Virus record (IMG/VR): IMGVR_UViG_3300009128_001408 | Coordinates: 1 to 64,000 of that record | Strand: one strand, 5' to 3' | Source of the DNA: a virus | DNA: 64,000 nt | Shown here: in pieces, positions 1 through 64,000 of the stretch | Numbering within the stretch: the first letter of the stretch is position 1 | Layout: every line of letters starts with the position of its first letter | Notes under the pieces: generated by a model | What the model was told of the DNA's origin: nothing | Database searches by the model: none | What the model saw: only the letters and a program-made list of their open reading frames with translations | Program-made: the position numbers and the translations under genes

Positions 1-574
1 AATCCCTAGCTGTTCCTCGCCTTGGAGCTCTTGCACCTGGGAATGACCGAAGTGGTGGATAGTAACGAGGGCCGACTCTGAGATCCCTATAACTGTCGCC
101 ACCCCTATCATACGACCCATTCATGATATGCCCAGGTATCTCATTGTGTGGCCATCCCAAGGCATGACCGAACTCGTGCTCTAGGACCCGCTCCTTTATG
201 GGACCAGGTATCTTAATTTTTGCCCAGGTGATCTCTCCCTCCACGACCATCAAAAATGTAGTGGGATTGCTGGCTGTCGGATCCACTTGGATCATTATAT
301 AGCCTCCCACATTTCCAGTCTGGCACGGACTATCAGCGTTAGATTCAGCCGTGACATCATCGATCGCGTAGCCGAGAGCACGCCAGGTATCAACGGCGTC
401 GAGGACAGGTGTCCCGAGGGAGGCTGAGGCTGACTCGCATATCTCCACCACCGGCGGCGTCTTCCACGTACCGAGGGGATCCCCGACAGTTCGCGGTGTG
501 TCAATGGGAGAGGATGATGTCAGGATCATCGTGGTCGAAACCATGGCCAACATAGAAATAATTTTTGAAAACAT
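1..574 (-). CDS. secreted zinc metalloprotease (metzincin), C-terminus cut by window edge
   Basis: The frame is open from ATG at 574 to the window edge (191 codons seen), so the C-terminus is missing. The zinc motif HEFGHALGWPH lies at about residues 133-143, with three His ligands and the catalytic Glu134, and a Met follows at 151 (I-M-N-G-S) as expected for a metzincin Met-turn. This is the matrixin/reprolysin-like layout HExxHxxGxxH plus Met-turn. The N-terminus (MFSKIISMLAMVSTTMIL) is hydrophobic and looks like a signal peptide, so the enzyme probably acts outside the cytoplasm. It is divergent from the plus-strand gene at 595, with only 20 bases between. Family membership is clear from the motif; the substrate (host envelope, S-layer or matrix protein) is unknown. 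Confidence 0.85.
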   Translation of the reverse strand, partial: MFSKIISMLAMVSTTMILTSSSPIDTPRTVGDPLGTWKTPPVVEICESASASLGTPVLDAVDTWRALGYAIDDVTAESNADSPCQTGNVGGYIMIQVDPTASNPTTFLMVVEGEITWAKIKIPGPIKERVLEHEFGHALGWPHNEIPGHIMNGSYDRGGDSYRDLRVGPRYYPPLRSFPGARAPRRGTARD

Positions 575-594
575 ATCTGTTCATAATTATTTTC

Positions 595-966
595 ATGGAC
601 CAATACTCCCTGATAAGATCGACATTATCTCCAGGACAGCTTGTTTCCATCTCGCTAGAAGGTGATATTTTTAAGGACCTTGAGTTCACAACAGTGGGAA
701 TTCGAAAGGGATATCGAGTCTTCTTTGGCTATATAAGACTAGACACGTGGCCTGGATGGAATGACTACTTTGGAACTGAGGTCAGGATCAATGAGGGAGA
801 TACAGGTGCTATCCTAAGAAAGACGGGACGGCCGGGCTCTATCAGTGACGACCCAAAGTGGGCTATCTACGATGTCTACGAGATCCTAATTCACGGCAAG
901 ATCTGCCAGGCATTTCGATGCCACCTGATTCCTAGCGATCAATCATCATTAGGAGGTGTCAAATAG
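595..966 (+). CDS. hypothetical protein on the minority strand
   Basis: A 123-residue reading frame from ATG 595; an in-frame TTG at 565 would add ten residues but sits inside the divergent protease gene. No good Shine-Dalgarno is visible. The composition looks like a genuine soluble protein rich in Gly, Asp, Tyr and Trp (for example residues WPGWNDYFGTEVRINEGD), and no minus-strand frame is open across 575-938. I do not recognise the family. Its last 28 bases overlap the convergent end of the membrane-protein gene at 939. It is one of only two plausible plus-strand genes in the window. Confidence 0.6.
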   Translation: MDQYSLIRSTLSPGQLVSISLEGDIFKDLEFTTVGIRKGYRVFFGYIRLDTWPGWNDYFGTEVRINEGDTGAILRKTGRPGSISDDPKWAIYDVYEILIHGKICQAFRCHLIPSDQSSLGGVK

Positions 967-1196
967 ACGACGTTGTCATGTCGCTTATGTTGAACGGTAG
1001 GCTCAGGGGTATCGTCACTAAAGTCGTAAAGAAGCGAATCCCAGATACGCAGTTTCATTAGGACCCTGTTAAAGCTGGACTCAAGAGTATTCAATCTCTT
1101 CTGCAGGTTCGCTACAAAGTACATTGTAATAGCAAATGCAAGGAGCACAAATGAACCGCAAAAGATCAAAACTAGCGTAGCGTCATATTCTCCCAC
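939..1196 (-). CDS. small single-pass membrane protein
   Basis: GTG start at 1196 with GGAGGT eight bases upstream. The 85-residue product has one strong transmembrane segment at about residues 8-30 (LVLIFCGSFVLLAFAITMYF), then a charged, probably helical stretch and an acidic, His-containing tail. It resembles small phage inner-membrane or i-spanin-like proteins only in general layout; no family is recognised. Its 3' end overlaps the convergent plus-strand gene. Confidence 0.65.
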   Translation of the reverse strand: MGEYDATLVLIFCGSFVLLAFAITMYFVANLQKRLNTLESSFNRVLMKLRIWDSLLYDFSDDTPEPTVQHKRHDNVVYLTPPNDD

Positions 1197-1271
1197 AACC
1201 GTAGACCTCCAGCGGCGTAACCACTATTAAATAGCAACTGGTGACAACTTACAACGGTATATAAAACACCA

Positions 1272-1481
1272 TCACAGCGCATTGGCATCCACTGTGTGAA
1301 GGTGCCACTCATCATGACTGACCGCGCAATGGCATCGGTCGTCGATTATTTTACCAACATTCGGGAAGCAGCTGTCATAGCATAGGTGTTCCTCCCGATC
1401 AGTACGTGCATTGCTCCAGACCATCAGGGCCACGAAAAAAGCCAGTGCCATCATTAGGATAATATTCGTATCAATTTTCAT
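1272..1481 (-). CDS. small exported or membrane-anchored Cys-rich protein
   Basis: 69 residues with an N-terminal hydrophobic helix (about 8-23) followed by a short hydrophilic domain with four Cys (CYDSCF and CHC) and several His. That pattern would suit a disulfide- or metal-stabilised periplasmic mini-domain. ATG overlaps the stop of the upstream deaminase (ATGA), indicating translational coupling. Family unknown. Confidence 0.65.
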   Translation of the reverse strand: MKIDTNIILMMALAFFVALMVWSNARTDREEHLCYDSCFPNVGKIIDDRCHCAVSHDEWHLHTVDANAL

Positions 1482-1852
1482 TTTAATCTCAATTCCTCCC
1501 AGGCACCGCTAACATTGGTGAACCTGACTTTCTTAATTCCCGCCTGACGGATGAACTCCATACAGTGTTGACACGGCCGAGCCATGGACAACTTCTGCTT
1601 GGCAAAGCGCATGACCTCCAACGTGTCACCAGGCTTGGCAAACCTGAGGACTGACATCTCGGCGTGCATGTGTGATGCCGTCGAGTCATCAGAATATGTT
1701 CGTTTAAACTTAGGGTGGGTCTTCTGTGTATTGGTCCCAACCCGTACCACCTGCTTGCCACGTCGAAGTATTGCTGCAAGGTGATACTGCTGACCATTAT
1801 TTATGGCGACCTCCCTGGCTTTATAGTACACTTGGCATGTTAGTCCCACCAT
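1478..1852 (-). CDS. cytidine/deoxycytidylate deaminase-superfamily protein
   Basis: The zinc site of the deaminase superfamily is present: HAEM (His ligand and catalytic Glu) in the first half and P-C-x-x-C (PCQHC) 30-40 residues later. At about 125 residues it is close to cytidine deaminase size but diverges from dCMP deaminase; a canonical dCMP deaminase is encoded separately at 45240-45662. The ATG at 1852 overlaps the upstream Smr gene by 13 bases; an ATG at 1876 is an alternative start. The substrate could be a free (deoxy)cytidine nucleotide or nucleic acid; the sequence does not decide this. Confidence 0.75.
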   Translation of the reverse strand: MVGLTCQVYYKAREVAINNGQQYHLAAILRRGKQVVRVGTNTQKTHPKFKRTYSDDSTASHMHAEMSVLRFAKPGDTLEVMRFAKQKLSMARPCQHCMEFIRQAGIKKVRFTNVSGAWEELRLK

Positions 1853-2082
1853 TTCTTTTCGTAAATAACCAGGCATCCGGGATTCTGAAATCGCTCAATG
1901 TGACTGAACAGTTTCATCTCATCCAAGACATTGTGGACCAGTCGTAACATGACATCTGACATGCCCACAATAATCTTGCAGGGCATCGTCTCCCGATTAT
2001 CATGCAGGAACTGGTGAACCTGATGTTCCACCTGATCGTGCCGCAGGCCATGTAGGTCCAGTGTCGGAGGAGAAGAGCTCAT
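1840..2082 (-). CDS. Smr-domain protein
   Basis: An approximately 80-residue protein that is little more than an Smr domain. It has the LDLHGLRHDQVEHQVHQF-type first motif, a central KIIVGMS segment where the family usually has its T-G-x-G-like turn, and a C-terminal hydrophobic strand. Smr domains of MutS2 and stand-alone Smr proteins are DNA- or RNA-nicking endonucleases; the DLHG motif near the N-terminus supports nuclease ability. ATG overlaps the upstream stop (TAATG). Role in the phage unknown; branched nucleic acid processing is possible. Confidence 0.7.
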   Translation of the reverse strand: MSSSPPTLDLHGLRHDQVEHQVHQFLHDNRETMPCKIIVGMSDVMLRLVHNVLDEMKLFSHIERFQNPGCLVIYEKKWWD

Positions 2083-2276
2083 TACCAATGGTACCCCTTG
2101 TCCTTCCTAAACCAGACCAGGTAAACAATCTCTGGCAGCGCAATCATGTTCACCAGGAAAAAGCAGACGAACCATCCCAACTGATCCCGTCGGGCTGCCT
2201 CCCACGCCGCCCACATCTTCAGGGGCAGTAACACGATAGTCAGCCATAGGGCCATTTCAATAGCCACGTCGAACAC
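2082..2276 (-). CDS. two-pass membrane protein, DUF5652-like
   Basis: GTG at 2276 is favoured because AGGAG lies eight bases upstream. Two hydrophobic helices flank the segment K-M-W-A-A-W-E-A-A-R-R-D-Q-L-G-W-F, followed by L-V-N-M-I-A-L-P-E-I-V-Y-L; this matches the pattern I recall for DUF5652 membrane proteins of phages and candidate-phylum bacteria. Function unknown. It is translationally coupled to the Smr gene. Confidence 0.6.
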   Translation of the reverse strand: MFDVAIEMALWLTIVLLPLKMWAAWEAARRDQLGWFVCFFLVNMIALPEIVYLVWFRKDKGYHW

Positions 2277-2337
2277 TTTAGAAACTCCTAGCAACGATAT
2301 AGTATACCATTGCCTGGGCTCTTTTATAAACTAATTG

Positions 2338-3189
2338 TCACCGAAGAAATTTATTAATGGCCGGGATGGCAGCCTTGGCTGGGTTGTCGGCATCGACCAT
2401 CACAAAATTATTGAACATATCCTGGTAGAGAGGAAGGTTTTCCTGGAGCTTGTGCCACTGGTCCTCCTGGCTTCCTCCGTGGACGCGTCGGCCGCCAGGC
2501 TGTTTACCTCGATCGATATTCTGCTGCTGCGCCTGCTCAAGCGGGACCGAGACAAAAAGCATCATGGTGTCATATCCCAGGGCGTCCAACATCGCCTTCT
2601 CCCGCTTTATCTTATCGTAGTTAGTAGCAGTACCATCAATTACGACACCAAGGCGACCTGTGATGTGACGCTCTAACGTTGTCAGGTTACCGGGATCCTC
2701 CTTATACTTCTGCCCGAACTCCTCAGGATCGAGATCAAGGCGTTGTGCTGATATGCCTGCGCTACCTCCTGTCACCTTTTTAAGGCCTCGCTGCTGGAGT
2801 GTCGACATCCTGGATCGGGACTTCTTGAGCTTTGCCTCAAGGTCCTTGAACTCCTTTTCCTCCTCCGCAGTACGGGCCTCGTTATCCCTTAGGGCACGAT
2901 AATCCGCGAGGAGCTTGGGATCAGGTGTTAGCTCCACCGGGGGCTTCTTATTGGGTGCCAGCTTCTCAAGAAAAGTGTCGGCATTGACAATGCGAAGTCC
3001 CTCGGGTGTGAAACCTGTATCGGTACCAAAGATGGTTCGAAGCGCGGTTCCCTTACCACTGCCAGGGGCACCCGCCATGAAAATGGCCTTGAGTCTACCG
3101 GGGTCGTGGGGACCCTCCCGTAGCAGGCACTCCTCCAGGAGGATGTCCCTGATGACCTGTCTAATAAAAGCTTGGTTCGCCAGTTGCAT
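2338..3189 (-). CDS. P-loop kinase of zeta-toxin/polynucleotide kinase type
   Basis: Walker A GAPGSGKG at about residues 40-47, followed by VNADTFLEKL (zeta-toxin-like substrate Asp region), a charged helical insert at about 90-150, and VVIDGTATNYDKI as a probable second kinase motif; Arg residues follow the lid region (NIDRGKQPGGRRV). The fold suits zeta toxins, polynucleotide kinases and small phosphotransferases. The N-terminus (QAFIRQVIRDILLEE) resembles the tag of the neighbouring proteins, hinting that this kinase may also be virion cargo. ATG at 3189; an upstream TTG is less likely. The substrate cannot be read from sequence. Confidence 0.75.
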   Translation of the reverse strand: MQLANQAFIRQVIRDILLEECLLREGPHDPGRLKAIFMAGAPGSGKGTALRTIFGTDTGFTPEGLRIVNADTFLEKLAPNKKPPVELTPDPKLLADYRALRDNEARTAEEEKEFKDLEAKLKKSRSRMSTLQQRGLKKVTGGSAGISAQRLDLDPEEFGQKYKEDPGNLTTLERHITGRLGVVIDGTATNYDKIKREKAMLDALGYDTMMLFVSVPLEQAQQQNIDRGKQPGGRRVHGGSQEDQWHKLQENLPLYQDMFNNFVMVDADNPAKAAIPAINKFLR

Positions 3190-3808
3190 TCTCAATTACC
3201 TTTCTGATAATGCTATTAAATGCCTGGGAATCGTATTCAAGGTCAGGGCCTCGTATCTTGTCTAGGATGTCCTCAATCAGAGCAGGTGCCACCTTTGCGG
3301 TGGTGTTATCAGGCATTCGCTCATCGTAGGTCAATCCTTGTGCCTCCAACTCAGCCTCAACCAGTTTAACATATTTATCCTGAAGCTCGCTCGCATATCG
3401 ATTCGCCGGGGTGCCGATCAGTGCCCTCGAGTCGTCCGTCAAATCGCTAAGCTGCAGCGTGACGCCTGTATCAACCCACCCTGTCTCCGGATCGATAGCG
3501 ACAGCGCTTGCGGTAGCATAATCACCGGAATTCGTGACGGATAGTTTGCCAGGGCTTGCGCCCCTATGGCCTGTAGGTGTCTTCTCCAGTATCGTAAATG
3601 TCGAATCGTTATTCAACAATGCTATCCAGTCTCCCAGCTCTTCGAAGGCCTGGTCGTGAGCGGCACCAAAATCTGAGCCGATCCTCACGATAGGAATTTC
3701 AGCGGGTAGGCCACCAACACTTTCGTTTATTGGAGCACCGCGATAGAACTCCCGATAGAATAGTTCCTCGCGAATAAGCTGCTTGAGTTTTGCTGTTGAT
3801 ATTTTCAT
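3161..3808 (-). CDS. tagged virion-candidate protein
   Basis: 215 residues, first 16 MKISTAKLKQLIREEL, a clear member of the N-terminal tag family found repeatedly in this window. The remainder (for example a Gly/Ser/Thr-rich region at about 75-115 and an acidic helical C-terminus) is not recognised. It overlaps the kinase gene downstream by 29 bases and the upstream tagged gene by four. A packaged or structural protein is the best guess from the tag alone. Confidence 0.65.
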   Translation of the reverse strand: MKISTAKLKQLIREELFYREFYRGAPINESVGGLPAEIPIVRIGSDFGAAHDQAFEELGDWIALLNNDSTFTILEKTPTGHRGASPGKLSVTNSGDYATASAVAIDPETGWVDTGVTLQLSDLTDDSRALIGTPANRYASELQDKYVKLVEAELEAQGLTYDERMPDNTTAKVAPALIEDILDKIRGPDLEYDSQAFNSIIRKVIENATGEPSFY

Positions 3809-4098
3809 TCTGTATCTTCCTGTGTATCTTTGTATGTCTCCCAGGCCGCGCTAACCGAAGTTACCGACCAGCCGGGGGTCGATGCAACCACATTAATGGC
3901 ATCAGTCGGAGAGTGTCCTGTACCTATCAGCTCATTGACCTGGCCAGCAATGTCCATCGCCGGATCGTTAGCCTTTGGAAACTCAAAGGATGTGGTCGGT
4001 TCCGGACGTAGGTTTGACCCACTCCGGTACCCCTGCTCGGTGATGGTGTGGATCTCCTCACGGATGATCTTCTTCAGTCTAGGCGGGGATAGTTTCAC
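3805..4098 (-). CDS. tagged virion-candidate small protein, GTG start
   Basis: The frame stays open far upstream, but the start is placed at GTG 4098 because the product then begins VKLSPPRLKKIIREEI, aligning residue for residue with the tags of its neighbours. The next gene upstream (4079-4414) ends 20 bases inside. The 97-residue remainder contains a VNELIGTGHSPTDAINVV-like helical segment reminiscent of UBA-type three-helix bundles, but no function is assigned. Confidence 0.65.
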   Translation of the reverse strand: MKLSPPRLKKIIREEIHTITEQGYRSGSNLRPEPTTSFEFPKANDPAMDIAGQVNELIGTGHSPTDAINVVASTPGWSVTSVSAAWETYKDTQEDTE

Positions 4099-4414
4099 TA
4101 GTGATATCCTCGATCTCTTCCTCTTCCGAGGGAGCATCAAACTCCAGACTATTAAGCCAATTAACCAGAGCTTTTCGGTCATCGGCATTCTTGAGCGGAA
4201 AATCCAATCCCTCACGTCGACCATCAGAACTCCAAGTGATCTCGACACCAGTTCGACCACCGACTTGTGGTCTCGCAACCCACCATTTATTTCCCACCTG
4301 TAAATGAGGATGTTTCTCGGCGCTCCAATGAAGCTCATTCTCCTTAATAAGCTGAGGCGAGTTGTCAAGCTCCTCCTTGATTATCCGCCTCAGTTGTCCT
4401 GATGTAAGTCTCAT
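4079..4414 (-). CDS. tagged virion-candidate protein
   Basis: 111 residues beginning MRLTSGQLRRIIKEEL, one of the clearest copies of the shared tag. A small globular segment with several Trp (about 29-60: W-S-A-E-K-H-P-H-L then W-W-V-A-R-P) is followed by an acidic tail. Family not recognised. It overlaps its neighbours at both ends in the tagged-gene run. Confidence 0.65.
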   Translation of the reverse strand: MRLTSGQLRRIIKEELDNSPQLIKENELHWSAEKHPHLQVGNKWWVARPQVGGRTGVEITWSSDGRREGLDFPLKNADDRKALVNWLNSLEFDAPSEEEEIEDITSETIPA

Positions 4415-4608
4415 TTCGTCTCCCTTGACTTCCTACTCCATAAGTCCTTGGGTAGCAGCTTCTCAATCTTAAAGTTTAGTGCCGGCTTGCCGTTGACAGT
4501 CGGGTGGCCGTACTCGTCCTCCCCGATCTCCCGGACGACTGTCCGCTTGTTCTTGAACCGACCTGTCAGGATGATGTCTCCCGGGCCGTATGGAAAATCA
4601 ATTTTCAT
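4411..4608 (-). CDS. small conserved phage-type protein
   Basis: 65 residues starting MKIDFPYGPGDIILTGRF, followed by N-K-R-T-V-V-R-E-I-G-E-D-E-Y-G-H-P. The pattern looks like a small beta-rich (SH3/KOW-like) domain, and similar short proteins occur in marine myophages as I recall. It sits between tagged genes with an ATGA overlap downstream. Function unknown. Confidence 0.65.
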   Translation of the reverse strand: MKIDFPYGPGDIILTGRFKNKRTVVREIGEDEYGHPTVNGKPALNFKIEKLLPKDLWSRKSRETK

Positions 4609-5154
4609 TTAAGCACCCATATCCATACTAGGTCTGGTATCTGCGAGGTCCACTGGCTTGTGATACTGGCCCAATAGAGCCTGCATTTCATCAACTGCCG
4701 TGGCCAGGTTCTCCGCAGAAATATTCTCACGACTAAGGAGGCCCAGAAGGGATGTAGGGGCTCGAGAATCTCCGCCGGCACTGTCCATCCGACGGCGGAC
4801 CATTGAAACAAGAGTGTGATCCTGGCCGCCTTTCGCTGTTTTACGTTCCCCACCTGATACCACAAGCTTCCACTTCTCGCCTGTACCAAAGTCATCACTT
4901 ATGTCTGTAACTGTAAATTTGACCACTGGCGCCTTCGTCTCTTTGCCTGCAATCCGATCGCCCTCGCTGCTGGCCCAGGCACCCAACTCAACATCATAGA
5001 GACGTGACCAATAATCAGTGGTATTACCAGGTGACCAACCTGTGTGCTCAAGAGCCCGGGGAAGACGTGACTGGGGAACGGTGCCATCCTCGATTAGGAC
5101 TGTCGATAGCTCCTCCTTGATTATCAGTCGTAACTGCCTGGGTGTTAGTTTCAT
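4609..5154 (-). CDS. tagged virion-candidate protein
   Basis: 181 residues beginning MKLTPRQLRLIIKEEL, followed by a region rich in Trp, Gly and Thr and a predicted helical C-terminus. It is the first (most upstream) gene of the tagged run 3161-5154, with a TAGGAG ribosome site before the ATG and a possible promoter at 5212-5217. No homologous family recognised outside the tag. Confidence 0.65.
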   Translation of the reverse strand: MKLTPRQLRLIIKEELSTVLIEDGTVPQSRLPRALEHTGWSPGNTTDYWSRLYDVELGAWASSEGDRIAGKETKAPVVKFTVTDISDDFGTGEKWKLVVSGGERKTAKGGQDHTLVSMVRRRMDSAGGDSRAPTSLLGLLSRENISAENLATAVDEMQALLGQYHKPVDLADTRPSMDMGA

Positions 5155-5211
5155 TAGGCATACTCCTAGCGTTCAAACTATAATTATTCAGGGCGCAGCC
5201 AATTATACACC

Positions 5212-5217
5212 ACACAC
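5212..5217 (-). promoter_or_regulatory. possible -10 element before tagged-gene run
   Basis: On the minus strand TATAAT lies 58 bases ahead of the ATG at 5154, in the 87-base gap between the thioredoxin-like lipoprotein gene and the tagged run. The matching -35 region is poor (AT-rich then a TG-repeat), so this would be a weak or extended -10-type promoter. Tentative. Confidence 0.3.
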
Positions 5218-5241
5218 ACAACTAATATATAGAGGATCACA

Positions 5242-5841
5242 CTATAGTGTTAACATCCACTCGATGGAGTGGATAACCTCTTGGCCGTTATAGCCACGAT
5301 CTATATCTCGAATTACCATCTCCCTATCTATATAATAGAACGTCGGCCATGACTGGAGTGGCCACGGTCCTCCGGAGCTCTGAAGCAGTGTCCGATCGCC
5401 GACCAGGACCGGAGAGTCCGTGACGTCGAAGGTGTCCACCCATGACTGAATATCAGCAAGTGCAGGAGGAACACCCTGGCCGTTCTCAATCAGCACGGTC
5501 ACATAAAGGACACCCTGGTCACGGTACTGGTCTTGGACATCCTGAGAATGTAGGCCTGCCTGGTTACACGGACCGCACCACATAGTTGAAAAGTCAAGAA
5601 CAATAATGGAGCCAAAGTGCTCATATAGGTTAAACTCCTCATCGTTCTGATCCTGCAGTATCACATTGCAGGCATGCTCACCCTCTGAACCGGCACACTC
5701 CTCCCATGTCACCCAAGGCATTGGATCAGGTTCCGGCTCAGGCGCAGGATATGGCGCATCAACAGGATCTGTGGGGGTGGAGGTCGCCGGAGTGCAGGCG
5801 ACAAATAAAGCGGCCAGAAGAATACAAAGGTATCGAGTCAT
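5242..5841 (-). CDS. thioredoxin-like (TlpA/ResA-type) exported lipoprotein
   Basis: A short hydrophobic signal ends at a lipobox-like FVAC (Cys16), then a Pro/Glu linker (about 17-45) and a thioredoxin fold with the redox motif WCGPC at residues 88-92 and the cis-Pro loop SWPTFYYID. This matches membrane-anchored TlpA/ResA/AlkylHP-reductase-like thiol oxidoreductases acting in the periplasm. A phage-encoded version could keep exported phage proteins reduced or protect against oxidation. Seen: motif and signal; inferred: location and role. Confidence 0.85.
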   Translation of the reverse strand: MTRYLCILLAALFVACTPATSTPTDPVDAPYPAPEPEPDPMPWVTWEECAGSEGEHACNVILQDQNDEEFNLYEHFGSIIVLDFSTMWCGPCNQAGLHSQDVQDQYRDQGVLYVTVLIENGQGVPPALADIQSWVDTFDVTDSPVLVGDRTLLQSSGGPWPLQSWPTFYYIDREMVIRDIDRGYNGQEVIHSIEWMLTL

Positions 5842-5889
5842 AATAGCGTCTCCCGTTAATAATACCTATGGGAAACGTTAAAATGCCGA

Positions 5890-6594
5890 CTACTTTAAGA
5901 CCTTCTCCATCAGATCATCGAACAATCGATCACCCAAGTTACCAGGTGTCAGTGATGCACACCTAGGATTGACAGGTCGCGGGAGGTCATACGCATCGAA
6001 CTGACAGCCTAGTGTCCAAAGGTCATGTCCCCTCATGCAGATGACTGTCTTGCTGGGGTCATCAACACATGCGGCGGCAACAGTCTGATTGAATGCTGTG
6101 GCCTCACTGAGACGGAGCAGGTGCGACTTATATCGAAAGCTTCGTGAGTGATACGGATACCACTCCAGGACCGAGAACCTCTCCGAGACCCTCATGTCAC
6201 CGGCCTCTTTAATAAACCTCGACAGGACCTTTCGCCACCATGAGCCGCTCGGTGTCTCGCTCCAACGAGGATCGAGTGGCACAAAGGGATAGTCACCTGG
6301 GCCCTGGACAATTGACATCTCGCACTCTAGTTGCTCACAGTAATCGGTATCAGCGGCGTACAGGACATCGTCATCGTGAAATCCTGGGTTCAGCATCAGC
6401 AGGACAATATTAGCTTCAAACGGATTACCGTGTATCGGCTCCGGTGGAACATCAATCCTAAGCTGAAACTTCTCATCAACCGTCTGGTTATATGCCTCAA
6501 TACGCTCCATATCAGCATCGAGGACAAACGAATTGCTGCGATGTCCCCTCCACGGATTCTGAGCCACTACACCTGTTACACCACTCTTCTTCAT
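5890..6594 (-). CDS. hypothetical protein, possible uracil-DNA-glycosylase-superfamily fold
   Basis: ATG 6594 is preceded by GGAGAG at seven bases. The 234-residue protein has an N-terminal NPWRG motif, a hydrophobic strand with IVLLMLNPGFHDDD, a Trp-rich middle and a C-terminal VICMRGHDLW strand. The LNPG turn and two Rossmann-like strands recall uncharacterised proteins of the UDG superfamily, but the catalytic motifs are not certain. Call is tentative. Confidence 0.5.
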   Translation of the reverse strand: MKKSGVTGVVAQNPWRGHRSNSFVLDADMERIEAYNQTVDEKFQLRIDVPPEPIHGNPFEANIVLLMLNPGFHDDDVLYAADTDYCEQLECEMSIVQGPGDYPFVPLDPRWSETPSGSWWRKVLSRFIKEAGDMRVSERFSVLEWYPYHSRSFRYKSHLLRLSEATAFNQTVAAACVDDPSKTVICMRGHDLWTLGCQFDAYDLPRPVNPRCASLTPGNLGDRLFDDLMEKVLK

Positions 6595-6599
6595 ACTAA

Positions 6600-6944
6600 T
6601 CACTCTCCAAGGTACTCAATGGCACTGTCATCAATGCCCTCAAAGCACTGACGAGCCTCAGCTCTACTGTAGAGGCGGGCAGCCCTATAGGCGAGACGTG
6701 CCTCCAGACGTCGCCACCTCTCAGCCTTTCGATGAAATTGTATACGAGTCATTTCACCTCGACTGTTGGCTCGCATCGCATCATCTAACAATGATGCGGC
6801 AGTCGCACGACGATGTTGAACATCGAAAATCCTAGAAAATATCTTGGTGCAAACGGCCTCCTGATGTGCATTCAATGCAGTGGCCGGCGATGGTACCAGT
6901 GAAAAAAGCGCAACGCAGGATAGCATCAAAAAAATCCTTCTCAT
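6600..6944 (-). CDS. small exported helical protein
   Basis: A signal peptide of about 23 residues (MRRIFLMLSCVALFSLVPSPATA) precedes an Arg/Ala-rich helical domain with a pair of Cys (C32 and C100 approximately) that may form a disulfide. Likely periplasmic. The gene end overlaps the next reading frame. Family not recognised. Confidence 0.65.
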   Translation of the reverse strand: MRRIFLMLSCVALFSLVPSPATALNAHQEAVCTKIFSRIFDVQHRRATAASLLDDAMRANSRGEMTRIQFHRKAERWRRLEARLAYRAARLYSRAEARQCFEGIDDSAIEYLGE

Positions 6945-6948
6945 TATA

Positions 6949-7407
6949 TCAGTCTCCTGTTATTGGAAATGGAGTCGCAGATGGATCATCAAACCACAAA
7001 TTATCACACATACTTTTAGGCAGATACCTAGTGCAGATCTCCTGACCTGGTTGAATTGTGCAACGACTGTAAAAATCCAGCGACTCATTCTCATAATTAC
7101 ACTTCCACGTCGCATTTGGACTGTTCGTGTCGTGATTATAGATGCCACCATAACCGAGAGAAAACGCGTTAATCTTTCCATTCCATCCAAAAGGATACTC
7201 TAAGAGTGTAGTACGACCCTCCAAAAAATCATTCAAAATTTCAAAAACATCATTATGAAATAGAATAACAGGACATGCCTCTATTAGTTCATGCGCCTCG
7301 ATCATATCCGTTGCAAACATTCCAATACCATGAATTGGAGACTCATCGACAACAACCTTATCGCTCACAAAAAATCTAGGATACTCTTTTCTTGCCTTTC
7401 TAAACAC
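6949..7407 (-). CDS. SET-domain protein (putative protein lysine methyltransferase)
   Basis: The product is essentially a compact SET domain: the entry motif SPIHGIGMFATDMIEAHELIE, then GYGGIYNHDTNSPNATW (the NHxxxPN knot) and IQPGQEICTRY at the C-terminal active-site Tyr. SET enzymes transfer methyl groups from S-adenosylmethionine to lysine. GTG at 7407 is chosen because GGAGG sits five bases upstream; a TTG at 7428 is the alternative. This is the smaller of two SET proteins in the window. Substrate unknown; a methylated phage or host protein is plausible. Confidence 0.75.
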   Translation of the reverse strand: MFRKARKEYPRFFVSDKVVVDESPIHGIGMFATDMIEAHELIEACPVILFHNDVFEILNDFLEGRTTLLEYPFGWNGKINAFSLGYGGIYNHDTNSPNATWKCNYENESLDFYSRCTIQPGQEICTRYLPKSMCDNLWFDDPSATPFPITGD

Positions 7408-7421
7408 ATCAACCTCCAATA

Positions 7422-7652
7422 TCAACAATTCTCATCTAAAAATTTCTCCAAATAATCGACAAAAAATTTCTCAAACCTACGATGACTCCATCTAGCAAGG
7501 TTCTCGTGTTGCTTAAACTTCTTCTTAAACTCGTTGGTCACATCGATGATGACATCAAAGCCTGATGATACATGCTCTACTGAAATGACTCGAAATGAGT
7601 ACACAATGGCATCGTACTCAAGCTCAATCGTCTGATTGGGTGTTATTCTCAT
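7422..7652 (-). CDS. hypothetical protein
   Basis: 76 residues, a beta-rich N-terminal half (IELEYDAIVYSFRVISV) and a basic, aromatic helical C-terminus (WSHRRFEKFFVDYLEKFL). ATG lies inside the end of the upstream phosphoesterase gene (29-base overlap). No family recognised. Confidence 0.6.
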   Translation of the reverse strand: MRITPNQTIELEYDAIVYSFRVISVEHVSSGFDVIIDVTNEFKKKFKQHENLARWSHRRFEKFFVDYLEKFLDENC

Positions 7653-8325
7653 CTGCTAGCAGTTTCTGAGGTTTAAACTCACGAAGCCTGACCTTTCCAT
7701 CATTAATCTCGACATATGTCATATTAGACACCCAGTCTCCTGAATTGACATATGTCTTGATAGACTGATCCGCATGCACCCAGATGACTACCTCAGGAAT
7801 ATGCGTATGTCCCATTATAAACACATCGACGTCATTGTTCACGTCTAAGATAGCACTTATACTGCGAAGTTTGTGTTTCCTAAGCTGTCGGCGGACCCAC
7901 CATGATGTCAGGTCAATACCAAACCACCTCTCCAGAATATCCTGTAATACCGATATAATCTTGACAAATCCCGCAGCGTTGATCATACCAGTATTGTAAC
8001 TATCGCCGTGCTCTATCCTAAAACTTCGGCCGCCATCAATAAACTCCACCGCACGGGTGAACTTGACTCCAAATATTTCGCTCCCAATCCAGCCAGCCAG
8101 AGACTCATCGTGATTGCCGACGATATAAACAACGTCAGCCCTGCTGCCTATTGCCTCTAGTATCCTGGCACAGTTTGCAGTCAGGACAGGTATCTTAATA
8201 AAATCAATAATGTCACCAGCTAAAATAAGCTGATCCATCTCCTGGGTGCTGAGAAACTCCAGCAGCTCATCCGACCTGTAAAAACTGCTGCCGACATGGG
8301 TGTCAGAGATGACAACTCTTTTCAC
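7624..8325 (-). CDS. calcineurin-like metallophosphoesterase (LpxH/YfcE-like)
   Basis: All core metallophosphoesterase motifs are in order: D-T-H near residue 8-10 (SDTHVGS), GDIIDF, GNHDE, an EHGD block and GHTH near the C-terminus. The spacing and the HGD segment resemble UDP-2,3-diacylglucosamine diphosphatase-like enzymes, but nucleic-acid or nucleotide phosphodiester substrates are equally possible. GTG start with GGAGGG upstream. A second, different phosphoesterase occurs at 17256-17990. Confidence 0.85.
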   Translation of the reverse strand: MKRVVISDTHVGSSFYRSDELLEFLSTQEMDQLILAGDIIDFIKIPVLTANCARILEAIGSRADVVYIVGNHDESLAGWIGSEIFGVKFTRAVEFIDGGRSFRIEHGDSYNTGMINAAGFVKIISVLQDILERWFGIDLTSWWVRRQLRKHKLRSISAILDVNNDVDVFIMGHTHIPEVVIWVHADQSIKTYVNSGDWVSNMTYVEINDGKVRLREFKPQKLLADENNTQSDD

Positions 8326-8348
8326 TGTCGACGCCCTCCTGCAACTCT

Positions 8349-8576
8349 TTAGCGCGGTGTCCTGGTGTATCCTTGACGCCTGGCGACCTCCGAGGACTCA
8401 AAACAGAACTCAGCACGAGTCACGTAATAATAACTATCGGTCGGCAGATGATAGTAGAATGAATCTGCATTTCCCTTAATGCGATGATGATCTGGACATG
8501 TCCCTGTTAGACTAATTGACCAATGAGCACATCCAGAAATCAGGATCGCCATCAAGATAAGTGCTGCTCTACCCAT
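8349..8576 (-). CDS. small lipoprotein with sunset-domain-like fold
   Basis: ATG at 8576 overlaps the dnaK stop (ATGGGTAG), so translation is likely coupled. The signal ends in LISGC (Cys16), a good lipobox. The mature part has I-K-G-N...YHLP...YY...T-x-A-E-x-CF...A...GY, the pattern of the short treble-clef-like sunset domain found at the ends of exported nucleases. No catalytic domain is present. Probably an outer- or inner-membrane-anchored surface protein. Confidence 0.65.
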
Positions 8577-10434
8577 TTGCTTCCTCAAAGTCTGCATCAA
8601 TAATTTCAGTGTCTGACACGTCTTCAGGTGGATCATCTGATTGTGACTGGTACAGGAGGGTAGCAAACTCGGAAGATGCTGCCTCTAGGTCAGCTGTGGC
8701 TGTCGTAAAATCGCCATCGGCATCGAGGACAGCCCGGGCCTCGTCGATGGCGGCGGTGACTGTGGCCTTAGCCGCCTCATCGACCTTGTCACCGTGTTCC
8801 TTGACTGTCCTGGCAAGCCCGTGAATTAGTGCCTCAAGTTTATTCTTCTCTTCAATCCTTGCGCGACGTGCCTGGTCTTCCTCGGCATTTTCCTCTGCAT
8901 CCTGGACCATGGCATCTATATCGGCGTCGCTAAGAGAACCGGTCCCCTCAATCCGGATCGACTGCTCCTTGCCAGTCGCCTTGTCCTTGGCACCGACATT
9001 GACAATACCGTCGGCATCGATTGAGAATGTCACCTCAATCTGAGGGATACCTCGTGGAGCCGGCGGGAGACCTGTTAGGTTAAATCGGCCGAGAGTCTTG
9101 TTATCATTGGCAAACTGCCGCTCTCCCTGCAGGACGTGAATGTCCACTGCAGACTGGTTATCAGAAGCGGTGCTAAACGTCTCACTCTTCTCGCATGGAA
9201 TCGTGGTATTACGATCGATCAGCTTCGTCATGACACCGCCCAGTGTCTCAATACCGAGACTGAGTGGTGTAACATCAAGAAGCAGTACGTCCTTGACATC
9301 ACCCGTAAAGACTCCTCCCTGGACAGCTGCGCCAAGGGCGACAACCTCATCCGGGTTGACCGACTTATTAGCCTCCTTCTTGAAGAAGCCCTCCACGGCA
9401 GTGCGAACCGCTGGGATGCGTGTGGAACCTCCCACTAGGATAACCTCGTCGATTGCCCCGACCTTGAGGCCGGAGTCCTTTAAGGCACGCTTAACAGGCT
9501 TCATAGTCCTCTCGACAATCTCCGCCGTCAGCTGATCAAACTTAGATCGACTCAGCGTCAGCTGGAGGTGTTTAGGCCCAGTGGCATCGGCTGTCAGGAA
9601 TGGTAGATTGATCTCGGTCTGCTGTGTGCTAGACAATTCAATCTTCGCCTTCTCGGCGGCCTCCTTAACACGCTGAAGCACCATCTTATCTGACGCCAGG
9701 TCAATTCCGGTGTCGGCCTTAAACTCCGACATGATCCAAGCAATGACAATGTTGTCGAAGTCATCGCCGCCGAGGTGAGTATCACCATTAGTGGCTAGCA
9801 CCTCAATGACTCCATCACCAATCTCCAGGACAGAGATGTCAAACGTGCCACCGCCTAGGTCATAGACAACAACTGCCTGATCGTTACCCTTGTCGAGACC
9901 GTACGCCAAAGCAGCTGCGGTAGGCTCATTGATGATTCGTTTAACGTTAAGACCTGCAATCTTACCGGCATCCTTTGTCGCCTGGCGTTGTGCATCATTG
10001 AAGTAGGCAGGAACAGTAACGACCGCATCACTTATCTCCTCACCCAAGTATTCCTCGGCAGCACGCTTGAGCTTCATTAAGACCTGTGCCGAGATCTCTG
10101 GAGGTGACAGCTTCTTTCCATCCACCTCGATTGTACAAGCACCGCCCTTGCCAGATGCGATTGTATATGGCACTGACGCTGACTCAGTCTTCGCATCGCG
10201 GTACTTGCAGCCCATAAATCTCTTAACAGAGAAGATGGTGTTCTGGGGGTTTGTAATCGCCTGGCGACGGGCAGGCTGGCCGACAAGGCGCTCGCCATCC
10301 TTCGTGTAAGCTATAACAGATGGAGTAGTTCGTGAACCCTCCTCGTTAGTGATGACCGTAGGGCCGGTCGATTCCATAACGGCAACGCACGAGTTCGTGG
10401 TGCCAAGATCAATTCCAATTACTTTATTAGACAC
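8569..10434 (-). CDS. dnaK: molecular chaperone DnaK (Hsp70)
   Basis: Full-length Hsp70 of about 621 residues. The ATPase domain begins [15 protein letters not shown] and contains [15 protein letters not shown] and the [14 protein letters not shown] signature; a substrate-binding beta domain and helical lid follow, ending DADFEEANG rather than the usual acidic bacterial tail. GTG 10434 is favoured (AAAGGA ten bases upstream); ATG 10443 overlaps that site. It refolds or protects proteins with a J-domain partner, and a J-domain protein is encoded at 51347-52153. It follows the PEP carboxykinase gene by 62 bases, which include a short palindrome. Confidence 0.97.
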
Positions 10435-10458
10435 TAGTAACACATCCTTTCAGTGTAA

Positions 10459-10478
10459 CTGTGTTAATTTAATCACAG
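10459..10478. promoter_or_regulatory. palindrome between pckA and dnaK
   Basis: CTGTG and CACAG arms flank a 10-base AT-only centre in the 62-base gap upstream of dnaK. The arms are perfectly inverted. It could be an operator for dnaK, or chance; it does not fit the 16-base CRP consensus spacing. Tentative. Confidence 0.3.
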
Positions 10479-10496
10479 ATTGACGGATGTACAGGC

Positions 10497-12191
10497 CTAA
10501 ATTGTAGCAATAATTTTAGGGTCGACACCATGGGATCGTAGGAATTCACACCTATCTCTCTTCATCCTAGAAACCCAGTCTCGATATACTTCATTATCAA
10601 TGACAGTCACAGGATTTAAGATCGCAGCAGGAACTAGCTCCAAAAGCGCTGAGTTGACTGGATCATCCACATCAACGATATCGTAGCCAAAATCAGGATC
10701 AGTCTTCCAGGCAATAGTGCCAGCTAACATGGCCTCGAGCATTGATGATGAATGATGAATCTTAACCTTAAGATCAGCTCCAACATATCCTGTGTTCATC
10801 ATCCACAAGGCGGTGCCAGGCATCGAGGCGACAAGTTCCGAAAAACGGGACGCCTGAAGACCGAACGACCTCGGGAAGAATGGTTGTGTGAACGGAGAGC
10901 GCGTCTTACCCACCTCCTTGCCTGCGGCTGACGTCTTAGTCGTCTCGCCAAGCATAAAATATGCCGCAGCCTGGTCAGGACTGGTAAATCTTACAATGCC
11001 TGGTGTAGCAGCGTCTTGACCCTCATCGCGGTTCAAGATTCCCATGCTAGTGACAGGAGGAATATCATACAAATCAGCAACATTGTCGATTACCGACATT
11101 GGGATAACTGATCGACCGTTCTGCGTCCACTCAACGAACTCCCATCCATCCTTAATAATACCATCAGCATCAAGCGTATCGTCATAGGTAACTATACCAT
11201 CTAAGTACTGTTGTATCTTATCGGTATCAAAACCTGTGGCTTCTAGAACCGACCTAAACCGCTCTACGTCTAATTGGGACATTCGCTTCTTATCGAAGTC
11301 ATATGCGCCAGATTCGCCTACAAAAGTATTCTCAACCCATGCCAGTGAATTTAATGTCCCATCGTATATAATAGGCTCGCTACTCCTAGTAAGACCTGCT
11401 GTCTTTGCAAAGCACCCAGACTCAGTCACTGACATTTCTCCGGACGGCCAAATCGTAACCATGTCATCCTGTATCGGCTGTGTCAGGTCTCCCTGCTGCG
11501 AAAAAGTCGTTGTCGTCTTTCCTGTACCAGACAGTCCCATAATAGTCATTGACATTCTCTCACCGGCTGATTCAATAAGCTTTGCGCCGGCATGAAGCAC
11601 TAATCCGCCACGCTGGTAGGCATAATCATTCAGCATTCGAAGTGCTGCCTTCTTAGACTCACCGAAATAATCAGGACCGATGATGTAGGTTCGATAGCTC
11701 TTAAGGTCGACAAGGATCGCTTGCCGGCCTGGCATGTCCTCAAGGAACAGATTAGGTGTGTAGATCACCTGAAACTCTGGCGTAAACTCTGGTGAGAAAT
11801 CCAAAAATGTCATGTGTGACTGCATACCTGCAATATTTGCACCTTCCAGTGTATAAAGCCACTGGACAGGAACAGCCCGATCACCTACACCGAGAGATCC
11901 CCTAATATCTATCAGGCGGCCGGCATCCTCAATGTACTGCCGCTGTATATCAATCAGCACCTGCGCCTTGGCTGGCGAGATTACCTGATGGGAGTACTGA
12001 TCAGCATTCACCTCATTGTCAATCACATATGTGTACTTTGCCATCCGCGCCTTATTTCGACTAACCTTCATAAGGTTGCCGTGTTCAGTCACAATGGTGC
12101 AGGGGGTGTGTGCAATTGCCAGCTCACGCAAGTGATCCTGGGTTGGGTTTATTAAATAGTTAACATCAAAGGGTCTGACATTGTGTGCCAT
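10497..12191 (-). CDS. pckA: phosphoenolpyruvate carboxykinase (ATP-type, divergent)
   Basis: Catalyses oxaloacetate + ATP to PEP + CO2 + ADP, the first committed step of gluconeogenesis. The PEPCK P-loop GLSGTGKTT lies near residues 219-227, followed by QDDMVTIWPSG (kinase-2/metal region) and SGCFAKTAGL, then MNTGYVGAD. The oxaloacetate-binding segment is the variant SRNKARMAKYTYVID instead of TGRSPKDK, as in a divergent COG1866 branch. Length is 564 residues against about 540 for E. coli. ATG 12191 is preceded by AAGGAAAAG and lies 10 bases after the aceA stop; the longer frame upstream only overlaps aceA. It forms one block with aceB and aceA. Confidence 0.92.
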   Translation of the reverse strand: MAHNVRPFDVNYLINPTQDHLRELAIAHTPCTIVTEHGNLMKVSRNKARMAKYTYVIDNEVNADQYSHQVISPAKAQVLIDIQRQYIEDAGRLIDIRGSLGVGDRAVPVQWLYTLEGANIAGMQSHMTFLDFSPEFTPEFQVIYTPNLFLEDMPGRQAILVDLKSYRTYIIGPDYFGESKKAALRMLNDYAYQRGGLVLHAGAKLIESAGERMSMTIMGLSGTGKTTTTFSQQGDLTQPIQDDMVTIWPSGEMSVTESGCFAKTAGLTRSSEPIIYDGTLNSLAWVENTFVGESGAYDFDKKRMSQLDVERFRSVLEATGFDTDKIQQYLDGIVTYDDTLDADGIIKDGWEFVEWTQNGRSVIPMSVIDNVADLYDIPPVTSMGILNRDEGQDAATPGIVRFTSPDQAAAYFMLGETTKTSAAGKEVGKTRSPFTQPFFPRSFGLQASRFSELVASMPGTALWMMNTGYVGADLKVKIHHSSSMLEAMLAGTIAWKTDPDFGYDIVDVDDPVNSALLELVPAAILNPVTVIDNEVYRDWVSRMKRDRCEFLRSHGVDPKIIATI

Positions 12192-12201
12192 AATCTTTTC
12201 C

Positions 12202-13479
12202 TTAAAACTGCTCTGACTCCGTAGATTCCGCCATGGCAGTTGTAGAAGAGGTGCCGCCTGATATAACTCCGGTGACATCATCAAAGTATCCGGTTCCAAC
12301 CTCACGCTGGTGCTTAACAGCAGTGTAACCGACATTCACCTGATTAAATTCGTGATTCTGTAACGCTGAGTATGCTTTCATCCCGTGCTCCAGGTAACCC
12401 CTCGCAAGATCAAACATTCCCATATTAAGAGAGTGAAATCCTGCTAATGTCACAAACTGAAATGTGTATCCCATCTCAGCAAGTTGTCCCTGAAATGACC
12501 TGATATCTGGTGGGCTCAAGTGTTTGGACCAGTTAAATGAGGGTGAGCAATTATATGCCAACATCTTTCCAGGAAACTCGGCATGAATGGCATCGGCAAA
12601 TCGGCGTGCCTCATCAATACTGGGTGTTGATGTCTCACACCAGATTAGGTCAGCATAAGGAGCATAGGCGAGACCACGCGCGATGGCAACGTCCAGGCCT
12701 CCCGTAATCCTAAAGAATCCCTCAGGTGTCCTATCAAGCTGCCCGTCAGTAGCGGTAATAAACTGGCGATCCCTCTCGTCAATATCCGATGTCAAAAGTT
12801 TGGCACTATTAGCATCAGTCCTGGCAATAAGGATCGTGGGTGTGTCCATCACGTCAGCCGCAAGACGTGCAGCCTTAAGAGTGCGCAGGAAGTGTGATGT
12901 GGGGACCAGAACCTTGCCGCCTAAGTGACCGCACTTCTTCTCAGAGCTAAGCTGGTCCTCAAAGTGGACGCCGGCTGCTCCTGCCTCGATCATGGCCTTC
13001 ATCATCTCAAAGGCATTGAGGGGCCCACCGAAACCAGCCTCAGCGTCTGCGACAATCGGAACAAACCAGTCACGGGTGACATCACCCTCGGAACTCTCGA
13101 CCTGGTCAGCTCTCTGAAGGGCCTGATTTATCTTCTTAACGACATTGGGAACGCTGTTTGCAGGGTACAGGCTCTGATCCGGATACATATGGCCTGACAG
13201 GTTATTGTCGGCAGCGACTTGCCAGCCGCTTACGTAAATTCCCTGGAGACCTGCCCTTGCCTGCTGGACAGCCTGGTTGCCTGTAAGAGCTCCCAAAGCC
13301 CTGACGGCATCGGTGTCTGGATTGATCATGGCACTCCATAACCTTTCGGCGCCCTTTCGTGCAAGTGTGTGTTCTACCCTTACGCTCCCACGAAGACGTT
13401 CAACGTCCTTCTGGGTGTAATCCCTCTGTATTCCAGTCCATCTGTCAGTTGTCAATTTACCTAGTCTCCCGTAGGTCAT
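12202..13479 (-). CDS. aceA: isocitrate lyase
   Basis: Splits isocitrate to succinate and glyoxylate, the first glyoxylate-shunt enzyme. The catalytic loop KKCGHLGGK is intact (Cys at about residue 183), as are [47 protein letters not shown] and the C-terminal TGYFD...GGTSS. It is about 425 residues, like the 434-residue E. coli enzyme, and very similar to bacterial proteins along its whole length, which suggests fairly recent capture. ATG 13479 lies 23 bases inside the end of aceB, indicating coupled translation. Confidence 0.96.
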
Positions 13480-15049
13480 GCCTTGGTTCCAACATGTCGT
13501 ACGCATCCAATGTTAAGAACGACGCAAAGTCACTCGTTAGTGCGGTGTCGCGAAGAATCTCGGCCGCATCGTCAATCCTACTATCCCTTAAGTCAGTTGT
13601 TTCTTCCTTAATGGCAGTCACCGCATTTTTAATGTAATTATCCACTAGTCGCATGGTCACTGGCTCCCCATTCGAGAGGTTCACGCCATGATAAACCCAC
13701 TGCCAAATCTGCGCCCTTGAAATCTCGGCTGTGGCAGCGTCCTCCATCATATTATACAATGGAACACATCCAGCGCCACGTAACCATGATTCTATATATC
13801 TCAACGACACGTCAATATTCTTAACTAGCCCGCCAACAGTTCGCCTACCAATTGTCGGTGGCTCGCGAAGGTCCGCTGCTGTCACGGTTGTATTAAATCG
13901 TGGCACCGACATAATCTGATTCGACGTTGGCATATGAGTGTCAAAAATATCCCTAGCCAGGGAGACAAGCGCGGGATGTGCCACCCACGTGCCGTCATGC
14001 CCCATCTTCACCTCTCGAAGCTTATCTTTGCGAACGGCGCCCAATGCTCGATCATTGGCCTCTTCGTCTCCCTTAATCGGGATCTGTGCCGCCATACCCC
14101 CCATGGCGTGGGCCCCCCTGCGGTGACATGTGTCGATCAGGCGGCGAACATAGGCATTCATGAATGGTGACTCCATGGTGACGTCTGATCTGTCTGGCAA
14201 AATGTACTGCTCATCGTGGCCGATAGTCTTAATATAACTAAAGATATAGTCCCACCTCCCGCAGTTAAGACCAGCAGAGTGTTCACGAAGTGCAAACAGT
14301 ATCTCCTCCATCTGATAAGCTGCCGGGAGGGTCTCAATCAGAACAGTCGCCCTGATTGTCCCGATAGGAATTTTTACGTAGCTTTGGGCAAAACTAAACA
14401 CTTGGTTCCACCAGGCAGCTTCCTGCGCTGACTCCAGCTTAGGAAGATAGAAATAAGGACCTGTATCACGGTCAATGAGCTCCTGCGCATTATGAAAGAA
14501 GTAGAGGCCAAAATCAACAAGACTAGCCGGGATGGGCTCATCACCAAACAGAATATTACACTCGTCTAAATGCAGGCCCCTGGGACGAACCATTAGTACT
14601 GCGGGCTGATCATTCAAGTGATATGTTCCCTTAGTTGGATGCTCGAACGTTATATCACGCCTGACAGCATCACGAAGATTCTGCTGGCCCTCCATAACAT
14701 TACTCCACGTGGGCGACAGGGAGTCCTCGAAGTCAGCCATAAACGCCTGAGCGCCTGAGTTGAGGGCATTTATCACCATCTTTCGATCAGTCGGACCTGT
14801 AATCTCAACCCGGCGATCTTGGAGGTCATCTGGAATCTTTGCAACTGTCCATTTCGCCGAACGAATATCAGCCGTGGTAAACGGATAGTCCAAATTAGTA
14901 CCCGACTCATGTCGCCACTCCGACATCCTCTCTCGATTTTCTAAAAGATCATTTCGTAGGGGTGTAAACATCGCCGACAGTGCTTCCAAAAATGCCAGCG
15001 CATCTGGGGTTAAAATATCCTGGTACTTTTCAGCAGCGGTCACTCTCAT
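13457..15049 (-). CDS. aceB: malate synthase A
   Basis: Condenses glyoxylate and acetyl-CoA to malate, completing the shunt. The family signature [15 protein letters not shown] is present, with the substrate Arg in MVRPRG at about residue 155 and the catalytic-base Asp in [11 protein letters not shown] at about 437, as in the A-type enzyme. It is about 530 residues (E. coli AceB 533) with no disruption. ATG 15049 overlaps the endolysin stop (TGATG), so the metabolic block is fused translationally to a lysis gene. This argues against assembly chimerism. Confidence 0.96.
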
Positions 15050-15978
15050 CACTTTGTCATCTCCTTCACATCGGCAAGCATTCCAACTAAATCAAGACCT
15101 GCGCAGTCAATCTTATTTCTCGTCAAATTATAATGATTAACGAATCCCTCAAATCGATTCTTAGTGCACTCCTTAGAGACAGTAGTTATGAGCTTGCCGT
15201 CATCATCAGTAGGGCACTCAAATGGTATGTCAGTGGCGCGATGCACAGCCACCCAAAGAGCCTTTAATGCCTGGAGTTGTACTGGATAGAAGTCCATAAA
15301 CGGCTTCATGGATTGGCCGTGACACTGGGCACCTTCAACTAGGGGGCGCCTATTAAATCCTCGTCGAACATACGTGTCCTGATACTTTGGATAGTAAGCG
15401 TTACTGATCTCGACGCCGATGCTGGAATGGTTCCAGGCTCGACCTGAGGCATGCCACGCAGTGTGCTGAGTGTCTAGAAGCTGGTAGATTGTGCCATCAT
15501 TATCTATGCAGAAATGAATTGATATACCTCGTTTATTAAGGACCTGTGAACACGATTTAGCGGAAAGACAGACATCCCAGTGATTGACAAAAAACTTAGG
15601 CTTTCGATCTGGTTTTCCTGCATAGGACGTATAGTTTCCGTCCTTAGCCGCCAATCCGCCTTCCTCATCCCACAGCACAACTGAGTCCCAATCGATGGGA
15701 AAGAAGTTGCCATTATGGACGATGTGATTGTTGGAGGACAACTTCATGGACCTGACAGCTATGGCCTCTGCGTCGCTAATATTCGACTCACGTTCTGTCC
15801 AAACCCGACGATATGTCATTGGACCGACTAGCCCATCTGCAGTCAAGCCTATACCGCGCTGCCACTTTCTAACAGCTTTCACCAGGTCCTCGTCAAACTC
15901 CTCAGCGCCGAACCAGCTAGGATCCCATCCAAGCTTAGCGGCTGATGCCTCATTATAAAAATTCTTATCAATTGCCAT
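15049..15978 (-). CDS. endolysin: N-acetylmuramoyl-L-alanine amidase with peptidoglycan-binding domain
   Basis: An N-terminal peptidoglycan-binding domain (WQRGIGLTADGLVGPMTYR, about residues 38-58) precedes an Amidase_2 domain with zinc-ligand candidates in VNHWDVC, SIHFCIDNDG, QHTAWHAS and the final NHYNLTRNKIDC. The amidase cuts the lactyl-L-Ala bond of peptidoglycan at lysis. No signal peptide is seen, so a holin would be needed; a candidate lies at 40952-41140. The gene overlaps the GIY-YIG gene upstream by 11 bases. Confidence 0.9.
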   Translation of the reverse strand: MAIDKNFYNEASAAKLGWDPSWFGAEEFDEDLVKAVRKWQRGIGLTADGLVGPMTYRRVWTERESNISDAEAIAVRSMKLSSNNHIVHNGNFFPIDWDSVVLWDEEGGLAAKDGNYTSYAGKPDRKPKFFVNHWDVCLSAKSCSQVLNKRGISIHFCIDNDGTIYQLLDTQHTAWHASGRAWNHSSIGVEISNAYYPKYQDTYVRRGFNRRPLVEGAQCHGQSMKPFMDFYPVQLQALKALWVAVHRATDIPFECPTDDDGKLITTVSKECTKNRFEGFVNHYNLTRNKIDCAGLDLVGMLADVKEMTK

Positions 15979-16246
15979 TTAAATCTCTCCTAAGATACTC
16001 CTTGATAATCATTAACTTTTTCTTCCTGGAGAGTGACTTTATCCGGCGCTCCTCTCTGAGCGCAGCAGACTGGGTCATCTCAGGACCTGCGTAGACAATA
16101 CTAACAGGTCGACGGGACCTTGTATATTTGGCACCACGACCTGAATTGTGCGTACGAACTCTTCTAGATATGTCCGTCGACACCCCTGTATAGAGGGTAT
16201 CATCCGAACACCTAACGATATATACATACCACGACCTGGAACTCAT
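15968..16246 (-). CDS. GIY-YIG nuclease (YhbQ/UvrC-N type)
   Basis: A 92-residue single-domain protein with WYVYIVRCSDDTLYTGVSTD (GIY-YIG strands), the conserved Arg in ISRRVRTHNSGRGAKYTRSRRPV, and Glu in LREERRIKSLSRKKK. This is the YhbQ/UPF0213 layout. It may process DNA repair or recombination intermediates; no intron or homing context is visible. ATG overlaps the upstream gene stop. Confidence 0.85.
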   Translation of the reverse strand: MSSRSWYVYIVRCSDDTLYTGVSTDISRRVRTHNSGRGAKYTRSRRPVSIVYAGPEMTQSAALREERRIKSLSRKKKLMIIKEYLRRDLNGN

Positions 16247-17259
16247 CTGAGATTTATGTGAGTCAATCCCTCGGTGGTGCCGGATGATGTCTGCTCAACA
16301 AACCGCGCCTTAGCTCTAAACTCGCGCAAGTCTCGAGCGCCGGTGTATGAAAGCCCACTCCTAATTCCCGTCTTTATCTCGTACAGTTTCTCAGCGACTC
16401 CACCTCGATATGGAACCGTAGATGAGACGCCCTCAATGGAGGCCGTATGGCCTCGCCACTCGATCTGAGCGTCCTTGCTAGCCATTCCTCGATATACCTT
16501 TCTCTTCTGTCCCTTTACAAAGATAGCGTCTCCAGGCGTCTCGGCATGCCCAGCCAGCATAGAGCCCAGCATAACAAAATCAGCGCCGGCAGCGAGAGCC
16601 TTGACAATATCACCTGACGTCCTCAGTCCACCGTCAGCAATTAACTTGGCATTCCTATCGGACGACGCGCAGCTAATAATTGACTCAAGCGTTGGCATGC
16701 CGTGGCCTGTCTGGGTGCGGGTGGAGCAGATACTACCACCACCAATGCCAACACGAATAGAGTCGGCGCCCCAGTCGGCCAAGTCATTAAATGCGTCAAG
16801 AGTTGCAACATTGCCTGCCATGATGTGAACGGCGTCTCCAAAAATTTCCCGAAGATCGGAAAGCATCTTCTTCATCAGGATATGATGGCCATGTGCAATA
16901 TCAACGCACAGAATATGGACACCAGCATCGTAAAGAGCAGTAGCACGCTCTAAGTGTGCGCTCCCCACTCCAATTGCAGCTGCAACATGAACTGTTCCAA
17001 TATCACGAGTCTTTTTAACAATCGCGACCTGCTGTTTCACTGAATTGTACCTGTGAATCACGCCCAGGCCCCCGATGTCCTCCATAGCACGGGCCATATA
17101 GTGCTCCGTGACGGTGTCCATGGGACTGGATATAATCGGGACATCCAAAGTGAGAGCGTCAGGTCGAAGCTCGGAACTGATATCAATCTCCGATCGACTC
17201 TTGATAGCAGAAAACTGTGGAACTAATAGGACATCATCAAAGCAGATTGTCTTTTTCAT
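16243..17259 (-). CDS. IMP dehydrogenase / GMP reductase family enzyme
   Basis: A (beta/alpha)8 barrel of 338 residues without the CBS pair of normal IMP dehydrogenase. The catalytic Cys loop reads GIGGGSICSTRTQTGHGMP (Cys about residue 178), and a flap segment reads IEGVSSTVPYRGG. GMP reductase converts GMP to IMP and IMPDH makes XMP from IMP; the length favours GMP reductase and the flap is ambiguous. Either would change purine pools during DNA synthesis. It is coupled with GIY-YIG and phosphoesterase neighbours by ATGA-type overlaps. Confidence 0.88.
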   Translation of the reverse strand: MKKTICFDDVLLVPQFSAIKSRSEIDISSELRPDALTLDVPIISSPMDTVTEHYMARAMEDIGGLGVIHRYNSVKQQVAIVKKTRDIGTVHVAAAIGVGSAHLERATALYDAGVHILCVDIAHGHHILMKKMLSDLREIFGDAVHIMAGNVATLDAFNDLADWGADSIRVGIGGGSICSTRTQTGHGMPTLESIISCASSDRNAKLIADGGLRTSGDIVKALAAGADFVMLGSMLAGHAETPGDAIFVKGQKRKVYRGMASKDAQIEWRGHTASIEGVSSTVPYRGGVAEKLYEIKTGIRSGLSYTGARDLREFRAKARFVEQTSSGTTEGLTHINLR

Positions 17260-17990
17260 ATTTCAATCTCCAGCGGAAGCCACGGGCAAAACCCGGACTT
17301 CTCGCCAATATTCTCGTATCCAAATGGGTTGCAGACGACACGCGTGTCGCCTATATTATAAAAGGAGCAGGTGTGAGTGTGGCCGTGGATCCATGCCCTA
17401 GGCTGAATCTCCTCGATCATGTCATCCATCGGGCAGACAAAAAATCGATTAAACGGTGATGCGATATATTGTTGTGCCACCGATCGGTGACTAGGCAGAA
17501 AATGCGTAATCACCACGTCAGATTCAACGACGGTATTCCTAAGGTAGGCCTGGGACTTGACGTTCTGGTCATACACCCAGTCACGAAATTCAGGTATCTG
17601 TCCAAAATCAGCCATCGGCCGTTCGAACTTCTTATTGCTCTCCTGGAATGGAAACCACAACGTCGACCCGACGAACCTAACGCCGCATAGTTCGACCGCG
17701 GAATTATCAAGGTGATAGAAGTTGGAGTACTTTTGGGAGATCCCGTCAATTGTGGCCTGGAGTTTAGCAACAGGATTATTGTAGTGTTCGTGATTGCCTG
17801 CCACATAAATTACATGCTGAAACTCCTCGCAGAATGTCCCTAGCACACTAGGAAGTCGAGTGCCAGAATTACAGACGTCTCCTGCCACAACTAAGACATC
17901 CACATCGCGGTTCAGGGCCCGCAACATCTCCTCAAATGTTCCGGGCTGCATGTGATCCACATGAAGGTCGCTAATTGGCAGTACTATCAT
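17256..17990 (-). CDS. calcineurin-like metallophosphoesterase
   Basis: Motifs in order: SDLHVDHM, VVAGDVCN, GNHEHY, a THFLPS block and GHTHTC. The short size and H-T-H-T-C resemble small Icc/YmdB-type phosphoesterases; the substrate could be a cyclic nucleotide, a dinucleotide signal or DNA ends. It overlaps the helicase upstream by four bases. It is clearly distinct from the one at 7624-8325. Confidence 0.83.
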   Translation of the reverse strand: MIVLPISDLHVDHMQPGTFEEMLRALNRDVDVLVVAGDVCNSGTRLPSVLGTFCEEFQHVIYVAGNHEHYNNPVAKLQATIDGISQKYSNFYHLDNSAVELCGVRFVGSTLWFPFQESNKKFERPMADFGQIPEFRDWVYDQNVKSQAYLRNTVVESDVVITHFLPSHRSVAQQYIASPFNRFFVCPMDDMIEEIQPRAWIHGHTHTCSFYNIGDTRVVCNPFGYENIGEKSGFCPWLPLEIEI

Positions 17991-19618
17991 TGCATTCGCC
18001 GCTTAAAGTCAGCAGGAAAGAACCTGGTCGCCCTTCCAAAGAATGTCATCCAGTCGGAGTCTAAAACGTACGTGACGGCATAGTCGTCGAAATTTCGAAT
18101 ACTTCGGCCAGTTGCCTGGATCAGGGTCTTCGCAGTCTGGAGGGGATACCACCATGACCACTTATTCATTCGCTTGCGAACCAACGGATCTCCGAAGTAC
18201 GGATACGGTACCTTGCAGATTACCTGAAAGCGACTCAGGTCGTCTTTTAAGTCAACCCCTTCAGTCATAGATGGTGATAATAGGACAGTAGGTTCGGATG
18301 ACCCCAGATGACGTCTCAGGACCTCCTCGCGGTCTTCTGATGTGTGTATTAGGAGCCTCTTTCCCAAATTTCCCCTAATCTCGGCCTTGATGGCCTTTGC
18401 GATCTTAAATGTATGAGTATGAATTATTCCCTTCTCATCAGGATGCTGTCCAAGTAACTCACGAATAGTCTTGGTCATCTTAGGCAGCGTGGAGTCAATA
18501 TTAGACTTATTCATACTGCCAACCCCTAAGGAAAAGACCGGACGGTGTTCAATTGGAAAAGGAGAGGGAATACTAATAAACTCTGCCTCAGACTGTCGAA
18601 TCCCTAATGAGCGACAGAATGCCTCCTTGTCCAGGATCGTAGCGCTCATTAGTAGCACCCGCTGACCAAGTCTGAGGAGGTACGCCTCGGCAAAAGGCGC
18701 GATATCAATGGCACGGAACGTCATCTTGCGCTTGGACCGACCAAACGCCGGGACATTCTCAAAGACCCAGTTGCTGGCATCATAGACGCTGAGGAAAGTC
18801 TCCAATCTGTCACAATGCCCGCGAAGCAGGTCAAACTCACGAGCTATCTTTCCAAACTCCTTCATTGTCTTCTCTAGGTCGGTGAACTTCTCCATCATCT
18901 TCTCGATGTGGTCCCTCTGTCGTTTGATCTTTGGAAAGTAAACACTTCTAATCCACTTGGATGCCTGAAACTGTGTCGGCTTTCCTGGCCAGTTAATGTC
19001 AAGCATCTGTTTGCAGAACCGCTCAGAGACCGTGACCTCGACGAACTTGCTCAGCTCAGACTCAGCATTGTGTGCCTCATCGACGACAAGCAGCTCTCGA
19101 GGCGTAATCTTTCCTGAGTAGTTTGATTCGGTAAGCAAATAGGGAAAGTTGGTGACAGACTCCGGAGAGTCGATGAAATCCTTCTTGGCAAGCTTATACC
19201 GACATGACTTGGTGCACGTCTTAAAAAACTTCCCTTCCCTTGGCGCAGTACGAAGTGCAGCCTGGGACTCTGAGCAATTACTAGCCTTGTGAAACTTACA
19301 TTGGTAGTTAGTGGATGACTTAATCGAGACCATTTGACCAGATGGGGCGCCAAAGTCCGATGTGTACTGATCCTGAAGTAGCTTCTGAGTCGTGACAAAA
19401 TATGACCCGCGCTTATACCCATCGGCAGGGATCGTTAACTGGTTATCAAAGTACCGCGCGATGGTGACTCCAATGGCCGATTTGCCAACACCAGTCCCGC
19501 CCTCTATGATAACGAACCGCTTGTTGGCGTTAAATGCCGTAAGCGTGGAGTCGATAGCGGTGCGCTGTGTGGCCCGCATCTCATCATAGGGAAAAAATTT
19601 ATCGTAGTCTACTGTCAT
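17987..19618 (-). CDS. DinG/XPD-like superfamily 2 DNA helicase
   Basis: Walker A GGTGVGKS at about residues 40-47, a VVDEAHNAE Walker B (DEAH box), LLMSATIL motif III, SPSMTEGVDLKDD motif V and QATGRSIRN motif VI. Between motifs I and II lie four clustered Cys (YQC..., SNC..., CTKSC), a likely [4Fe-4S] cluster as in XPD, DinG and Rad3. ATG at 19618 is preferred to an in-frame TTG. It likely unwinds 5' overhang DNA in replication or repair. It is coupled to the phosphoesterase gene. Confidence 0.9.
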   Translation of the reverse strand: MTVDYDKFFPYDEMRATQRTAIDSTLTAFNANKRFVIIEGGTGVGKSAIGVTIARYFDNQLTIPADGYKRGSYFVTTQKLLQDQYTSDFGAPSGQMVSIKSSTNYQCKFHKASNCSESQAALRTAPREGKFFKTCTKSCRYKLAKKDFIDSPESVTNFPYLLTESNYSGKITPRELLVVDEAHNAESELSKFVEVTVSERFCKQMLDINWPGKPTQFQASKWIRSVYFPKIKRQRDHIEKMMEKFTDLEKTMKEFGKIAREFDLLRGHCDRLETFLSVYDASNWVFENVPAFGRSKRKMTFRAIDIAPFAEAYLLRLGQRVLLMSATILDKEAFCRSLGIRQSEAEFISIPSPFPIEHRPVFSLGVGSMNKSNIDSTLPKMTKTIRELLGQHPDEKGIIHTHTFKIAKAIKAEIRGNLGKRLLIHTSEDREEVLRRHLGSSEPTVLLSPSMTEGVDLKDDLSRFQVICKVPYPYFGDPLVRKRMNKWSWWYPLQTAKTLIQATGRSIRNFDDYAVTYVLDSDWMTFFGRATRFFPADFKRRMQ

Positions 19619-19670
19619 CTTTGCCAACCTGACTAATATACCGTCAGGTGTGAGACTTTACAGCAAATAC

Positions 19671-20195
19671 TTAAAAACTATCTGGCTGTTCCAGGTCAGG
19701 CTGTTGTCTGTAATCTACTGTTATCTCGTCACCAGCCGCAATATCCTGGAGGGCGAATAGCCTTCGGACGCCGCGGCGGAGTACATTGCCAGCATTCGGC
19801 TCGTCACTATGATTGTGAAATGCTCCAAGATTTGTGGGGATATAACTGTTGGCTGCAGCGATGTGTGAGATCCCAAGATTAGTTCCCGCCGGGATATCGG
19901 CCGAGGCGAAGACACCGGTGCCATGAACACCTGAATCCTGAAGGTGCATAGGTACTGTCTGTTCGATGGCCAGCTCCTGCTGGACACCATCTGGATTTTT
20001 ACAGTGCCACTTGATATGGTCCTCATAGTCCTTGATGGACACCTGGCCATCGGAGTCTAAATCAAAGTGGTGAAACAGTTCCATCGGTGTTAGATTACCG
20101 TCACCGTTGGGATCTAGGGGAGAGGCGGGTGAACCGGTCTCCTCATTAATAACAGTCTCGATTACGTGGCGAAGCGCCCCCTTGTTAATTTTCAT
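19671..20195 (-). CDS. EF-hand pair fused to SET domain, tagged N-terminus
   Basis: Residues 1-19 (MKINKGALRHVIETVINEE) look like an extended version of the window's shared tag. Two well-formed EF-hand loops follow, D28-x-N-x-D-x-N...E39 and D45-x-D-x-D-x-Q...D56, suggesting calcium binding. The C-terminal half is a SET domain: HGTGVFASADIPAG, GAFHNHSDEPNAGN and GDEITVDYR. ATG 20195; the GTG before it is not needed. A calcium-responsive lysine methyltransferase, possibly injected with the DNA, is the inference. Confidence 0.75.
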   Translation of the reverse strand: MKINKGALRHVIETVINEETGSPASPLDPNGDGNLTPMELFHHFDLDSDGQVSIKDYEDHIKWHCKNPDGVQQELAIEQTVPMHLQDSGVHGTGVFASADIPAGTNLGISHIAAANSYIPTNLGAFHNHSDEPNAGNVLRRGVRRLFALQDIAAGDEITVDYRQQPDLEQPDSF

Positions 20196-20622
20196 CACTA
20201 CCCCTAAGTAGCTTAGCCACCTTTATAAGATGTCCCCCAACAAACTTAAAGTCTGACGCCAGGTCCTGTCCAATCTCGGCGCCGAGTTGCCCGGCAGCAA
20301 CTCTGGTCTCTCCTGCAAGGTCGACCATCGACTCGAACTGCTCTTCCGTGGCAGTCTCAGCTGCCAGGACATCCCTCTCAATGCCTAGGAGCTCGTCGAC
20401 AGCTCGCATGGCCTTAAGAGCTAGGTCAACGTGGTGCTGTTCACTCATCTCATCCTTAAGCTTGACAAATGCCTTGACGGCACCCGGGCACAGATCAAAG
20501 TTCTCAGATGTGTAATCCCCAAACGCGACCTGCTCACCGAGGCCACCTTCTGTCTGTTCGGCCAGCCAAGGAGACAACTCCTCAGTCAGTATACTCTTAA
20601 GCTGGGACTTTCTTATTCTCAT
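20185..20622 (-). CDS. tagged virion-candidate helical protein
   Basis: The start is placed at ATG 20622 because the product then begins MRIRKSQLKSILTEEL, a full tag, with AGGAAAGACTAGG just upstream. The 145-residue remainder is mostly helical (heptad-like Leu, Val, Ala and acidic residues) and includes a central DELLGIERDVLAAE segment. It resembles a small helical bundle. Function unknown; the tag suggests packaging. Confidence 0.65.
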   Translation of the reverse strand: MRIRKSQLKSILTEELSPWLAEQTEGGLGEQVAFGDYTSENFDLCPGAVKAFVKLKDEMSEQHHVDLALKAMRAVDELLGIERDVLAAETATEEQFESMVDLAGETRVAAGQLGAEIGQDLASDFKFVGGHLIKVAKLLRGSDEN

Positions 20623-20623
20623 C

Positions 20624-20710
20624 CTAGTCTTTCCTACCAATAGTGCCTCTATCATTAATTATTATCCACGCGACCATTAAGACCAGTAAAACCACCACAA
20701 TAGCCGTCAT
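20624..20710 (-). CDS. 28-residue single-pass membrane miniprotein
   Basis: Below the usual length cut-off but well supported by position: ATG at 20710 overlaps the stop of the upstream gene (ATGA) and its TAG falls one base before the next ATG. The product is a single hydrophobic helix (TAIVVVLLVLMVAWIII) with a short basic tail (NDRGTIGRKD). It could be a small regulator of a membrane complex. It would be missed by most gene callers. Confidence 0.6.
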   Translation of the reverse strand: MTAIVVVLLVLMVAWIIINDRGTIGRKD

Positions 20711-20958
20711 GGTAACCTTTCGTACCAGGGGCCCATCGGCCTTTCCTCAGTTGCAAGGTCCATGCCATGGCATCGCTGTACATCGGCACCAAAGCCGTAC
20801 TGGTGATCGTTAAAGTACTTCTCCCACTCCTCATCGATTATAGGGACGCCCTCAATCCGACGTCGAGGATTTATAATCTTTCGTTCAGTCACAATCCTCC
20901 CATTTGCCTTCTTGGAACTTATCATGACCTCCTTCTGGTTGGCTGACTTCTTTTTCAT
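20707..20958 (-). CDS. small basic hypothetical protein
   Basis: 83 residues: a Lys-rich N-terminus, a central PRRRIEGVPIIDEEWEKYFND segment and a Gly/Pro/Trp-containing tail. No motif recognised. It shares its start or stop junction with the genes on both sides, so it belongs to the same transcription unit as the nucleotidyltransferase. Confidence 0.6.
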   Translation of the reverse strand: MKKKSANQKEVMISSKKANGRIVTERKIINPRRRIEGVPIIDEEWEKYFNDHQYGFGADVQRCHGMDLATEERPMGPWYERLP

Positions 20959-21317
20959 CAGGCATCGCCTCGCAGGTACAGGTGAATATCATTGAGGTGT
21001 GTCAAGGCAGCCGCAAGCTTTACATCGACCCAGTCCGGTAGATCATCTCGACCCGCCAGAGCGGACTCAATCTTGGATGATAGCGAACTGACCTCACGAA
21101 GCACGGTACGTGCCATGTCATTCCCATCATCGTGTGACTCTGTCGTAGGCTCGTGACAGCCACAGCCCTCGTCTGCGCCTAGAATAAGATCATTGGGAGG
21201 ATCAAAATTGGAGGATGCCCTAGATTCTGGATCTGGACTACCTCGATGCCTCGGATTATCCAACTCACCAAGCTCTTCCTTTAAAATTGCTGCTAGTTCA
21301 CTCTTTAGTATTTTCAT
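20958..21317 (-). CDS. possible internal-start product: tagged 119-residue protein
   Basis: ATG 21317 lies in frame within the nucleotidyltransferase gene, eight bases after AGGAGG at 21326-21331. The product would begin with a complete 16-residue tag, exactly where all other tags sit: at the N-terminus. It contains a Cys/His-bearing G-C-G-C-H-E segment and the DLPDWV helical module. Independent expression is inferred from the ribosome site and the tag placement. Confidence 0.5.
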   Translation of the reverse strand: MKILKSELAAILKEELGELDNPRHRGSPDPESRASSNFDPPNDLILGADEGCGCHEPTTESHDDGNDMARTVLREVSSLSSKIESALAGRDDLPDWVDVKLAAALTHLNDIHLYLRGDA

Positions 21318-22022
21318 ATTATACCCCTCCTGAGCAACGGACAATGATATGTCTCTGTCGGATCTCTCAGTGTCGGCGAGGCGATCCAAGTAGCCCCTCC
21401 GCCTGAGCTCTTTAAAGGCTAAATTCTCCACGGAAAACTCGCCTGCATTACTTAACCCTGTTTTTCTCATATTGGCCAGCTTCTCACGCAAGCCTGTGAT
21501 GTGCATCGCCCTATCTGAACGCTGAAGTGTGTCATCAATCAGAGCCATGAGAGACTCCACTTTCTGTACCACAGATGCCGGATCGACACTTGGTTCCGTT
21601 CGAGTCGGCTGGATCACCCACTTGTCTCGAAGGACGCTATAGACACCTGTCGAATGATGTAACTCAGAAGCATCCTGAGGATATACCTCGACGTCATGAC
21701 CCTTGATAGTGATATTGTGCCTGAGGTTCCACAGCGACTTCTTGGCCATTAGCATTTGACTAACAAGATCTAGATCTTCGTCTATTGAAGAATAATCCAT
21801 TATAACATGGAGATCTAGGTCACTCTCAGGTGTGTAGTTAAAATTAGCCATGCTTCCTGTGACAGTTATATCCTCAGGTGTGGCTTCGATACCAAGACTA
21901 ATCAAAAACTCAGCCGCGATGCGAAGAAGTGCCTTCCTAGCACCACGTCGCATAGTGCTATCATCCCATATCTCAGGGTCTAGCACATCATGAACTAATG
22001 GCGAGGAATCGGGTCCAGACAT
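20958..22022 (-). CDS. MNT-type nucleotidyltransferase fused in frame to a tagged C-terminal domain
   Basis: The N-terminal part has the nucleotidyltransferase-superfamily active-site pattern GSMANFNYTPESDLDLHVI (Gly-Ser then Asp-x-Asp), followed by EVYP (third acidic site region). The C-terminal part, from residue 236, begins MKILKSELAAILKEEL, the shared tag, and ends with the small helical DLPDWVDVKLAAALTHLNDI module known from marine-phage virion proteins. An excellent ribosome site precedes Met236. One gene may therefore yield both a 354-residue fusion and a 119-residue tagged protein. Confidence 0.75.
   Translation of the reverse strand: MSGPDSSPLVHDVLDPEIWDDSTMRRGARKALLRIAAEFLISLGIEATPEDITVTGSMANFNYTPESDLDLHVIMDYSSIDEDLDLVSQMLMAKKSLWNLRHNITIKGHDVEVYPQDASELHHSTGVYSVLRDKWVIQPTRTEPSVDPASVVQKVESLMALIDDTLQRSDRAMHITGLREKLANMRKTGLSNAGEFSVENLAFKELRRRGYLDRLADTERSDRDISLSVAQEGYNMKILKSELAAILKEELGELDNPRHRGSPDPESRASSNFDPPNDLILGADEGCGCHEPTTESHDDGNDMARTVLREVSSLSSKIESALAGRDDLPDWVDVKLAAALTHLNDIHLYLRGDA
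21324..21331 (-). promoter_or_regulatory. internal Shine-Dalgarno AGGAGGGG
   Basis: An ideal ribosome-binding sequence inside a coding region, eight bases (from AGGAGG) before the in-frame ATG 21317. It supports internal initiation of the tagged product. Confidence 0.6.
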
Positions 22023-22387
22023 TATCCTGGTCCTGATATAACAAATCGTTTTCCGCCCTTACGAAGGACAGGTGCATTTTCCCTAGTGTCAATCCTTATG
22101 GTTCGAATACCCTTCAGTTTAAGGGTGTCAGCAATCTCATGGACCTGGTCGACAGGCGACTTAGCATCAGGTACGAACCTAATTTTAATATTAAGCCTTG
22201 CTCGTCCTGAAGCACCTTTATCGGCTGGATCCTGCTGGGTCGCTGTTGCGACGCCCTGCGCAATCCTAATTGCAGTCAGCGTCTCAGATATATTGACTTT
22301 TTTGGCCAGCTCGAGTGTCACATCAAAATCGATCAGTCGAAGCTCAGTCTCTTTCGTCTGACGCTCTTCAAATAACAGGTCTTTCAT
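22022..22387 (-). CDS. hypothetical protein with ferredoxin-like features
   Basis: ATG 22387 (MKDLLFEERQ) or ATG 22399. About 121 residues with the segment LIDFDVTLELAKKVNISETLTAIRI followed by a disordered Gln/Asp stretch and a strand-helix-strand (LNIKIRFVP...VDQVHEIADTLKLKGIRTIRI), a ferredoxin-like pattern. I recall similar proteins in marine phages but cannot name a role. Its stop overlaps the nucleotidyltransferase start. Confidence 0.6.
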   Translation of the reverse strand: MKDLLFEERQTKETELRLIDFDVTLELAKKVNISETLTAIRIAQGVATATQQDPADKGASGRARLNIKIRFVPDAKSPVDQVHEIADTLKLKGIRTIRIDTRENAPVLRKGGKRFVISGPG

Positions 22388-22429
22388 AATCGAAACCATC
22401 CAATAAAATAATTATCAACGATACACCAA

Positions 22430-23254
22430 TTAATCAGCACCAAATAAAAATTCCTCAACCTGAGGGATTATTTTAGCACGAATTATCTTTACCGTCTCAG
22501 CAGGGCTGGATGTAATAAACGACCTACCCTCAGTTCGATACTTCTCGTATATCTCGTAGTCATTGCCCCCAGGCGTGCAACTGTCACCCACAAACCAAAC
22601 GGCCGGGTCGTTGTAGTGGCGCAGGCAAAATGTCTTATCCCATCCAGCGGGAAATATATCGAAACTAGTCTGTCCGCCATACTTTATCACAATCCCATCA
22701 ACATCAGCCATGGCCAGCTCAAGGCCCACTTTTAAACCAGTTCGAATATTGTGCTGCGTATCGGCCTCTATGAAGAGATTTCGATCATCGAAATCTGCAC
22801 ACCTTCCAATAGGGCACCAGTTAAGCAGGGATCCTCGATAGTCAACAAAATTACCGCACATTGGCAGATTGTAGACAGGCGCAATTTTAGTGGCGAATTT
22901 AAGCTGGCCCAGCTGGACCTCTGCCAACAGTTTTTGAAAACTAGTCTCACCAATCTCGTCTCGCATAGACACCGATGATGACATCATAATCTTTTGCTCT
23001 GATGCATCCCAGTAATAATGCTGGGTGCCATTGCACGGAAGCAGGTCAATATTTTCGGTAACGGAACTGGGTGCTTGTTCAAAAAATGGTGCCAACTGCT
23101 CCTCAATAAGTGAGACCGGGCTTCCGGTCACCAATCCGATGTGAGAGGCCTCAGAAAGCTCTATCAGGACATCTATCATCGTCGACCCGATTTTTCGTCG
23201 TGGCTCCGTCAGAGTGCCGTCTATGTCAAAGAGGACAATCGTAGCGTCGTCCAT
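22430..23254 (-). CDS. phosphomannomutase, eukaryote-type HAD family (PMM2-like)
   Basis: Interconverts mannose-6-phosphate and mannose-1-phosphate, the precursor of GDP-sugars. The HAD nucleophile motif DIDGTLT is at residues 10-16; GNFVDYRGSLLNWCPIGR and GGQTSFDIFPAGWDKT match the substrate-binding and cap motifs of the eukaryotic-type PMM family, with FVGDSCTPGGND as the final metal motif. It is 274 residues, close to human PMM2 at about 246. A role in modifying surface or DNA sugars, or in carbon rerouting, is inferred. Confidence 0.85.
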   Translation of the reverse strand: MDDATIVLFDIDGTLTEPRRKIGSTMIDVLIELSEASHIGLVTGSPVSLIEEQLAPFFEQAPSSVTENIDLLPCNGTQHYYWDASEQKIMMSSSVSMRDEIGETSFQKLLAEVQLGQLKFATKIAPVYNLPMCGNFVDYRGSLLNWCPIGRCADFDDRNLFIEADTQHNIRTGLKVGLELAMADVDGIVIKYGGQTSFDIFPAGWDKTFCLRHYNDPAVWFVGDSCTPGGNDYEIYEKYRTEGRSFITSSPAETVKIIRAKIIPQVEEFLFGAD

Positions 23255-23255
23255 G

Positions 23256-23450
23256 TCAATGCTTTTTCATCTTCTCGTTTAAATCGGCCAAAATAACCGA
23301 GCCAGTCCTGACAAATAGGAATGGCAAAAAAGCATGTATAGTTAGGACGACAGACGCAAAAAGGGTGCCCCTTAAAAACCCAAGAGCTCGAACAAGGTGT
23401 TGCAGGTATGTTAAGCCCTCTTCATTAAGGTGTCGTGTCAGCGCCTTCAT
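23256..23450 (-). CDS. small membrane protein, DUF6356-like
   Basis: ATG 23450 has GGAG six bases upstream. The 64-residue product begins with LTRHLNEEGLTYLQHLVRALGF, then a long hydrophobic helix ending HAFLPFLFVRTGS. This matches the DUF6356 pattern (LN..G..Y..H...A..F...H..LPFLFVRTGS) as I recall it from alphaproteobacteria and their phages. It overlaps the upstream basic protein gene by 26 bases. Confidence 0.65.
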   Translation of the reverse strand: MKALTRHLNEEGLTYLQHLVRALGFLRGTLFASVVLTIHAFLPFLFVRTGSVILADLNEKMKKH

Positions 23451-23820
23451 TTTCAACTCCACTGCTATCACTAATTAGTGGTTTCGAACTAGAAGTATCT
23501 GACTTTTTAGTATAAGCCCTCTTCTTTGCAGGTGTTTTCTTCGGCGCTGTGGTCGACTTCTTTGGTGTCGACGATGCAGTCTTTTTAGCGACAGCCTTAC
23601 GCGTGGCGTCGGCTATCACTTCAGGTGTCTTCTTGACCATTGGGGCGCTCTTGGCTGGAGTTGCCCTCGAAAACGACGGTGCTTCACTCTTGGAAGGTGG
23701 CTCTACACCTATTGAAAGCAGGTATTTTTTAAACGTCGCATAACTAGTAATCTTGTTGTTTTGCATCCACTTGGCTACGTTAAGCTTCTTGCGCCTCTTG
23801 TAATAATTCCATGTCAACAC
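23425..23820 (-). CDS. Lys/Ala/Pro-rich histone H1-like basic protein
   Basis: The N-terminal 45 residues look like a small folded domain (NVAKWMQNNKITSYATFKKY), followed by a long low-complexity tail of Lys, Ala, Thr, Pro and Ser with AKK, PKK and KTP repeats. That layout resembles histone H1 and phage or bacterial H1-like DNA-condensing proteins. GTG start (23820) overlapping the upstream stop. DNA binding is inferred from composition only. Confidence 0.6.
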   Translation of the reverse strand: MLTWNYYKRRKKLNVAKWMQNNKITSYATFKKYLLSIGVEPPSKSEAPSFSRATPAKSAPMVKKTPEVIADATRKAVAKKTASSTPKKSTTAPKKTPAKKRAYTKKSDTSSSKPLISDSSGVENEGADTTP

Positions 23821-24005
23821 TTTTTAGGTCTCCTCTTAATCTTCTCAAAATTAAATAGGTCATCGGGATCCACAATATCATCGATATCATGTCCAAAACC
23901 AAAATTTTTAATCCTTGGAAATGCCCTTTTTTTCTTTCTAGGTCGACGGATCACACTGACATCAAAGACATCCGCGCCCTTTTTATGGCGCTTTTTCTTG
24001 CTCAT
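23814..24005 (-). CDS. small basic hypothetical protein
   Basis: 63 residues, very rich in Lys/Arg at both ends (KKKRHKK, RRPRKKKRA, KIKRRPKK) around an acidic DIDDIVDPDDLFNFE centre. It could be a nucleic-acid-binding miniprotein. Tight overlaps with both neighbours support it. Confidence 0.55.
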   Translation of the reverse strand: MSKKKRHKKGADVFDVSVIRRPRKKKRAFPRIKNFGFGHDIDDIVDPDDLFNFEKIKRRPKKC

Positions 24006-24012
24006 TTACCTC

Positions 24013-24363
24013 TCACGCACTAAAGTCTATAAACTCATCCAAATTAATAGCACCTGTAGCGAGCAACATAATAACATCACTAACCCACTCCTGAAATGTA
24101 TCTTTAATACGAGGATCAACCGACAGTGTCATGTTTAGAATAACAATGTCGCAGAGGTCGTCAATTGTGGGTGGCTCGAATTTATCATCATATAACGCGT
24201 ACTCGTGAATGTTCACAAATTGAGTCATCGCATCAGTTACAAATGGCTCCACCAAGGTATCATCATCGATACAAAGCCTAAGCGCGGCGTTTACACCCAG
24301 CGATTCTAAGATCTCAAATAAGTCTGAGACTGGCCTAGGGCCTTCATCACTATCGTCCTGCAT
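24013..24363 (-). CDS. acidic helical hypothetical protein
   Basis: Start set at ATG 24363, which overlaps the end of the upstream gene by 14 bases; the longer frame lies within that gene. The 116-residue product (MQDDSDEGPRPVSDLFEIL...) is rich in Asp, Leu and Ile and is probably all-helical. No family recognised. Confidence 0.6.
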   Translation of the reverse strand: MQDDSDEGPRPVSDLFEILESLGVNAALRLCIDDDTLVEPFVTDAMTQFVNIHEYALYDDKFEPPTIDDLCDIVILNMTLSVDPRIKDTFQEWVSDVIMLLATGAINLDEFIDFSA

Positions 24364-24631
24364 CAATCCCTTGAAGCATCTCACAAATTCCCGCCTGAAA
24401 CTGTGGGTTCCTGGCGACTGCCTTCGTGCTTGCTTTAGCATAATTATCTGCACAAACTCTTTCGGCAAACTTTTCCATGACCTGGAGAAACTTATTTCGA
24501 GCCGTAGCATGGTTCATCTTGTGCCCATCCTTCGTCATAATCTCCGAGATAGTCCGATAGTCATGACCCTGATATTCCTTGGCAACAGTGGCATAACCAC
24601 CGCTAATCTTGTGTCCTTTTGGCATACTCAT
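24350..24631 (-). CDS. putative helix-turn-helix protein
   Basis: ATG 24631 has AAGGAG upstream. The 93-residue protein contains YRTISEIMTKDGHKMNHATARNKFLQVMEKF, which has the spacing of a sigma-factor region 4-like or related HTH (the ATARN segment resembles the recognition helix). It lies three genes from a sigma factor that lacks region 4.2, so it could supply the missing -35 contact; this is speculative. Confidence 0.6.
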   Translation of the reverse strand: MSMPKGHKISGGYATVAKEYQGHDYRTISEIMTKDGHKMNHATARNKFLQVMEKFAERVCADNYAKASTKAVARNPQFQAGICEMLQGIDAGR

Positions 24632-24651
24632 AATTATTGTCTCCTTGGGGC

Positions 24652-25122
24652 CTATCGCCACCTTGAAATGTTAAAATTGCAAACAGTCCTAACAGCATCC
24701 GGACTCAACTGTCCACCAGGAAAAAACCTGGTACACTCCTCGATAGTCGAGGCAATATCCCACCCCTCAATGCGGCGTAAGATACCACAAATAATACCTG
24801 TACATGAAAAACCGTCGTCATCATAAATGTAGATCTTAGAGTCGGAATTCTTGACCAGAATGTAGTCAATAATATCCGACAGTCGCTGGTCATTCTGGCT
24901 CTCGGTCGGGGAGATTGGAAAGTGAATCAGTTCAATCTTGTTAGACTTTCCAAGGGCCCGTTCAGGAGTACCTGGAAATCCTACACCTAAACTGACAAAC
25001 TTCCTAATGCCCAGTCCGGTTATAAACTTCACGGCGCCTGTATCTGGAAATCTACCCCTAACAATTCTGTGATTATGATGGGCAAACATTGCGGGAGGGT
25101 GAACGTTGGTTGGAATCAGCAC
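24652..25122 (-). CDS. Siw14/DSP-type tyrosine phosphatase fold with lost active site
   Basis: The N-terminal RIVRGRFPDTGAVKFITGLGIRKFVSLG and C-terminal TGIICGILRRIEGWDIASTIEECTRF follow Siw14-family (plant/fungal atypical dual-specificity) phosphatases. Where the family has HCxxGxxRTG, this protein reads YDDDGFSCTG: the nucleophilic Cys has become Asp and the phosphate-binding Arg has become Cys. Catalysis by the usual mechanism seems impossible, so a binding role for inositol phosphates or a partner protein is more likely. GTG start overlapping the sigma-factor stop. Confidence 0.65.
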   Translation of the reverse strand: MLIPTNVHPPAMFAHHNHRIVRGRFPDTGAVKFITGLGIRKFVSLGVGFPGTPERALGKSNKIELIHFPISPTESQNDQRLSDIIDYILVKNSDSKIYIYDDDGFSCTGIICGILRRIEGWDIASTIEECTRFFPGGQLSPDAVRTVCNFNISRWR

Positions 25123-25895
25123 TATTTTTCTCCTGGTGCGCCGAGCGCATTGATCATATCATCATGACTCATCTTAAACTTATCAGTACTATTATAGTCG
25201 GACTCGCTAAGGCCAAAGCGAAGTCGAATAATCTTCTCCTCCTTCGCTGTCAAGCTACCTAGGACATCCCTAACCTGTTCCAGCAGCTCTGACCTCTCGA
25301 GAACCTGATCAGGCTGCTTAGCACTGTCATCCTCAATCTTGCGATGCAAGCTAGGAGAATCACTATCACCCCCTGGGAATGTTGCATCAATGGATACGGT
25401 ACTAACATTTGTCCGCTTTACATTCTTAACCTGGCGGACTGTAACACCAAGAATCCCAGCAATCTCCTCGTCGGTAGGCTTCGTACCGAACTCGTGCTCA
25501 TACTCCTCATTCAACCTTTTGATCTTAATATAAAGGCCTGTGATGTGTCCTGGCACGCGAATAGTCCTGCCGATATCCTCTAGGTGCCTTGTAATAGACT
25601 GTCGAATCCACCAGCAGCCGTAGGTGCTAAAACGACATCCTCTTCGCCAGTCAAACTTATCAACAGCTTTCATTAGGCCGATGTTGCCCTCCTGGATCAG
25701 GTCCTCTAAAGAGGCGCCTCGATTCTGGTATTTCTTAGCGACTGAAATTACGAGACGAAGGTTGGACTCAATCATCCTGTCCCTGGACGGTCGATGCCCT
25801 TCCTCAATCTTTTTTGAGAGCTCGACTTCCTGTTCCCTGGTCAGCAGTTTACCCTTAGAGAGCTGTTTAAAATATGTTTGTAGTGTTGTTGCCAA
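25122..25895 (-). CDS. sigma-70 family RNA polymerase sigma factor without region 4.2
   Basis: 257 residues from TTG 25895, which is preceded by AAGGAGAAG. Region 1.2 (ATTLQTYFKQLSK), regions 2.1-2.4 (LEDLIQEGNIGLMKAVDKFDWRRGCRFSTYGCWWIRQSI), region 3 (RVPGHI, TDEEIAGILGVT) and region 4.1 (LTAKEEKIIRLRFGL) are clear, in the RpoD/RpoH/SigA style. The recognition helix of region 4.2 is replaced by an unrelated tail ending DDMINALGAPGEK. Such a factor could bind core polymerase and a -10 element but not a normal -35, like T4 gp55, which needs a co-activator. It probably drives a phage gene class. Confidence 0.92.
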   Translation of the reverse strand: MATTLQTYFKQLSKGKLLTREQEVELSKKIEEGHRPSRDRMIESNLRLVISVAKKYQNRGASLEDLIQEGNIGLMKAVDKFDWRRGCRFSTYGCWWIRQSITRHLEDIGRTIRVPGHITGLYIKIKRLNEEYEHEFGTKPTDEEIAGILGVTVRQVKNVKRTNVSTVSIDATFPGGDSDSPSLHRKIEDDSAKQPDQVLERSELLEQVRDVLGSLTAKEEKIIRLRFGLSESDYNSTDKFKMSHDDMINALGAPGEK

Positions 25896-25963
25896 TGTGG
25901 TCTTCTCCTTATATATGTTATATTAACACTTCACGCGGTGCATTACACGCGCTCATGCTACTT

Positions 25964-26134
25964 TTAACTTTTATTTTCCTGCTGGTCAAAAATTACGACA
26001 GCGACAGATATGCCTGTCGCCAGTGGCCAGAAAGCCAGCCACAAGAATAAGATAATTAAAAATGTCAGACAGCCATTGTCAAAAACAGCTAAGGGCGGAC
26101 ATATAAAACAAAAAAGTAGCCTAAGTGCAAGCAT
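25964..26134 (-). CDS. Pmp3/YqaE-like small membrane protein
   Basis: A 56-residue gene below common length cut-offs. The product has two hydrophobic helices and the segment CPPLAVFDNGCLTFLIIL...WPLATGISVAVVIF, following the Pmp3/YqaE (UPF0057) pattern PPLAVF..GC..., although the second-helix P-G is P-L here. Pmp3 proteins modulate membrane potential and stress tolerance. No convincing ribosome site, so expression is less sure. Confidence 0.55.
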   Translation of the reverse strand: MLALRLLFCFICPPLAVFDNGCLTFLIILFLWLAFWPLATGISVAVVIFDQQENKS

Positions 26135-26176
26135 TACATAAAGATAATACCACTTAGCTAAGTTGATTACACGAGA

Positions 26177-26356
26177 TTACTCGAACTTAACGTATGGCCT
26201 TAAAATATCATCGACGCTCCTAATCAGCGTCTCGAGCTCATCAGCAAAAGTTGACTCCTTCATAACGGCAGCTGGATTCTGTCTGTCGACCTTCTCATAA
26301 CGAAGCACAAGGTGCTTGCGAAGATCAGCGATCATTTGAATTGTCTCTTGATTCAT
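26177..26356 (-). CDS. small helical hypothetical protein
   Basis: ATG 26356 sits immediately after GGAGGTAAC, a very strong ribosome site, which decides the start over an in-frame codon 21 bases earlier. 59 residues with two amphipathic helices and ending SVDDILRPYVKFE. No family recognised. Confidence 0.65.
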   Translation of the reverse strand: MNQETIQMIADLRKHLVLRYEKVDRQNPAAVMKESTFADELETLIRSVDDILRPYVKFE

Positions 26357-26415
26357 GTTACCTCCGGATTGAACCATGGATAATATTAATCACTATGTTG
26401 TGCATGTACAATAGT

Positions 26416-26577
26416 TTATTCCTCATCCGTCTCTTTAATAAAACCTGCGCCGGCCATGGCTACAGCGGTAAACCAAGCGCAAAATTCTGACATATCATTT
26501 GTAACAAGCGCCATTATTCCGCCTAAAATTCCCATAATAACCGTGGCCAGATATGTAGTTCTCAATATTCTTTTCAT
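26416..26577 (-). CDS. small one- or two-pass membrane protein
   Basis: A 53-residue frame below the length cut-off: ATG 26577 overlaps the fatty-acid hydroxylase stop (ATGA). The sequence has two hydrophobic stretches (TYLATVIMGILGGIMALV and FCAWFTAVAMAGAGF) and a charged end. Position and coupling support it as real. Confidence 0.6.
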   Translation of the reverse strand: MKRILRTTYLATVIMGILGGIMALVTNDMSEFCAWFTAVAMAGAGFIKETDEE

Positions 26578-27023
26578 GCCTTATAGTCCTCGTGCGTGCC
26601 AAAGATGCGATCAAAGATCGGATAGACTCCGGCAAAATTAACATGTGCCCTATGATGATGATGCATATGATGCAACGCAAATTTTGATCGATCTCCGTTG
26701 TGAGTAATTAGGTGTCGATATCCGTAAACACGTGCAAACGTTAAAAGGCCGAGAGCAAAGCCAGGAGTTATTATAAATGCCGATGCGAAAAATAACGAAC
26801 CAAGTGATAATTTGCCCCATGTCGGCGTCACAAGATACTCATTAATATGATCATCAAATGTGTGCTGATGATGTAGGGTGTGTAATTTTCTAGTATTCTT
26901 TAACAGTGGCAGCCGACCAAGCTGACCATGAAAGACAAACCTGTGATTTAAATACAGGACCAATGCTGCAATTATATGTCCAACCGCTATCCAAGCAGCA
27001 AATATGACTATCTCATTTAACAT
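26574..27023 (-). CDS. fatty acid hydroxylase / sterol desaturase superfamily membrane enzyme
   Basis: 149 residues with three or four transmembrane helices and the di-iron His clusters HRFVFH, HTLHHQH and HHMHHHH...H. These match the fatty-acid hydroxylase superfamily, which includes sterol C4 methyl oxidase, beta-carotene hydroxylase and fatty-acid 2-hydroxylases. The small size is closest to carotenoid hydroxylases (CrtZ-like). The likely substrate is a host membrane lipid or carotenoid. It forms a cluster with other small membrane genes. Confidence 0.8.
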   Translation of the reverse strand: MLNEIVIFAAWIAVGHIIAALVLYLNHRFVFHGQLGRLPLLKNTRKLHTLHHQHTFDDHINEYLVTPTWGKLSLGSLFFASAFIITPGFALGLLTFARVYGYRHLITHNGDRSKFALHHMHHHHRAHVNFAGVYPIFDRIFGTHEDYKA

Positions 27024-27030
27024 AGTGGCG

Positions 27031-27387
27031 TTACATTAATAGTCTAACCATCACACAGGCATGTGTTAAGGCTAAAATCCCATATACGACCATTAAAACA
27101 TTTACAAATTTTTGGACCCACTTTTTCTTACTCTTCGTCCATGATGCATAAATTATAACGCAACATGCAAAAACGGTCACTATCTTCCATACAAAAAACG
27201 TTGACGGACCCCAGGTGAACAGAGGTGCAACAATAGGATTGGCCTCCTGATAGCCCAGTCTATCAACAAAAATTATCGTGAAAAATGCATCTATAATATT
27301 GAGCAGAAGGACAACGGATAGTGAAAGAATTAAATTAACGTGAGTAAGGGCATCAATAGTCTTTAACTTGCTAGCTGTCGTATCCAT
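27031..27387 (-). CDS. multi-pass membrane protein, DUF5658-like
   Basis: 118 residues with four hydrophobic helices. The segment LNIIDAFFTIIFVDRLGYQEANPIVAPL resembles DUF5658 proteins (D...T......G..E.NP...) found in bacteria and phages. Function unknown. It neighbours the hydroxylase. Confidence 0.65.
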   Translation of the reverse strand: MDTTASKLKTIDALTHVNLILSLSVVLLLNIIDAFFTIIFVDRLGYQEANPIVAPLFTWGPSTFFVWKIVTVFACCVIIYASWTKSKKKWVQKFVNVLMVVYGILALTHACVMVRLLM

Positions 27388-27393
27388 CGCGAC

Positions 27394-27582
27394 TCACATA
27401 TCAATAATCACGACACCACGTCGGGGCGTGTCTGGTTTAGGATTGTCCTGGGAGGTGGGATGACTTCCGGTCCTATGCGTATCAATCTCATAGGGTTGTG
27501 GGGGTGGAGGCAACGGAACCTGCTGGCGCTCCTGTCGGCGACGCTTTCGTCGAATTATGGGTATTAGGGGCCACGGGGACAT
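27394..27582 (-). CDS. small Pro/Arg-rich protein
   Basis: 62 residues with an Arg cluster (IIRRKRRRQERQQ) and a PLPPPPQP stretch, likely disordered. The ATG has GAAAGG five bases upstream. The N-terminus is short and hydrophobic (MSPWPLIPII), so it may be membrane-peripheral. No family recognised. Confidence 0.5.
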   Translation of the reverse strand: MSPWPLIPIIRRKRRRQERQQVPLPPPPQPYEIDTHRTGSHPTSQDNPKPDTPRRGVVIIDM

Positions 27583-27601
27583 TCTAGCCTTTCATACTAA
27601 T

Positions 27602-27609
27602 ATAAATAT
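27602..27609 (-). promoter_or_regulatory. recurring gap motif ATATTTAT
   Basis: Reads ATATTTAT on the gene strand, 19 bases before the ATG at 27582. One of five copies of ATA[TC]TTAT found in short intergenic gaps. Possibly a -10 promoter element. Confidence 0.3.
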
Positions 27610-27627
27610 GCAGAAACTTAAGACTTG

Positions 27628-28287
27628 TTAATTGACTGAATGCTTGATAGTATAATCAACAATAAAATAATTGGCCTGCAGCGTATCAATATCTTCGTCT
27701 TCAAAGTCCGGCTCTTCAGCAATATGTTCATAGTACCCGCTGTCAATCTCACCGCTTTTAGACTCTCCTTCATTAACCAACTCTAACAGGTTAGTTGTGA
27801 GCTTCATAGCCAGGCTTCTCTTTGAGGACTCAATCTCGGCGTTTAGTTTAGGAATCTGTTCTAGCCATGCATCCTTGACAATGGCATCCTGACCCGGCTT
27901 GAGCCTGCCTATTCCCAACTGGTCCTGCAAGTACTTGTCTATTATGCTCGTAACATCTCGCTTCTCCAGCTCGGCACGTGCAAGAAATCCAGACACGAAT
28001 GCCTCGGTCTCTATCATGCACGCAAAATACTCAGGACCGCACTGGTTATGTGTAACCTCTTCCATGTCAGCCTGACCGAGGTGCGTCATCTCATGGACAA
28101 TAGCATCATACAGCTCAGCGCGAAGCGCGGATCGATCACCATCACTAAGGTCACGATCGATCCTAATTTCAACCTCAATATTCGGTTCACCGGTATCATT
28201 CATGCCAGCAGAGGCTTCAACGTTAAAACCTATGTTCGAGTAGGTGCCCTCTTGAAGGACTGCCAGAATAATATTACGAAGCCTCAT
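27628..28287 (-). CDS. tagged protein with metzincin-like HExxH motif
   Basis: ATG 28287, seven bases after GAGGT, gives a start MRLRNIILAVLQEGTYSNIG, a short tag variant shared with the gene at 28872. The body contains VHEMTHLGQADMEE, an HExxH zinc-protease-like signature (H-E-M-T-H), followed by a helical acidic C-terminus. A small zinc-dependent protease is plausible, but no third ligand or fold is confirmed. It overlaps the upstream ART-like gene. Confidence 0.6.
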   Translation of the reverse strand: MRLRNIILAVLQEGTYSNIGFNVEASAGMNDTGEPNIEVEIRIDRDLSDGDRSALRAELYDAIVHEMTHLGQADMEEVTHNQCGPEYFACMIETEAFVSGFLARAELEKRDVTSIIDKYLQDQLGIGRLKPGQDAIVKDAWLEQIPKLNAEIESSKRSLAMKLTTNLLELVNEGESKSGEIDSGYYEHIAEEPDFEDEDIDTLQANYFIVDYTIKHSVN

Positions 28288-28870
28288 CATCATTACCTCT
28301 CTCAATCGCCACAGCCAAGGAGGCGGGATCCCCCAATTCATCCTTTGCCAGCCTCTGCTTTCCCACAAGCACTGCCTCCAAGTGATCGGTGCTCCACTCA
28401 TCCTCCAAGTACACAGGGGCACCAAGGACTTCTCTTGAGGCGCCTGACGAGTATTGGGAAACTAGGGCGTCTTTATAGTGCCTGCCTGAATCGTAGTACT
28501 TGCGTTGGACATCAGCATCGTTACTAGAGACAGACTCGTCGGGATGCAGTTTGTCAAGCTGGCTCTCGGGAACGTATCCGTGGATTAATACGCCGGTCCG
28601 GTCAAAACCTGTCCAGTCCATCCGGTTCTCATTATGGCCAACAGTAAACCAGATTGCATCGAGCACATTGTGCGGAGAGTGGCGTTTCATTTTGCCGCCC
28701 TTCATGATCGCCTGCAGGTTCGCAGCACTGGTCTGGTGTGTAACCGGCAGGCCCTTACCTGGGACAAGTAGCTTTTTTATCTCCATCCTCCACTGCGGCT
28801 CGTAATTTCCAGCAGCCTTGGATAAAAACTCACGCCACCCCTCCATTATGAGATTCATGTCATCACTCAT
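28274..28870 (-). CDS. protein with ADP-ribosyltransferase-like N-terminal signature, second tag type
   Basis: Starts MSDDMNLIMEGWREFL, the second recurring N-terminal motif of this window (also at 40012). The body has PVTHQTSAANLQAIMKGGKMKRHS...AIWFTVG, which recalls the first strands of ADP-ribosyltransferase or RNA-phosphotransferase folds (H-x-T, then G, then the ARTT-like strand), but the catalytic Glu is not certain. ATG 28870 is preferred. If real, this would be a T4 Alt/ModA-like modifier injected with DNA; inference only. Confidence 0.55.
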   Translation of the reverse strand: MSDDMNLIMEGWREFLSKAAGNYEPQWRMEIKKLLVPGKGLPVTHQTSAANLQAIMKGGKMKRHSPHNVLDAIWFTVGHNENRMDWTGFDRTGVLIHGYVPESQLDKLHPDESVSSNDADVQRKYYDSGRHYKDALVSQYSSGASREVLGAPVYLEDEWSTDHLEAVLVGKQRLAKDELGDPASLAVAIERGNDDEAS

Positions 28871-28871
28871 C

Positions 28872-29162
28872 TCATACAACCTTCACAAATCTTCCGTAGA
28901 AATTAATTACAGCATCCTTCAGGTCAGCCTTAGAGCCGTTGTACTTGACGCTAGCATAATAGTGATCGCCCTTCTTTCGAAACTTGCCATTAGACTTGAC
29001 AATATTCCTCTGCTTGAGATTGAAAAGGGCGAGACGAAGGTCAGAGTCATAGGCGGCTGACAGGGTTGCCGACTTTGTCTTTTTGGCCTTGGACTTAGAT
29101 TTTTTACGCTTTTTAGCTACCTCTTGCAGTGTAGACAGTATTATGTTTCTTAGGCTTGACAC
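28872..29162 (-). CDS. Lys-rich small protein with short tag
   Basis: GTG 29162 gives MSSLRNIILSTLQEVAKK, paralleling the gene at 28287 (LRNIIL..LQE). A very basic stretch of 15 residues (KKRKKSKSKAKK) follows and then a small globular segment. Nucleic-acid binding and packaging with the genome are plausible. It overlaps the ART-like gene start. Confidence 0.6.
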   Translation of the reverse strand: MSSLRNIILSTLQEVAKKRKKSKSKAKKTKSATLSAAYDSDLRLALFNLKQRNIVKSNGKFRKKGDHYYASVKYNGSKADLKDAVINFYGRFVKVV

Positions 29163-29186
29163 GTGACCTCGCAGAACTCTACTAGA

Positions 29187-29192
29187 TAAGTA

Positions 29193-29194
<2 letters not shown>
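29187..29194 (-). promoter_or_regulatory. recurring gap motif ATACTTAT
   Basis: ATACTTAT on the gene strand, partly overlapping the groEL stop and 24 bases before the GTG at 29162. One of five copies of ATA[TC]TTAT. Confidence 0.3.
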
Positions 29195-30797
<1,603 letters not shown>

Positions 30798-30995
30798 CTA
30801 ATCCCTCAGTAACGTCCTCTTACACTCCAACATCAGGCCCTCTGAGTGTATAACACGACGAACCTGTGTTACTACATCAATCGCAACAATAAGATCACCC
30901 TCAACGACTGCTGTCTCGTTTTGTGCCAGCAGGCCTCGGGATCGAAGGGACTCTAGGTCCTTGGTAGACAGTGAATTTCCAGTATTATTTCTCAT
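30798..30995 (-). CDS. small hypothetical protein upstream of groL
   Basis: ATG 30995 gives a 65-residue product with a beta-like middle (TAVVEGDLIVAIDVVTQVRRVIHSEGL). It sits where groES would be, but it lacks the GroES mobile loop (GGIVL-type) and the length, so I do not call it GroES. Function unknown; coupled to groL. Confidence 0.5.
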   Translation of the reverse strand: MRNNTGNSLSTKDLESLRSRGLLAQNETAVVEGDLIVAIDVVTQVRRVIHSEGLMLECKRTLLRD

Positions 30996-31024
30996 GCAAA
31001 ATAATATCGACTCAGTCGATACTG

Positions 31025-31831
31025 TTAATTTTGCTGAGCCCAAAGATTATCAAAAGTCTCTGTGAATTTCTTCCAGCTCTTATCGTTTACAATTGAGTTA
31101 AACTCAAGCTGACTAAATGTGTCTCGAACCTTGTCCCAGCTGTATGTGGGAGATGACACCTCTAGGCTCGTCATCTCATTGTCCAGTCCATCAAACCTGA
31201 TCAACTGCAAATTCCTCTCAAATACACTTCGATTATCGTCGGCTGAGAGCTTGGATTCCATGAGCTCAGGATCCATGATCATCTTTAACGCTGTCTTATC
31301 ACCGACGCCTGGAATTCCTGGAATGGCGTCAGCCGAGTCTCCTCGAAGCGCCTTCCATGTAACATAGTCGTAGTCTGGCTCATCGATAAACTTCTTGCTG
31401 ACTGGATTATAAAGTTGGACAGTATCAAACTCGTTAAGAAGCTGGATAAAGTCGGTGTCGCTGGAAATAATTGTCACGTCATCTGAGGGATGCCAATGCC
31501 TGACAATTCCTCCGACAACGTCATCCGCCTCATAATTAGGATGTCGAATAATCTCGATAGGAAACGACTCTGCCAGCAGATCCATGCAGACCTGCTTGTG
31601 CCCACTAAACACACTCGGCGCCTTAGACCTATTTGACTTGTATCCTGCTAGAAGCTCAACGTTTCCTACGGGCTCTCCCTCGACGACAAAATAGGCTCGA
31701 TCTGGCTTAAATTTCTCCACGATAGGCCTGAGTGACCGAAAAAAGTTGTAGATCGTGTGAAACTCTCCAAACCGATTCCCGTGATAGGCACGATACATCA
31801 GATTATAGCCATCCAGAATGAGGACCCTCAA
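31025..31831 (-). CDS. 5'-3' exonuclease / flap endonuclease (T4 RNase H type)
   Basis: 268 residues: LILDGYNLMYRAYHG (first acidic metal site), NYEADDVVGG and ISSDTDFIQLL (metal-site Asp cluster), GIPGVGDKTALKMI (helix-3-turn-helix). This is the FEN family, which removes RNA primers and 5' flaps at the replication fork. TTG start overlapping the upstream stop. It belongs with DnaE and the helicases. Confidence 0.9.
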   Translation of the reverse strand: MRVLILDGYNLMYRAYHGNRFGEFHTIYNFFRSLRPIVEKFKPDRAYFVVEGEPVGNVELLAGYKSNRSKAPSVFSGHKQVCMDLLAESFPIEIIRHPNYEADDVVGGIVRHWHPSDDVTIISSDTDFIQLLNEFDTVQLYNPVSKKFIDEPDYDYVTWKALRGDSADAIPGIPGVGDKTALKMIMDPELMESKLSADDNRSVFERNLQLIRFDGLDNEMTSLEVSSPTYSWDKVRDTFSQLEFNSIVNDKSWKKFTETFDNLWAQQN

Positions 31832-32376
31832 GTGCCAGTCCCAATCAGGTCCTGAAACTCTGGAGGTAGATGGATCCTGGCCCTGGTACCATCCTCTAAC
31901 TGCAAATCTACTCCGTCGACCTCAGTAACAGCAGCGCTCTCAATCTGATCACTGATCAAATCTTCCTCAAATTGGAGGGGATCGTCAACTGGCACATCAT
32001 CCAATATAGACTCAAGCGTTGGCTCCTGCACCGTGGGCGTAGGTTCCTTCTTAGGAGGTGCTACGATCACAGGACGAGCAGGAGAGTAGTCAAACTTCTT
32101 CTTAGCGATCGTCGTAGCTGACTTTAATAGTCGAATAATGGCCTGCTCTGCATTCTTCATCATATGAGCCTTGACAGCATCCTCGCTAATGAAGACCTGA
32201 TTCTTGGCCACCTTTAGATTGACAGGCTCGTCCCTGTCAGGGAAATTTACCATATAATCGACAGTAGTGCCACCAAGCGACTTACGCTTAATCTCCTCAC
32301 AAATTCTCACGGGCACAACGCCCTTACTAGCACCTGCAAGGATAAACAGGATCTGGCCTACTTCATACTTTGTCAT
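31828..32376 (-). CDS. hypothetical protein with Pro/Glu linker
   Basis: An N-terminal beta-like domain (YEVGQILFILAGASKGVVPVRI...) of about 60 residues, a helical stretch, a Pro/Thr/Glu-rich linker, and a C-terminal strand segment that ends LEDGTRARIHLPPEFQDLI. No family recognised. It overlaps the flap nuclease gene. Confidence 0.6.
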   Translation of the reverse strand: MTKYEVGQILFILAGASKGVVPVRICEEIKRKSLGGTTVDYMVNFPDRDEPVNLKVAKNQVFISEDAVKAHMMKNAEQAIIRLLKSATTIAKKKFDYSPARPVIVAPPKKEPTPTVQEPTLESILDDVPVDDPLQFEEDLISDQIESAAVTEVDGVDLQLEDGTRARIHLPPEFQDLIGTGT

Positions 32377-32432
32377 ACGAATTAATCTCCCACAGTCTTA
32401 TTTTATCAAATAAGTCAAAAGAGTACACGTAA

Positions 32433-32609
32433 TTAGCGTTGTAGGTCTTTTGTAAGTACGATAAGCTTATCATGCGGGGGATGCTTTTGCTCGTAGACAG
32501 CTAAATCTAACTGTGCAAGGACCTGTCGCAGCTTAACATCCTCACGGTGTCCACCGTAAATCTCATAAGCCTTGATTAGTTCCTCAACAACTGATTGATG
32601 TAATTTCAT
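32433..32609 (-). CDS. small helical hypothetical protein
   Basis: 58 residues from ATG 32609, preceded by GGAGAGATA. Sequence MKLHQSVVEELIKAYEIYGG... then HPPHDKLIVLTKDLQR; helical. The strong ribosome site and the open gap support expression. No family recognised. Confidence 0.6.
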   Translation of the reverse strand: MKLHQSVVEELIKAYEIYGGHREDVKLRQVLAQLDLAVYEQKHPPHDKLIVLTKDLQR

Positions 32610-32633
32610 TATCTCTCCAAATTTAGATTAATT

Positions 32634-33095
32634 CTACTCGGAGTCCTCTGAAATGTATCCGGCAATTGACGCGCCATATCCAGGAAATCGCCCTGACTGT
32701 GCACCTCGACCATAACCCGTCACGTTGGCCAACTTCTTGGCTCGACGATGTTCGGCCTCAAGCTGGTCATAATCTATACCAAAACCATACTCAATCTCAT
32801 CATCGTCTGATACAGGTTCTGTCAGATAGGACTGTGGCTTTCTAACGCCAGCTGATGCCTGATGCATTGGAACTCGGCGGCGACTAAGCTGACCCATTGC
32901 TGGATCTTCGTCGAGATCCTGTCGCATCCCTTTATGCCTGGCTCGCTTTAGGCGACGAGCTGTCACCTCATCCTGGTGGCTGTCAGCCTCATAAAACTTG
33001 CTCTCAGCTCGACGCTCTATCAGGTCAAACCTATCGTCGGCCTCAGCTACGCCAGCCAGGATTCCTAACAGTTTTTTTGAATACTCAATCGACAT
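32634..33095 (-). CDS. charged hypothetical protein
   Basis: 153 residues, Arg/Glu/Asp-rich, with a Gly/Tyr-rich C-terminus (GYGRGAQSGRFPGYGAS) and mostly low-complexity or helical content. Could be structural or nucleic-acid-associated. No motif recognised. It is preceded by the gap motif at 33103. Confidence 0.55.
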   Translation of the reverse strand: MSIEYSKKLLGILAGVAEADDRFDLIERRAESKFYEADSHQDEVTARRLKRARHKGMRQDLDEDPAMGQLSRRRVPMHQASAGVRKPQSYLTEPVSDDDEIEYGFGIDYDQLEAEHRRAKKLANVTGYGRGAQSGRFPGYGASIAGYISEDSE

Positions 33096-33102
33096 GGTGT
33101 AG

Positions 33103-33110
33103 ATAAGTAT
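33103..33110 (-). promoter_or_regulatory. recurring gap motif ATACTTAT
   Basis: ATACTTAT on the gene strand, 7 bases before the ATG at 33095. Too close for a normal leader, so it may act otherwise or be chance. Confidence 0.25.
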
Positions 33111-33119
33111 TCGTCATGC

Positions 33120-33494
33120 CTAGGTATCGTCAAGTGTCAGGGGATTTTCTTCCAACTTCACGCGAATATTACTAGTTATCTCGTGACCCTTTATGGACGC
33201 TGTCTTAAACGACTCCAGACCGAGAGCAAACCTAATATTATCATACTCAACAAACGTAAGCTTCTCCTTGAGAACCGCCATGTTAGCGTACTGATGCAGA
33301 TCGAGCTCCGTCACAGGAAGTTCCTCGCCGTCAGGTCCCGGCTCAATTTCACCGGTGTCCCTCGACTCAAATACAAACAACATCCTAGGCATCTCTTCAT
33401 CATCAGGAACTTGAATGAATGGAATCTTTGATGTAAGACCATCCTCAACCTCCTCATACGCAATCTCAGGAACCCAGTCACTCTTATTATCCAT
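33120..33494 (-). CDS. acidic hypothetical protein
   Basis: 124 residues, strongly acidic N-terminal half with PDDEEMPRMLFVFESRDTGEIEPG and a helical/strand C-terminus. The beta-rich FVF...GEEL pattern may form a small virion-associated domain. Family unknown. The upstream gene overlaps its start. Confidence 0.55.
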   Translation of the reverse strand: MDNKSDWVPEIAYEEVEDGLTSKIPFIQVPDDEEMPRMLFVFESRDTGEIEPGPDGEELPVTELDLHQYANMAVLKEKLTFVEYDNIRFALGLESFKTASIKGHEITSNIRVKLEENPLTLDDT

Positions 33495-33714
33495 TAGAAT
33501 CTCCCATTGCAGTCAGCATCTCGTCGACCACATAATCATTATCCGTCTTACGCCTAATCTTGTAAATCTGCATTGCAGCGCGAAATGCCTTCATATCAAG
33601 CTTTTCCTTGTACTCGCTAAGGACATCTTTTCTGTCCTCACGAAGAATCGTCATCTCATTCTCGATAGTCTCGATCTTGTCGAGAAGCTCACAAACAATC
33701 TTATCTTGACTCAA
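33487..33714 (-). CDS. GapR/DUF2312-like coiled-coil protein
   Basis: 75 residues from TTG 33714, preceded by GGAG at seven bases. Sequence LLDKIETIENEMTILREDRKDVLSEYKEKLDMKAFRAAMQIYKIR follows the GapR (DUF2312) layout: an acidic/Arg coiled coil, then a helix-turn with D-M-K-A-F and a second helix. GapR binds overtwisted DNA in alphaproteobacteria and supports replication and cell-cycle control. Phage copies may organise DNA during replication. Confidence 0.65.
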   Translation of the reverse strand: MSQDKIVCELLDKIETIENEMTILREDRKDVLSEYKEKLDMKAFRAAMQIYKIRRKTDNDYVVDEMLTAMGDSNG

Positions 33715-33730
33715 AATATCGCTCCTTTTC

Positions 33731-33759
33731 TTGAGTATAACTAAAACATTTCATATTTA
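33731..33759 (+). promoter_or_regulatory. candidate promoter for the trypsin-like lipoprotein gene
   Basis: TTGAGT at 33731-33736 and TATTTA at 33754-33759 are separated by 17 bases, a plausible sigma-70 layout ending 28 bases before ATG 33788. The same bases read TATAAATA on the minus strand (33754-33761), identical to the T4 late-promoter core, 39 bases before the divergent GapR-like gene. Both readings are tentative. Confidence 0.35.
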
Positions 33760-33787
33760 TAAATTGAAACTTCAAGAGGTAAATTTC

Positions 33788-34618
33788 ATGTTTTTTAAAA
33801 AACTTTTTAATACAGTAATTTTAATACTTTCTGTGGCTTTGTTAAGCTGTAATTCAAGCCAAGCCAATTTAACGGTCGGTGACCAAAATGCGGCGGCGGT
33901 CAAAGAAGTCTTCTCAGAGAGCGGCATTGAAAACATTACTATCTCACCCCAATCAATAATTGAAAGAAGAGTTAGAAATGCAGCAGTCAAAGTCACCAGC
34001 AGAAGTCGATCAGGGCACGGCTCCGGATCATACTTCTCATATCGTGGATTTCATCTCATTATTACGGCATATCACGTAGTGGATGAGATCGACCCCAATA
34101 AAATAGTTATTGTTGGGCGTGACAACGAATCGGTCGAAGCCAAGCTAATATACAGTAATCAGCAGTATGACATTGCAGTCCTACAGCCTAATGCAATATT
34201 AAATTCACGAACTGCCATTCCACTCAATATCCTGCAGGAGGAGCCTGAAGTCAACTCAACCCTAATCTACACAGGCTTTCCGAGTGGCCACGACCTGCTG
34301 ACATTCCAGGGAAATATAGCTGGATTTGAAACTGTAAACTCGCGAGATAGAAAAGCAATGCTGGTACACACCTACGGCTGGTTCGGCTCGTCAGGATCAT
34401 GCCTGTTTAATAAGTGGGGCAGGCTTGTTGGCATCCTATGGGGCGTCGACGTCGAGGTATTTGCTGTGCCCCAGGCCCAGGAGGATATCATATACGCATC
34501 CGCCGCCAGTCAAATTGACCTGGATGCAGTCCTAGAAGCGGCATGTAAGAGTAGGCGTGATAGGCCACTGTGTCAGCGACTGGAGCGGGAAAGCATTAGG
34601 GAACGATTTGGAAATTGA
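33788..34618 (+). CDS. exported trypsin-like serine protease lipoprotein (HtrA-like)
   Basis: ATG 33788 follows AAGAGGT. The signal ends LLSC (Cys21), a lipobox. The protease domain has the triad His96 (TAYHVV), Asp128 (YDIAVLQ) and Ser202 (GSSGSC), typical of S1/HtrA-type serine peptidases; no PDZ domain is seen. Length 276 residues. It is likely anchored in a membrane, possibly in the periplasm, degrading host proteins or processing phage proteins. It is a lone plus-strand gene between two minus-strand operons, so it has its own promoter. Confidence 0.82.
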   Translation: MFFKKLFNTVILILSVALLSCNSSQANLTVGDQNAAAVKEVFSESGIENITISPQSIIERRVRNAAVKVTSRSRSGHGSGSYFSYRGFHLIITAYHVVDEIDPNKIVIVGRDNESVEAKLIYSNQQYDIAVLQPNAILNSRTAIPLNILQEEPEVNSTLIYTGFPSGHDLLTFQGNIAGFETVNSRDRKAMLVHTYGWFGSSGSCLFNKWGRLVGILWGVDVEVFAVPQAQEDIIYASAASQIDLDAVLEAACKSRRDRPLCQRLERESIRERFGN

Positions 34619-34624
34619 CAGAGG

Positions 34625-34834
34625 TCAACCAGTCTGTTTCCTAAATAGGTCCCCCATTGACTCCTTGTCAATGGCAACCTTAAACGCCGTGTGAATAAAG
34701 TTAACAATGTCAGTGTTCGACACCTCAGCCTCAGGTGGGACTGACATCGCTGACCTGACTGTTGACAGAAACTCATCAGTTATACTAACCTCGAGCTCGC
34801 CGCCCTTACCAAGAGGAATATTGATTGTGTCCAT
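34625..34834 (-). CDS. small phage-type hypothetical protein
   Basis: 69 residues: LEVSITDEFLSTVRSAMSVPPEAEVSNTDIVNFIHTAFKVAI. A beta-like start and helical finish. I recall comparable small genes next to structural genes in marine phages but cannot name it. It converges on the protease gene with six bases between. Confidence 0.6.
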   Translation of the reverse strand: MDTINIPLGKGGELEVSITDEFLSTVRSAMSVPPEAEVSNTDIVNFIHTAFKVAIDKESMGDLFRKQTG

Positions 34835-34870
34835 ATAGTATTATACGCAATATAAGCCAGCTTTATAGGA

Positions 34871-35572
34871 CTAACGCATATTTTTTCGGCGTAGGCGCAA
34901 CAGCGACTCTAGCTTGGAGCCGACAACCCTGACAGGTGTTGGTGTACCTATCTCGACATCTACTTCCTGTTCGATCTCTGCTGGTGGAGATTTCGATGTA
35001 GCGCTCTTAATATCTGGTGCCACGGCATCATCAGGCTGCGTTCCTACCAATAAGACTTGAGCTAAGCCTACCATGAACTCCTGCAAGGCTTTTTTCTCGG
35101 CGCCTGTCATTGCCTCAAAATAATCCCTAAGCCGTGTGCCTGTCTTAGTAATCATCACCTCGCCATTAACTGTCTTGCTTATTGCCTTGGCTGATCGAAT
35201 AGCATTAAAGTTGTGCTTAAAGTCCTTGTATGTGGTGCCGACGGCTATCTTTGGCGATGACATCTTCCTCTTCACCTTAGGTGCCTCCTCCTCGGGAGGC
35301 TCCTCGACTACCTCTTCCTCCACTTCAACGTCCACCTCAGCTTCAGTATCGGGCTCAGGCGTGGTCTCATCATCAACTGTGACCTCCGCTTCAACCTCCG
35401 CTTCAGGCTCCTCCTCGACTTCGACTTCGACTTCATCCTGCTCATCTAGGGCGGCGGCAATCTCCTGTGCCAACTGCACCTCTTTTTGGATGCGAGTCCC
35501 AGTTGACTCCTGGGCACTTGACATAGCCTCGGAGACTAGTCTCTCAATTAACCGCTGAACCTTATTTGACAT
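34871..35572 (-). CDS. acidic repeat protein, possible tagged virion protein
   Basis: The N-terminus SNKVQRLIERLVSEAMSS resembles a loose tag. Residues about 48-95 are a low-complexity Glu/Val/Pro/Thr run (EVEVEVEEEPEAEVEAEV-like), followed by a helical C-terminal part with Lys-rich patches. The acidic run may act as a scaffold or a DNA mimic. Antisense reading of the same DNA gives a spurious Ser/Thr-rich frame. No family recognised. Confidence 0.55.
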   Translation of the reverse strand: MSNKVQRLIERLVSEAMSSAQESTGTRIQKEVQLAQEIAAALDEQDEVEVEVEEEPEAEVEAEVTVDDETTPEPDTEAEVDVEVEEEVVEEPPEEEAPKVKRKMSSPKIAVGTTYKDFKHNFNAIRSAKAISKTVNGEVMITKTGTRLRDYFEAMTGAEKKALQEFMVGLAQVLLVGTQPDDAVAPDIKSATSKSPPAEIEQEVDVEIGTPTPVRVVGSKLESLLRLRRKNMR

Positions 35573-35781
35573 TACTTCTTCCGGTTGTAAAATGTTCTAT
35601 TAGCAGGAAACTCTCGGGTCCTGCGATTAAGCTCTCTGGCGGGATGGGCACCGTGGGTGCGGGCGTACTCGCGGCGGTGGGCATCGGCGATGTCCTCGCG
35701 CTTGACGATATCGTCCATAAACTTATCCCATGACAGGTCTTCCGCCTGCTTTGCCTCTTCACTAACGTAATCGTCTCTCAT
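35572..35781 (-). CDS. small charged hypothetical protein
   Basis: 69 residues, mostly helical, with DDIVKREDIADAHRREYARTHGAHP. The stop overlaps the next ATG. No family recognised. Confidence 0.55.
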   Translation of the reverse strand: MRDDYVSEEAKQAEDLSWDKFMDDIVKREDIADAHRREYARTHGAHPARELNRRTREFPANRTFYNRKK

Positions 35782-35794
35782 GATTTAGCTCCTT

Positions 35795-36214
35795 TTAACC
35801 TTTTATAAGTAGGTTCTTCTTTTCGAAATTAATTGCCACAATAAAATATGAGCCCTCAGTCGCCTGAATAGCTACTGTAGCTGCCATGTCAGCAGTAGGG
35901 ACAACGTGTATTTTTCCAGATGGAAAATGAATTACCACTGACTGGACCTGCTCATCCAGCAGCCTGACTATATCAAAGTTGGCGTCGATGCATGCCGTTA
36001 TTTCAAACTCGCTGCCACCCTTAAATGTACATGATGCTATGGGTGTCTCCAGCGCGGAGTCCTCAAAATTAATAGTTGCGGATAGTGTTGCAGCCGCCAG
36101 CTGTTGTGGGGTTGAATCTGTCGGATCGGCAAACTGGTCCATATCAATATCACCGGCGATGGACTCGCTGACGAAAAATGACTCCGTTGGGACCTTGATG
36201 TCACCCGTCGACAC
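35795..36214 (-). CDS. beta-rich hypothetical protein, possible tail or virion component
   Basis: 139 residues from GTG 36214 (preceded by GGAGGTGATGA). Sequence rich in Thr, Ala and beta propensity: LSATINFEDSALETPIASCTFKGGSEF...IHFPSGKIHVVPTADMAATVAIQ. It looks like a small beta-barrel or sandwich. No function assigned. Confidence 0.55.
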   Translation of the reverse strand: MSTGDIKVPTESFFVSESIAGDIDMDQFADPTDSTPQQLAAATLSATINFEDSALETPIASCTFKGGSEFEITACIDANFDIVRLLDEQVQSVVIHFPSGKIHVVPTADMAATVAIQATEGSYFIVAINFEKKNLLIKG

Positions 36215-36623
36215 TCATCACCTCCATAATATCGTTATAGATATCAGTCAGCTCATTAGCATACTCATGGTCGATCTCTGTCACATCATTTAAAGTGTGT
36301 GTCCAGACCTCAATATGGACTGTCAGCGGCTCTATGGTTATGACTCCGTGATGTTGAGCGTCCTCCTGGAAATCTAACACCTCGATAACAAACCTTGTGA
36401 GCTGCTGCGGGGCATCAAACTCAAAGTCACAGATAAGCCTTCCCGACTCGGCATCATCCCTCCAGACATTAGGCTCTGTTCCAGTATCCTCTGGCTCGCT
36501 AGCCTCATCCTGGGCATACTCGCGGATCAGCGTAGGAACATACTGGTTTTTACCACCTCCAAACTCGGAGTCCTTGCTTAGGCTTCGAGGCCGCCTGATC
36601 TTAAATGCTTCATCCAGTTTCAT
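36201..36623 (-). CDS. pterin-4a-carbinolamine-dehydratase-fold protein
   Basis: The C-terminal 90 residues show F-x-F...FVIEVLDFQEDAQHHGVITI...VHIEVWTHTLNDVTEIDHEYANELTDI, the PCD/DCoH fold with the HH pair, T-H and D-x-E-Y-A segments. The N-terminal 45 residues are charged and lack a known fold. Phage genomes contain such PCD-like virion proteins; the catalytic HHP is HHG here. A packaging or structural role is more likely than pterin chemistry, but enzymatic activity cannot be excluded. Confidence 0.7.
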   Translation of the reverse strand: MKLDEAFKIRRPRSLSKDSEFGGGKNQYVPTLIREYAQDEASEPEDTGTEPNVWRDDAESGRLICDFEFDAPQQLTRFVIEVLDFQEDAQHHGVITIEPLTVHIEVWTHTLNDVTEIDHEYANELTDIYNDIMEVMSVDG

Positions 36624-36626
36624 TTT

Positions 36627-37580
36627 TTACTCTCCTGCGGAATCGTCGTCGCCGGCGTCCTCATCTAATATATAGCCTATCTCGACCAGAACCCCCGGAG
36701 GTGGGGGTGCATCAAAGACAACACGATTCAAGGAGACATCATAACTCCAGCCAACCTCAGTCAATATTCTATCAAAAAATACCCTGACTGTATCGGCATG
36801 TGGAACGTAACTCAGGTCCCAGTACTCATGTGGTTGGATCTGGACGCTGGCATCTATCACACCAGGAGACCAGTCATCAGAACATATGTCGACAACGGTC
36901 CCATTAAAATTATTGGTAGCCTCTATGTACCTGTCGCCATTATTGTAGTTATTGCTATTACAGAGGGACTCGGCAGGAGGCAAGTTGACTATTGACGCAA
37001 GAAATACGTGAGGCCTCTGGAATGCATACCATGTGGTGAAATTACTGACTGTAATGTTGCTCTGGTCCTCCTCGTCGGAGACGAATACCACCAGGAGGGC
37101 AGCGTCAGGCCTCATCCACGTGTGGGCATATGTGTTAGAATCCATGTAGTTCATCGCTGCCTCAAGCCCTGCCTCATAATGACCTGTCGTTACACTTTGA
37201 TACATTGTAGTCGCCTGGACAACTGTGTCGCCTGGAACCAGTGGAAACTGCTGGTCGTTAAGGACCTGTGGTGGCGATGCCGATACGATATTAAGTCGCC
37301 AACCTGCTGGTGGCAGAGCATTCATCATGGCCTCAATGCCCGCAAGCAACCTCTCCTGATGAGTTACCATGGAGCCAGATGTGTCAATGACCCAGAGGAC
37401 ATCTACACCATTGACTAGGCTAGGCTGGAGAAATGAATCCACCCAGACAGTACCGTCCGGATCGTCCTGCTGAATTACCACCACGGGATCGGGTGCTGTG
37501 GATGAGATAGTATAGTCTGAGCAGCTTCCAGCAAAGACAACAACCAAGAGACAAACAACTAAACTTACAACTCTCCTCAC
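36627..37580 (-). CDS. von Willebrand factor A-domain lipoprotein
   Basis: A signal of 19 residues ends A-G-S-C (Cys20). The MIDAS motif DTSGSM at residues 66-71 opens a VWA domain, followed by VVFVSDEEDQS (T/D-type MIDAS) in the middle, with several Cys and Asn-rich turns. VWA lipoproteins mediate adhesion. It could be a host-surface or phage-displayed adhesin. GTG start with GGAGGG just upstream. Confidence 0.82.
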   Translation of the reverse strand: MRRVVSLVVCLLVVVFAGSCSDYTISSTAPDPVVVIQQDDPDGTVWVDSFLQPSLVNGVDVLWVIDTSGSMVTHQERLLAGIEAMMNALPPAGWRLNIVSASPPQVLNDQQFPLVPGDTVVQATTMYQSVTTGHYEAGLEAAMNYMDSNTYAHTWMRPDAALLVVFVSDEEDQSNITVSNFTTWYAFQRPHVFLASIVNLPPAESLCNSNNYNNGDRYIEATNNFNGTVVDICSDDWSPGVIDASVQIQPHEYWDLSYVPHADTVRVFFDRILTEVGWSYDVSLNRVVFDAPPPPGVLVEIGYILDEDAGDDDSAGE

Positions 37581-37671
37581 AGATCCCTCCCGTCGGGGGA
37601 CTTAAGGCCCTATATTAAATAGGAAGAAGATTAAATAACCGTGTATATTTAGTAGAGGTAAAATACCAAAA

Positions 37672-39309
37672 CTATTTCTTCAATTTCTCAGCGTGTTTTT
37701 GGTGCTTTTTAAATGCCTGCCCCACGGTTTCAAGAACTTCTCTGGCCATTTCATTTCCCTCAAATGTCTCAACAACGTCCTCAGTCTGCTTAATGTATCC
37801 ATCGGCAGCATCCTTTGTAAACGTCCTGAGTAGACGGGAGACATCATCCTCAAACTCCTTTAGTCTGACATTGATTTTCTTGGCATTTCTAAGTATTATC
37901 TCTGGATTTTCCTCTTCAAGCTTGGTGTATTCACTTTGTTTTGTGGGGACATTCTCCGCACCAAATTCGGCTTCATATTCAGCTCTTCGTGACTTATCAG
38001 TAGCAGACGGAAGACCTACATAGCCACCTGCGCCGGGCTTAAGTTTCACATCTTCAAACCCACCCAAAAGCACCTCGGAAAAAATCCTTTTAGACAGCTC
38101 AGCGAAGCTTTCATTATCCATAAACTCCAAGCCAAAGGCGTCATATAATTCCCTTAAAACCATCTCATTTTGGGACTGGGACTTATCCTGATAGGGCTCA
38201 ACGCTAAGATCTCCATTATAAAGCGACGTAAAAACAAAGGACTTCACACCTGTCCTAAATAATTGATTAAAGCTCATTACAAGTAGAGGTAAGAGTTTTT
38301 CATATGCGCTCTTCTTCTCGGGAATAACCACACCTTTGTTGTCAAAAAAGTATCTAATTCCTAAATTCTCATTAAACCTGCCCAAAACATTCCTAATTGC
38401 GCTAACGCCCATTTTAACGCCCTCGGCCTTAAGCTGCTCAGAAATCTTCTTTAATAGTTCAGACTCAGAGCCAGTCTTACCAGTAGCTGCCCTATCCTTG
38501 CTTCCCTTATATGCGGCCTCATGTGCATCAGTCCAGAAAGGTGGGCCCAGTTTTCTCAATGCGCTAATATCACCAGGAAGATAAGCGCGCTGAACATCTC
38601 TAATAATATCATCTGCCCTAGAGTCATCAGTTTTCTCAAATTCGACATACATGTCACTGATCTCTTCCATAGGCTTCTCACCAAGCCGCCTTATAATCCA
38701 TGGACTCATCATTCGAAAATCACTCCAAGGATCCCTATAGTCTAAACCTTCTCGATTAAACCCATCTAAAGCTTCCTGCTGGGACGATTGTTCCACAAGT
38801 ACCTGTCTAACAGTCTTCCTAACCCGATGCTCTGTTACCTGCGTTTGGGCGATACGCCTGATCCTCTCAGCGACTGTGACATCCACCTGGTCCTCGGCAT
38901 TTGCCTCCTCCTGGTCGGCACGCTCCAGCTCCTGGTCGGGACTCGGCTCTGGCATCATATCTGTCTGGTCCTCACCGGCTCGGTCCTGCTGTCGAATCGA
39001 TGTGGTGACGAGCCTCCTGAGCTTGTGATAGAAGTCCTGGACCTGGAGTGGCGGCACGTTCTGAACAAGGACGTTGGCTGCGTGCTGAAGCTGTTGGAGG
39101 TTTCCTGGTAGGAACTCGGCGTCATTGACAGGCGGATCGACCATCTCATCGCCGATCATGGCGGCTATGTTAACAGGAAGGTCGTGCACAGGAAGCTCCT
39201 GGACAGCGGCTGGTGCCTCTTCGGCTGCCTGCATATGGGTTTCATCGGCCTCAGTTCCCGGTGCGTCCAGGCGCTCCCTCAGGACCCTTCTAAGTTGTTT
39301 GTAATCCAT
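37672..39309 (-). CDS. large tagged virion-candidate protein
   Basis: ATG 39309 is preceded by TAGGAG at five bases and gives MDYKQLRRVLRERL, a variant tag. Residues about 20-130 are Gln/Glu-rich and then about 400 residues are helical and Lys/Arg/Glu-rich without a recognisable domain. The 545-residue size and its place in the virion-candidate run suggest a structural or injected protein. Confidence 0.6.
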   Translation of the reverse strand: MDYKQLRRVLRERLDAPGTEADETHMQAAEEAPAAVQELPVHDLPVNIAAMIGDEMVDPPVNDAEFLPGNLQQLQHAANVLVQNVPPLQVQDFYHKLRRLVTTSIRQQDRAGEDQTDMMPEPSPDQELERADQEEANAEDQVDVTVAERIRRIAQTQVTEHRVRKTVRQVLVEQSSQQEALDGFNREGLDYRDPWSDFRMMSPWIIRRLGEKPMEEISDMYVEFEKTDDSRADDIIRDVQRAYLPGDISALRKLGPPFWTDAHEAAYKGSKDRAATGKTGSESELLKKISEQLKAEGVKMGVSAIRNVLGRFNENLGIRYFFDNKGVVIPEKKSAYEKLLPLLVMSFNQLFRTGVKSFVFTSLYNGDLSVEPYQDKSQSQNEMVLRELYDAFGLEFMDNESFAELSKRIFSEVLLGGFEDVKLKPGAGGYVGLPSATDKSRRAEYEAEFGAENVPTKQSEYTKLEEENPEIILRNAKKINVRLKEFEDDVSRLLRTFTKDAADGYIKQTEDVVETFEGNEMAREVLETVGQAFKKHQKHAEKLKK

Positions 39310-39329
39310 GTCTACTCCTAGCACTCCAG

Positions 39330-39337
39330 ATAAATAT
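39330..39337 (-). promoter_or_regulatory. recurring gap motif ATATTTAT
   Basis: ATATTTAT on the gene strand, 20 bases before the ATG at 39309. One of five copies of ATA[TC]TTAT. Confidence 0.3.
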
Positions 39338-39358
39338 CAAGTAAGGTGCCTTTAATCA

Positions 39359-40012
39359 TTAGCTCATCTGAACCGCTTGTGGTTCAGACGGATAAACTCC
39401 ATAAGCTTTTTTCAAGGTGTTACTGGCCAAGCTTAAAGAATCACCTTGCATCTCCTGGCCTGAGACTGCCATATCGCGCAGCCGAGCCTTAATCTTAGCA
39501 AGGGCAGTCTGGTATGCCTCCTCAGAAAGCATATTATCAAGCCCATCAGGAAGGTCAACCGCGGCGAGGAAGGCCGACTGTGCTGACTTCTCATCAGGCA
39601 TATTAAGCAGTTTGCTAATCATCTCGCTTGCCTTGCCTTTAGCCTCACCTTTAAGATCAGGTAATTTATCAACCACCTTCTCTTTAATATCGTCATCAAT
39701 GGTGTTCCACCACCCAACAATACCTGACTTTGTAACTCTTGCAATAATACCCCCTGCGGTTAACTTTACTCCAGCTGCTGTAAGCGCTGTGGCAAGGATG
39801 GGGGCAGCATATATAGAAAAAGCCAAAAAACTTACTCCAACAAATAACTTTCCCAGGATTTCCTTCCGTGTTTTCTCATCCTTAACAGACTTCAACGTCT
39901 CCTCGGCAGCTTCAAAATCTGTAATCAGCTGTGCCGGTGTCTTTCCATCATCCTCATTGAGAAATCGACGCCAATCCTCCATGATCAGTTGCATGTCATT
40001 TCTATTTCCCAC
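39359..40012 (-). CDS. membrane-active virion-candidate protein, second tag type
   Basis: GTG 40012 gives GNRNDMQLIMEDWRRFL; ATG 39994 is an alternative that keeps the core tag. A hydrophobic stretch of about 40 residues (FVGVSFLAFSIYAAPILATALTAAGV) lies near residue 75, then a helical soluble part. An injected, membrane-inserting protein would fit. Function unknown. Confidence 0.6.
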   Translation of the reverse strand: MGNRNDMQLIMEDWRRFLNEDDGKTPAQLITDFEAAEETLKSVKDEKTRKEILGKLFVGVSFLAFSIYAAPILATALTAAGVKLTAGGIIARVTKSGIVGWWNTIDDDIKEKVVDKLPDLKGEAKGKASEMISKLLNMPDEKSAQSAFLAAVDLPDGLDNMLSEEAYQTALAKIKARLRDMAVSGQEMQGDSLSLASNTLKKAYGVYPSEPQAVQMS

Positions 40013-40052
40013 TGACTGAGGCCTCCGATAAGACGCTGTGCTACGTCATCCA

Positions 40053-40060
40053 ATAAATAT
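40053..40060 (-). promoter_or_regulatory. recurring gap motif ATATTTAT
   Basis: ATATTTAT on the gene strand, 40 bases before GTG 40012. One of five copies of ATA[TC]TTAT. Confidence 0.3.
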
Positions 40061-40071
40061 GGACTAGTCGG

Positions 40072-40548
40072 TCATTGTGCCGGCTGATTGTTTATCTGGT
40101 TGACCGCCAGAGCCGTCAGGAAGACTGTCAGCATTCCAATGCCGACGCCTCCCATGAATATCAGCTCCTTGTGATCAGGACGAGCCAGCTTCTCAATCCT
40201 GTCCTCCAGATACGTCACCTGCTGGTCGCGGATTGCCAGGACATCGACGTACTTCGTCTCCCACATCAGGATGTCTGCATCCCTGCGATCTATCTCCAGC
40301 TGAAACTGGGCGGCCTGGAGCTGAAGCTGTCTGTCGGTCTCTAGCTGAGCAACCTCCAAGTTGAACTCGGCGTCAATCAGCAGTCGAGCGGCGGCATTGG
40401 TGCTGAACAAGGTGCCGGCAAATGGAGCTCGCTGGTTCTTATTAAGCGGTGCCACAGCCTCACCGACTTCGTCATCAGCAAGTGCATACGTCGGCAGTGA
40501 AATAAAGCACATTAGACCTATACACATGGAAGCGATAATCTTTCTCAT
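40072..40548 (-). CDS. exported coiled-coil protein with C-terminal membrane helix
   Basis: A signal peptide (MRKIIASMCIGLMCFISLPTYALA), a helical Glu/Gln/Arg-rich domain (about 55-120) and a C-terminal hydrophobic helix (FMGGVGIGMLTVFLTALAV). The order resembles a spanin-type lysis component, or another envelope-spanning protein. ATG has GGAGG upstream and overlaps the preceding gene by four bases. Confidence 0.6.
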   Translation of the reverse strand: MRKIIASMCIGLMCFISLPTYALADDEVGEAVAPLNKNQRAPFAGTLFSTNAAARLLIDAEFNLEVAQLETDRQLQLQAAQFQLEIDRRDADILMWETKYVDVLAIRDQQVTYLEDRIEKLARPDHKELIFMGGVGIGMLTVFLTALAVNQINNQPAQ

Positions 40549-40952
40549 GAATCCTCCGGCAGGATGACAGTGAAGCCAAACCGCTCTGCAATCTCATTGG
40601 TGATGGCTGCAGGATCGTTCTTGGTGTCCTTGATGATCCGACGTATCTCCCGTTCCTTCTTCTTGTCCAACTCAGCCTTACGATCGGCATGGTTCTTCTC
40701 AATCTCCTCCACCACCTCATTGAACCTGTCCTCGGCGGCGAACTTAGCGTCGGCGGCTTCAGTCTCGGCTCGATCTATGGCGGCATGCTCCTCCTCCATA
40801 AATTCCCGATTCTTTTTCATCATCTCAAAAACCCATGTTGGCGGCTTTCTGGTAACGATAAGAGTAACAACGCCCAGGACAGCAATAACAGGCCAGTACC
40901 AGTGAGCCTTAAGCCACGACCAAGCCTTCTTAAGTCCTGCGAGTGTCAGCAT
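40545..40952 (-). CDS. membrane protein with coiled coil
   Basis: An N-terminal Trp-rich hydrophobic helix (WSWLKAHWYWPVIAVLGVVTLIV) followed by a long charged coiled coil (EEEHAAIDRAETEAADAKFAAE...). The pattern resembles an inner-membrane spanin or a small phage membrane protein. Coupled with neighbours (overlap of one base downstream). Confidence 0.6.
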   Translation of the reverse strand: MLTLAGLKKAWSWLKAHWYWPVIAVLGVVTLIVTRKPPTWVFEMMKKNREFMEEEHAAIDRAETEAADAKFAAEDRFNEVVEEIEKNHADRKAELDKKKEREIRRIIKDTKNDPAAITNEIAERFGFTVILPEDS

Positions 40953-41140
40953 TAGCCGCTTTCCCTGTAGGCCTTAACAATATCAACAGCTGCCTGCGAT
41001 CCAATATAGACGACGGCGATCATACCCCATGTCTCACTATCAAGGTCTGAGAATGCCAATAGGCCTGTTGCTGTCGCAAATGTCAACAACTTACGACTTA
41101 TCAGCTTCTCTACAATTATATCCATCCATCCTTTTTTCAT
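40952..41140 (-). CDS. small membrane protein, holin candidate
   Basis: 62 residues with two hydrophobic helices (about 17-29 and 39-52) and a charged C-terminus, the topology seen in small phage holins. It is next to two membrane/coiled-coil genes that resemble spanins, so the three genes could be the lysis set complementing the endolysin at 15049. No sequence family confirmed. Confidence 0.5.
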   Translation of the reverse strand: MKKGWMDIIVEKLISRKLLTFATATGLLAFSDLDSETWGMIAVVYIGSQAAVDIVKAYRESG

Positions 41141-41149
41141 AATTTTCTC

Positions 41150-41431
41150 CTAGTTTGGCATATCATCATCGTCGGTCGGCTTGCTAAGTAGGTCCGACAG
41201 CGTTGGGATTCCACCCTTGCTAGACCTAACTTGCTCCTCGGCGAGTGACTCAAGTAATTGTGTGTGCATCTCAATTATAACGTTCAGGGTCTTTCGATTC
41301 TCTCCAACATGGTCAATCACCTGAATTAGTTTGTCGCCCAAGTCTGCCATGCCGTGAGTAACGATAGCCAATTTTTCATATATATCTGCTAGCCGACCCC
41401 TTATGGCCAGCTCGACGACTGATTTCAGCAT
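41150..41431 (-). CDS. helical hypothetical protein
   Basis: 93 residues, amphipathic and helical with regular hydrophobic spacing (LVVELAIRGRLADIYEKLAIVTHGMADLGDKLIQ). Possible membrane-associated or oligomeric protein. Family unknown. Confidence 0.55.
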   Translation of the reverse strand: MLKSVVELAIRGRLADIYEKLAIVTHGMADLGDKLIQVIDHVGENRKTLNVIIEMHTQLLESLAEEQVRSSKGGIPTLSDLLSKPTDDDDMPN

Positions 41432-41439
41432 AAAACCAC

Positions 41440-41715
41440 CTATAAATCCTGTGAATAAGGACTCTCGGAGTCTATTATATCAAGAAGAGTGCTCGCGTCA
41501 CTCTTCGACAGTTTTTTAACCAGCTTTTCCTTCTTCCTCTCGGAAAGCTCATCGAGTATCTTCATCACCTTGGGATCCTCGGTAATCACCCTTTGGGCGA
41601 ACTCCTCAAACATCTCCTGCATGGATAGTTTTAGCTTGAACGAAGCAATACGAAAGTTAGCGTGTGTGTCAGATAGAAGCTTTACGTGCACACTCTTTCG
41701 GTGATCTAGCTCCAT
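41440..41715 (-). CDS. ribbon-helix-helix-like small protein
   Basis: 91 residues: HVKLLSDTHANFRIASFKLKLSMQEMFEEFAQRVI resembles the beta-strand plus two helices of ribbon-helix-helix proteins common in marine phages, followed by a basic, Lys/Ser-rich helical tail. DNA binding is plausible. Confidence 0.6.
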   Translation of the reverse strand: MELDHRKSVHVKLLSDTHANFRIASFKLKLSMQEMFEEFAQRVITEDPKVMKILDELSERKKEKLVKKLSKSDASTLLDIIDSESPYSQDL

Positions 41716-41718
41716 ATG

Positions 41719-42285
41719 TCAGGCTCCTGGTGTCGGTCCCGCCCCTACAGCTGCCGGAGGTGGCTGCGTATCGTCGATGGGATTCAACTCCATACCATAC
41801 TGCTGCGCCATTATCTCTGTAAAATCATCGACTACGCTTCGATCGTATCGATTGTCCAGGAAATTCATGGAGCGATTCAGAATGACAGTAACAGGATCCA
41901 TCAGGCTCTCAAAGTTCATGATTAACCTGGCAACAGAACCTGCGAAATCGTCTATGTTAAGTGGGGGCTGGCGCTCCTCGGTAGGCTGCTCAGCTGACAT
42001 CTCCTCGCTTCCGACAATCTCTGGATCGCCGGCTATCTCGGCGTCCTCCTCCTCGCCGCCCTCCTGCTCGAACAGGTGTGACATAACTGTGCGTAGGCTC
42101 TTGGACTCATTGACATCACCAATGGCCTGATTCTCATACTTAATAAGTAGAGAGTCGATCTGATCATCCAGGGAATCGTTGGACAGACCGGCTGGCACCA
42201 TGACACCGTCAGAACCGGTGCCGGGCTTATTAGTCTCAGCCTCCTCCATGATCAGTCGTCTCAAAAAATCATTAGTAATTCTCAT
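41719..42285 (-). CDS. tagged virion-candidate protein
   Basis: 188 residues beginning MRITNDFLRRLIMEEA, an excellent tag copy ending in I-M-E-E. A middle acidic, Gln-rich stretch is followed by a helical region and a Pro/Ala/Gly tail. Not recognised otherwise. Its ATG is separated from the upstream tagged gene by a single base. Confidence 0.65.
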   Translation of the reverse strand: MRITNDFLRRLIMEEAETNKPGTGSDGVMVPAGLSNDSLDDQIDSLLIKYENQAIGDVNESKSLRTVMSHLFEQEGGEEEDAEIAGDPEIVGSEEMSAEQPTEERQPPLNIDDFAGSVARLIMNFESLMDPVTVILNRSMNFLDNRYDRSVVDDFTEIMAQQYGMELNPIDDTQPPPAAVGAGPTPGA

Positions 42286-42286
42286 G

Positions 42287-43072
42287 TCACACGTTCTCCA
42301 AACTTTTTAATTCACGAGCGAGCCGGCCCTGAATATATCTTACATTATCTTCACCCATCTTAGCAGTCCGGCCGCCGAACTTACTAATCAGGGCATTGTA
42401 AAATTCCTGTATCTCTGCATCGCTTGGGTCACCCCTTAAGGCGGTAACAAGAGCTGTTCCGCTGTCATTGTCCAGGACATCTATCGTCGCTTTTCTAATC
42501 TGGGAATTGCCGTCGTTCACAGACTTTTCAACAAGCTGAGGCTTTAACTTTGAGATAGCCATGTCAATATCATCAAGGTCATTAGCAAGATATAGTGCAT
42601 CACTGCGGGCAGTCTTTAAAGATTGCAACTCAGCACGAAGTCGATCTTCGTATTCCTTTGCTTCCTGCTGGGTACCGCGGTTACCGTCTGGAAGCTCGAC
42701 CTTATCATCGGTCTTCATGCTCTTAATTTTGGCAGTTAAGTCCCTTATCTCTTGCTCTTTTTTCTCCATATTCTTCTCAAGCTTGAGCTTAAGCTCCTTG
42801 CGATGTTCAGGTGATTCAGCGCCATACATTCTCTTCGTCACAAAAAGCTTTATTTCAGCCGGGGTCAAGTCTGCCAGGGCATTAAAAACACCTGCAGCGT
42901 CTAAGTTCACCATCGCTGTACCTAGCCTCTCACCAGCCTTCATTTTCTCGTGACCAGCCTTAGCACCCTTAACGATACCCCCAATCGCCCGGCCGATCAG
43001 CTCATCAACTTCCTCGTGGCCGTGTTCAAATAATGATTCAGCTATGTACTCCCTCAGAAGTTGTTCAGACAT
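42287..43072 (-). CDS. tagged helical virion-candidate protein
   Basis: ATG 43072 with GAGGTAGTGGC upstream gives MSEQLLREYIAESLFEHG, a tag-like start. The 261 residues are helical throughout with an extended coiled coil (about 105-180) and a C-terminal basic stretch. It lies directly after the superoxide dismutase gene. Function unknown. Confidence 0.6.
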   Translation of the reverse strand: MSEQLLREYIAESLFEHGHEEVDELIGRAIGGIVKGAKAGHEKMKAGERLGTAMVNLDAAGVFNALADLTPAEIKLFVTKRMYGAESPEHRKELKLKLEKNMEKKEQEIRDLTAKIKSMKTDDKVELPDGNRGTQQEAKEYEDRLRAELQSLKTARSDALYLANDLDDIDMAISKLKPQLVEKSVNDGNSQIRKATIDVLDNDSGTALVTALRGDPSDAEIQEFYNALISKFGGRTAKMGEDNVRYIQGRLARELKSLENV

Positions 43073-43076
43073 GCCA

Positions 43077-43772
43077 CTACCTCGAGACCTGTGCAATTCT
43101 CTCAGCCCTGACAAAGCGATTCTCGATAACATCCCAGTTCAGTTGTGCCATCATGTTATACAGGTACTGCCTCTTATTCTTTAGGTAGTCGTGGAAGTAT
43201 GCGTGCTCCCACATGTCCATGACAATGACCGGCACACATCCCATTGGAACGTTTCGATCGTGACCGTCGATAATAATATTGACGTAGCCCTGTAGGTACG
43301 TATTGAAACAACAAACAGCCCACCCTGACTGGGCGGACATTGCGCAGGCGATAAAATCCTCCTGCCAGGAGTCGAAGTTGCCCCAGTCTCTGGACAACCG
43401 CATGTATGACAGTGAATCCATGGCCAGCTCTGAGACTGGTGCTGCGATATTGGCGAAGTACAGCTCGTGGAGGTAGAGGGCGGCCATGTTGGACTGTTCG
43501 GCCAGCTTAGTGTCACGGAACACTGAGCATATAGCATTGGCATCCTCGCGAGGAATACCATCCAGCTCAGCTGATGTCTTGTTAAAGCACGCCACATAAT
43601 TCTTGTACAGCTCGATGTGGGCGGTCTTCGCCTTTTGGCTCAGCTTCTCAGTGTTGAGGTCGAACTGCTTGACTTGAGCGACAAACGCCTCTGTCAGTAT
43701 TTCAGGCGTCGGCTGGTCATCATCCATCCCCATGGACTCCCTAATGTTCTTTTTAATATCGTCGTATTTCAT
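43077..43772 (-). CDS. superoxide dismutase (Fe/Mn family)
   Basis: Converts superoxide to hydrogen peroxide and oxygen. The four metal ligands are conserved: His52 (TAHIELYKNYV), His102 (YLHELYFANI), and Asp186 and His190 in DMWEHAYF. The SGWAVCCF block and NWDVIENRF C-terminus also fit. The first 40 residues are an extra acidic extension absent from host enzymes. The metal (Fe or Mn) cannot be told. It sits among tagged virion-candidate genes, suggesting a particle-associated enzyme. Confidence 0.9.
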   Translation of the reverse strand: MKYDDIKKNIRESMGMDDDQPTPEILTEAFVAQVKQFDLNTEKLSQKAKTAHIELYKNYVACFNKTSAELDGIPREDANAICSVFRDTKLAEQSNMAALYLHELYFANIAAPVSELAMDSLSYMRLSRDWGNFDSWQEDFIACAMSAQSGWAVCCFNTYLQGYVNIIIDGHDRNVPMGCVPVIVMDMWEHAYFHDYLKNKRQYLYNMMAQLNWDVIENRFVRAERIAQVSR

Positions 43773-43783
43773 ATGTCCTCACC

Positions 43784-44071
43784 TCAGTCCAATTTATACC
43801 TGGATCGTAGTTCATCGTTATCTATAAATGATGTCTTCTTCTTACCATCAGATGTAACAAAACTGACCTGCACACCCTCAGGCCGGACTGTTTCTATGGT
43901 GTATAGTAGTCCCGACTTCTTCTCACGAATCTTGAGACCTGTGCTAAGAATGCCTGTCTCATGGCCGCCTAGGCTGGCGAACGCATCCAGCTCATCCACG
44001 ACCTCCTGTACCTTCTTCTGGTACTCCTCGCGGATCAACTGAACGACCTGCTGCTCGGTCAGCTTCTCCAT
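43784..44071 (-). CDS. tagged small virion-candidate protein
   Basis: ATG 44071 lies just after the upstream stop and gives MEKLTEQQVVQLIREEYQKK, a tag with I-R-E-E. The 95-residue remainder has a beta-rich C-terminal half (LSTGLKIREKKSGLLYTIETVRPEGVQVSF). The longer frame upstream belongs to the previous gene. No family recognised. Confidence 0.6.
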   Translation of the reverse strand: MEKLTEQQVVQLIREEYQKKVQEVVDELDAFASLGGHETGILSTGLKIREKKSGLLYTIETVRPEGVQVSFVTSDGKKKTSFIDNDELRSRYKLD

Positions 44072-44073
44072 GA

Positions 44074-45210
44074 CTACTCCATCCCGGCCAGGTGTCGCCA
44101 GCGTCGGAAGTCTGTTACCTGCTCGTTGAGCATGCTCTCTTCCGAATCGCAATACTCGCTTAAAATATTCAAAAGAGCTTGGTCAGACGGTTGGGATGAC
44201 TCCCCTAGAATTCCCTTGCCGCGAAGGTAATCGGTTATTCGCTTCCGCTGGGAGGCATTTTTTAAGTCATCTAAATTGCCTTTTCTAGCCTGCCTGCTAA
44301 GCCAGTCGCGGAATGTCTTAGCAGTCACGCCTCCGGCTGAAGGAGTATCATCAGTAGTGGTCGATGATGGTGTACCTGATGGGGCGGCTGGTGGGGTTGG
44401 GGTATCTGACGGGGTGCCTGATGGAGTGGCTGATGGGGTATCCGATGTTACTCTGTCGAGATCCCGGGGTTCTTCAGGATCTGGAGTCGCTACAAGGGCA
44501 TCCCTCATCTTCTCGAGTTGCGCGACGCTTGTTACCATTATATCGTCACCAAACTGATCCATTAGCGCCTTATCAATATTAGGCACATTAGCGACCCACT
44601 TCTTAGCAGCGGTGCGCCGCAGGAAGTTCATAGCCTGGGTACCCCAGCCTGGCCTGGAGGCCTTCATAGCCTTAATGGCACCCTGTTTTAACTTATCAGC
44701 GCCTGGAATCATTCCAGAGCCGGCAATATCCTCAAGGTGCTTGGCCTTATCATCTCCCGGGATGTCCTCGAGATTCCTAAGAAATAACTTTAGCGTATTC
44801 TCAATAGTGTCACTCGCCTGTTTTGCCAGCGCGTTAGTCGCCGTAATGGCATCGATTGCACTCGCAGTCTCGATTCGACTACCAAAAAATCGCTTTAATC
44901 CCTTACCTTCGGGATCCTCGAAATCGATAGCTGCGGCTGCCTGAAGGGCTTTATCCATCGTTGCCGATAAGGAGTCCATATATGTCTTGAGACTGTCCAG
45001 ATTTGTTGGTTCTAGCTCCTTCTTAATTTTATCAATGACATCCTTAGATGTTCGTGCCTGAGCGCGAACCTTGGCCACATCACTGCGCTCTTCAACTTCA
45101 TAAAGTAAGTGAAAAAGATTATTATCACCATCAACTGCCAAAAGAAAGCTCATTATTTCTTCTTCGGTTATGAGGCCATATCGTTCAGATAAAAGTTGAT
45201 TACTTAACAT
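44074..45210 (-). CDS. large virion-candidate protein with Thr/Pro repeats
   Basis: 378 residues. A long helical N-terminal part, then an unusual low-complexity stretch at about 255-300 built from SDTPS, TPSGTP and PTPPAAP repeats, then a C-terminal helical module ending NEQVTDFRRWRHLAGM. The TP-rich linker may be an extended virion spacer. No function recognised. Confidence 0.6.
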   Translation of the reverse strand: MLSNQLLSERYGLITEEEIMSFLLAVDGDNNLFHLLYEVEERSDVAKVRAQARTSKDVIDKIKKELEPTNLDSLKTYMDSLSATMDKALQAAAAIDFEDPEGKGLKRFFGSRIETASAIDAITATNALAKQASDTIENTLKLFLRNLEDIPGDDKAKHLEDIAGSGMIPGADKLKQGAIKAMKASRPGWGTQAMNFLRRTAAKKWVANVPNIDKALMDQFGDDIMVTSVAQLEKMRDALVATPDPEEPRDLDRVTSDTPSATPSGTPSDTPTPPAAPSGTPSSTTTDDTPSAGGVTAKTFRDWLSRQARKGNLDDLKNASQRKRITDYLRGKGILGESSQPSDQALLNILSEYCDSEESMLNEQVTDFRRWRHLAGME

Positions 45211-45239
45211 TTCTTAACTCCATATAAGGATACCACACA

Positions 45240-45662
45240 TTAAATATTGTCCTCAACATGGAATTTCCTGACTTTTACTCCCGCATCGTGGAGTATATCC
45301 AGGCCTGTTGTATCCCTGTACTGGACATCATAGACGACCTCGTTGATCCTGGCATTAACAATAGCCTTAGCACACATTCGACATGGTGACAGCGTCAGGT
45401 ACATCACCTTGCGCTGTGGGTAGTTATAATCTAGCTTGATAAGAGCATTGATCTCGGCATGTATCATACCGGACTCGCCAGGCAAATTCGACTCCACAGT
45501 ATTGGGCCCGCCGCGGTAGTCACCGTTGTATCCGACCGACAGGACCTGTGTCCCCTCAGCATTGACGATAGCTGCTCCAACCTTGTGCCTCGGGTCGACA
45601 GATCGGCCAGCAATAATGTGGGCAACACCCATCCAGATCTCATCCCACGTCGGTCGGCTCAT
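45240..45662 (-). CDS. dCMP deaminase
   Basis: 140 residues. Zinc site HAE (MIHAEINALI) and PCxxC (SPCRMCAKAIVNA), with DPRHKVGAAIVN and the long insert typical of deoxycytidylate deaminases; GYNGDYRGGPNT matches the ComE-type family. It makes dUMP for dTTP synthesis. It belongs with thymidine kinase and the purine enzyme in the nucleotide supply. Confidence 0.92.
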   Translation of the reverse strand: MSRPTWDEIWMGVAHIIAGRSVDPRHKVGAAIVNAEGTQVLSVGYNGDYRGGPNTVESNLPGESGMIHAEINALIKLDYNYPQRKVMYLTLSPCRMCAKAIVNARINEVVYDVQYRDTTGLDILHDAGVKVRKFHVEDNI

Positions 45663-45837
45663 TGGTACCCCTGTCGTTTAACTGCTGCCTATTCTTGTCC
45701 ACCCTTGTCAGCGATGCGACTATGACTGATGAAAAGACATCGATCTTATATCTCAGTACCTTAAGCGGGCTGGAAATAAACGCCCAATAGCACAACACAA
45801 AGGCCAATAATAATAGTACTGCTGCAATTATACTCAT
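45640..45837 (-). CDS. small single-pass membrane protein
   Basis: 65 residues with one N-terminal transmembrane helix (IIAAVLLLLAFVLCYWAFI) and a basic, Ser/Thr-rich tail. Overlaps the dCMP deaminase start by 23 bases. Family unknown. Confidence 0.6.
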   Translation of the reverse strand: MSIIAAVLLLLAFVLCYWAFISSPLKVLRYKIDVFSSVIVASLTRVDKNRQQLNDRGTNEPTDVG

Positions 45838-45839
45838 AG

Positions 45840-46067
45840 CTAAAATGGATTCTTCTCACAGTGGTCAATAATCTTAACTATGTCATCATACAGCTCGTTT
45901 GGTGCCTCTGTATAGGACATTCCGATCACACTCTTAATAACTTTTGGTATGTGGGCGTATGGATTTCGACCCTTAGGGTGTCGGTAGCTCGGGGGCAGGC
46001 GTCCCTCCAGGGACTTTCCTGCCTCCCTAATTCTTTCCAGCAGCAGTCTTTTTCTTGCGTCGTCCAC
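45840..46067 (-). CDS. hypothetical protein
   Basis: The frame is long but its upstream half overlaps the DHH gene. GTG 46067, shortly after GGAGA, yields about 75 residues: a basic helical start (RKRLLLERIREAGKSLEG) followed by YRHPKGRNPYAHIPKVIKS. ATG 46091 is an alternative. No family recognised. Confidence 0.5.
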   Translation of the reverse strand: MDDARKRLLLERIREAGKSLEGRLPPSYRHPKGRNPYAHIPKVIKSVIGMSYTEAPNELYDDIVKIIDHCEKNPF

Positions 46068-46905
46068 TGGTCTCCTTATCGAAGATGTCATCGACTTTAA
46101 AGTCACCTGGTAACTGGAAACCGGCAGCCTTCCTGTGGCCTCCTCCATCATACCTCTTGGCAATCTCACAGACATCGATGGCATCGTGGAATGACCTGAG
46201 GCTAACCTTGATAAACTTGCTAATGTGATCGTAGTACCATATCATTGCAAAGTCACAGTCGGGTGCCAGCTTGGCCCCAATCTCCGATATCCAGTGCGAT
46301 GAGTTGACAACCATGACGCTCTTACCGTCCATCTTACGAGAGGCAGCCTTGTCGCAGACTTTCTTGACGACTGTCTTCGAGTACGCCAGGATGTAAGATC
46401 CCCGCTTGACAGCATCATCAAAGACCGAGTCATCCTCGAACTTCTCGAACTCCTCGAACTCGAAAGGTACCATATCAAAGGCTGCACTAAACTCCTTGGA
46501 GTAGGGAAGCTCCCACTTCCAGAGATCGCGATCCTGAATATACTGGATGAATTTTGGGCACTCCTTGCCGGGGTGGAAAAATTCCCATGATAGCATGGCA
46601 CCAGACTTGGTCATATCAAACTGGGTATTGGATATATCATGGAGCTCTACCATGGCCGACTTGTGGTGATCTAGAATTATCAGGTCAGAAGCCGACTCAA
46701 TCATGGCCTTTGTTGTCTCATTATTGAATGAGAAGTCCAGGATGGCCACTGTCTTGCCCTTAACATTAGGTGGTTTAGTACCGTGCTTACACGGATGATA
46801 CTCGGTTCGATTGCCGAGAAGCTTCCACGCGCCGTATGCGGCGCCGAAACCATCGGTGCAGTCAGCATGATAGATTACACAATTTACGCTTGTTGGCTCA
46901 ATCAT
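46027..46905 (-). CDS. DHH-family phosphoesterase (DHH/DHHA1)
   Basis: 292 residues: HADCTDGFGAA, AILDFSFN, ILDHHKSA (DHH motif) and GGGHRKAAGFQL in the C-terminal DHHA1 domain. Members include oligoribonuclease-type nucleases and cyclic-dinucleotide phosphodiesterases. It could recycle short oligonucleotides or degrade host signalling nucleotides. Arg/Lys-rich C-terminus (KETSGRRKKKT). Confidence 0.88.
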   Translation of the reverse strand: MIEPTSVNCVIYHADCTDGFGAAYGAWKLLGNRTEYHPCKHGTKPPNVKGKTVAILDFSFNNETTKAMIESASDLIILDHHKSAMVELHDISNTQFDMTKSGAMLSWEFFHPGKECPKFIQYIQDRDLWKWELPYSKEFSAAFDMVPFEFEEFEKFEDDSVFDDAVKRGSYILAYSKTVVKKVCDKAASRKMDGKSVMVVNSSHWISEIGAKLAPDCDFAMIWYYDHISKFIKVSLRSFHDAIDVCEIAKRYDGGGHRKAAGFQLPGDFKVDDIFDKETSGRRKKKTAAGKN

Positions 46906-46916
46906 AAGTCTTCCTG

Positions 46917-47486
46917 TTAGTCATCCTGTTTACTAATTAGGTGGTGTCGCCAACACCTCGGTTCATACATATCATCGCCACCCACTGATATAACCTTCCC
47001 ATCGTCCTGCTTCTTGTGGGTGTAGAATGCATCCCTGCCGCAGACAGTACATACAGCCGAACAGACCTCAATTCTGGTGGCCCATGGTAATATAGTACTC
47101 ATCTCGTCAAATGCTGTTGCGCTGTATGACAGCGAAAGTGATGAAACATATATACTAATTCCCTTTTTAAACAACCAGACGAGAACATCTGATATTCCCT
47201 CCACCATGAATGCCTCATCTACAGCTATGGTGTCATAAATCTCGTCAGATGTCGATAAAAACTCCAGTAGAGCAGAGCCTGAATCGATGGTAAACCCTTC
47301 CATCTTGTTGCCTGAGTGTGTACAGACAGCTGTCTTGGAATATCTATTGTCCATGCTGGCCTTAAACAGAGCAACGGTCTTTTTCTGGTAGGTCGCTCTG
47401 TCCAAGGCGTCAAGCAGTCTAGTCGTCTTGGAACTAAACATTGGGCCGGTGAACACCACCAGCTCGGGATTTGTCTTCGGCTTCAT
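46917..47486 (-). CDS. tdk: thymidine kinase (type II)
   Basis: 189 residues with P-loop TGPMFSSKTT at about 13-22, DEAF in the Walker B and C-terminal Cys pairs (VCTVCGRDAF, PRCWRHH) of the zinc finger of prokaryotic-type thymidine kinase. Phosphorylates thymidine to dTMP in the salvage path. The ATG overlaps the small gene upstream by one base. Confidence 0.93.
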   Translation of the reverse strand: MKPKTNPELVVFTGPMFSSKTTRLLDALDRATYQKKTVALFKASMDNRYSKTAVCTHSGNKMEGFTIDSGSALLEFLSTSDEIYDTIAVDEAFMVEGISDVLVWLFKKGISIYVSSLSLSYSATAFDEMSTILPWATRIEVCSAVCTVCGRDAFYTHKKQDDGKVISVGGDDMYEPRCWRHHLISKQDD

Positions 47487-47689
47487 TACTCTTCCTCAAG
47501 CAGTAACACATCTCCGGATTGAGCTGACTCACTCTCGGCCAGTGCAGACCTATACTCACTAATGACATGATCAAATATGTCCTTGGCCAGATGCTTCCTA
47601 GCAATGGCTGATGAGAAGTTCAAGTCTTGACGAGCGTCATCCAGGGCGCTAATAATTGATGCCTTAACAATCATCTCAAAATTTTTCAC
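47486..47689 (-). CDS. small helical hypothetical protein
   Basis: 67 residues, GTG 47689 with GAGGTAGT upstream. Helical, with acidic tail LLLEEE. Coupled to tdk by a one-base overlap. Family unknown. Confidence 0.6.
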   Translation of the reverse strand: MKNFEMIVKASIISALDDARQDLNFSSAIARKHLAKDIFDHVISEYRSALAESESAQSGDVLLLEEE

Positions 47690-47741
47690 ACTACCTCCGA
47701 CAAATTAACAATAATATCATACATCAAATATGCAGATTGTA

Positions 47742-50700
47742 TTAGACAACAACTGGCCTCATTTTACTAGAATTTGTGCTAGCGCCCCACTGTTCATTAG
47801 TCGTCACATCAAAGATCCAGATAGTGTATGGTGCAGCGGTCGGAGGAATATTTCCCCAGACCCGAAGCCAGCAATAATTGCTCTGCGGATCAATCACCTT
47901 AATACGATAGAATGTCTTGCCGTTCTTAGAGGTCTTCTTAATAATATCCTGGAGACATCCCCACGCAATCTTCCTAACATTTCCGGTTAGCGATGGAAGT
48001 GCAGGCAGGTCTGACTTCTTAATCTTGGCCATGATCTCTTCTGGGAAGACCAGCTCCTCATTGACAGAGCCACCGATCTCAGCAAAGTTATTGATCTTCT
48101 CAACACGCGTCCAGTCCTCAATATCACTGACACTCTTAATCAGGGGAGGCAGTTGGGAGGGCGCATCGACCTTCTTCGCCTTGCGAATTGACATTCCATA
48201 GCGATTCTTCTTGAGAATATTGTAGTTCTCAATGATCAGTTCATGCATCTGCCTGTGGTTCTTAAATATACCTGCATCAAACTCCTCTAGGGAGTTAAAT
48301 GCCTCCATCTTTGTCAGCGCGGCAAAACACCGCTTGTTCATCTTAGAGTGTTTCCAAGCGCCGTCCTCGTCATATAGAAGCTCGTCCATATTTCGATATG
48401 GTCGATTATCTAGGATCTCCTGCATCGCCACATCACCTACACCCTTAAATGAACTTAATGGTGGGACAAGAGCCTCAGCCTGCAGTGAGTATGTCCATGT
48501 CCTACCTGACATGTTGATATCAGCAGGGGCGAACTTATAACCTAGTTTCTTAATCTCAGAGATCATAACAGGAAGCTTCTTGACGTTGTGATTCTCTGAC
48601 TGTAGACAGGTAGAAAGCCACTCATGCTCGTAGTGTGTCATTAGCCACGCTCCGTAGTAGGAGGCAATGGCATACGCCACAGCATGTGACTTATTAAATC
48701 CGTACAGCGAGAAGTATGCAATCTTCTCGAACAGTTCCTCCGCCTGCTGGCGTGGCATGTTTCCAACATCAACAGCACCGTTAATAAACTTCTTACGAAG
48801 CTCCTCCTTCTCAGTAACTTTCTTACCCAGCGATGTCAGGTCCTTCTTGACAAGCGTCTTTCGCATCTTGTCAGATTCCCCCGGAGTAAATCCGGCCAGC
48901 TTCTGGGCCAGGAGCATGAACTGTTCCTGAAATACGATAAATCCATATGTCGGCCCAAGGACGTCCTTCAGGACAGGATGGTCGAACTCTACCGAACCTG
49001 GGTCGCGGCGTGCCTTGACATACTTGACATGAACACGAGCCTTCAGAGGGCCTGGCCTATAGATGGCGGTAATAGCGGCCAGCTCTGTAATATTCTGGGG
49101 TTTTGCTAGAACACAGAACTTACGTGCCCCTGTTGATGTAAACTGAAAGATGCCAGGCCAACGCCCCTGCTGGTAGACATGCTGAAACACAGCAGGATCA
49201 TCAGGTTCATGGTATCGACAGTTTAGGTTCTCATCGTAGAATTTCTTGACCTCACTAAACTTAGGCTCCCGACCTAAGCGCTTGGCGACAATCAGTCGAA
49301 TACAGTCCTCAACCATCTTCATCTGTTTTAGGCCTAGGAAGTCGAACTTCAAGAAGCCGTTCTCCTCCAGATTTCGAATGTTAACACCCTCTGACCAGGA
49401 TGTTTGAAACTCTCCACGAACCTTGATAACAGGCATGTGTCGCTCTAAGTCCGGACAGATCAGGACACCACCTGCATGGCGGCCGATGGACCGGTTCTGC
49501 ATGAATAGGTCAATAACCTTCTCCTCAACTTGCGGATATGCCTCCATAAACTCGCGATATCGACTAGAGTACTTCATGCAATCCTCATGCCTGAGGACGA
49601 ACATTGACTTCTCCATATTAGGATCTCGTGCCTTGTTCTGAACCTCGAATTCCAGCGGTCCAGTGACAGCATTCACCTCGTGAAATGGAATGCCATAGAA
49701 CTTTGAGACGTCCTTGATGAGTGACTTCAGTTTCAGTGTGTTAAAATTGGAGACAGGTACCACCGAGTCGTCGCCAAATAGCTGCCTCGCCGCGTCGATG
49801 ACAACATCACGATTACCAATATCCAGATCAATATCTGGCCAACCGGCCTTATTTCTATGCAGGAACCTCTCCCACAGCAGGTCATGTTTAAGCGGATCGA
49901 CATGAGTAATATCAAGAAGGTAATTGACAAGGGAACCAGCACCGGAGCCTCGACCTGGACCAGGGAGTGTCCCGTTCTCGGAGACCTTCAGCGTCTTCTG
50001 TAACGTCAGGAAGTAGTTCTCAAAGCCTAGGAACTTGATGTCTGACAGTTCCATATAAGCGCGCTGCAGGTATTCATCATTATCTGCCAGTCCCTCACGA
50101 TGGAGACCCTCCTTGACGAGATCAACCAGCTGATTGAATGCGGACTTATCTGGGCTATCAAATGATGGAAGCTTGACAGATTGATCGAACCAGACCTCAT
50201 CGTACTTCTGCCAGACCATGTCATGCGTCCGCTCAATTGCGTCCCTGACAAGCTCCTCGCTGCCACGATAGAACTCATGGTCCTCCCACTGTCGCTGGTA
50301 CTCCTCCCACATCTGGGGGGCGTTCTTGGGATACAGTTCACACTGGAGCTCGTCCAGTGCCGGAAGCACATTGACACCATCCTTGTCAAGCATGCCTGGT
50401 CGTAGCTTTCTATAGAGTTCACGAGCTTCCCAATAATTGGGACCTGGATAGTGAGCATCGCTGGTAACGACCAACGGGACACCAGTCTTCTTTGACAGGT
50501 CAATAAGGCACCGATTTGTCAGGTTCTGGGCATGCATCTTGTTCATCTGCAACTCTAGAAAGAAATTCTCCTGGCCGACAGCGTCGACAAATCGGTCAAC
50601 ACAGTTCTCCAGTCTCCCCATAATCCTATTCAGAATAACAGGATCATCGACCAATTCAGGCTTCAGGTCAAGAAATCCTACTTCAGGAAAGTCCTGGTAG

Positions 50701-51305
50701 ATTAGGCCACTCGGATATCCGCCCACGCATGCTGTTGTCACTGTCAGGCCCTCAGAGTGCTCCTTGAGCATCTTGAAGTCAATGCGGGGAAACCTATAAA
50801 AGCCAAATTTAAAGCTCTTCTTAACCAACGTGAATAGGTTCTGGAGTCCTGTGTGATTGTATGCCGTCACGGCGAGGTGGTACCTTTTTCTCAGGACATC
50901 ACTGGCAGATCGCTTTGTCCTGGTCTCGTCGGCATCCTCAACCACATGGCCTGCGTCTTCTTTTTCAACAGCTGTGCCCAACTGCTTCTTCTCCTCGCGG
51001 TAGGCATCATACTGTGCCTGCCAGTCGCCTAGATCCGGAACGAAATAGAATTCAACACCGTAGATCTGGCGAAAGTTCTGACCCTTCGCCTTAAGGCGCT
51101 TAGCATGCGCATGAGCGTGGGCAAGGCCATTGCCATTACCGTGGTCAGTCAGGGCCCAGGAGTCCATCTCGTTGGAGAGAACAAAGTCAATGTGTTCCTT
51201 TGGTTCTCCAAGACCGTCAAACGGACTGAATGTGCTGTGATTGTGAAGGGATACGTAGCGGTCGGGAGGCCGGATCTGTGCGAAGATATTATTCATTTTG
51301 GACAT
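47742..51305 (-). CDS. dnaE: DNA polymerase III alpha subunit (DnaE-type, family C)
   Basis: 1187 residues, the replicative polymerase. PHP domain at the N-terminus (LHNHSTFSPFDG, TDHGNGNGL, GVEFYFVPD), a palm with PGRGSGAGSLVNYLL and the catalytic Asp pair in PDIDLDIG near residue 490, FLKFDFLGLKQ with the third Asp, fingers with FNKSHAVAYA, then helix-hairpin-helix (GVGDVAMQEIL) and an OB-like C-terminus. This C-family polymerase is unusual for tailed phages, most of which use family A or B. Nucleotide-metabolism genes lie just upstream; no beta clamp or clamp loader is in the window. Confidence 0.96.
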   Translation of the reverse strand: MSKMNNIFAQIRPPDRYVSLHNHSTFSPFDGLGEPKEHIDFVLSNEMDSWALTDHGNGNGLAHAHAHAKRLKAKGQNFRQIYGVEFYFVPDLGDWQAQYDAYREEKKQLGTAVEKEDAGHVVEDADETRTKRSASDVLRKRYHLAVTAYNHTGLQNLFTLVKKSFKFGFYRFPRIDFKMLKEHSEGLTVTTACVGGYPSGLIYQDFPEVGFLDLKPELVDDPVILNRIMGRLENCVDRFVDAVGQENFFLELQMNKMHAQNLTNRCLIDLSKKTGVPLVVTSDAHYPGPNYWEARELYRKLRPGMLDKDGVNVLPALDELQCELYPKNAPQMWEEYQRQWEDHEFYRGSEELVRDAIERTHDMVWQKYDEVWFDQSVKLPSFDSPDKSAFNQLVDLVKEGLHREGLADNDEYLQRAYMELSDIKFLGFENYFLTLQKTLKVSENGTLPGPGRGSGAGSLVNYLLDITHVDPLKHDLLWERFLHRNKAGWPDIDLDIGNRDVVIDAARQLFGDDSVVPVSNFNTLKLKSLIKDVSKFYGIPFHEVNAVTGPLEFEVQNKARDPNMEKSMFVLRHEDCMKYSSRYREFMEAYPQVEEKVIDLFMQNRSIGRHAGGVLICPDLERHMPVIKVRGEFQTSWSEGVNIRNLEENGFLKFDFLGLKQMKMVEDCIRLIVAKRLGREPKFSEVKKFYDENLNCRYHEPDDPAVFQHVYQQGRWPGIFQFTSTGARKFCVLAKPQNITELAAITAIYRPGPLKARVHVKYVKARRDPGSVEFDHPVLKDVLGPTYGFIVFQEQFMLLAQKLAGFTPGESDKMRKTLVKKDLTSLGKKVTEKEELRKKFINGAVDVGNMPRQQAEELFEKIAYFSLYGFNKSHAVAYAIASYYGAWLMTHYEHEWLSTCLQSENHNVKKLPVMISEIKKLGYKFAPADINMSGRTWTYSLQAEALVPPLSSFKGVGDVAMQEILDNRPYRNMDELLYDEDGAWKHSKMNKRCFAALTKMEAFNSLEEFDAGIFKNHRQMHELIIENYNILKKNRYGMSIRKAKKVDAPSQLPPLIKSVSDIEDWTRVEKINNFAEIGGSVNEELVFPEEIMAKIKKSDLPALPSLTGNVRKIAWGCLQDIIKKTSKNGKTFYRIKVIDPQSNYCWLRVWGNIPPTAAPYTIWIFDVTTNEQWGASTNSSKMRPVVV

Positions 51306-51346
51306 AATATTATTCTAACACGTTTGAGTCGAATTTACACGCAAAT

Positions 51347-52153
51347 CTAGAGCTTTTCAGGGCGTGTGCCCCTCTTTCTAGCTGCGGGTCGCTCGCCAAC
51401 CTTGCGACGTGCCTCTCGACTGTCATCGCTGTCATAGCGCTCTATAAATTTTAGCGTCATATCGTCTGGAATTCCTTGCGCTCCCAACTGACGACAGACT
51501 GCGGACAGGATCCTGGCACGGACCTCATTGTTACCGAAGTTAACGCCCCATGTCCACTCAATTGCCTGCCTTATGCCTCCAAGCTCGCCCTCAGCCTTCT
51601 TTATCTGACTTCTTATCTTGCTTATTTTTATCTCAATAGGAATATCCACATCGATACCTAGGTAAATTGCCAGCTCTATTAGGTCGTCCATTAGGCGAAG
51701 CTCAAATGCAGCGCATGCCTGTTGATAGATCTGAAATCTATCATGCATCTCCTCCTCAGAAAGACCTGTCATGTGCTGCACCTTGTCTGGGTGTGTCAGT
51801 GTTACTATCTTCCTGAACAGCTGTTTCAACTCCTTGCTGGAAGGATCGGTCAATGACTCAATATCCTCATCATCGTCGTCGTCTTCTAGTTGTGGTTGTT
51901 TTGTTGGATCATCTATAGCAACGGCTGTTTCAGGCTTATCATCTGGAAGCTCAGGTGAAGAATTATTCTGTGACTCTGTCAGGCCGAGTTCCGCAAGATA
52001 ACTGTAGACAGCATCCCTAAGCTCTAGCTTGTAAATATGAAATGATTCGTTACTGTCGAGAAGTTCCTCACGCAGGAACTTTAATTGATATGTCAGCTTC
52101 TTCAGCTGCCTGTCATCGTTGGCCTTAAGTTGCTTACGTATCTTGGACGCCAC
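51347..52153 (-). CDS. J-domain (DnaJ-like) co-chaperone
   Basis: 268 residues with a non-N-terminal J domain: LKQLFRKIVTLTHPDKVQH with HPD at 121-123, then helix III in DRFQIYQQACAAFELRLMDDL. There is a linker of Asp/Glu residues before it (about 85-100) and a basic C-terminal tail. No G/F-rich or zinc-finger segment, so it is a class C type. J domains stimulate Hsp70 ATPase; the natural partner would be the DnaK at 8569. The domain is in the middle of the protein. Confidence 0.8.
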   Translation of the reverse strand: MASKIRKQLKANDDRQLKKLTYQLKFLREELLDSNESFHIYKLELRDAVYSYLAELGLTESQNNSSPELPDDKPETAVAIDDPTKQPQLEDDDDDEDIESLTDPSSKELKQLFRKIVTLTHPDKVQHMTGLSEEEMHDRFQIYQQACAAFELRLMDDLIELAIYLGIDVDIPIEIKISKIRSQIKKAEGELGGIRQAIEWTWGVNFGNNEVRARILSAVCRQLGAQGIPDDMTLKFIERYDSDDSREARRKVGERPAARKRGTRPEKL

Positions 52154-52160
52154 ACAGAGC

Positions 52161-52397
52161 TTACCTGTCCAGGCGCCACTTAATCAGTGCGACAATATCT
52201 CTTACGATTGGAACAGGCCAGAGAGGTGACCACTTAACCAGGCCAAGGTTATCGTTGGCGACACCCTTATAGAACTGCTTAAGATCCTTACCCCTGGCAC
52301 GATTTGAGAGCTTGACTGCATTCGATGCAGTCCATAGTCTCGAGACCAAAAACACGACAATGGTAATACCATACACTAATGTGATATCATCTAGCAT
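52161..52397 (-). CDS. small membrane protein
   Basis: 78 residues: an N-terminal hydrophobic helix (LVYGITIVVFLVSRLW), a basic loop, and a second Trp/Pro/hydrophobic segment. Family unknown. Stop and start nearly abut neighbours. Confidence 0.6.
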   Translation of the reverse strand: MLDDITLVYGITIVVFLVSRLWTASNAVKLSNRARGKDLKQFYKGVANDNLGLVKWSPLWPVPIVRDIVALIKWRLDR

Positions 52398-52400
52398 TTA

Positions 52401-52901
52401 TTACTCCTGCTTTTTAATTACACGACGTAAAAGACTGCGAAGTTCATCATTTCTAGTCGAAGATGAAGTGCCCTTTGCGCTATTAATAGTACGGGAAGAC
52501 TGATCCTCTGTTAAAGGCTTTTTAGTCTGGGTGGGTGGATTGACACGAATGACATTGGCGACGACGCTGGGGCGAGCTGGACGACGAGTAACTATCGCCT
52601 CAGCCATGACCTTGACTGACTGCTTGAAATTCGCAGTAAGCTGTAACGGTGTAAATATGCGATCGTCTATCACTACCTCGAGGCGTGTATTATAAAGGCC
52701 CTCGTTAAGGACACCCTTAAGTGACGGTACGATAACTGAGACCTCACCGCCCGGAATTGCAGTGCCCTGGAATACCAGGTCCATCTTGCTGGACTCCAAT
52801 ACCATCCTGCTCTTAACGCTTGCAGTGGCGTCAGTTCCCTCTGCGGTCACATTAAACCTGAGCTCATTCTCCTCATCAAGATGTACTTCAAAATCTGCCA
52901 T
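52401..52901 (-). CDS. beta-rich virion-candidate protein
   Basis: 166 residues: an N-terminal beta domain (ADFEVHLDEENELRFNVTAEG; LNEGLYNTRLEVVIDDRIFTPLQLTANFKQSVKV) then a Pro/Ser/Thr-rich, basic C-terminus. I recall structural proteins of marine T4-like phages with similar layouts. Function unknown, likely virion or tail. Confidence 0.6.
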   Translation of the reverse strand: MADFEVHLDEENELRFNVTAEGTDATASVKSRMVLESSKMDLVFQGTAIPGGEVSVIVPSLKGVLNEGLYNTRLEVVIDDRIFTPLQLTANFKQSVKVMAEAIVTRRPARPSVVANVIRVNPPTQTKKPLTEDQSSRTINSAKGTSSSTRNDELRSLLRRVIKKQE

Positions 52902-52903
52902 AG

Positions 52904-53272
52904 CTAGTCCTCAATCTTTTTAAAGCCTCGGCGTACCACCCTAAAGGCATTTATAATTATGCGCTCGGTAAGGTAACCTAATCTAGTAATTGCCTTAAAT
53001 GATGCCTTAAGCCTAACATCTAGCTTCGTAATCTCAGCTGTCTGCTGCCCGCGCCTAGCATCAGGCTGCTCTGTTTCATTCACCGCGACGAGCATGGCTG
53101 TCACAGTAAACTTTACCAGTTCCTCATGCGCGTGCTTTATCTTCCTCTTCGCCTTGGAACCACCTCGAGTAATAGCCTCGACCACCGCAGGTATAAAAAT
53201 ACCCCCGTAGCCGCGTGTCACGATTCTCGGCTCTGACCCGTAGCCGCGTATCACAATCGGCGAAACCGCCAC
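52904..53272 (-). CDS. hypothetical protein with RGYG repeats
   Basis: 122 residues, beginning with two copies of [TR]RGYG (VIRGYGSEP, VTRGYGGIF), then a basic helical region. Small RGYG-type repeats are seen in phage structural neighbourhoods. It overlaps the next gene closely. No function assigned. Confidence 0.55.
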   Translation of the reverse strand: MAVSPIVIRGYGSEPRIVTRGYGGIFIPAVVEAITRGGSKAKRKIKHAHEELVKFTVTAMLVAVNETEQPDARRGQQTAEITKLDVRLKASFKAITRLGYLTERIIINAFRVVRRGFKKIED

Positions 53273-53274
53273 AA

Positions 53275-53703
53275 TTAGTTCCTAAGTCGCGTAAATACTT
53301 CCGAGACTGACGGAGCGCCGCCGGAATCCTGGAGATCAAACTCTGCAACGACCGTGGTGTTATCCGACTTATAAAACGTCATCTTATTTGTCGTGCCGTT
53401 GATTGTCCATCGACCTCCCTCGATATCCTTAATAAACTCAATATTCTCGGCAGTCGGGTTATACTGCTCTGCGGCATAGACAGGTGAGGCGCCTCCGGTA
53501 TCCCAGAGGATCGAACCGCTAAATTGGGTGTCGAATGTAACCTGTGCCGCAAATATACCAGTATTGGTGCCCACCTCATGAACGCCCGTTGTTGACCTAG
53601 GTACATCTACAACACCCTCAGCATCCAACAGCGTAAACCCAACTGTAGCCACACCGGCCTGGGACTCTCCGAAGTTAACCTGTTTAAGAAGCTTTATACT
53701 CAC
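53275..53703 (-). CDS. beta-rich structural or fibre-associated protein
   Basis: 142 residues from GTG 53703, beta-rich with FTLLDAEGVVD, GTNTGIFAAQVTFDTQFSGSILWDTGG and an ENIEFIKDIEGGRWTINGTTNKMTF segment. The last is similar in style to phage tail or fibre proteins. It sits directly before the big fibre genes. Function inferred from context. Confidence 0.6.
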   Translation of the reverse strand: MSIKLLKQVNFGESQAGVATVGFTLLDAEGVVDVPRSTTGVHEVGTNTGIFAAQVTFDTQFSGSILWDTGGASPVYAAEQYNPTAENIEFIKDIEGGRWTINGTTNKMTFYKSDNTTVVAEFDLQDSGGAPSVSEVFTRLRN

Positions 53704-54224
53704 CCTTCATCCTCCCCATCAGCTTCGGTCGTGGCTGACGCAAACTGACGCTGACGCTTAATAGACTCCGGGTGATCGCCAATACTCCTAGGACGGCCAT
53801 CTGGCGGAGGCTGGGATGCTATACGTCGAAACGCCTCTATCCTAGAGTGCGCCTCCTTGGCATCGGCCTCGATCTTGTCGACTATCTGACGTGATGTGCT
53901 GACGAGCGTAGAGTCAGCAATTACACTATCAGACGACCAGACCTCATACTTCTTAAGAGTGACATCAATCGATGAAAATGCGTCCAACATAACACCGGCC
54001 AGGGGCGCGACCCCCTCGGTGGTGTAGCCGGCCTTGGTGGCACCTGTCGTGATATCCCTAATCTCCTGAACAAGGCCTGCAATTATTCCCTTGAACTCCT
54101 TCTTAAGATCAAGGGTTGATAAGACAGGAACAGTGCTGGATGTTATCTGTTCAGCCAGCTGTCGCTGGACCTCTAGCTGTCCTAGAAGTTTTACTATTGC
54201 CTCTGACTTAGTGCTGTCACTCAT
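53700..54224 (-). CDS. helical virion-candidate protein
   Basis: 174 residues, helical (EAIVKLLGQLEVQRQLAEQI, KKEFKGIIAGLVQEIRDI) with an acidic end. Begins without a tag. It is the last gene before the terminator at 54282-54308. No family recognised. Confidence 0.55.
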   Translation of the reverse strand: MSDSTKSEAIVKLLGQLEVQRQLAEQITSSTVPVLSTLDLKKEFKGIIAGLVQEIRDITTGATKAGYTTEGVAPLAGVMLDAFSSIDVTLKKYEVWSSDSVIADSTLVSTSRQIVDKIEADAKEAHSRIEAFRRIASQPPPDGRPRSIGDHPESIKRQRQFASATTEADGEDEG

Positions 54225-54281
54225 GTAATGGACTCCAAACCTACCCTAATATAATATAGGCAACTCAGCGACAAATAAAAT

Positions 54282-54308
54282 GGCGGGTGGGAACAAGTCC
54301 CACCCGCC
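54282..54308. terminator. rho-independent terminator
   Basis: An 11-base perfect stem GGCGGGTGGGA / TCCCACCCGCC with a 5-base loop (ACAAG), followed on the minus strand by a T-rich tract (CATTTTATTT). It lies 38 bases after the large fibre gene at 54346-57291 and would terminate transcripts from that gene. On the plus strand a T-run (GTTTTTA) also follows, so it may act both ways. Confidence 0.85.
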
Positions 54309-54345
54309 AAGTTTTTAGGTTAAATCCAGTAAAACGCTAGGCGTA

Positions 54346-57291
54346 CTACTTGGCAAGAACCGAGACAACGTCGTCAACCTCGATGTTGAACTGGAACTGC
54401 GCATTCGTGCTAGCTCCATACGAGACCAACGTGTAGTCATTATTACCTGCAGCTCCGGACAGCATCAGCTGACCGTTGACGTAGACCTGAACACGAGTGT
54501 CAGCACTCGATGATGGGACGTCAGAGAGGTCAGCACCCAGGGTGGTGGTAGAACCAGCCACGACCTGCGAACTTATGACGTTGTCGTCACGTGTCGCACT
54601 ACCGCCGGCTCCAGCCGAAAGCGCGCTTAGAAGCGTCGCCTCTGCGCCGAACTCAACGATAAATTCGTCGTAGTCAGACGAGCCGGATGCGAACAGGATA
54701 CCCTGTGACCAGCTGTATGACTCTGCCTTGACATCAAAACCGTTATCGCCCAGGAAGAGGCCGCCCTCCATGCTGTTACCAACAGATCCGGTGACGTCAT
54801 CGGCTTTAACAACAAGGTATGAAGCCTTACCTGTACCCTCAGCGCTCTCCTGTAGAATGTGAGAGCCTGTCAGGCTGCCGTAGTATCCCTTCGCGGAGAA
54901 GATTTGAAATGCCTTCTCAGCACCGTTTTGAATACCGAAGCTGATGCTGCCGTCATCTGCTCCCTGCAACTCAAGACCGCTCTCGTTAACATAACAAATG
55001 TCCGTGCCGTCAACCTGAAACAATAGACCGCTTGATCCGGCTGGAAGCTTCATTGTATTATTCTGCTTCGACATGTCGATATCCAACTGACTGCCACCGT
55101 CATCGGAAACAAACTTGAGGTCACCGTTGGAGGTGCTGAGTATCAGCGAGTTAGAGTCGAACACGACCTTCCTGTTGCCGTTACCGTCCTGCAGTGCGCC
55201 ATAGGCACTGTCACTTCCATCACCTTCAAATTTCAAGAAGTCAACACTAGTGCCTCGGAAAACGTGCTCATTGCTACCAGCGTCGAGCGACACGTACCCG
55301 GAACCGTCGGCGGCAAGGTTAAGGTTACCGTTTGCGACCGTGAGCTGTCCGTTGTTACTGCCGTCTTCCTTGATCTGGAATGCATCGCCGTTGAAACTAG
55401 CGGACATATTGGAAGGTATTGCCAGCGGACCAGCAAGCGTAAGCTTCTTCTGTCCGTCGCCCGACATTGTCATCACAACATCGCCATTGCTGTCCTTGAT
55501 GTCATTACCTGCGACCTGAAGGTCACCGGATGCCTTAACAAGATCCTCAGTTAGAATTAACTCACCGGCTGTCTCTGAGTCGATGGTTGCACCATTGGAT
55601 AGAGTGACTTTGCCACCCTTGACCTCAAGGTCGGCCTCGAGCGAGACATTACTGTTAGCACCATTAACCGTGACAGCGACGGAGCCGCCGTCGTCGCGGA
55701 GAGTAAGGTCACCACCGTCAGAGAATGCGACTCGTGTATCGCCATTGGAGTCCTCAATGACACCACCGTCGATGCGGAGCTTGTCGTTAACCGTGACGCG
55801 GACGGCGTCATTGGAGATACTAAGTGCTGCTGTGCCGTCGCCTGACTGAATTGCACCAGTAGCGCTGCCAGAGCCAACCTGGACGTTTGCAAGGTGGAGA
55901 TCCTTCCAACTTGAGAATGCCACAGTGGCATCATCTGGGTTGTTGTTCGTGGCACCTAAGACGAACGCTGAAGCGCTGTTGTCATAGACGAATGCCATGT
56001 TACCGCCATCACGACCGAGAATGAAACCAACGTCGCGATTAGGACCGGTCTGGGAGCCGGAGTAGTTAAGGCCGAGGACTGCATCAGCGAACTCAGTGTT
56101 CGATGAGGAGACCGTGGTAGTTGTTCCAAGGACCTGTAGATCACCGCGGAGTGTCGTAAGACCAGAGACGTCGAGGCCGTCTGTCAGTACGATCTCGCCA
56201 CCCACATTGAGGTCACCAGCGACTCCAACACCGCCGTCCACGACGAGGGCACCTGTGGAGGTGCTTGTCGAAGCCGTGGTGTCGTCAATGTTGACGATGA
56301 CACCGCTGGAGACGTCCAGAGAGTTCGCGTCAAGGCTAACCTTGACCGCGGAGGCGACCTGTAGATCGATTCCACCGGAACCGTGCGCAGCATTGAATGC
56401 AATCGCGTCGGCAGACGCCTTTGAGGAGCCGAATTCAATCTTCTCGGCTGTACTAATTTTAACGTCACCAGTGGCTGAGGCCATCTCGATGCCGCCGGAG
56501 CCTGTCAGGAGCAGTCGTGCAGACGGTGAATCAACTGTAAGATCTCCAGCCCCCGCCATGACGGTGACTAAGCTACCAGACAGGATAGCACTAGATGCTG
56601 CATGAACAGTCAAGTTGCCGGCGCTGGTGCTAAAGTTTGAAGCAGCTCCAGCATCCAATGAAAGACCTGAACCTGCATCAATTGTACCGGCGCCAGTAAT
56701 ATCAACATCCAAAATACCAGCATCAATCTGGACTTCGGAAGCGGCATTGGCATTAGCGTCAATGTGAAAGGCCACACCAGCAGTATGAGCAGATACTAGT
56801 GATATTTCTCCAGCAGCACCTGTTGTAGCTATATTGATCGCACCAGCAACATCGGCATCCAAGCCGCCAGCAGTCGCGTTAATATCGATTGCATCGGCTC
56901 CGGTACCAGCTGAACTTACGATAACTTTATTTGTGGATCCACCAGCGGCTGCAAGAGTAACAGAGCTTGCAGCTTCAGCAGTAGAGAGGTTAGCATTACC
57001 AGTAGTAGCATCAATAGAAACGCCGGTTCCGCCGTCGATGGTAACTGCCTGATTGGTGTCGAGATTGAAGTCGGCACCTGTGTAATTAAAGACGCCTTCA
57101 GCCTGATTTGTGAAGTCGCTTGTTTTACCTTGAATACGACCGATTGCACCTGCAAACTGACCAAGAACGCCGCCTAGATCGAGAGCCACCTGGGAGGCAG
57201 CTGATCCAACAGCAGACTGAGAGCCTGAATATGCTAGGTCTACGAGTGATCCAGTTAACTGCTGGAGCCTCATTTGTGTTTTATTAGCCAT
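54346..57291 (-). CDS. large fibre-like structural protein
   Basis: 981 residues, low in Cys, His, Trp and Pro and very rich in Gly, Ser, Ala, Asp and Thr in short beta repeats (for example DINATAGGLDAD, SLDAGAASNFSTSAG, VDGGVGVAGDLNVGGEI). This is the pattern of beta-solenoid or trimeric fibre stalks of tailed phages. The C-terminus has a VYVNGQLMLSG...DYTLVSYG module repeated in the next fibre. Likely tail or head fibre; ATG preceded by AGGAG, terminator downstream. Confidence 0.85.
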   Translation of the reverse strand: MANKTQMRLQQLTGSLVDLAYSGSQSAVGSAASQVALDLGGVLGQFAGAIGRIQGKTSDFTNQAEGVFNYTGADFNLDTNQAVTIDGGTGVSIDATTGNANLSTAEAASSVTLAAAGGSTNKVIVSSAGTGADAIDINATAGGLDADVAGAINIATTGAAGEISLVSAHTAGVAFHIDANANAASEVQIDAGILDVDITGAGTIDAGSGLSLDAGAASNFSTSAGNLTVHAASSAILSGSLVTVMAGAGDLTVDSPSARLLLTGSGGIEMASATGDVKISTAEKIEFGSSKASADAIAFNAAHGSGGIDLQVASAVKVSLDANSLDVSSGVIVNIDDTTASTSTSTGALVVDGGVGVAGDLNVGGEIVLTDGLDVSGLTTLRGDLQVLGTTTTVSSSNTEFADAVLGLNYSGSQTGPNRDVGFILGRDGGNMAFVYDNSASAFVLGATNNNPDDATVAFSSWKDLHLANVQVGSGSATGAIQSGDGTAALSISNDAVRVTVNDKLRIDGGVIEDSNGDTRVAFSDGGDLTLRDDGGSVAVTVNGANSNVSLEADLEVKGGKVTLSNGATIDSETAGELILTEDLVKASGDLQVAGNDIKDSNGDVVMTMSGDGQKKLTLAGPLAIPSNMSASFNGDAFQIKEDGSNNGQLTVANGNLNLAADGSGYVSLDAGSNEHVFRGTSVDFLKFEGDGSDSAYGALQDGNGNRKVVFDSNSLILSTSNGDLKFVSDDGGSQLDIDMSKQNNTMKLPAGSSGLLFQVDGTDICYVNESGLELQGADDGSISFGIQNGAEKAFQIFSAKGYYGSLTGSHILQESAEGTGKASYLVVKADDVTGSVGNSMEGGLFLGDNGFDVKAESYSWSQGILFASGSSDYDEFIVEFGAEATLLSALSAGAGGSATRDDNVISSQVVAGSTTTLGADLSDVPSSSADTRVQVYVNGQLMLSGAAGNNDYTLVSYGASTNAQFQFNIEVDDVVSVLAK

Positions 57292-57427
57292 TTTTTATTT
57301 CTCCTATATTGAATTGTTAATGGCAAACTATGTACTAAATACTACAATACGCACTGTCGTACGACAACCGCAACAGAAGACTTGACTTGACTTTTAACGG
57401 GGGGACTTTTGACGTCGGGCTACGCCC

Positions 57428-57649
57428 TCAAATAGTATATATGCGCTTCTTTAGAATCTTCACAAAATTATCGAAAATTGGAAATTCTGATGTCAGAAAC
57501 TGAACCTGCATTGTGGATGCCGTCTGTGTTGGATCATCAAAGACGAAACTAAACCTACCGGATGGCAGTTTTTTAGCAGAGATAAGCCTGAAACCTCTCA
57601 TGCATAAAAATGCTGCAAATGCCAGGTCTGCCGTCTCGAATGTATTCAC
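57428..57649 (-). CDS. small protein, DUF5659-like
   Basis: 73 residues: FETADLAFAAFLCMRGFRLISAKKLPSGRFSFVFDD, following the DUF5659 pattern as I recall it. Small, possibly alpha-beta; role unknown. It lies between two fibre genes, GTG start at 57649. Confidence 0.6.
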   Translation of the reverse strand: MNTFETADLAFAAFLCMRGFRLISAKKLPSGRFSFVFDDPTQTASTMQVQFLTSEFPIFDNFVKILKKRIYTI

Positions 57650-57705
57650 AATTACGTCTCCTCAGATGTCCGAAATTAAATATGGAGAAGATGGTAATCT
57701 GTCAG

Positions 57706-59793
57706 CTAATGCTGATAAGTTGCGAGTAAAATATCACCTGTCATCGGGATCGCTGAGGATACAAAAGTTATTGTAGCGGTCGCCAGAGTATAGTCGGTTC
57801 CCTGCGTAATTAATTGACCATTTATAAATAGGAGTAGACTGGTGGACGGTGAGGGAGTACTGGAAAGTGTGAAAGTGTCGTTAATTCCGTTAACAAGACC
57901 TGAAGGTGTCTCATTCAATGCCAGCGAGGTCGCGCCGGTCGCCGCACCGTTATTTATTATAATAGACGTGACCGTATCATCAGTATCCAGACCAAAACCA
58001 AACGCCAGGCTTCCAGACGCCACGACCGAGTAGTCGACTGTGCCTGCCGACGCCTGGGGGGCAGTGCCTGACACAAGAAGCTGGCCATTCAGAAAGACAT
58101 CGATCAGGTTAGGATTATAGGCGGCATTGCTGTAGTCGACCCCAGCCATCACCAGGGATGAGTTAGCTGGATGCGACTGGGTCACCTCATAATTTGCCTT
58201 TGCCCTGGCGAGCGTGTCGAAGTCGGTAGTCAGCGTGATCGTGGTCGTATTAGACGATATATTCAAACCAGCGCCGACTGACACACCCTTGAAGTCCAGG
58301 ATGGTGCCTGTCTTCTGGGCAAATACGCCCTCGCCAACGCCAAGGTTACTGGCGTTCGTAATATCGCCACCACCTCCACCACCTGTGGATGCGATGGTCA
58401 CAGCCCCATTGGATGCTGATGTAATGGTGACATTAGAGCCGGCTATCATATATGATGTACCGTCAACCAGTTGTGTCAGTGAGCCGCTTAGGCCGAGGGC
58501 TGCGCTAAAATAGCCGCTTCCACTAATATTTCCGTAGACAGTTAAAGCCTCTGTGGGGGTGGAAGTATTAATTCCTAGGCGACCTGAGCCTGTTGCAAAT
58601 AGGATGCTAGAGTTGTCCTCATGATCGACCCTGAACAGGCCGTAATCTCCCACCAAAGAACTTGAGAGGTGTAGCGATCCTGTAAACTGGTGAAAATCAG
58701 ATGAGGTACTTCCAAATATAGTGCTACTCAGCGCGTGGAGGGAACCTGTTACGCCCAAGGAGCCTGTCGTGTCTATCTGGCCCGAAGAGCGACCTATCCA
58801 TCCAACGCCGGTACCACTCCCCCCTCCACCAGTTGAGGAAATGGTAATCGCGCCATTCGATGATGATGCTATAGTAACGTTGGATCCAGCTACAAGGTAT
58901 GAAGTACCATCCGTCAGCCTTGTCAATGATCCGCTTAGGCCAGAATTAAAACTAACCGCACCTGTAAATGTTGATCCTGAAATTGTGGCTACAACAGAAT
59001 CCTCAATGGAGAGTGTAGCATTGCCCGCAGGTCCTCCATCTGTCAGACTCAGCCCGGTGCCGCCGGTTAAAATGCGCTCAGCATTGAGTGAGCCAGTAGC
59101 AGACATGACAACATACGTAGCGTCAGCATCACCTGGACCGGATCCGCCGCCGCCAAGAGAAGCACTAAGCATATTGCCAGTGTATATAAATGCCTTTGCA
59201 AATGCAGGTATCTGACCACTGTCATAGTCCTGAACGAACAAGACACCATTATAATAGTCAACTAACCAGTCTATTTCATCAGTCAGCGATATTTCATTAC
59301 CAACGCCTCCTGAGCCGTCATCCTCATATAGTTTTACCAGGTATGGATTGGGTGAATTGCCTGAAAAAGCGGGACCTATAAGCTGCAAGGAGCCAGAAGT
59401 CTCATAGAGCACCTGGCCGTCTGTGTATGGAAATGTACCGGCCTTGGAATTGTCCGTGTCCGCCTGGTAGGTGGATGCCATCTGCAAAGAGTAGGCATGA
59501 GGACCGGGACTCTGGGCTCCATCACCGCCGCCGCCAGTGTCATTAGCGTCATATGTGGTACCTGGAAGTACTGATGCTGTTAATAAAACATACTCAGCTG
59601 TGGCATCCTGGACAGTGTTAAGGGTTCGCGTGACGGCCCTAGGCACATCCTGACCAAATATAGTCTGGGCTGACAACTGGCTCGTAGAGGGTATCGTCTC
59701 CTCGTTCTCTGTAAAGATATTCGAGGTATTGGCGAAACCCATCGCCTTCTTATAAAGGAACTGTAATTGTGTTCTATCTGTCTTACCTGCCAT
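57706..59793 (-). CDS. fibre-like structural protein with repeat modules
   Basis: 695 residues, Gly/Ser/Thr/Asn-rich. It contains two copies of the LSGSLT-x-L...SYLVAGSNVTI...STGGGG module (58369-58494 and 58822-58942), which also occurs in the larger fibre gene. A C-terminal domain (LNGQLLVSGTA...DYSVVASGSLAFGF; LFINGQLITQGTDYTL) is shared in style with the 54346 gene. N-terminal MAGKTDRTQLQFLYKKAMGF... is likely the attachment end. Tail fibre or adhesin role inferred. Confidence 0.85.
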   Translation of the reverse strand: MAGKTDRTQLQFLYKKAMGFANTSNIFTENEETIPSTSQLSAQTIFGQDVPRAVTRTLNTVQDATAEYVLLTASVLPGTTYDANDTGGGGDGAQSPGPHAYSLQMASTYQADTDNSKAGTFPYTDGQVLYETSGSLQLIGPAFSGNSPNPYLVKLYEDDGSGGVGNEISLTDEIDWLVDYYNGVLFVQDYDSGQIPAFAKAFIYTGNMLSASLGGGGSGPGDADATYVVMSATGSLNAERILTGGTGLSLTDGGPAGNATLSIEDSVVATISGSTFTGAVSFNSGLSGSLTRLTDGTSYLVAGSNVTIASSSNGAITISSTGGGGSGTGVGWIGRSSGQIDTTGSLGVTGSLHALSSTIFGSTSSDFHQFTGSLHLSSSLVGDYGLFRVDHEDNSSILFATGSGRLGINTSTPTEALTVYGNISGSGYFSAALGLSGSLTQLVDGTSYMIAGSNVTITSASNGAVTIASTGGGGGGDITNASNLGVGEGVFAQKTGTILDFKGVSVGAGLNISSNTTTITLTTDFDTLARAKANYEVTQSHPANSSLVMAGVDYSNAAYNPNLIDVFLNGQLLVSGTAPQASAGTVDYSVVASGSLAFGFGLDTDDTVTSIIINNGAATGATSLALNETPSGLVNGINDTFTLSSTPSPSTSLLLFINGQLITQGTDYTLATATITFVSSAIPMTGDILLATYQH
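58369..58494 (-). repeat. fibre module copy (GGGG-ended)
   Basis: About 126 bases encoding LSGSLTQLVDGTSYMIAGSN...VTIASTGGGGG in the fibre gene at 57706-59793. It has near-identical residue spacing to copies at 58822 and 63484. Confidence 0.6.
58822..58942 (-). repeat. fibre module copy
   Basis: About 121 bases encoding LSGSLTRLTDGTSYLVAGSN...ITISSTGGGGSG, the second copy in the same gene. Confidence 0.6.
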
Positions 59794-59802
59794 CTAGATC
59801 AC

Positions 59803-61556
59803 CTAATACCCGATCAGAATACGCGTAAGGTATCCTGTCCAGTCCTCATGGGCACTAATTCGTATCACCATCTGCTCGGCACCAGAAATTGTCCCAGCCA
59901 GCGCTGTACCATTAAATGACAGTGCGTTAGCAGTTCCGCCTGTAATCACAGTGGCACTCAATGATCCAACGAGACCTCCGTCTCCATCAGATATATTTCC
60001 TGATCCAGCAGTGGGACGACCCATATCCAAAAATCCCGTATCGCCTGGTATCTTAACGTCCACATAGATATTCTTATTAGCGCCCAGCGTTCCAGCATTT
60101 ATTCCAGCTCTGCCAACTATAGTGGCATCCCCATACAGCGTCACTGTAATGCTGCCTACATCATTAGTAGTGTTATTTTCAAACTTCCTATAAAAGTCCC
60201 TCACGCTCACGCTAAGCGTGCTGTAATTAACATTTCCATTGGGACTCTGCAGTGAACCTCCCTCATCCAAGTTCCTAAAGTCGCCTGATGCACCGCCCTG
60301 GTCAGGTGGAATTAAATAACCGTTATATGACAGCAGGCCGGTTGCATAAGTCGGCGCGCCGCCGTCATTCATAGACTGCTGCGAATTCCAAGGTCCGGAA
60401 CTAATCGCAGCCTGGTTCAAGTATGTCCCAGATTGAATCCTATAATCCTCCCGAGTAAAGTACTCGTTAGTGTAGAGGTTAGATGTCAGCGATGCTGAAT
60501 GGACAAGGAAGTTATTCTTTGTCTTCTGGGCCGATGTCTCATCGGCCTTGAGAGGGTGATCTACTGTAATGCGTGATGATGCCGTATAATTGGTCGTTCC
60601 ATATGTGCCGGGTACTGCAGATGACCGTGTGAATGTCACCGACGCCGTCACAAAAATATCCTCATTCTGCGAGCCGGCGGCAGATAGTAGGTCAGGCAAA
60701 CCACGACTCGAGGCGGATACAGATCCACCAGACACTCCATCACCATTCACCTCGATAGCATTAACAGTAAGATTACTAACCGTCGTGGAAATAGCAGATG
60801 ATGATCGTGAGAAGACATTCTTGTAAACATTCGCCACCTGGGCAATGTAACTGGAGGAGCACTGCTGGAAGTACTTGACACCTGACTGGTAATAGAATGT
60901 GGATCCCGAAAAGTTATTGAGTATCTCGTTACTAGCACCAAGGGCGTTGGTGTTAGAGTCATTGACCCACTCGACGTAGTTGGTGGTAGTAGTACCTCCC
61001 GGGGCTGCATGTTGAACCCTTACATAGTTCCAGCCCTCGCGCTGGTCAGTGGTAGCCACAGTAAACCTTCCGGTCCTGTATATTAATGTGTAGTCAGGCA
61101 CATTATTGCCGCTGTACTCGCCAGCTGTCGGAACACTAATATTTGTGAAACCTGAGCCGTTGGCGTTGAGATCAGATGCGCCGCCAGAGCCTGGTACCCC
61201 TGATCCGAAGCTGGCTGTCAACAACGTCGTGTGGACCACAGCTCCGTTAACCTCCAAGTTTAGGGTTCCATTTAGCGCATCGCCAAATGCATCCGCGCTA
61301 TAACTCGGCATGTTTGAAGAGACGTCCTCATTTAGGTCTCCGCCAATTGCAACAGTGCCTGAATCGCCTCCGAATGCCGCTCTTCTTAAATTATTACCTG
61401 ATATCGTCGATATATAATCATCATTAATATCCTCGGCACTTCCAATGCCTGCACCTCCACCGACGTCAGTATAGCCTGCTATTCCCTTTGATGATCCAAA
61501 CGATAGCTTGCATCCTGTTCCTGTATTATTGCAATCGGTATCATCCAGGTCAGGAG
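59803..61556 (-). repeat. tandem half 2 of giant fibre (about 585 residues)
   Basis: Starts APDLDDTDCNN and runs to the C-terminus. It aligns with half 1 through GGYT/AGYT...GGGAG or GSGAG, RTGR, DQR-x-GWNYV, TNYVEWVND, DYRIQSGTY/NFRLTSGSY, AGDFRN/SGDFRN and FYRxFxN. Confidence 0.7.
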
Positions 61557-64000
61557 CTGTCACTGGAGCCCCACCGGTGCCTGCTCCAAATGTTGCTGAT
61601 ATCTGACTGGCATTTCCAGTCCAAGCGCTATTTGCCTCAAGTTTAAGCATAATTGACTCATTATTAGCAAGCGACTGTGAGCCGAAGGTGACAATATTAG
61701 TGGCATTTAGTGAACTGTCAAGGGATCCAACAAGACAGCCATCACCGTTGTCATACTGTTCCAATGCAAAGTTCTGTGACATGTCTAGCCAGCCAGTCTC
61801 ATCAGTGCCATTGGACGGAAACTTGACCAGAACGCTCAGGCCAGCTGTTCCTAACGAGCCGCCTTGTTGAGTTATTGTCCCGGAACCGTCAATGGTGAAT
61901 GACATATCACGAACTGTGCCACCAGTCTCGTTCTTAAATGATCGATAGAATGTCCGAAGCCCAGCAAGTGAGCTGTAATTTGGATTAGAATCAGGTGCAA
62001 AAGCAACGCTGCCGCCTTCTGCTGCGTTCCTAAAGTCGCCTGCCAGAGAATTGTCAAGTGGAGACTTAAGGCTTTGATAAAAGAATATTAATCCATCTGC
62101 CTGATCTGCGGCGCCGGACAGGTGTAATGTAGAATCCCATACAGCTCCTGCGGCAGCCATTGATGCCTGGGTATTGTATGATCCAGATGTCAGTCTAAAG
62201 TTCTCGCGCTTGAATGTCTCAAGCTGTGTGGTTGAATTATTGGAGGCCGTATAGAGCAGAATTCCACCTGTATCTACCTGTCCACCGGCAGTCAGGTTAG
62301 ACTTAAGTGGATGAGGAACATTAACAGAGGATGTTAGGCCCTGGTTAAATAGTTCGGTGGCAGTGATTGTTGCAGAACCGGTAAGCTTAAGGACTTTAGT
62401 ATAATCCTCACCTGCGCCGGTATTAATTGCCTCAATAGGTACCTGAGGTATTGTACAGTTTGTTGTCGTGTATGATGCACTAGCATTATACTGATAAACT
62501 GTCTTATAGGCATTGGAGACGTCTACCTTATAATTTGCGGTGCCTGATACATAATATTCAACCCCTGAATTGAACAGGCCCTCGCCGAGATCAAAGTTTT
62601 CCCAGCGCTGATTTGTAGCTGCAAGAGCATTGGAATTGTTATCATTTACCCACTCAACGTAGTTTGTAGTGACAGTATTTCCTGTCATAACATGCAGAAC
62701 CTGCACATAATTCCACCCATTGCGCTGGTCAACTGTGTCCACTACATATCGACCTGTACGATGCTGGAATGCTACCAGGCTATTTCCATTCTCGAATATT
62801 GCTGAACCTGTCTGGGACAGACTTATGAAGCCGGAGCCATTGGCATTGACATATCGGCCGGTGCCTAAGCCTGGAACTCCGTCGCCAATCGCACCGACTG
62901 TCAGGTCTATCTCCTTTATATTAGAGCCATTGACCATCAGCCTAAGGACACCTATCTCAGCATTGCCGAATGATGATGTGGTGTAGTTAGTGGTCCCATT
63001 GCTGTAATTACTTGGCGCAACATCAGCATTTAGGACGCCTGTCAGCTCTGTATCCAATGCGAATACCGATGCCCTGATGTTATTGCTAGCAGTCACGACC
63101 GTGTAGAGACCGTTCACGTCGACCGCCACACCGAGGCCAGCGCCGGAGCCCACTGATGTGTATCCGCCAACAGGTGATGCGGCGCCAAACGACAGTGATG
63201 CAGATAGGCCAGTGTCCAGGAAGTTTATATCGTCCAGGTCTGGGGCGGGAGTGGGAGATAGAGCCTTTAGTACCTCATTAATCTTGTCGACTGCGGTTCC
63301 GATAGGTGTTGTGTAAATAAAGTCGGTGAAGAGACCGTCGGTGTATGTGCCATCTTCGGCAGCTCCAATAACTGGTTGGATTGTCACCTGACCTCCACCA
63401 TCATCAGTCACCACCGATCCTGTAAAGACCATGGTATCAACGCTGGCAGTGCTAGATCCACCTGCCTGCTCGACTGTAACAGTGCCACCTCCGCCACCAC
63501 CTGTGGACGCAATTGTCACCTGGCCATTAGATGCTGAAGTGATGGTTATATTACTTCCAGCTACTAAGTAAGAGGTGTCATTAGTAAGGCGTGTTAATGA
63601 TCCAGAAAGCCCGCTCAGTGCAGAGATAGCGCCCGAAACGACAGTGTCGCCTCCAAAAAGAGCAGATCCACGGACTGCAGTTCCTTTGGATGCTAATGCG
63701 CCCGATACAAAGAAGTTAATGTCAGCACCCAGGTCGGTTCGATACTCACCGACCTGGAGGGGTGATCCACCGTGTAGGGCACCAGAAATGACGACGTCAC
63801 CGCCAAAGAGCGCTGCTCCCTTAATCGCGGTGTCCCTTGATCCTATCGCACCAGAGACAAAGAATGCCGTGTCAGTATAGGTAGTCTCGTTAGGACTAGT
63901 AGCTGCACCTCCTGAAAGTATTAGGACTTGGTCAGTAGACGCATCCGTAAAAATAGCGTGGGTTTTATTGGCGGTCTCCACCCTAAAGTCCATTGTGGAT
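59803..64000 (-). CDS. giant fibre-like structural protein, N-terminus beyond the window
   Basis: The frame stays open to the window edge (at least 1398 codons); the first Met at 63993 is followed by DFRVETANKTHAIFTDAS, which looks like an internal fibre segment, so the true start is probably outside. The C-terminal 1150 residues form two tandem halves of about 560-585 residues each. It contains one SLTRL...TSYLVAGSN module and is rich in Gly, Ser, Asn and Thr. Likely a tail fibre or baseplate-attached adhesin. Its end is 10 bases before the next fibre gene. Confidence 0.85.
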   Translation of the reverse strand, partial: STMDFRVETANKTHAIFTDASTDQVLILSGGAATSPNETTYTDTAFFVSGAIGSRDTAIKGAALFGGDVVISGALHGGSPLQVGEYRTDLGADINFFVSGALASKGTAVRGSALFGGDTVVSGAISALSGLSGSLTRLTNDTSYLVAGSNITITSASNGQVTIASTGGGGGGTVTVEQAGGSSTASVDTMVFTGSVVTDDGGGQVTIQPVIGAAEDGTYTDGLFTDFIYTTPIGTAVDKINEVLKALSPTPAPDLDDINFLDTGLSASLSFGAASPVGGYTSVGSGAGLGVAVDVNGLYTVVTASNNIRASVFALDTELTGVLNADVAPSNYSNGTTNYTTSSFGNAEIGVLRLMVNGSNIKEIDLTVGAIGDGVPGLGTGRYVNANGSGFISLSQTGSAIFENGNSLVAFQHRTGRYVVDTVDQRNGWNYVQVLHVMTGNTVTTNYVEWVNDNNSNALAATNQRWENFDLGEGLFNSGVEYYVSGTANYKVDVSNAYKTVYQYNASASYTTTNCTIPQVPIEAINTGAGEDYTKVLKLTGSATITATELFNQGLTSSVNVPHPLKSNLTAGGQVDTGGILLYTASNNSTTQLETFKRENFRLTSGSYNTQASMAAAGAVWDSTLHLSGAADQADGLIFFYQSLKSPLDNSLAGDFRNAAEGGSVAFAPDSNPNYSSLAGLRTFYRSFKNETGGTVRDMSFTIDGSGTITQQGGSLGTAGLSVLVKFPSNGTDETGWLDMSQNFALEQYDNGDGCLVGSLDSSLNATNIVTFGSQSLANNESIMLKLEANSAWTGNASQISATFGAGTGGAPVTAPDLDDTDCNNTGTGCKLSFGSSKGIAGYTDVGGGAGIGSAEDINDDYISTISGNNLRRAAFGGDSGTVAIGGDLNEDVSSNMPSYSADAFGDALNGTLNLEVNGAVVHTTLLTASFGSGVPGSGGASDLNANGSGFTNISVPTAGEYSGNNVPDYTLIYRTGRFTVATTDQREGWNYVRVQHAAPGGTTTTNYVEWVNDSNTNALGASNEILNNFSGSTFYYQSGVKYFQQCSSSYIAQVANVYKNVFSRSSSAISTTVSNLTVNAIEVNGDGVSGGSVSASSRGLPDLLSAAGSQNEDIFVTASVTFTRSSAVPGTYGTTNYTASSRITVDHPLKADETSAQKTKNNFLVHSASLTSNLYTNEYFTREDYRIQSGTYLNQAAISSGPWNSQQSMNDGGAPTYATGLLSYNGYLIPPDQGGASGDFRNLDEGGSLQSPNGNVNYSTLSVSVRDFYRKFENNTTNDVGSITVTLYGDATIVGRAGINAGTLGANKNIYVDVKIPGDTGFLDMGRPTAGSGNISDGDGGLVGSLSATVITGGTANALSFNGTALAGTISGAEQMVIRISAHEDWTGYLTRILIGY
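61557..63250 (-). repeat. tandem half 1 of giant fibre (about 565 residues)
   Basis: Starts APDLDDINFLDTG at about residue 248 and mirrors half 2 along its length. Identity is visible but clearly partial, so the duplication is old or under diversifying change. Confidence 0.7.
63484..63612 (-). repeat. fibre module copy (third)
   Basis: About 129 bases encoding LSGSLTRLTNDTSYLVAGSN...VTIASTGGGGGG, matching the two copies in the neighbouring gene. Confidence 0.6.

Follow-up and report, generated by a model that had tools for sequence, protein, structure and literature searches.

A phage nucleotidyltransferase gene fused in frame to a small tagged-protein gene that retains its own ribosome-binding site and start codon

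Phages are known to use in-frame nested starts, as in gene 21 of T4 (PMC9026906) and in many endolysins (PMC9430671). Gene 21 encodes gp21 and, from a second in-frame start at Met45, gp21s (PMC9026906). The internal head proteins of T4 carry N-terminal capsid-targeting propeptides of 10-19 residues, which are removed by gp21 after the motif L/I-x-E (PMC9026906). Finally, a nucleotidyltransferase (NTase) of the phrog_36119 type, ORF156 of the Synechococcus phage S-CREM2 (L026; 126012-126725), has been detected in CsCl-purified virions by 6 peptides covering 15.2% of the protein (PMC10665884, Table 3); it is listed as 'hypothetical protein' in that virion proteome (PMC10665884).

Here we describe a homologue of ORF156 that is joined to a tagged protein. 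The window, i.e., the whole stretch of DNA that was analysed, covers 64.0 kb of an IMG/VR phage contig of 66.1 kb, in which the minus strand carries nearly all genes. The features of the locus are as follows.

20958..22022, (-): whole fused ORF, 354 aa
21339..22022, (-): NTase domain, residues 1-228, with a GS-x10-DxD motif followed by VEVY
21318..21338, (-): linker VAQEGYN, residues 229-235, corresponding to the translated ribosome-binding region
21326..21331, (-): internal Shine-Dalgarno (SD) sequence AGGAGG, ending 8 nt before the ATG
21270..21317, (-): Met236 start and tag MKILKSELAAILKEEL, recognised by its rank in the tag profile and its L/I-x-E motif
20973..21149, (-): C-terminal helical-hairpin module (..MARTVLREV..DLPDWVDVKLAAALTHLNDIHLYL), from profile and model
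20961..21317, (-): predicted separate 119-aa tagged product, with stand-alone orthologues at L194:5543-5911 and L008:2303-2692
22022..22399, (-): upstream gene, 125 aa, whose stop overlaps the NTase start (TAATG)
22430..23254, (-): phosphomannomutase/HAD-like gene (PF03332, E 5e-38), the synteny anchor

Upstream of the fused ORF, the phosphomannomutase-type gene is the second gene, and only the 125-aa gene (22022-22399) is situated between the two. The original prediction had been that Met236 of the NTase gene opens a perfect tag, that it is preceded by an SD sequence at ideal spacing, and that a 119-residue tagged part begins there. The sequence agrees on all these points: Met236 is located at 21317 (-) and begins MKILKSELAAILKEEL, it is preceded by CAGGAGGGGTATAAT with AGGAGG ending 8 nt before the ATG, and the length from Met236 onwards is 119 aa.

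Residues 10-228 of the fused ORF match positions 21-246/247 of the phrog_36119 profile (E 6e-46), and a profile built without the window recovers the same residues with an E-value of 2e-77. In view of this near-full-length match and of the GS..DxD catalytic motif, the NTase part is, from its sequence, a complete phage nucleotidyltransferase domain of phrog_36119 with predicted activity. Members of this family, as represented by 13 homologues in phage records and 80 in IMG/VR, usually end in '..DKxLSL' plus a few residues; the equivalent in the window is '..RDISLS', which is followed by VAQEGYN. Because the NTase usually ends just before this point in some 80 relatives, the 7-residue linker is read as a translated ribosome-binding site. 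Comparison with solved folds gave weak AadA/ANT and MNT matches as the nearest ones, none reaching E <= 0.001, and among viral structure predictions several of the best matches are longer multi-domain proteins. The view that the NTase is an antibiotic-modifying enzyme was not adopted, given that the AadA/ANT match is not significant and that the family is borne by phage virions; a role in a defence system (PADLOC) was rejected, as only weak matches to a short part of the fold were obtained. Through the mass-spectrometry record of its homologue, a large, widespread and uncharacterised phage NTase family gains a place in the virion.

The second part of the ORF has a different origin. A profile of its C-terminal module that was built without the window (the WVQSKIT virion-protein module) hits the fused ORF with an E-value of 7e-13. 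This helical-hairpin module is widespread in T4-like phages and is found in many short stand-alone proteins that start with a tag; a relative is contained in the S-SM2 protein annotated T4-like GC 119, and the member of that cluster in S-B68 (GC0119) has a structural annotation. No second copy of the module was found within the window. Of most relevance is a 122-aa stand-alone gene of IMGVR_UViG_3300025168_000032 (L194; 5543-5911), MKLTAKLLKQIIKEEL..CGC..DNLPEWVESKITLANDYI... Its tag is of the same class, it has an SD of its own (AAGGAG), a stop codon in the same frame lies directly 5' of its ATG, and the neighbouring gene is a 41% homologue of the phosphomannomutase-type gene of the window. 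The 119-aa part of the window aligns with the 122-aa protein from end to end (BLASTP E 1e-11). Because this orthologue is stand-alone and syntenic, the short protein evidently once had a separate gene, and the fused state is the derived one. A synteny search anchored on the helicase yielded relatives at 43-54% identity in which neither the NTase nor the tagged gene was present, and a scan of genome contigs found no relative.

The AF2 model of the fused ORF contains a confident NTase domain at residues 10-228 (pLDDT mostly >90), a helix at 229-254 that runs over linker and tag, a disordered stretch at 260-297 and a helical hairpin at 299-350; as modelled, this is the picture expected of two joined proteins. 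Two alternatives had been put forward for the locus, namely that a cargo gene was fused downstream of an enzyme, or that one gene gives a full-length fusion and a separate tagged product. The comparison with relatives, in which the NTase ends at about residue 228 and the tagged part is stand-alone in L194, bears out the first; the second is compatible with it and, as we infer from the intact ribosome-binding site (RBS) and start, likely. At the level of sequence comparison, the fusion and the separate ancestry of both parts have thereby been shown, and a recent fusion is the best reading.

It could be argued that the stop codon between two genes was erased by an assembly or sequencing error, considering that the data are metagenomic and that a single population shows the fusion. 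However, a second contig, IMGVR_UViG_3300008627_001279 (L002/L009), encodes an identical fused protein with the same junction, and it differs from the window by 59 SNPs and no indels over 16.6 kb. Five of these SNPs fall within the fused gene; all are confined to its NTase part and none alters the protein. The fusion is therefore not an assembly slip, and we consider an error very improbable. Apart from this sister contig, no relative was found in which the NTase is fused to the tagged module.

The SD and ATG of the downstream gene are intact in the fusion. The energy of the SD/anti-SD duplex at Met236 is -10.8 kcal/mol, assuming an E. coli-type anti-SD; for the NTase's own start it is only -4.0 kcal/mol, a weak value, and the median of the gene starts in the window is -5.9 kcal/mol. 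An SD as strong as that of Met236 precedes 5 of the 83 gene starts in the window. Among internal ATGs, its value is reached by 1 of 294 in frame, which is Met236 itself, and by 7 of 611 out of frame. The start region is also open, with a mean unpaired probability of 0.64 vs a median of 0.44 at internal ATGs, 3.7% of which are equally open. With respect to the features that describe internal starts in endolysins (PMC9430671), Met236 is residue 236 of 354 and hence outside the first and last 20 residues; it lies outside the conserved domains, the NTase profile ending at 228 and the module starting near 292; and it stands clearly above the within-gene background in SD energy and accessibility, which were used here instead of the RBS Calculator of that study.

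A strong SD taken alone is a roughly 1% event at internal ATGs, a frequency that would leave some room for a tag-like sequence arisen by chance within one ordinary protein. At Met236, though, the SD coincides with a tag, a family boundary and a stand-alone orthologue, and the L194 orthologue by itself already contradicts that explanation, which we regard as the most improbable of those considered. The coincidence of strong SD, tag and domain boundary is not due to chance.

We infer the use of Met236, as we do capsid targeting, cleavage of the tag and a virion role for the NTase. Since the old RBS and start codon of the downstream gene are intact, two products are likely, and one gene probably yields both the 354-aa fusion and the 119-aa tagged protein. 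A start at Met236 in a fused gene is seen in one phage population, represented by the window and one near-identical contig. Among 80 NTases, 13 have C-terminal extensions of at least 50 aa, of several unrelated kinds, and all of these other 13 lack a strong SD at the tag or at the junction. Internal initiation is thus not general among NTase fusions, and the window is special in retaining a full RBS. This bears on the alternative that the 354-aa fusion is the sole product, the internal SD and Met236 being unused relics of a very recent fusion that are masked by translating ribosomes. Fusions without an RBS at the junction indicate that fusion alone can be viable, and the two contigs are too alike to reveal selection on the SD. 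On the other hand, few sites in the window match Met236 in the strength of the SD and the openness of the start region; in phage endolysins, internal starts within the frame that had been predicted on this kind of basis proved to be used (PMC9430671); and the start of the fusion itself is weak. We therefore find it unlikely that the fusion is the only product.

The tag itself can be placed among those of the window. When all 65,453 six-frame 16-mers of the window are scored with a profile derived from six other window tags, the tag at Met236 ranks 8th. All seven sites that outrank it mark the beginning of a separate gene, being located at its start codon or one residue past it (number 7, at 44068, comes after an ATG at 44071), and the site ranked just below it, at 39315, precedes an ATG at 39309 by two residues. 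Because these sites of similar rank sit at the starts of separate genes, the earlier statement that tags elsewhere are always N-terminal holds. A GTG-initiated tag at 4098 was considered as a second nested case and rejected: a 94-codon open frame extends upstream of it, but the true upstream gene (4414-4082) is in a different frame. Five adjoining tagged genes form a cluster at 2338-5154 (-) of the window; the one at 2338-3195 has a zeta-toxin/AAA_33-like kinase domain and the other four have no Pfam match. A further tagged protein (MKINKGALRHVIETVINEE; 19671-20198, (-)) combines an EF-hand with a SET domain (PF00856, E 3e-10), a eukaryote-like domain pair behind a capsid-type tag.

In the window tag, LKE at positions 12-14 fits the L/I-x-E motif, and both in the L194 protein and in the predicted short product the tag is N-terminal and ends with this motif. 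By analogy with T4, it is most likely a capsid-targeting propeptide of the T4 type with a prohead-protease site at its end (LKE|E), the predicted cut most likely being made after LKE (Glu249). No prohead protease (PF03420) was found on the 66-kb fragment, which is incomplete. In S-CREM2, an N-terminal L/I-x-E is present in 8 of 13 virion-detected vs 15 of 86 undetected proteins (p 0.0016), in a test that covered two genome regions with the structural gene cluster left out, that was designed after the tags had been seen, with the motif chosen afterwards, and in which the ISE of ORF156 itself sits just ahead of the positions scanned. By this analogy, the link between tag and virion is supported, not proved, for the phage of the window.

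One of the extended NTases, an independent fusion in L101 (IMGVR_UViG_3300008259_003948), is a single frame of 709 aa in which the NTase is followed by the tag KESRIKRLINEDL and by cargo whose M23-type domain was assigned by eye; there is no good internal ATG with an SD at its tag. Such an arrangement would be in line with a polyprotein: mainly the fusion would be made, its internal tag would direct it to the prohead, and cleavage by the prohead protease after LKE would free the NTase and the small protein, with internal initiation playing a minor part. The NTase family is virion-borne (PMC10665884) and cleavage after L/I-x-E is established in T4 (PMC9026906), which is also in line with it; yet the capsid-targeting sequences of T4 work at the N-terminus, and a full RBS is kept in the window although a polyprotein would not need one. 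In our opinion, a locus that works mainly in this manner is quite unlikely.

The explanation that we favour, and consider likely, is an in-frame fusion in which the old start has been retained, giving products of 354 and 119 aa, and in which the tag doubles as a prohead-protease site. By comparison with relatives, the stop between a virion-type NTase gene and the small tagged virion-protein gene following it was most likely lost. Such a loss needs little change, because upstream stops are often close to the next start in this genome: for 70 starts there are 31 cases of a stop within the interval from 25 nt upstream to 10 nt downstream of the start that follows. The 354-aa fusion would be started from its weak, coupled site, and initiation at Met236 would supply more of the 119-aa tagged protein. 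The short product would have the tag at its N-terminus, as usual; in the fusion, the tag would be an internal, cleavable joint between enzyme and tagged protein, which could carry an otherwise untagged enzyme into the head. A possible though doubtful elaboration is a head polyprotein that brings its own helper: by co-assembling with the same domain of the fusion, the 119-aa product from the internal start would take the untagged enzyme into the prohead, and the maturation protease would cut the internal tag, freeing the enzyme for injection. If this were true, a single frame would govern the dose of a virion enzyme as well as its packaging.

The same fragment carries several metabolic and chaperone genes. 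Malate synthase (13457-15052, (-); PF01274, E 4e-108), isocitrate lyase (12202-13506, (-); PF00463, E 2e-105) and ATP-PEP carboxykinase (10497-12335, (-); PF01293, E 9e-47) are adjacent and amount to a complete glyoxylate shunt plus the entry into gluconeogenesis on a phage contig (window 10497-15052). The sister contig IMGVR_UViG_3300008627_001279 spans malate synthase and part of isocitrate lyase. Among phage records, the malate synthase matches only four, all bacterial-looking, and the isocitrate lyase has a 54% homologue in one 156-kb record (Phage C48C1). Putative DnaK-like and GroEL-like chaperones, named from their sequence, and an IMPDH/GMP-reductase-like enzyme (PF00478) are encoded at 8569-10443, 16243-17259 and 29193-30797 (-).

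In summary, domain fusion and the in-frame nested start are each of a known kind, and what is new here is the virion-cargo setting. The locus appears to be a gene fusion caught at a stage at which the old translation start is still intact. It suggests a route by which phages make multi-domain virion proteins from neighbouring cargo genes, and it leads to the prediction that a capsid-targeting, protease-cleaved tag may act inside a protein and not solely at its N-terminus. T4 gene 21, which is also related to the head, yields a shorter C-terminal product from a second start in its frame (PMC9026906), as predicted for the locus of the window; however, both of its forms belong to one ancestral protein, whereas the predicted short form in the window is an unrelated protein, once encoded by a separate gene, behind an enzyme. 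The endolysins made as two polypeptides share with the window an inter-domain start and a strong RBS and, as predicted for the window, a full-length and a C-terminal polypeptide from one frame (PMC9430671), but they belong to phages of Gram-positive bacteria and their parts form one enzyme; the window product is predicted virion cargo and its parts do not. The capsid-targeting sequences of T4 resemble the window tag as short N-terminal propeptides that end with L/I-x-E on small head proteins (PMC9026906). The class of the window tag, M-K-x-T-x-x-x-L-x-x-I-I-K-E-E-L, is in contrast not that of T4, its copy in the long product is internal, and its cleavage is predicted. With phrog_36119 NTases such as the virion-associated ORF156 of S-CREM2, the window protein shares the whole domain and the catalytic motif; unlike them, it lacks an N-terminal tag and has a C-terminal tagged protein of 119 aa. 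L101 is similar in its NTase family, in its junction and in an L/I-x-E tag followed by in-frame cargo, but it differs in the cargo itself and in that its tag lacks an internal ATG preceded by an SD, which the window has retained.
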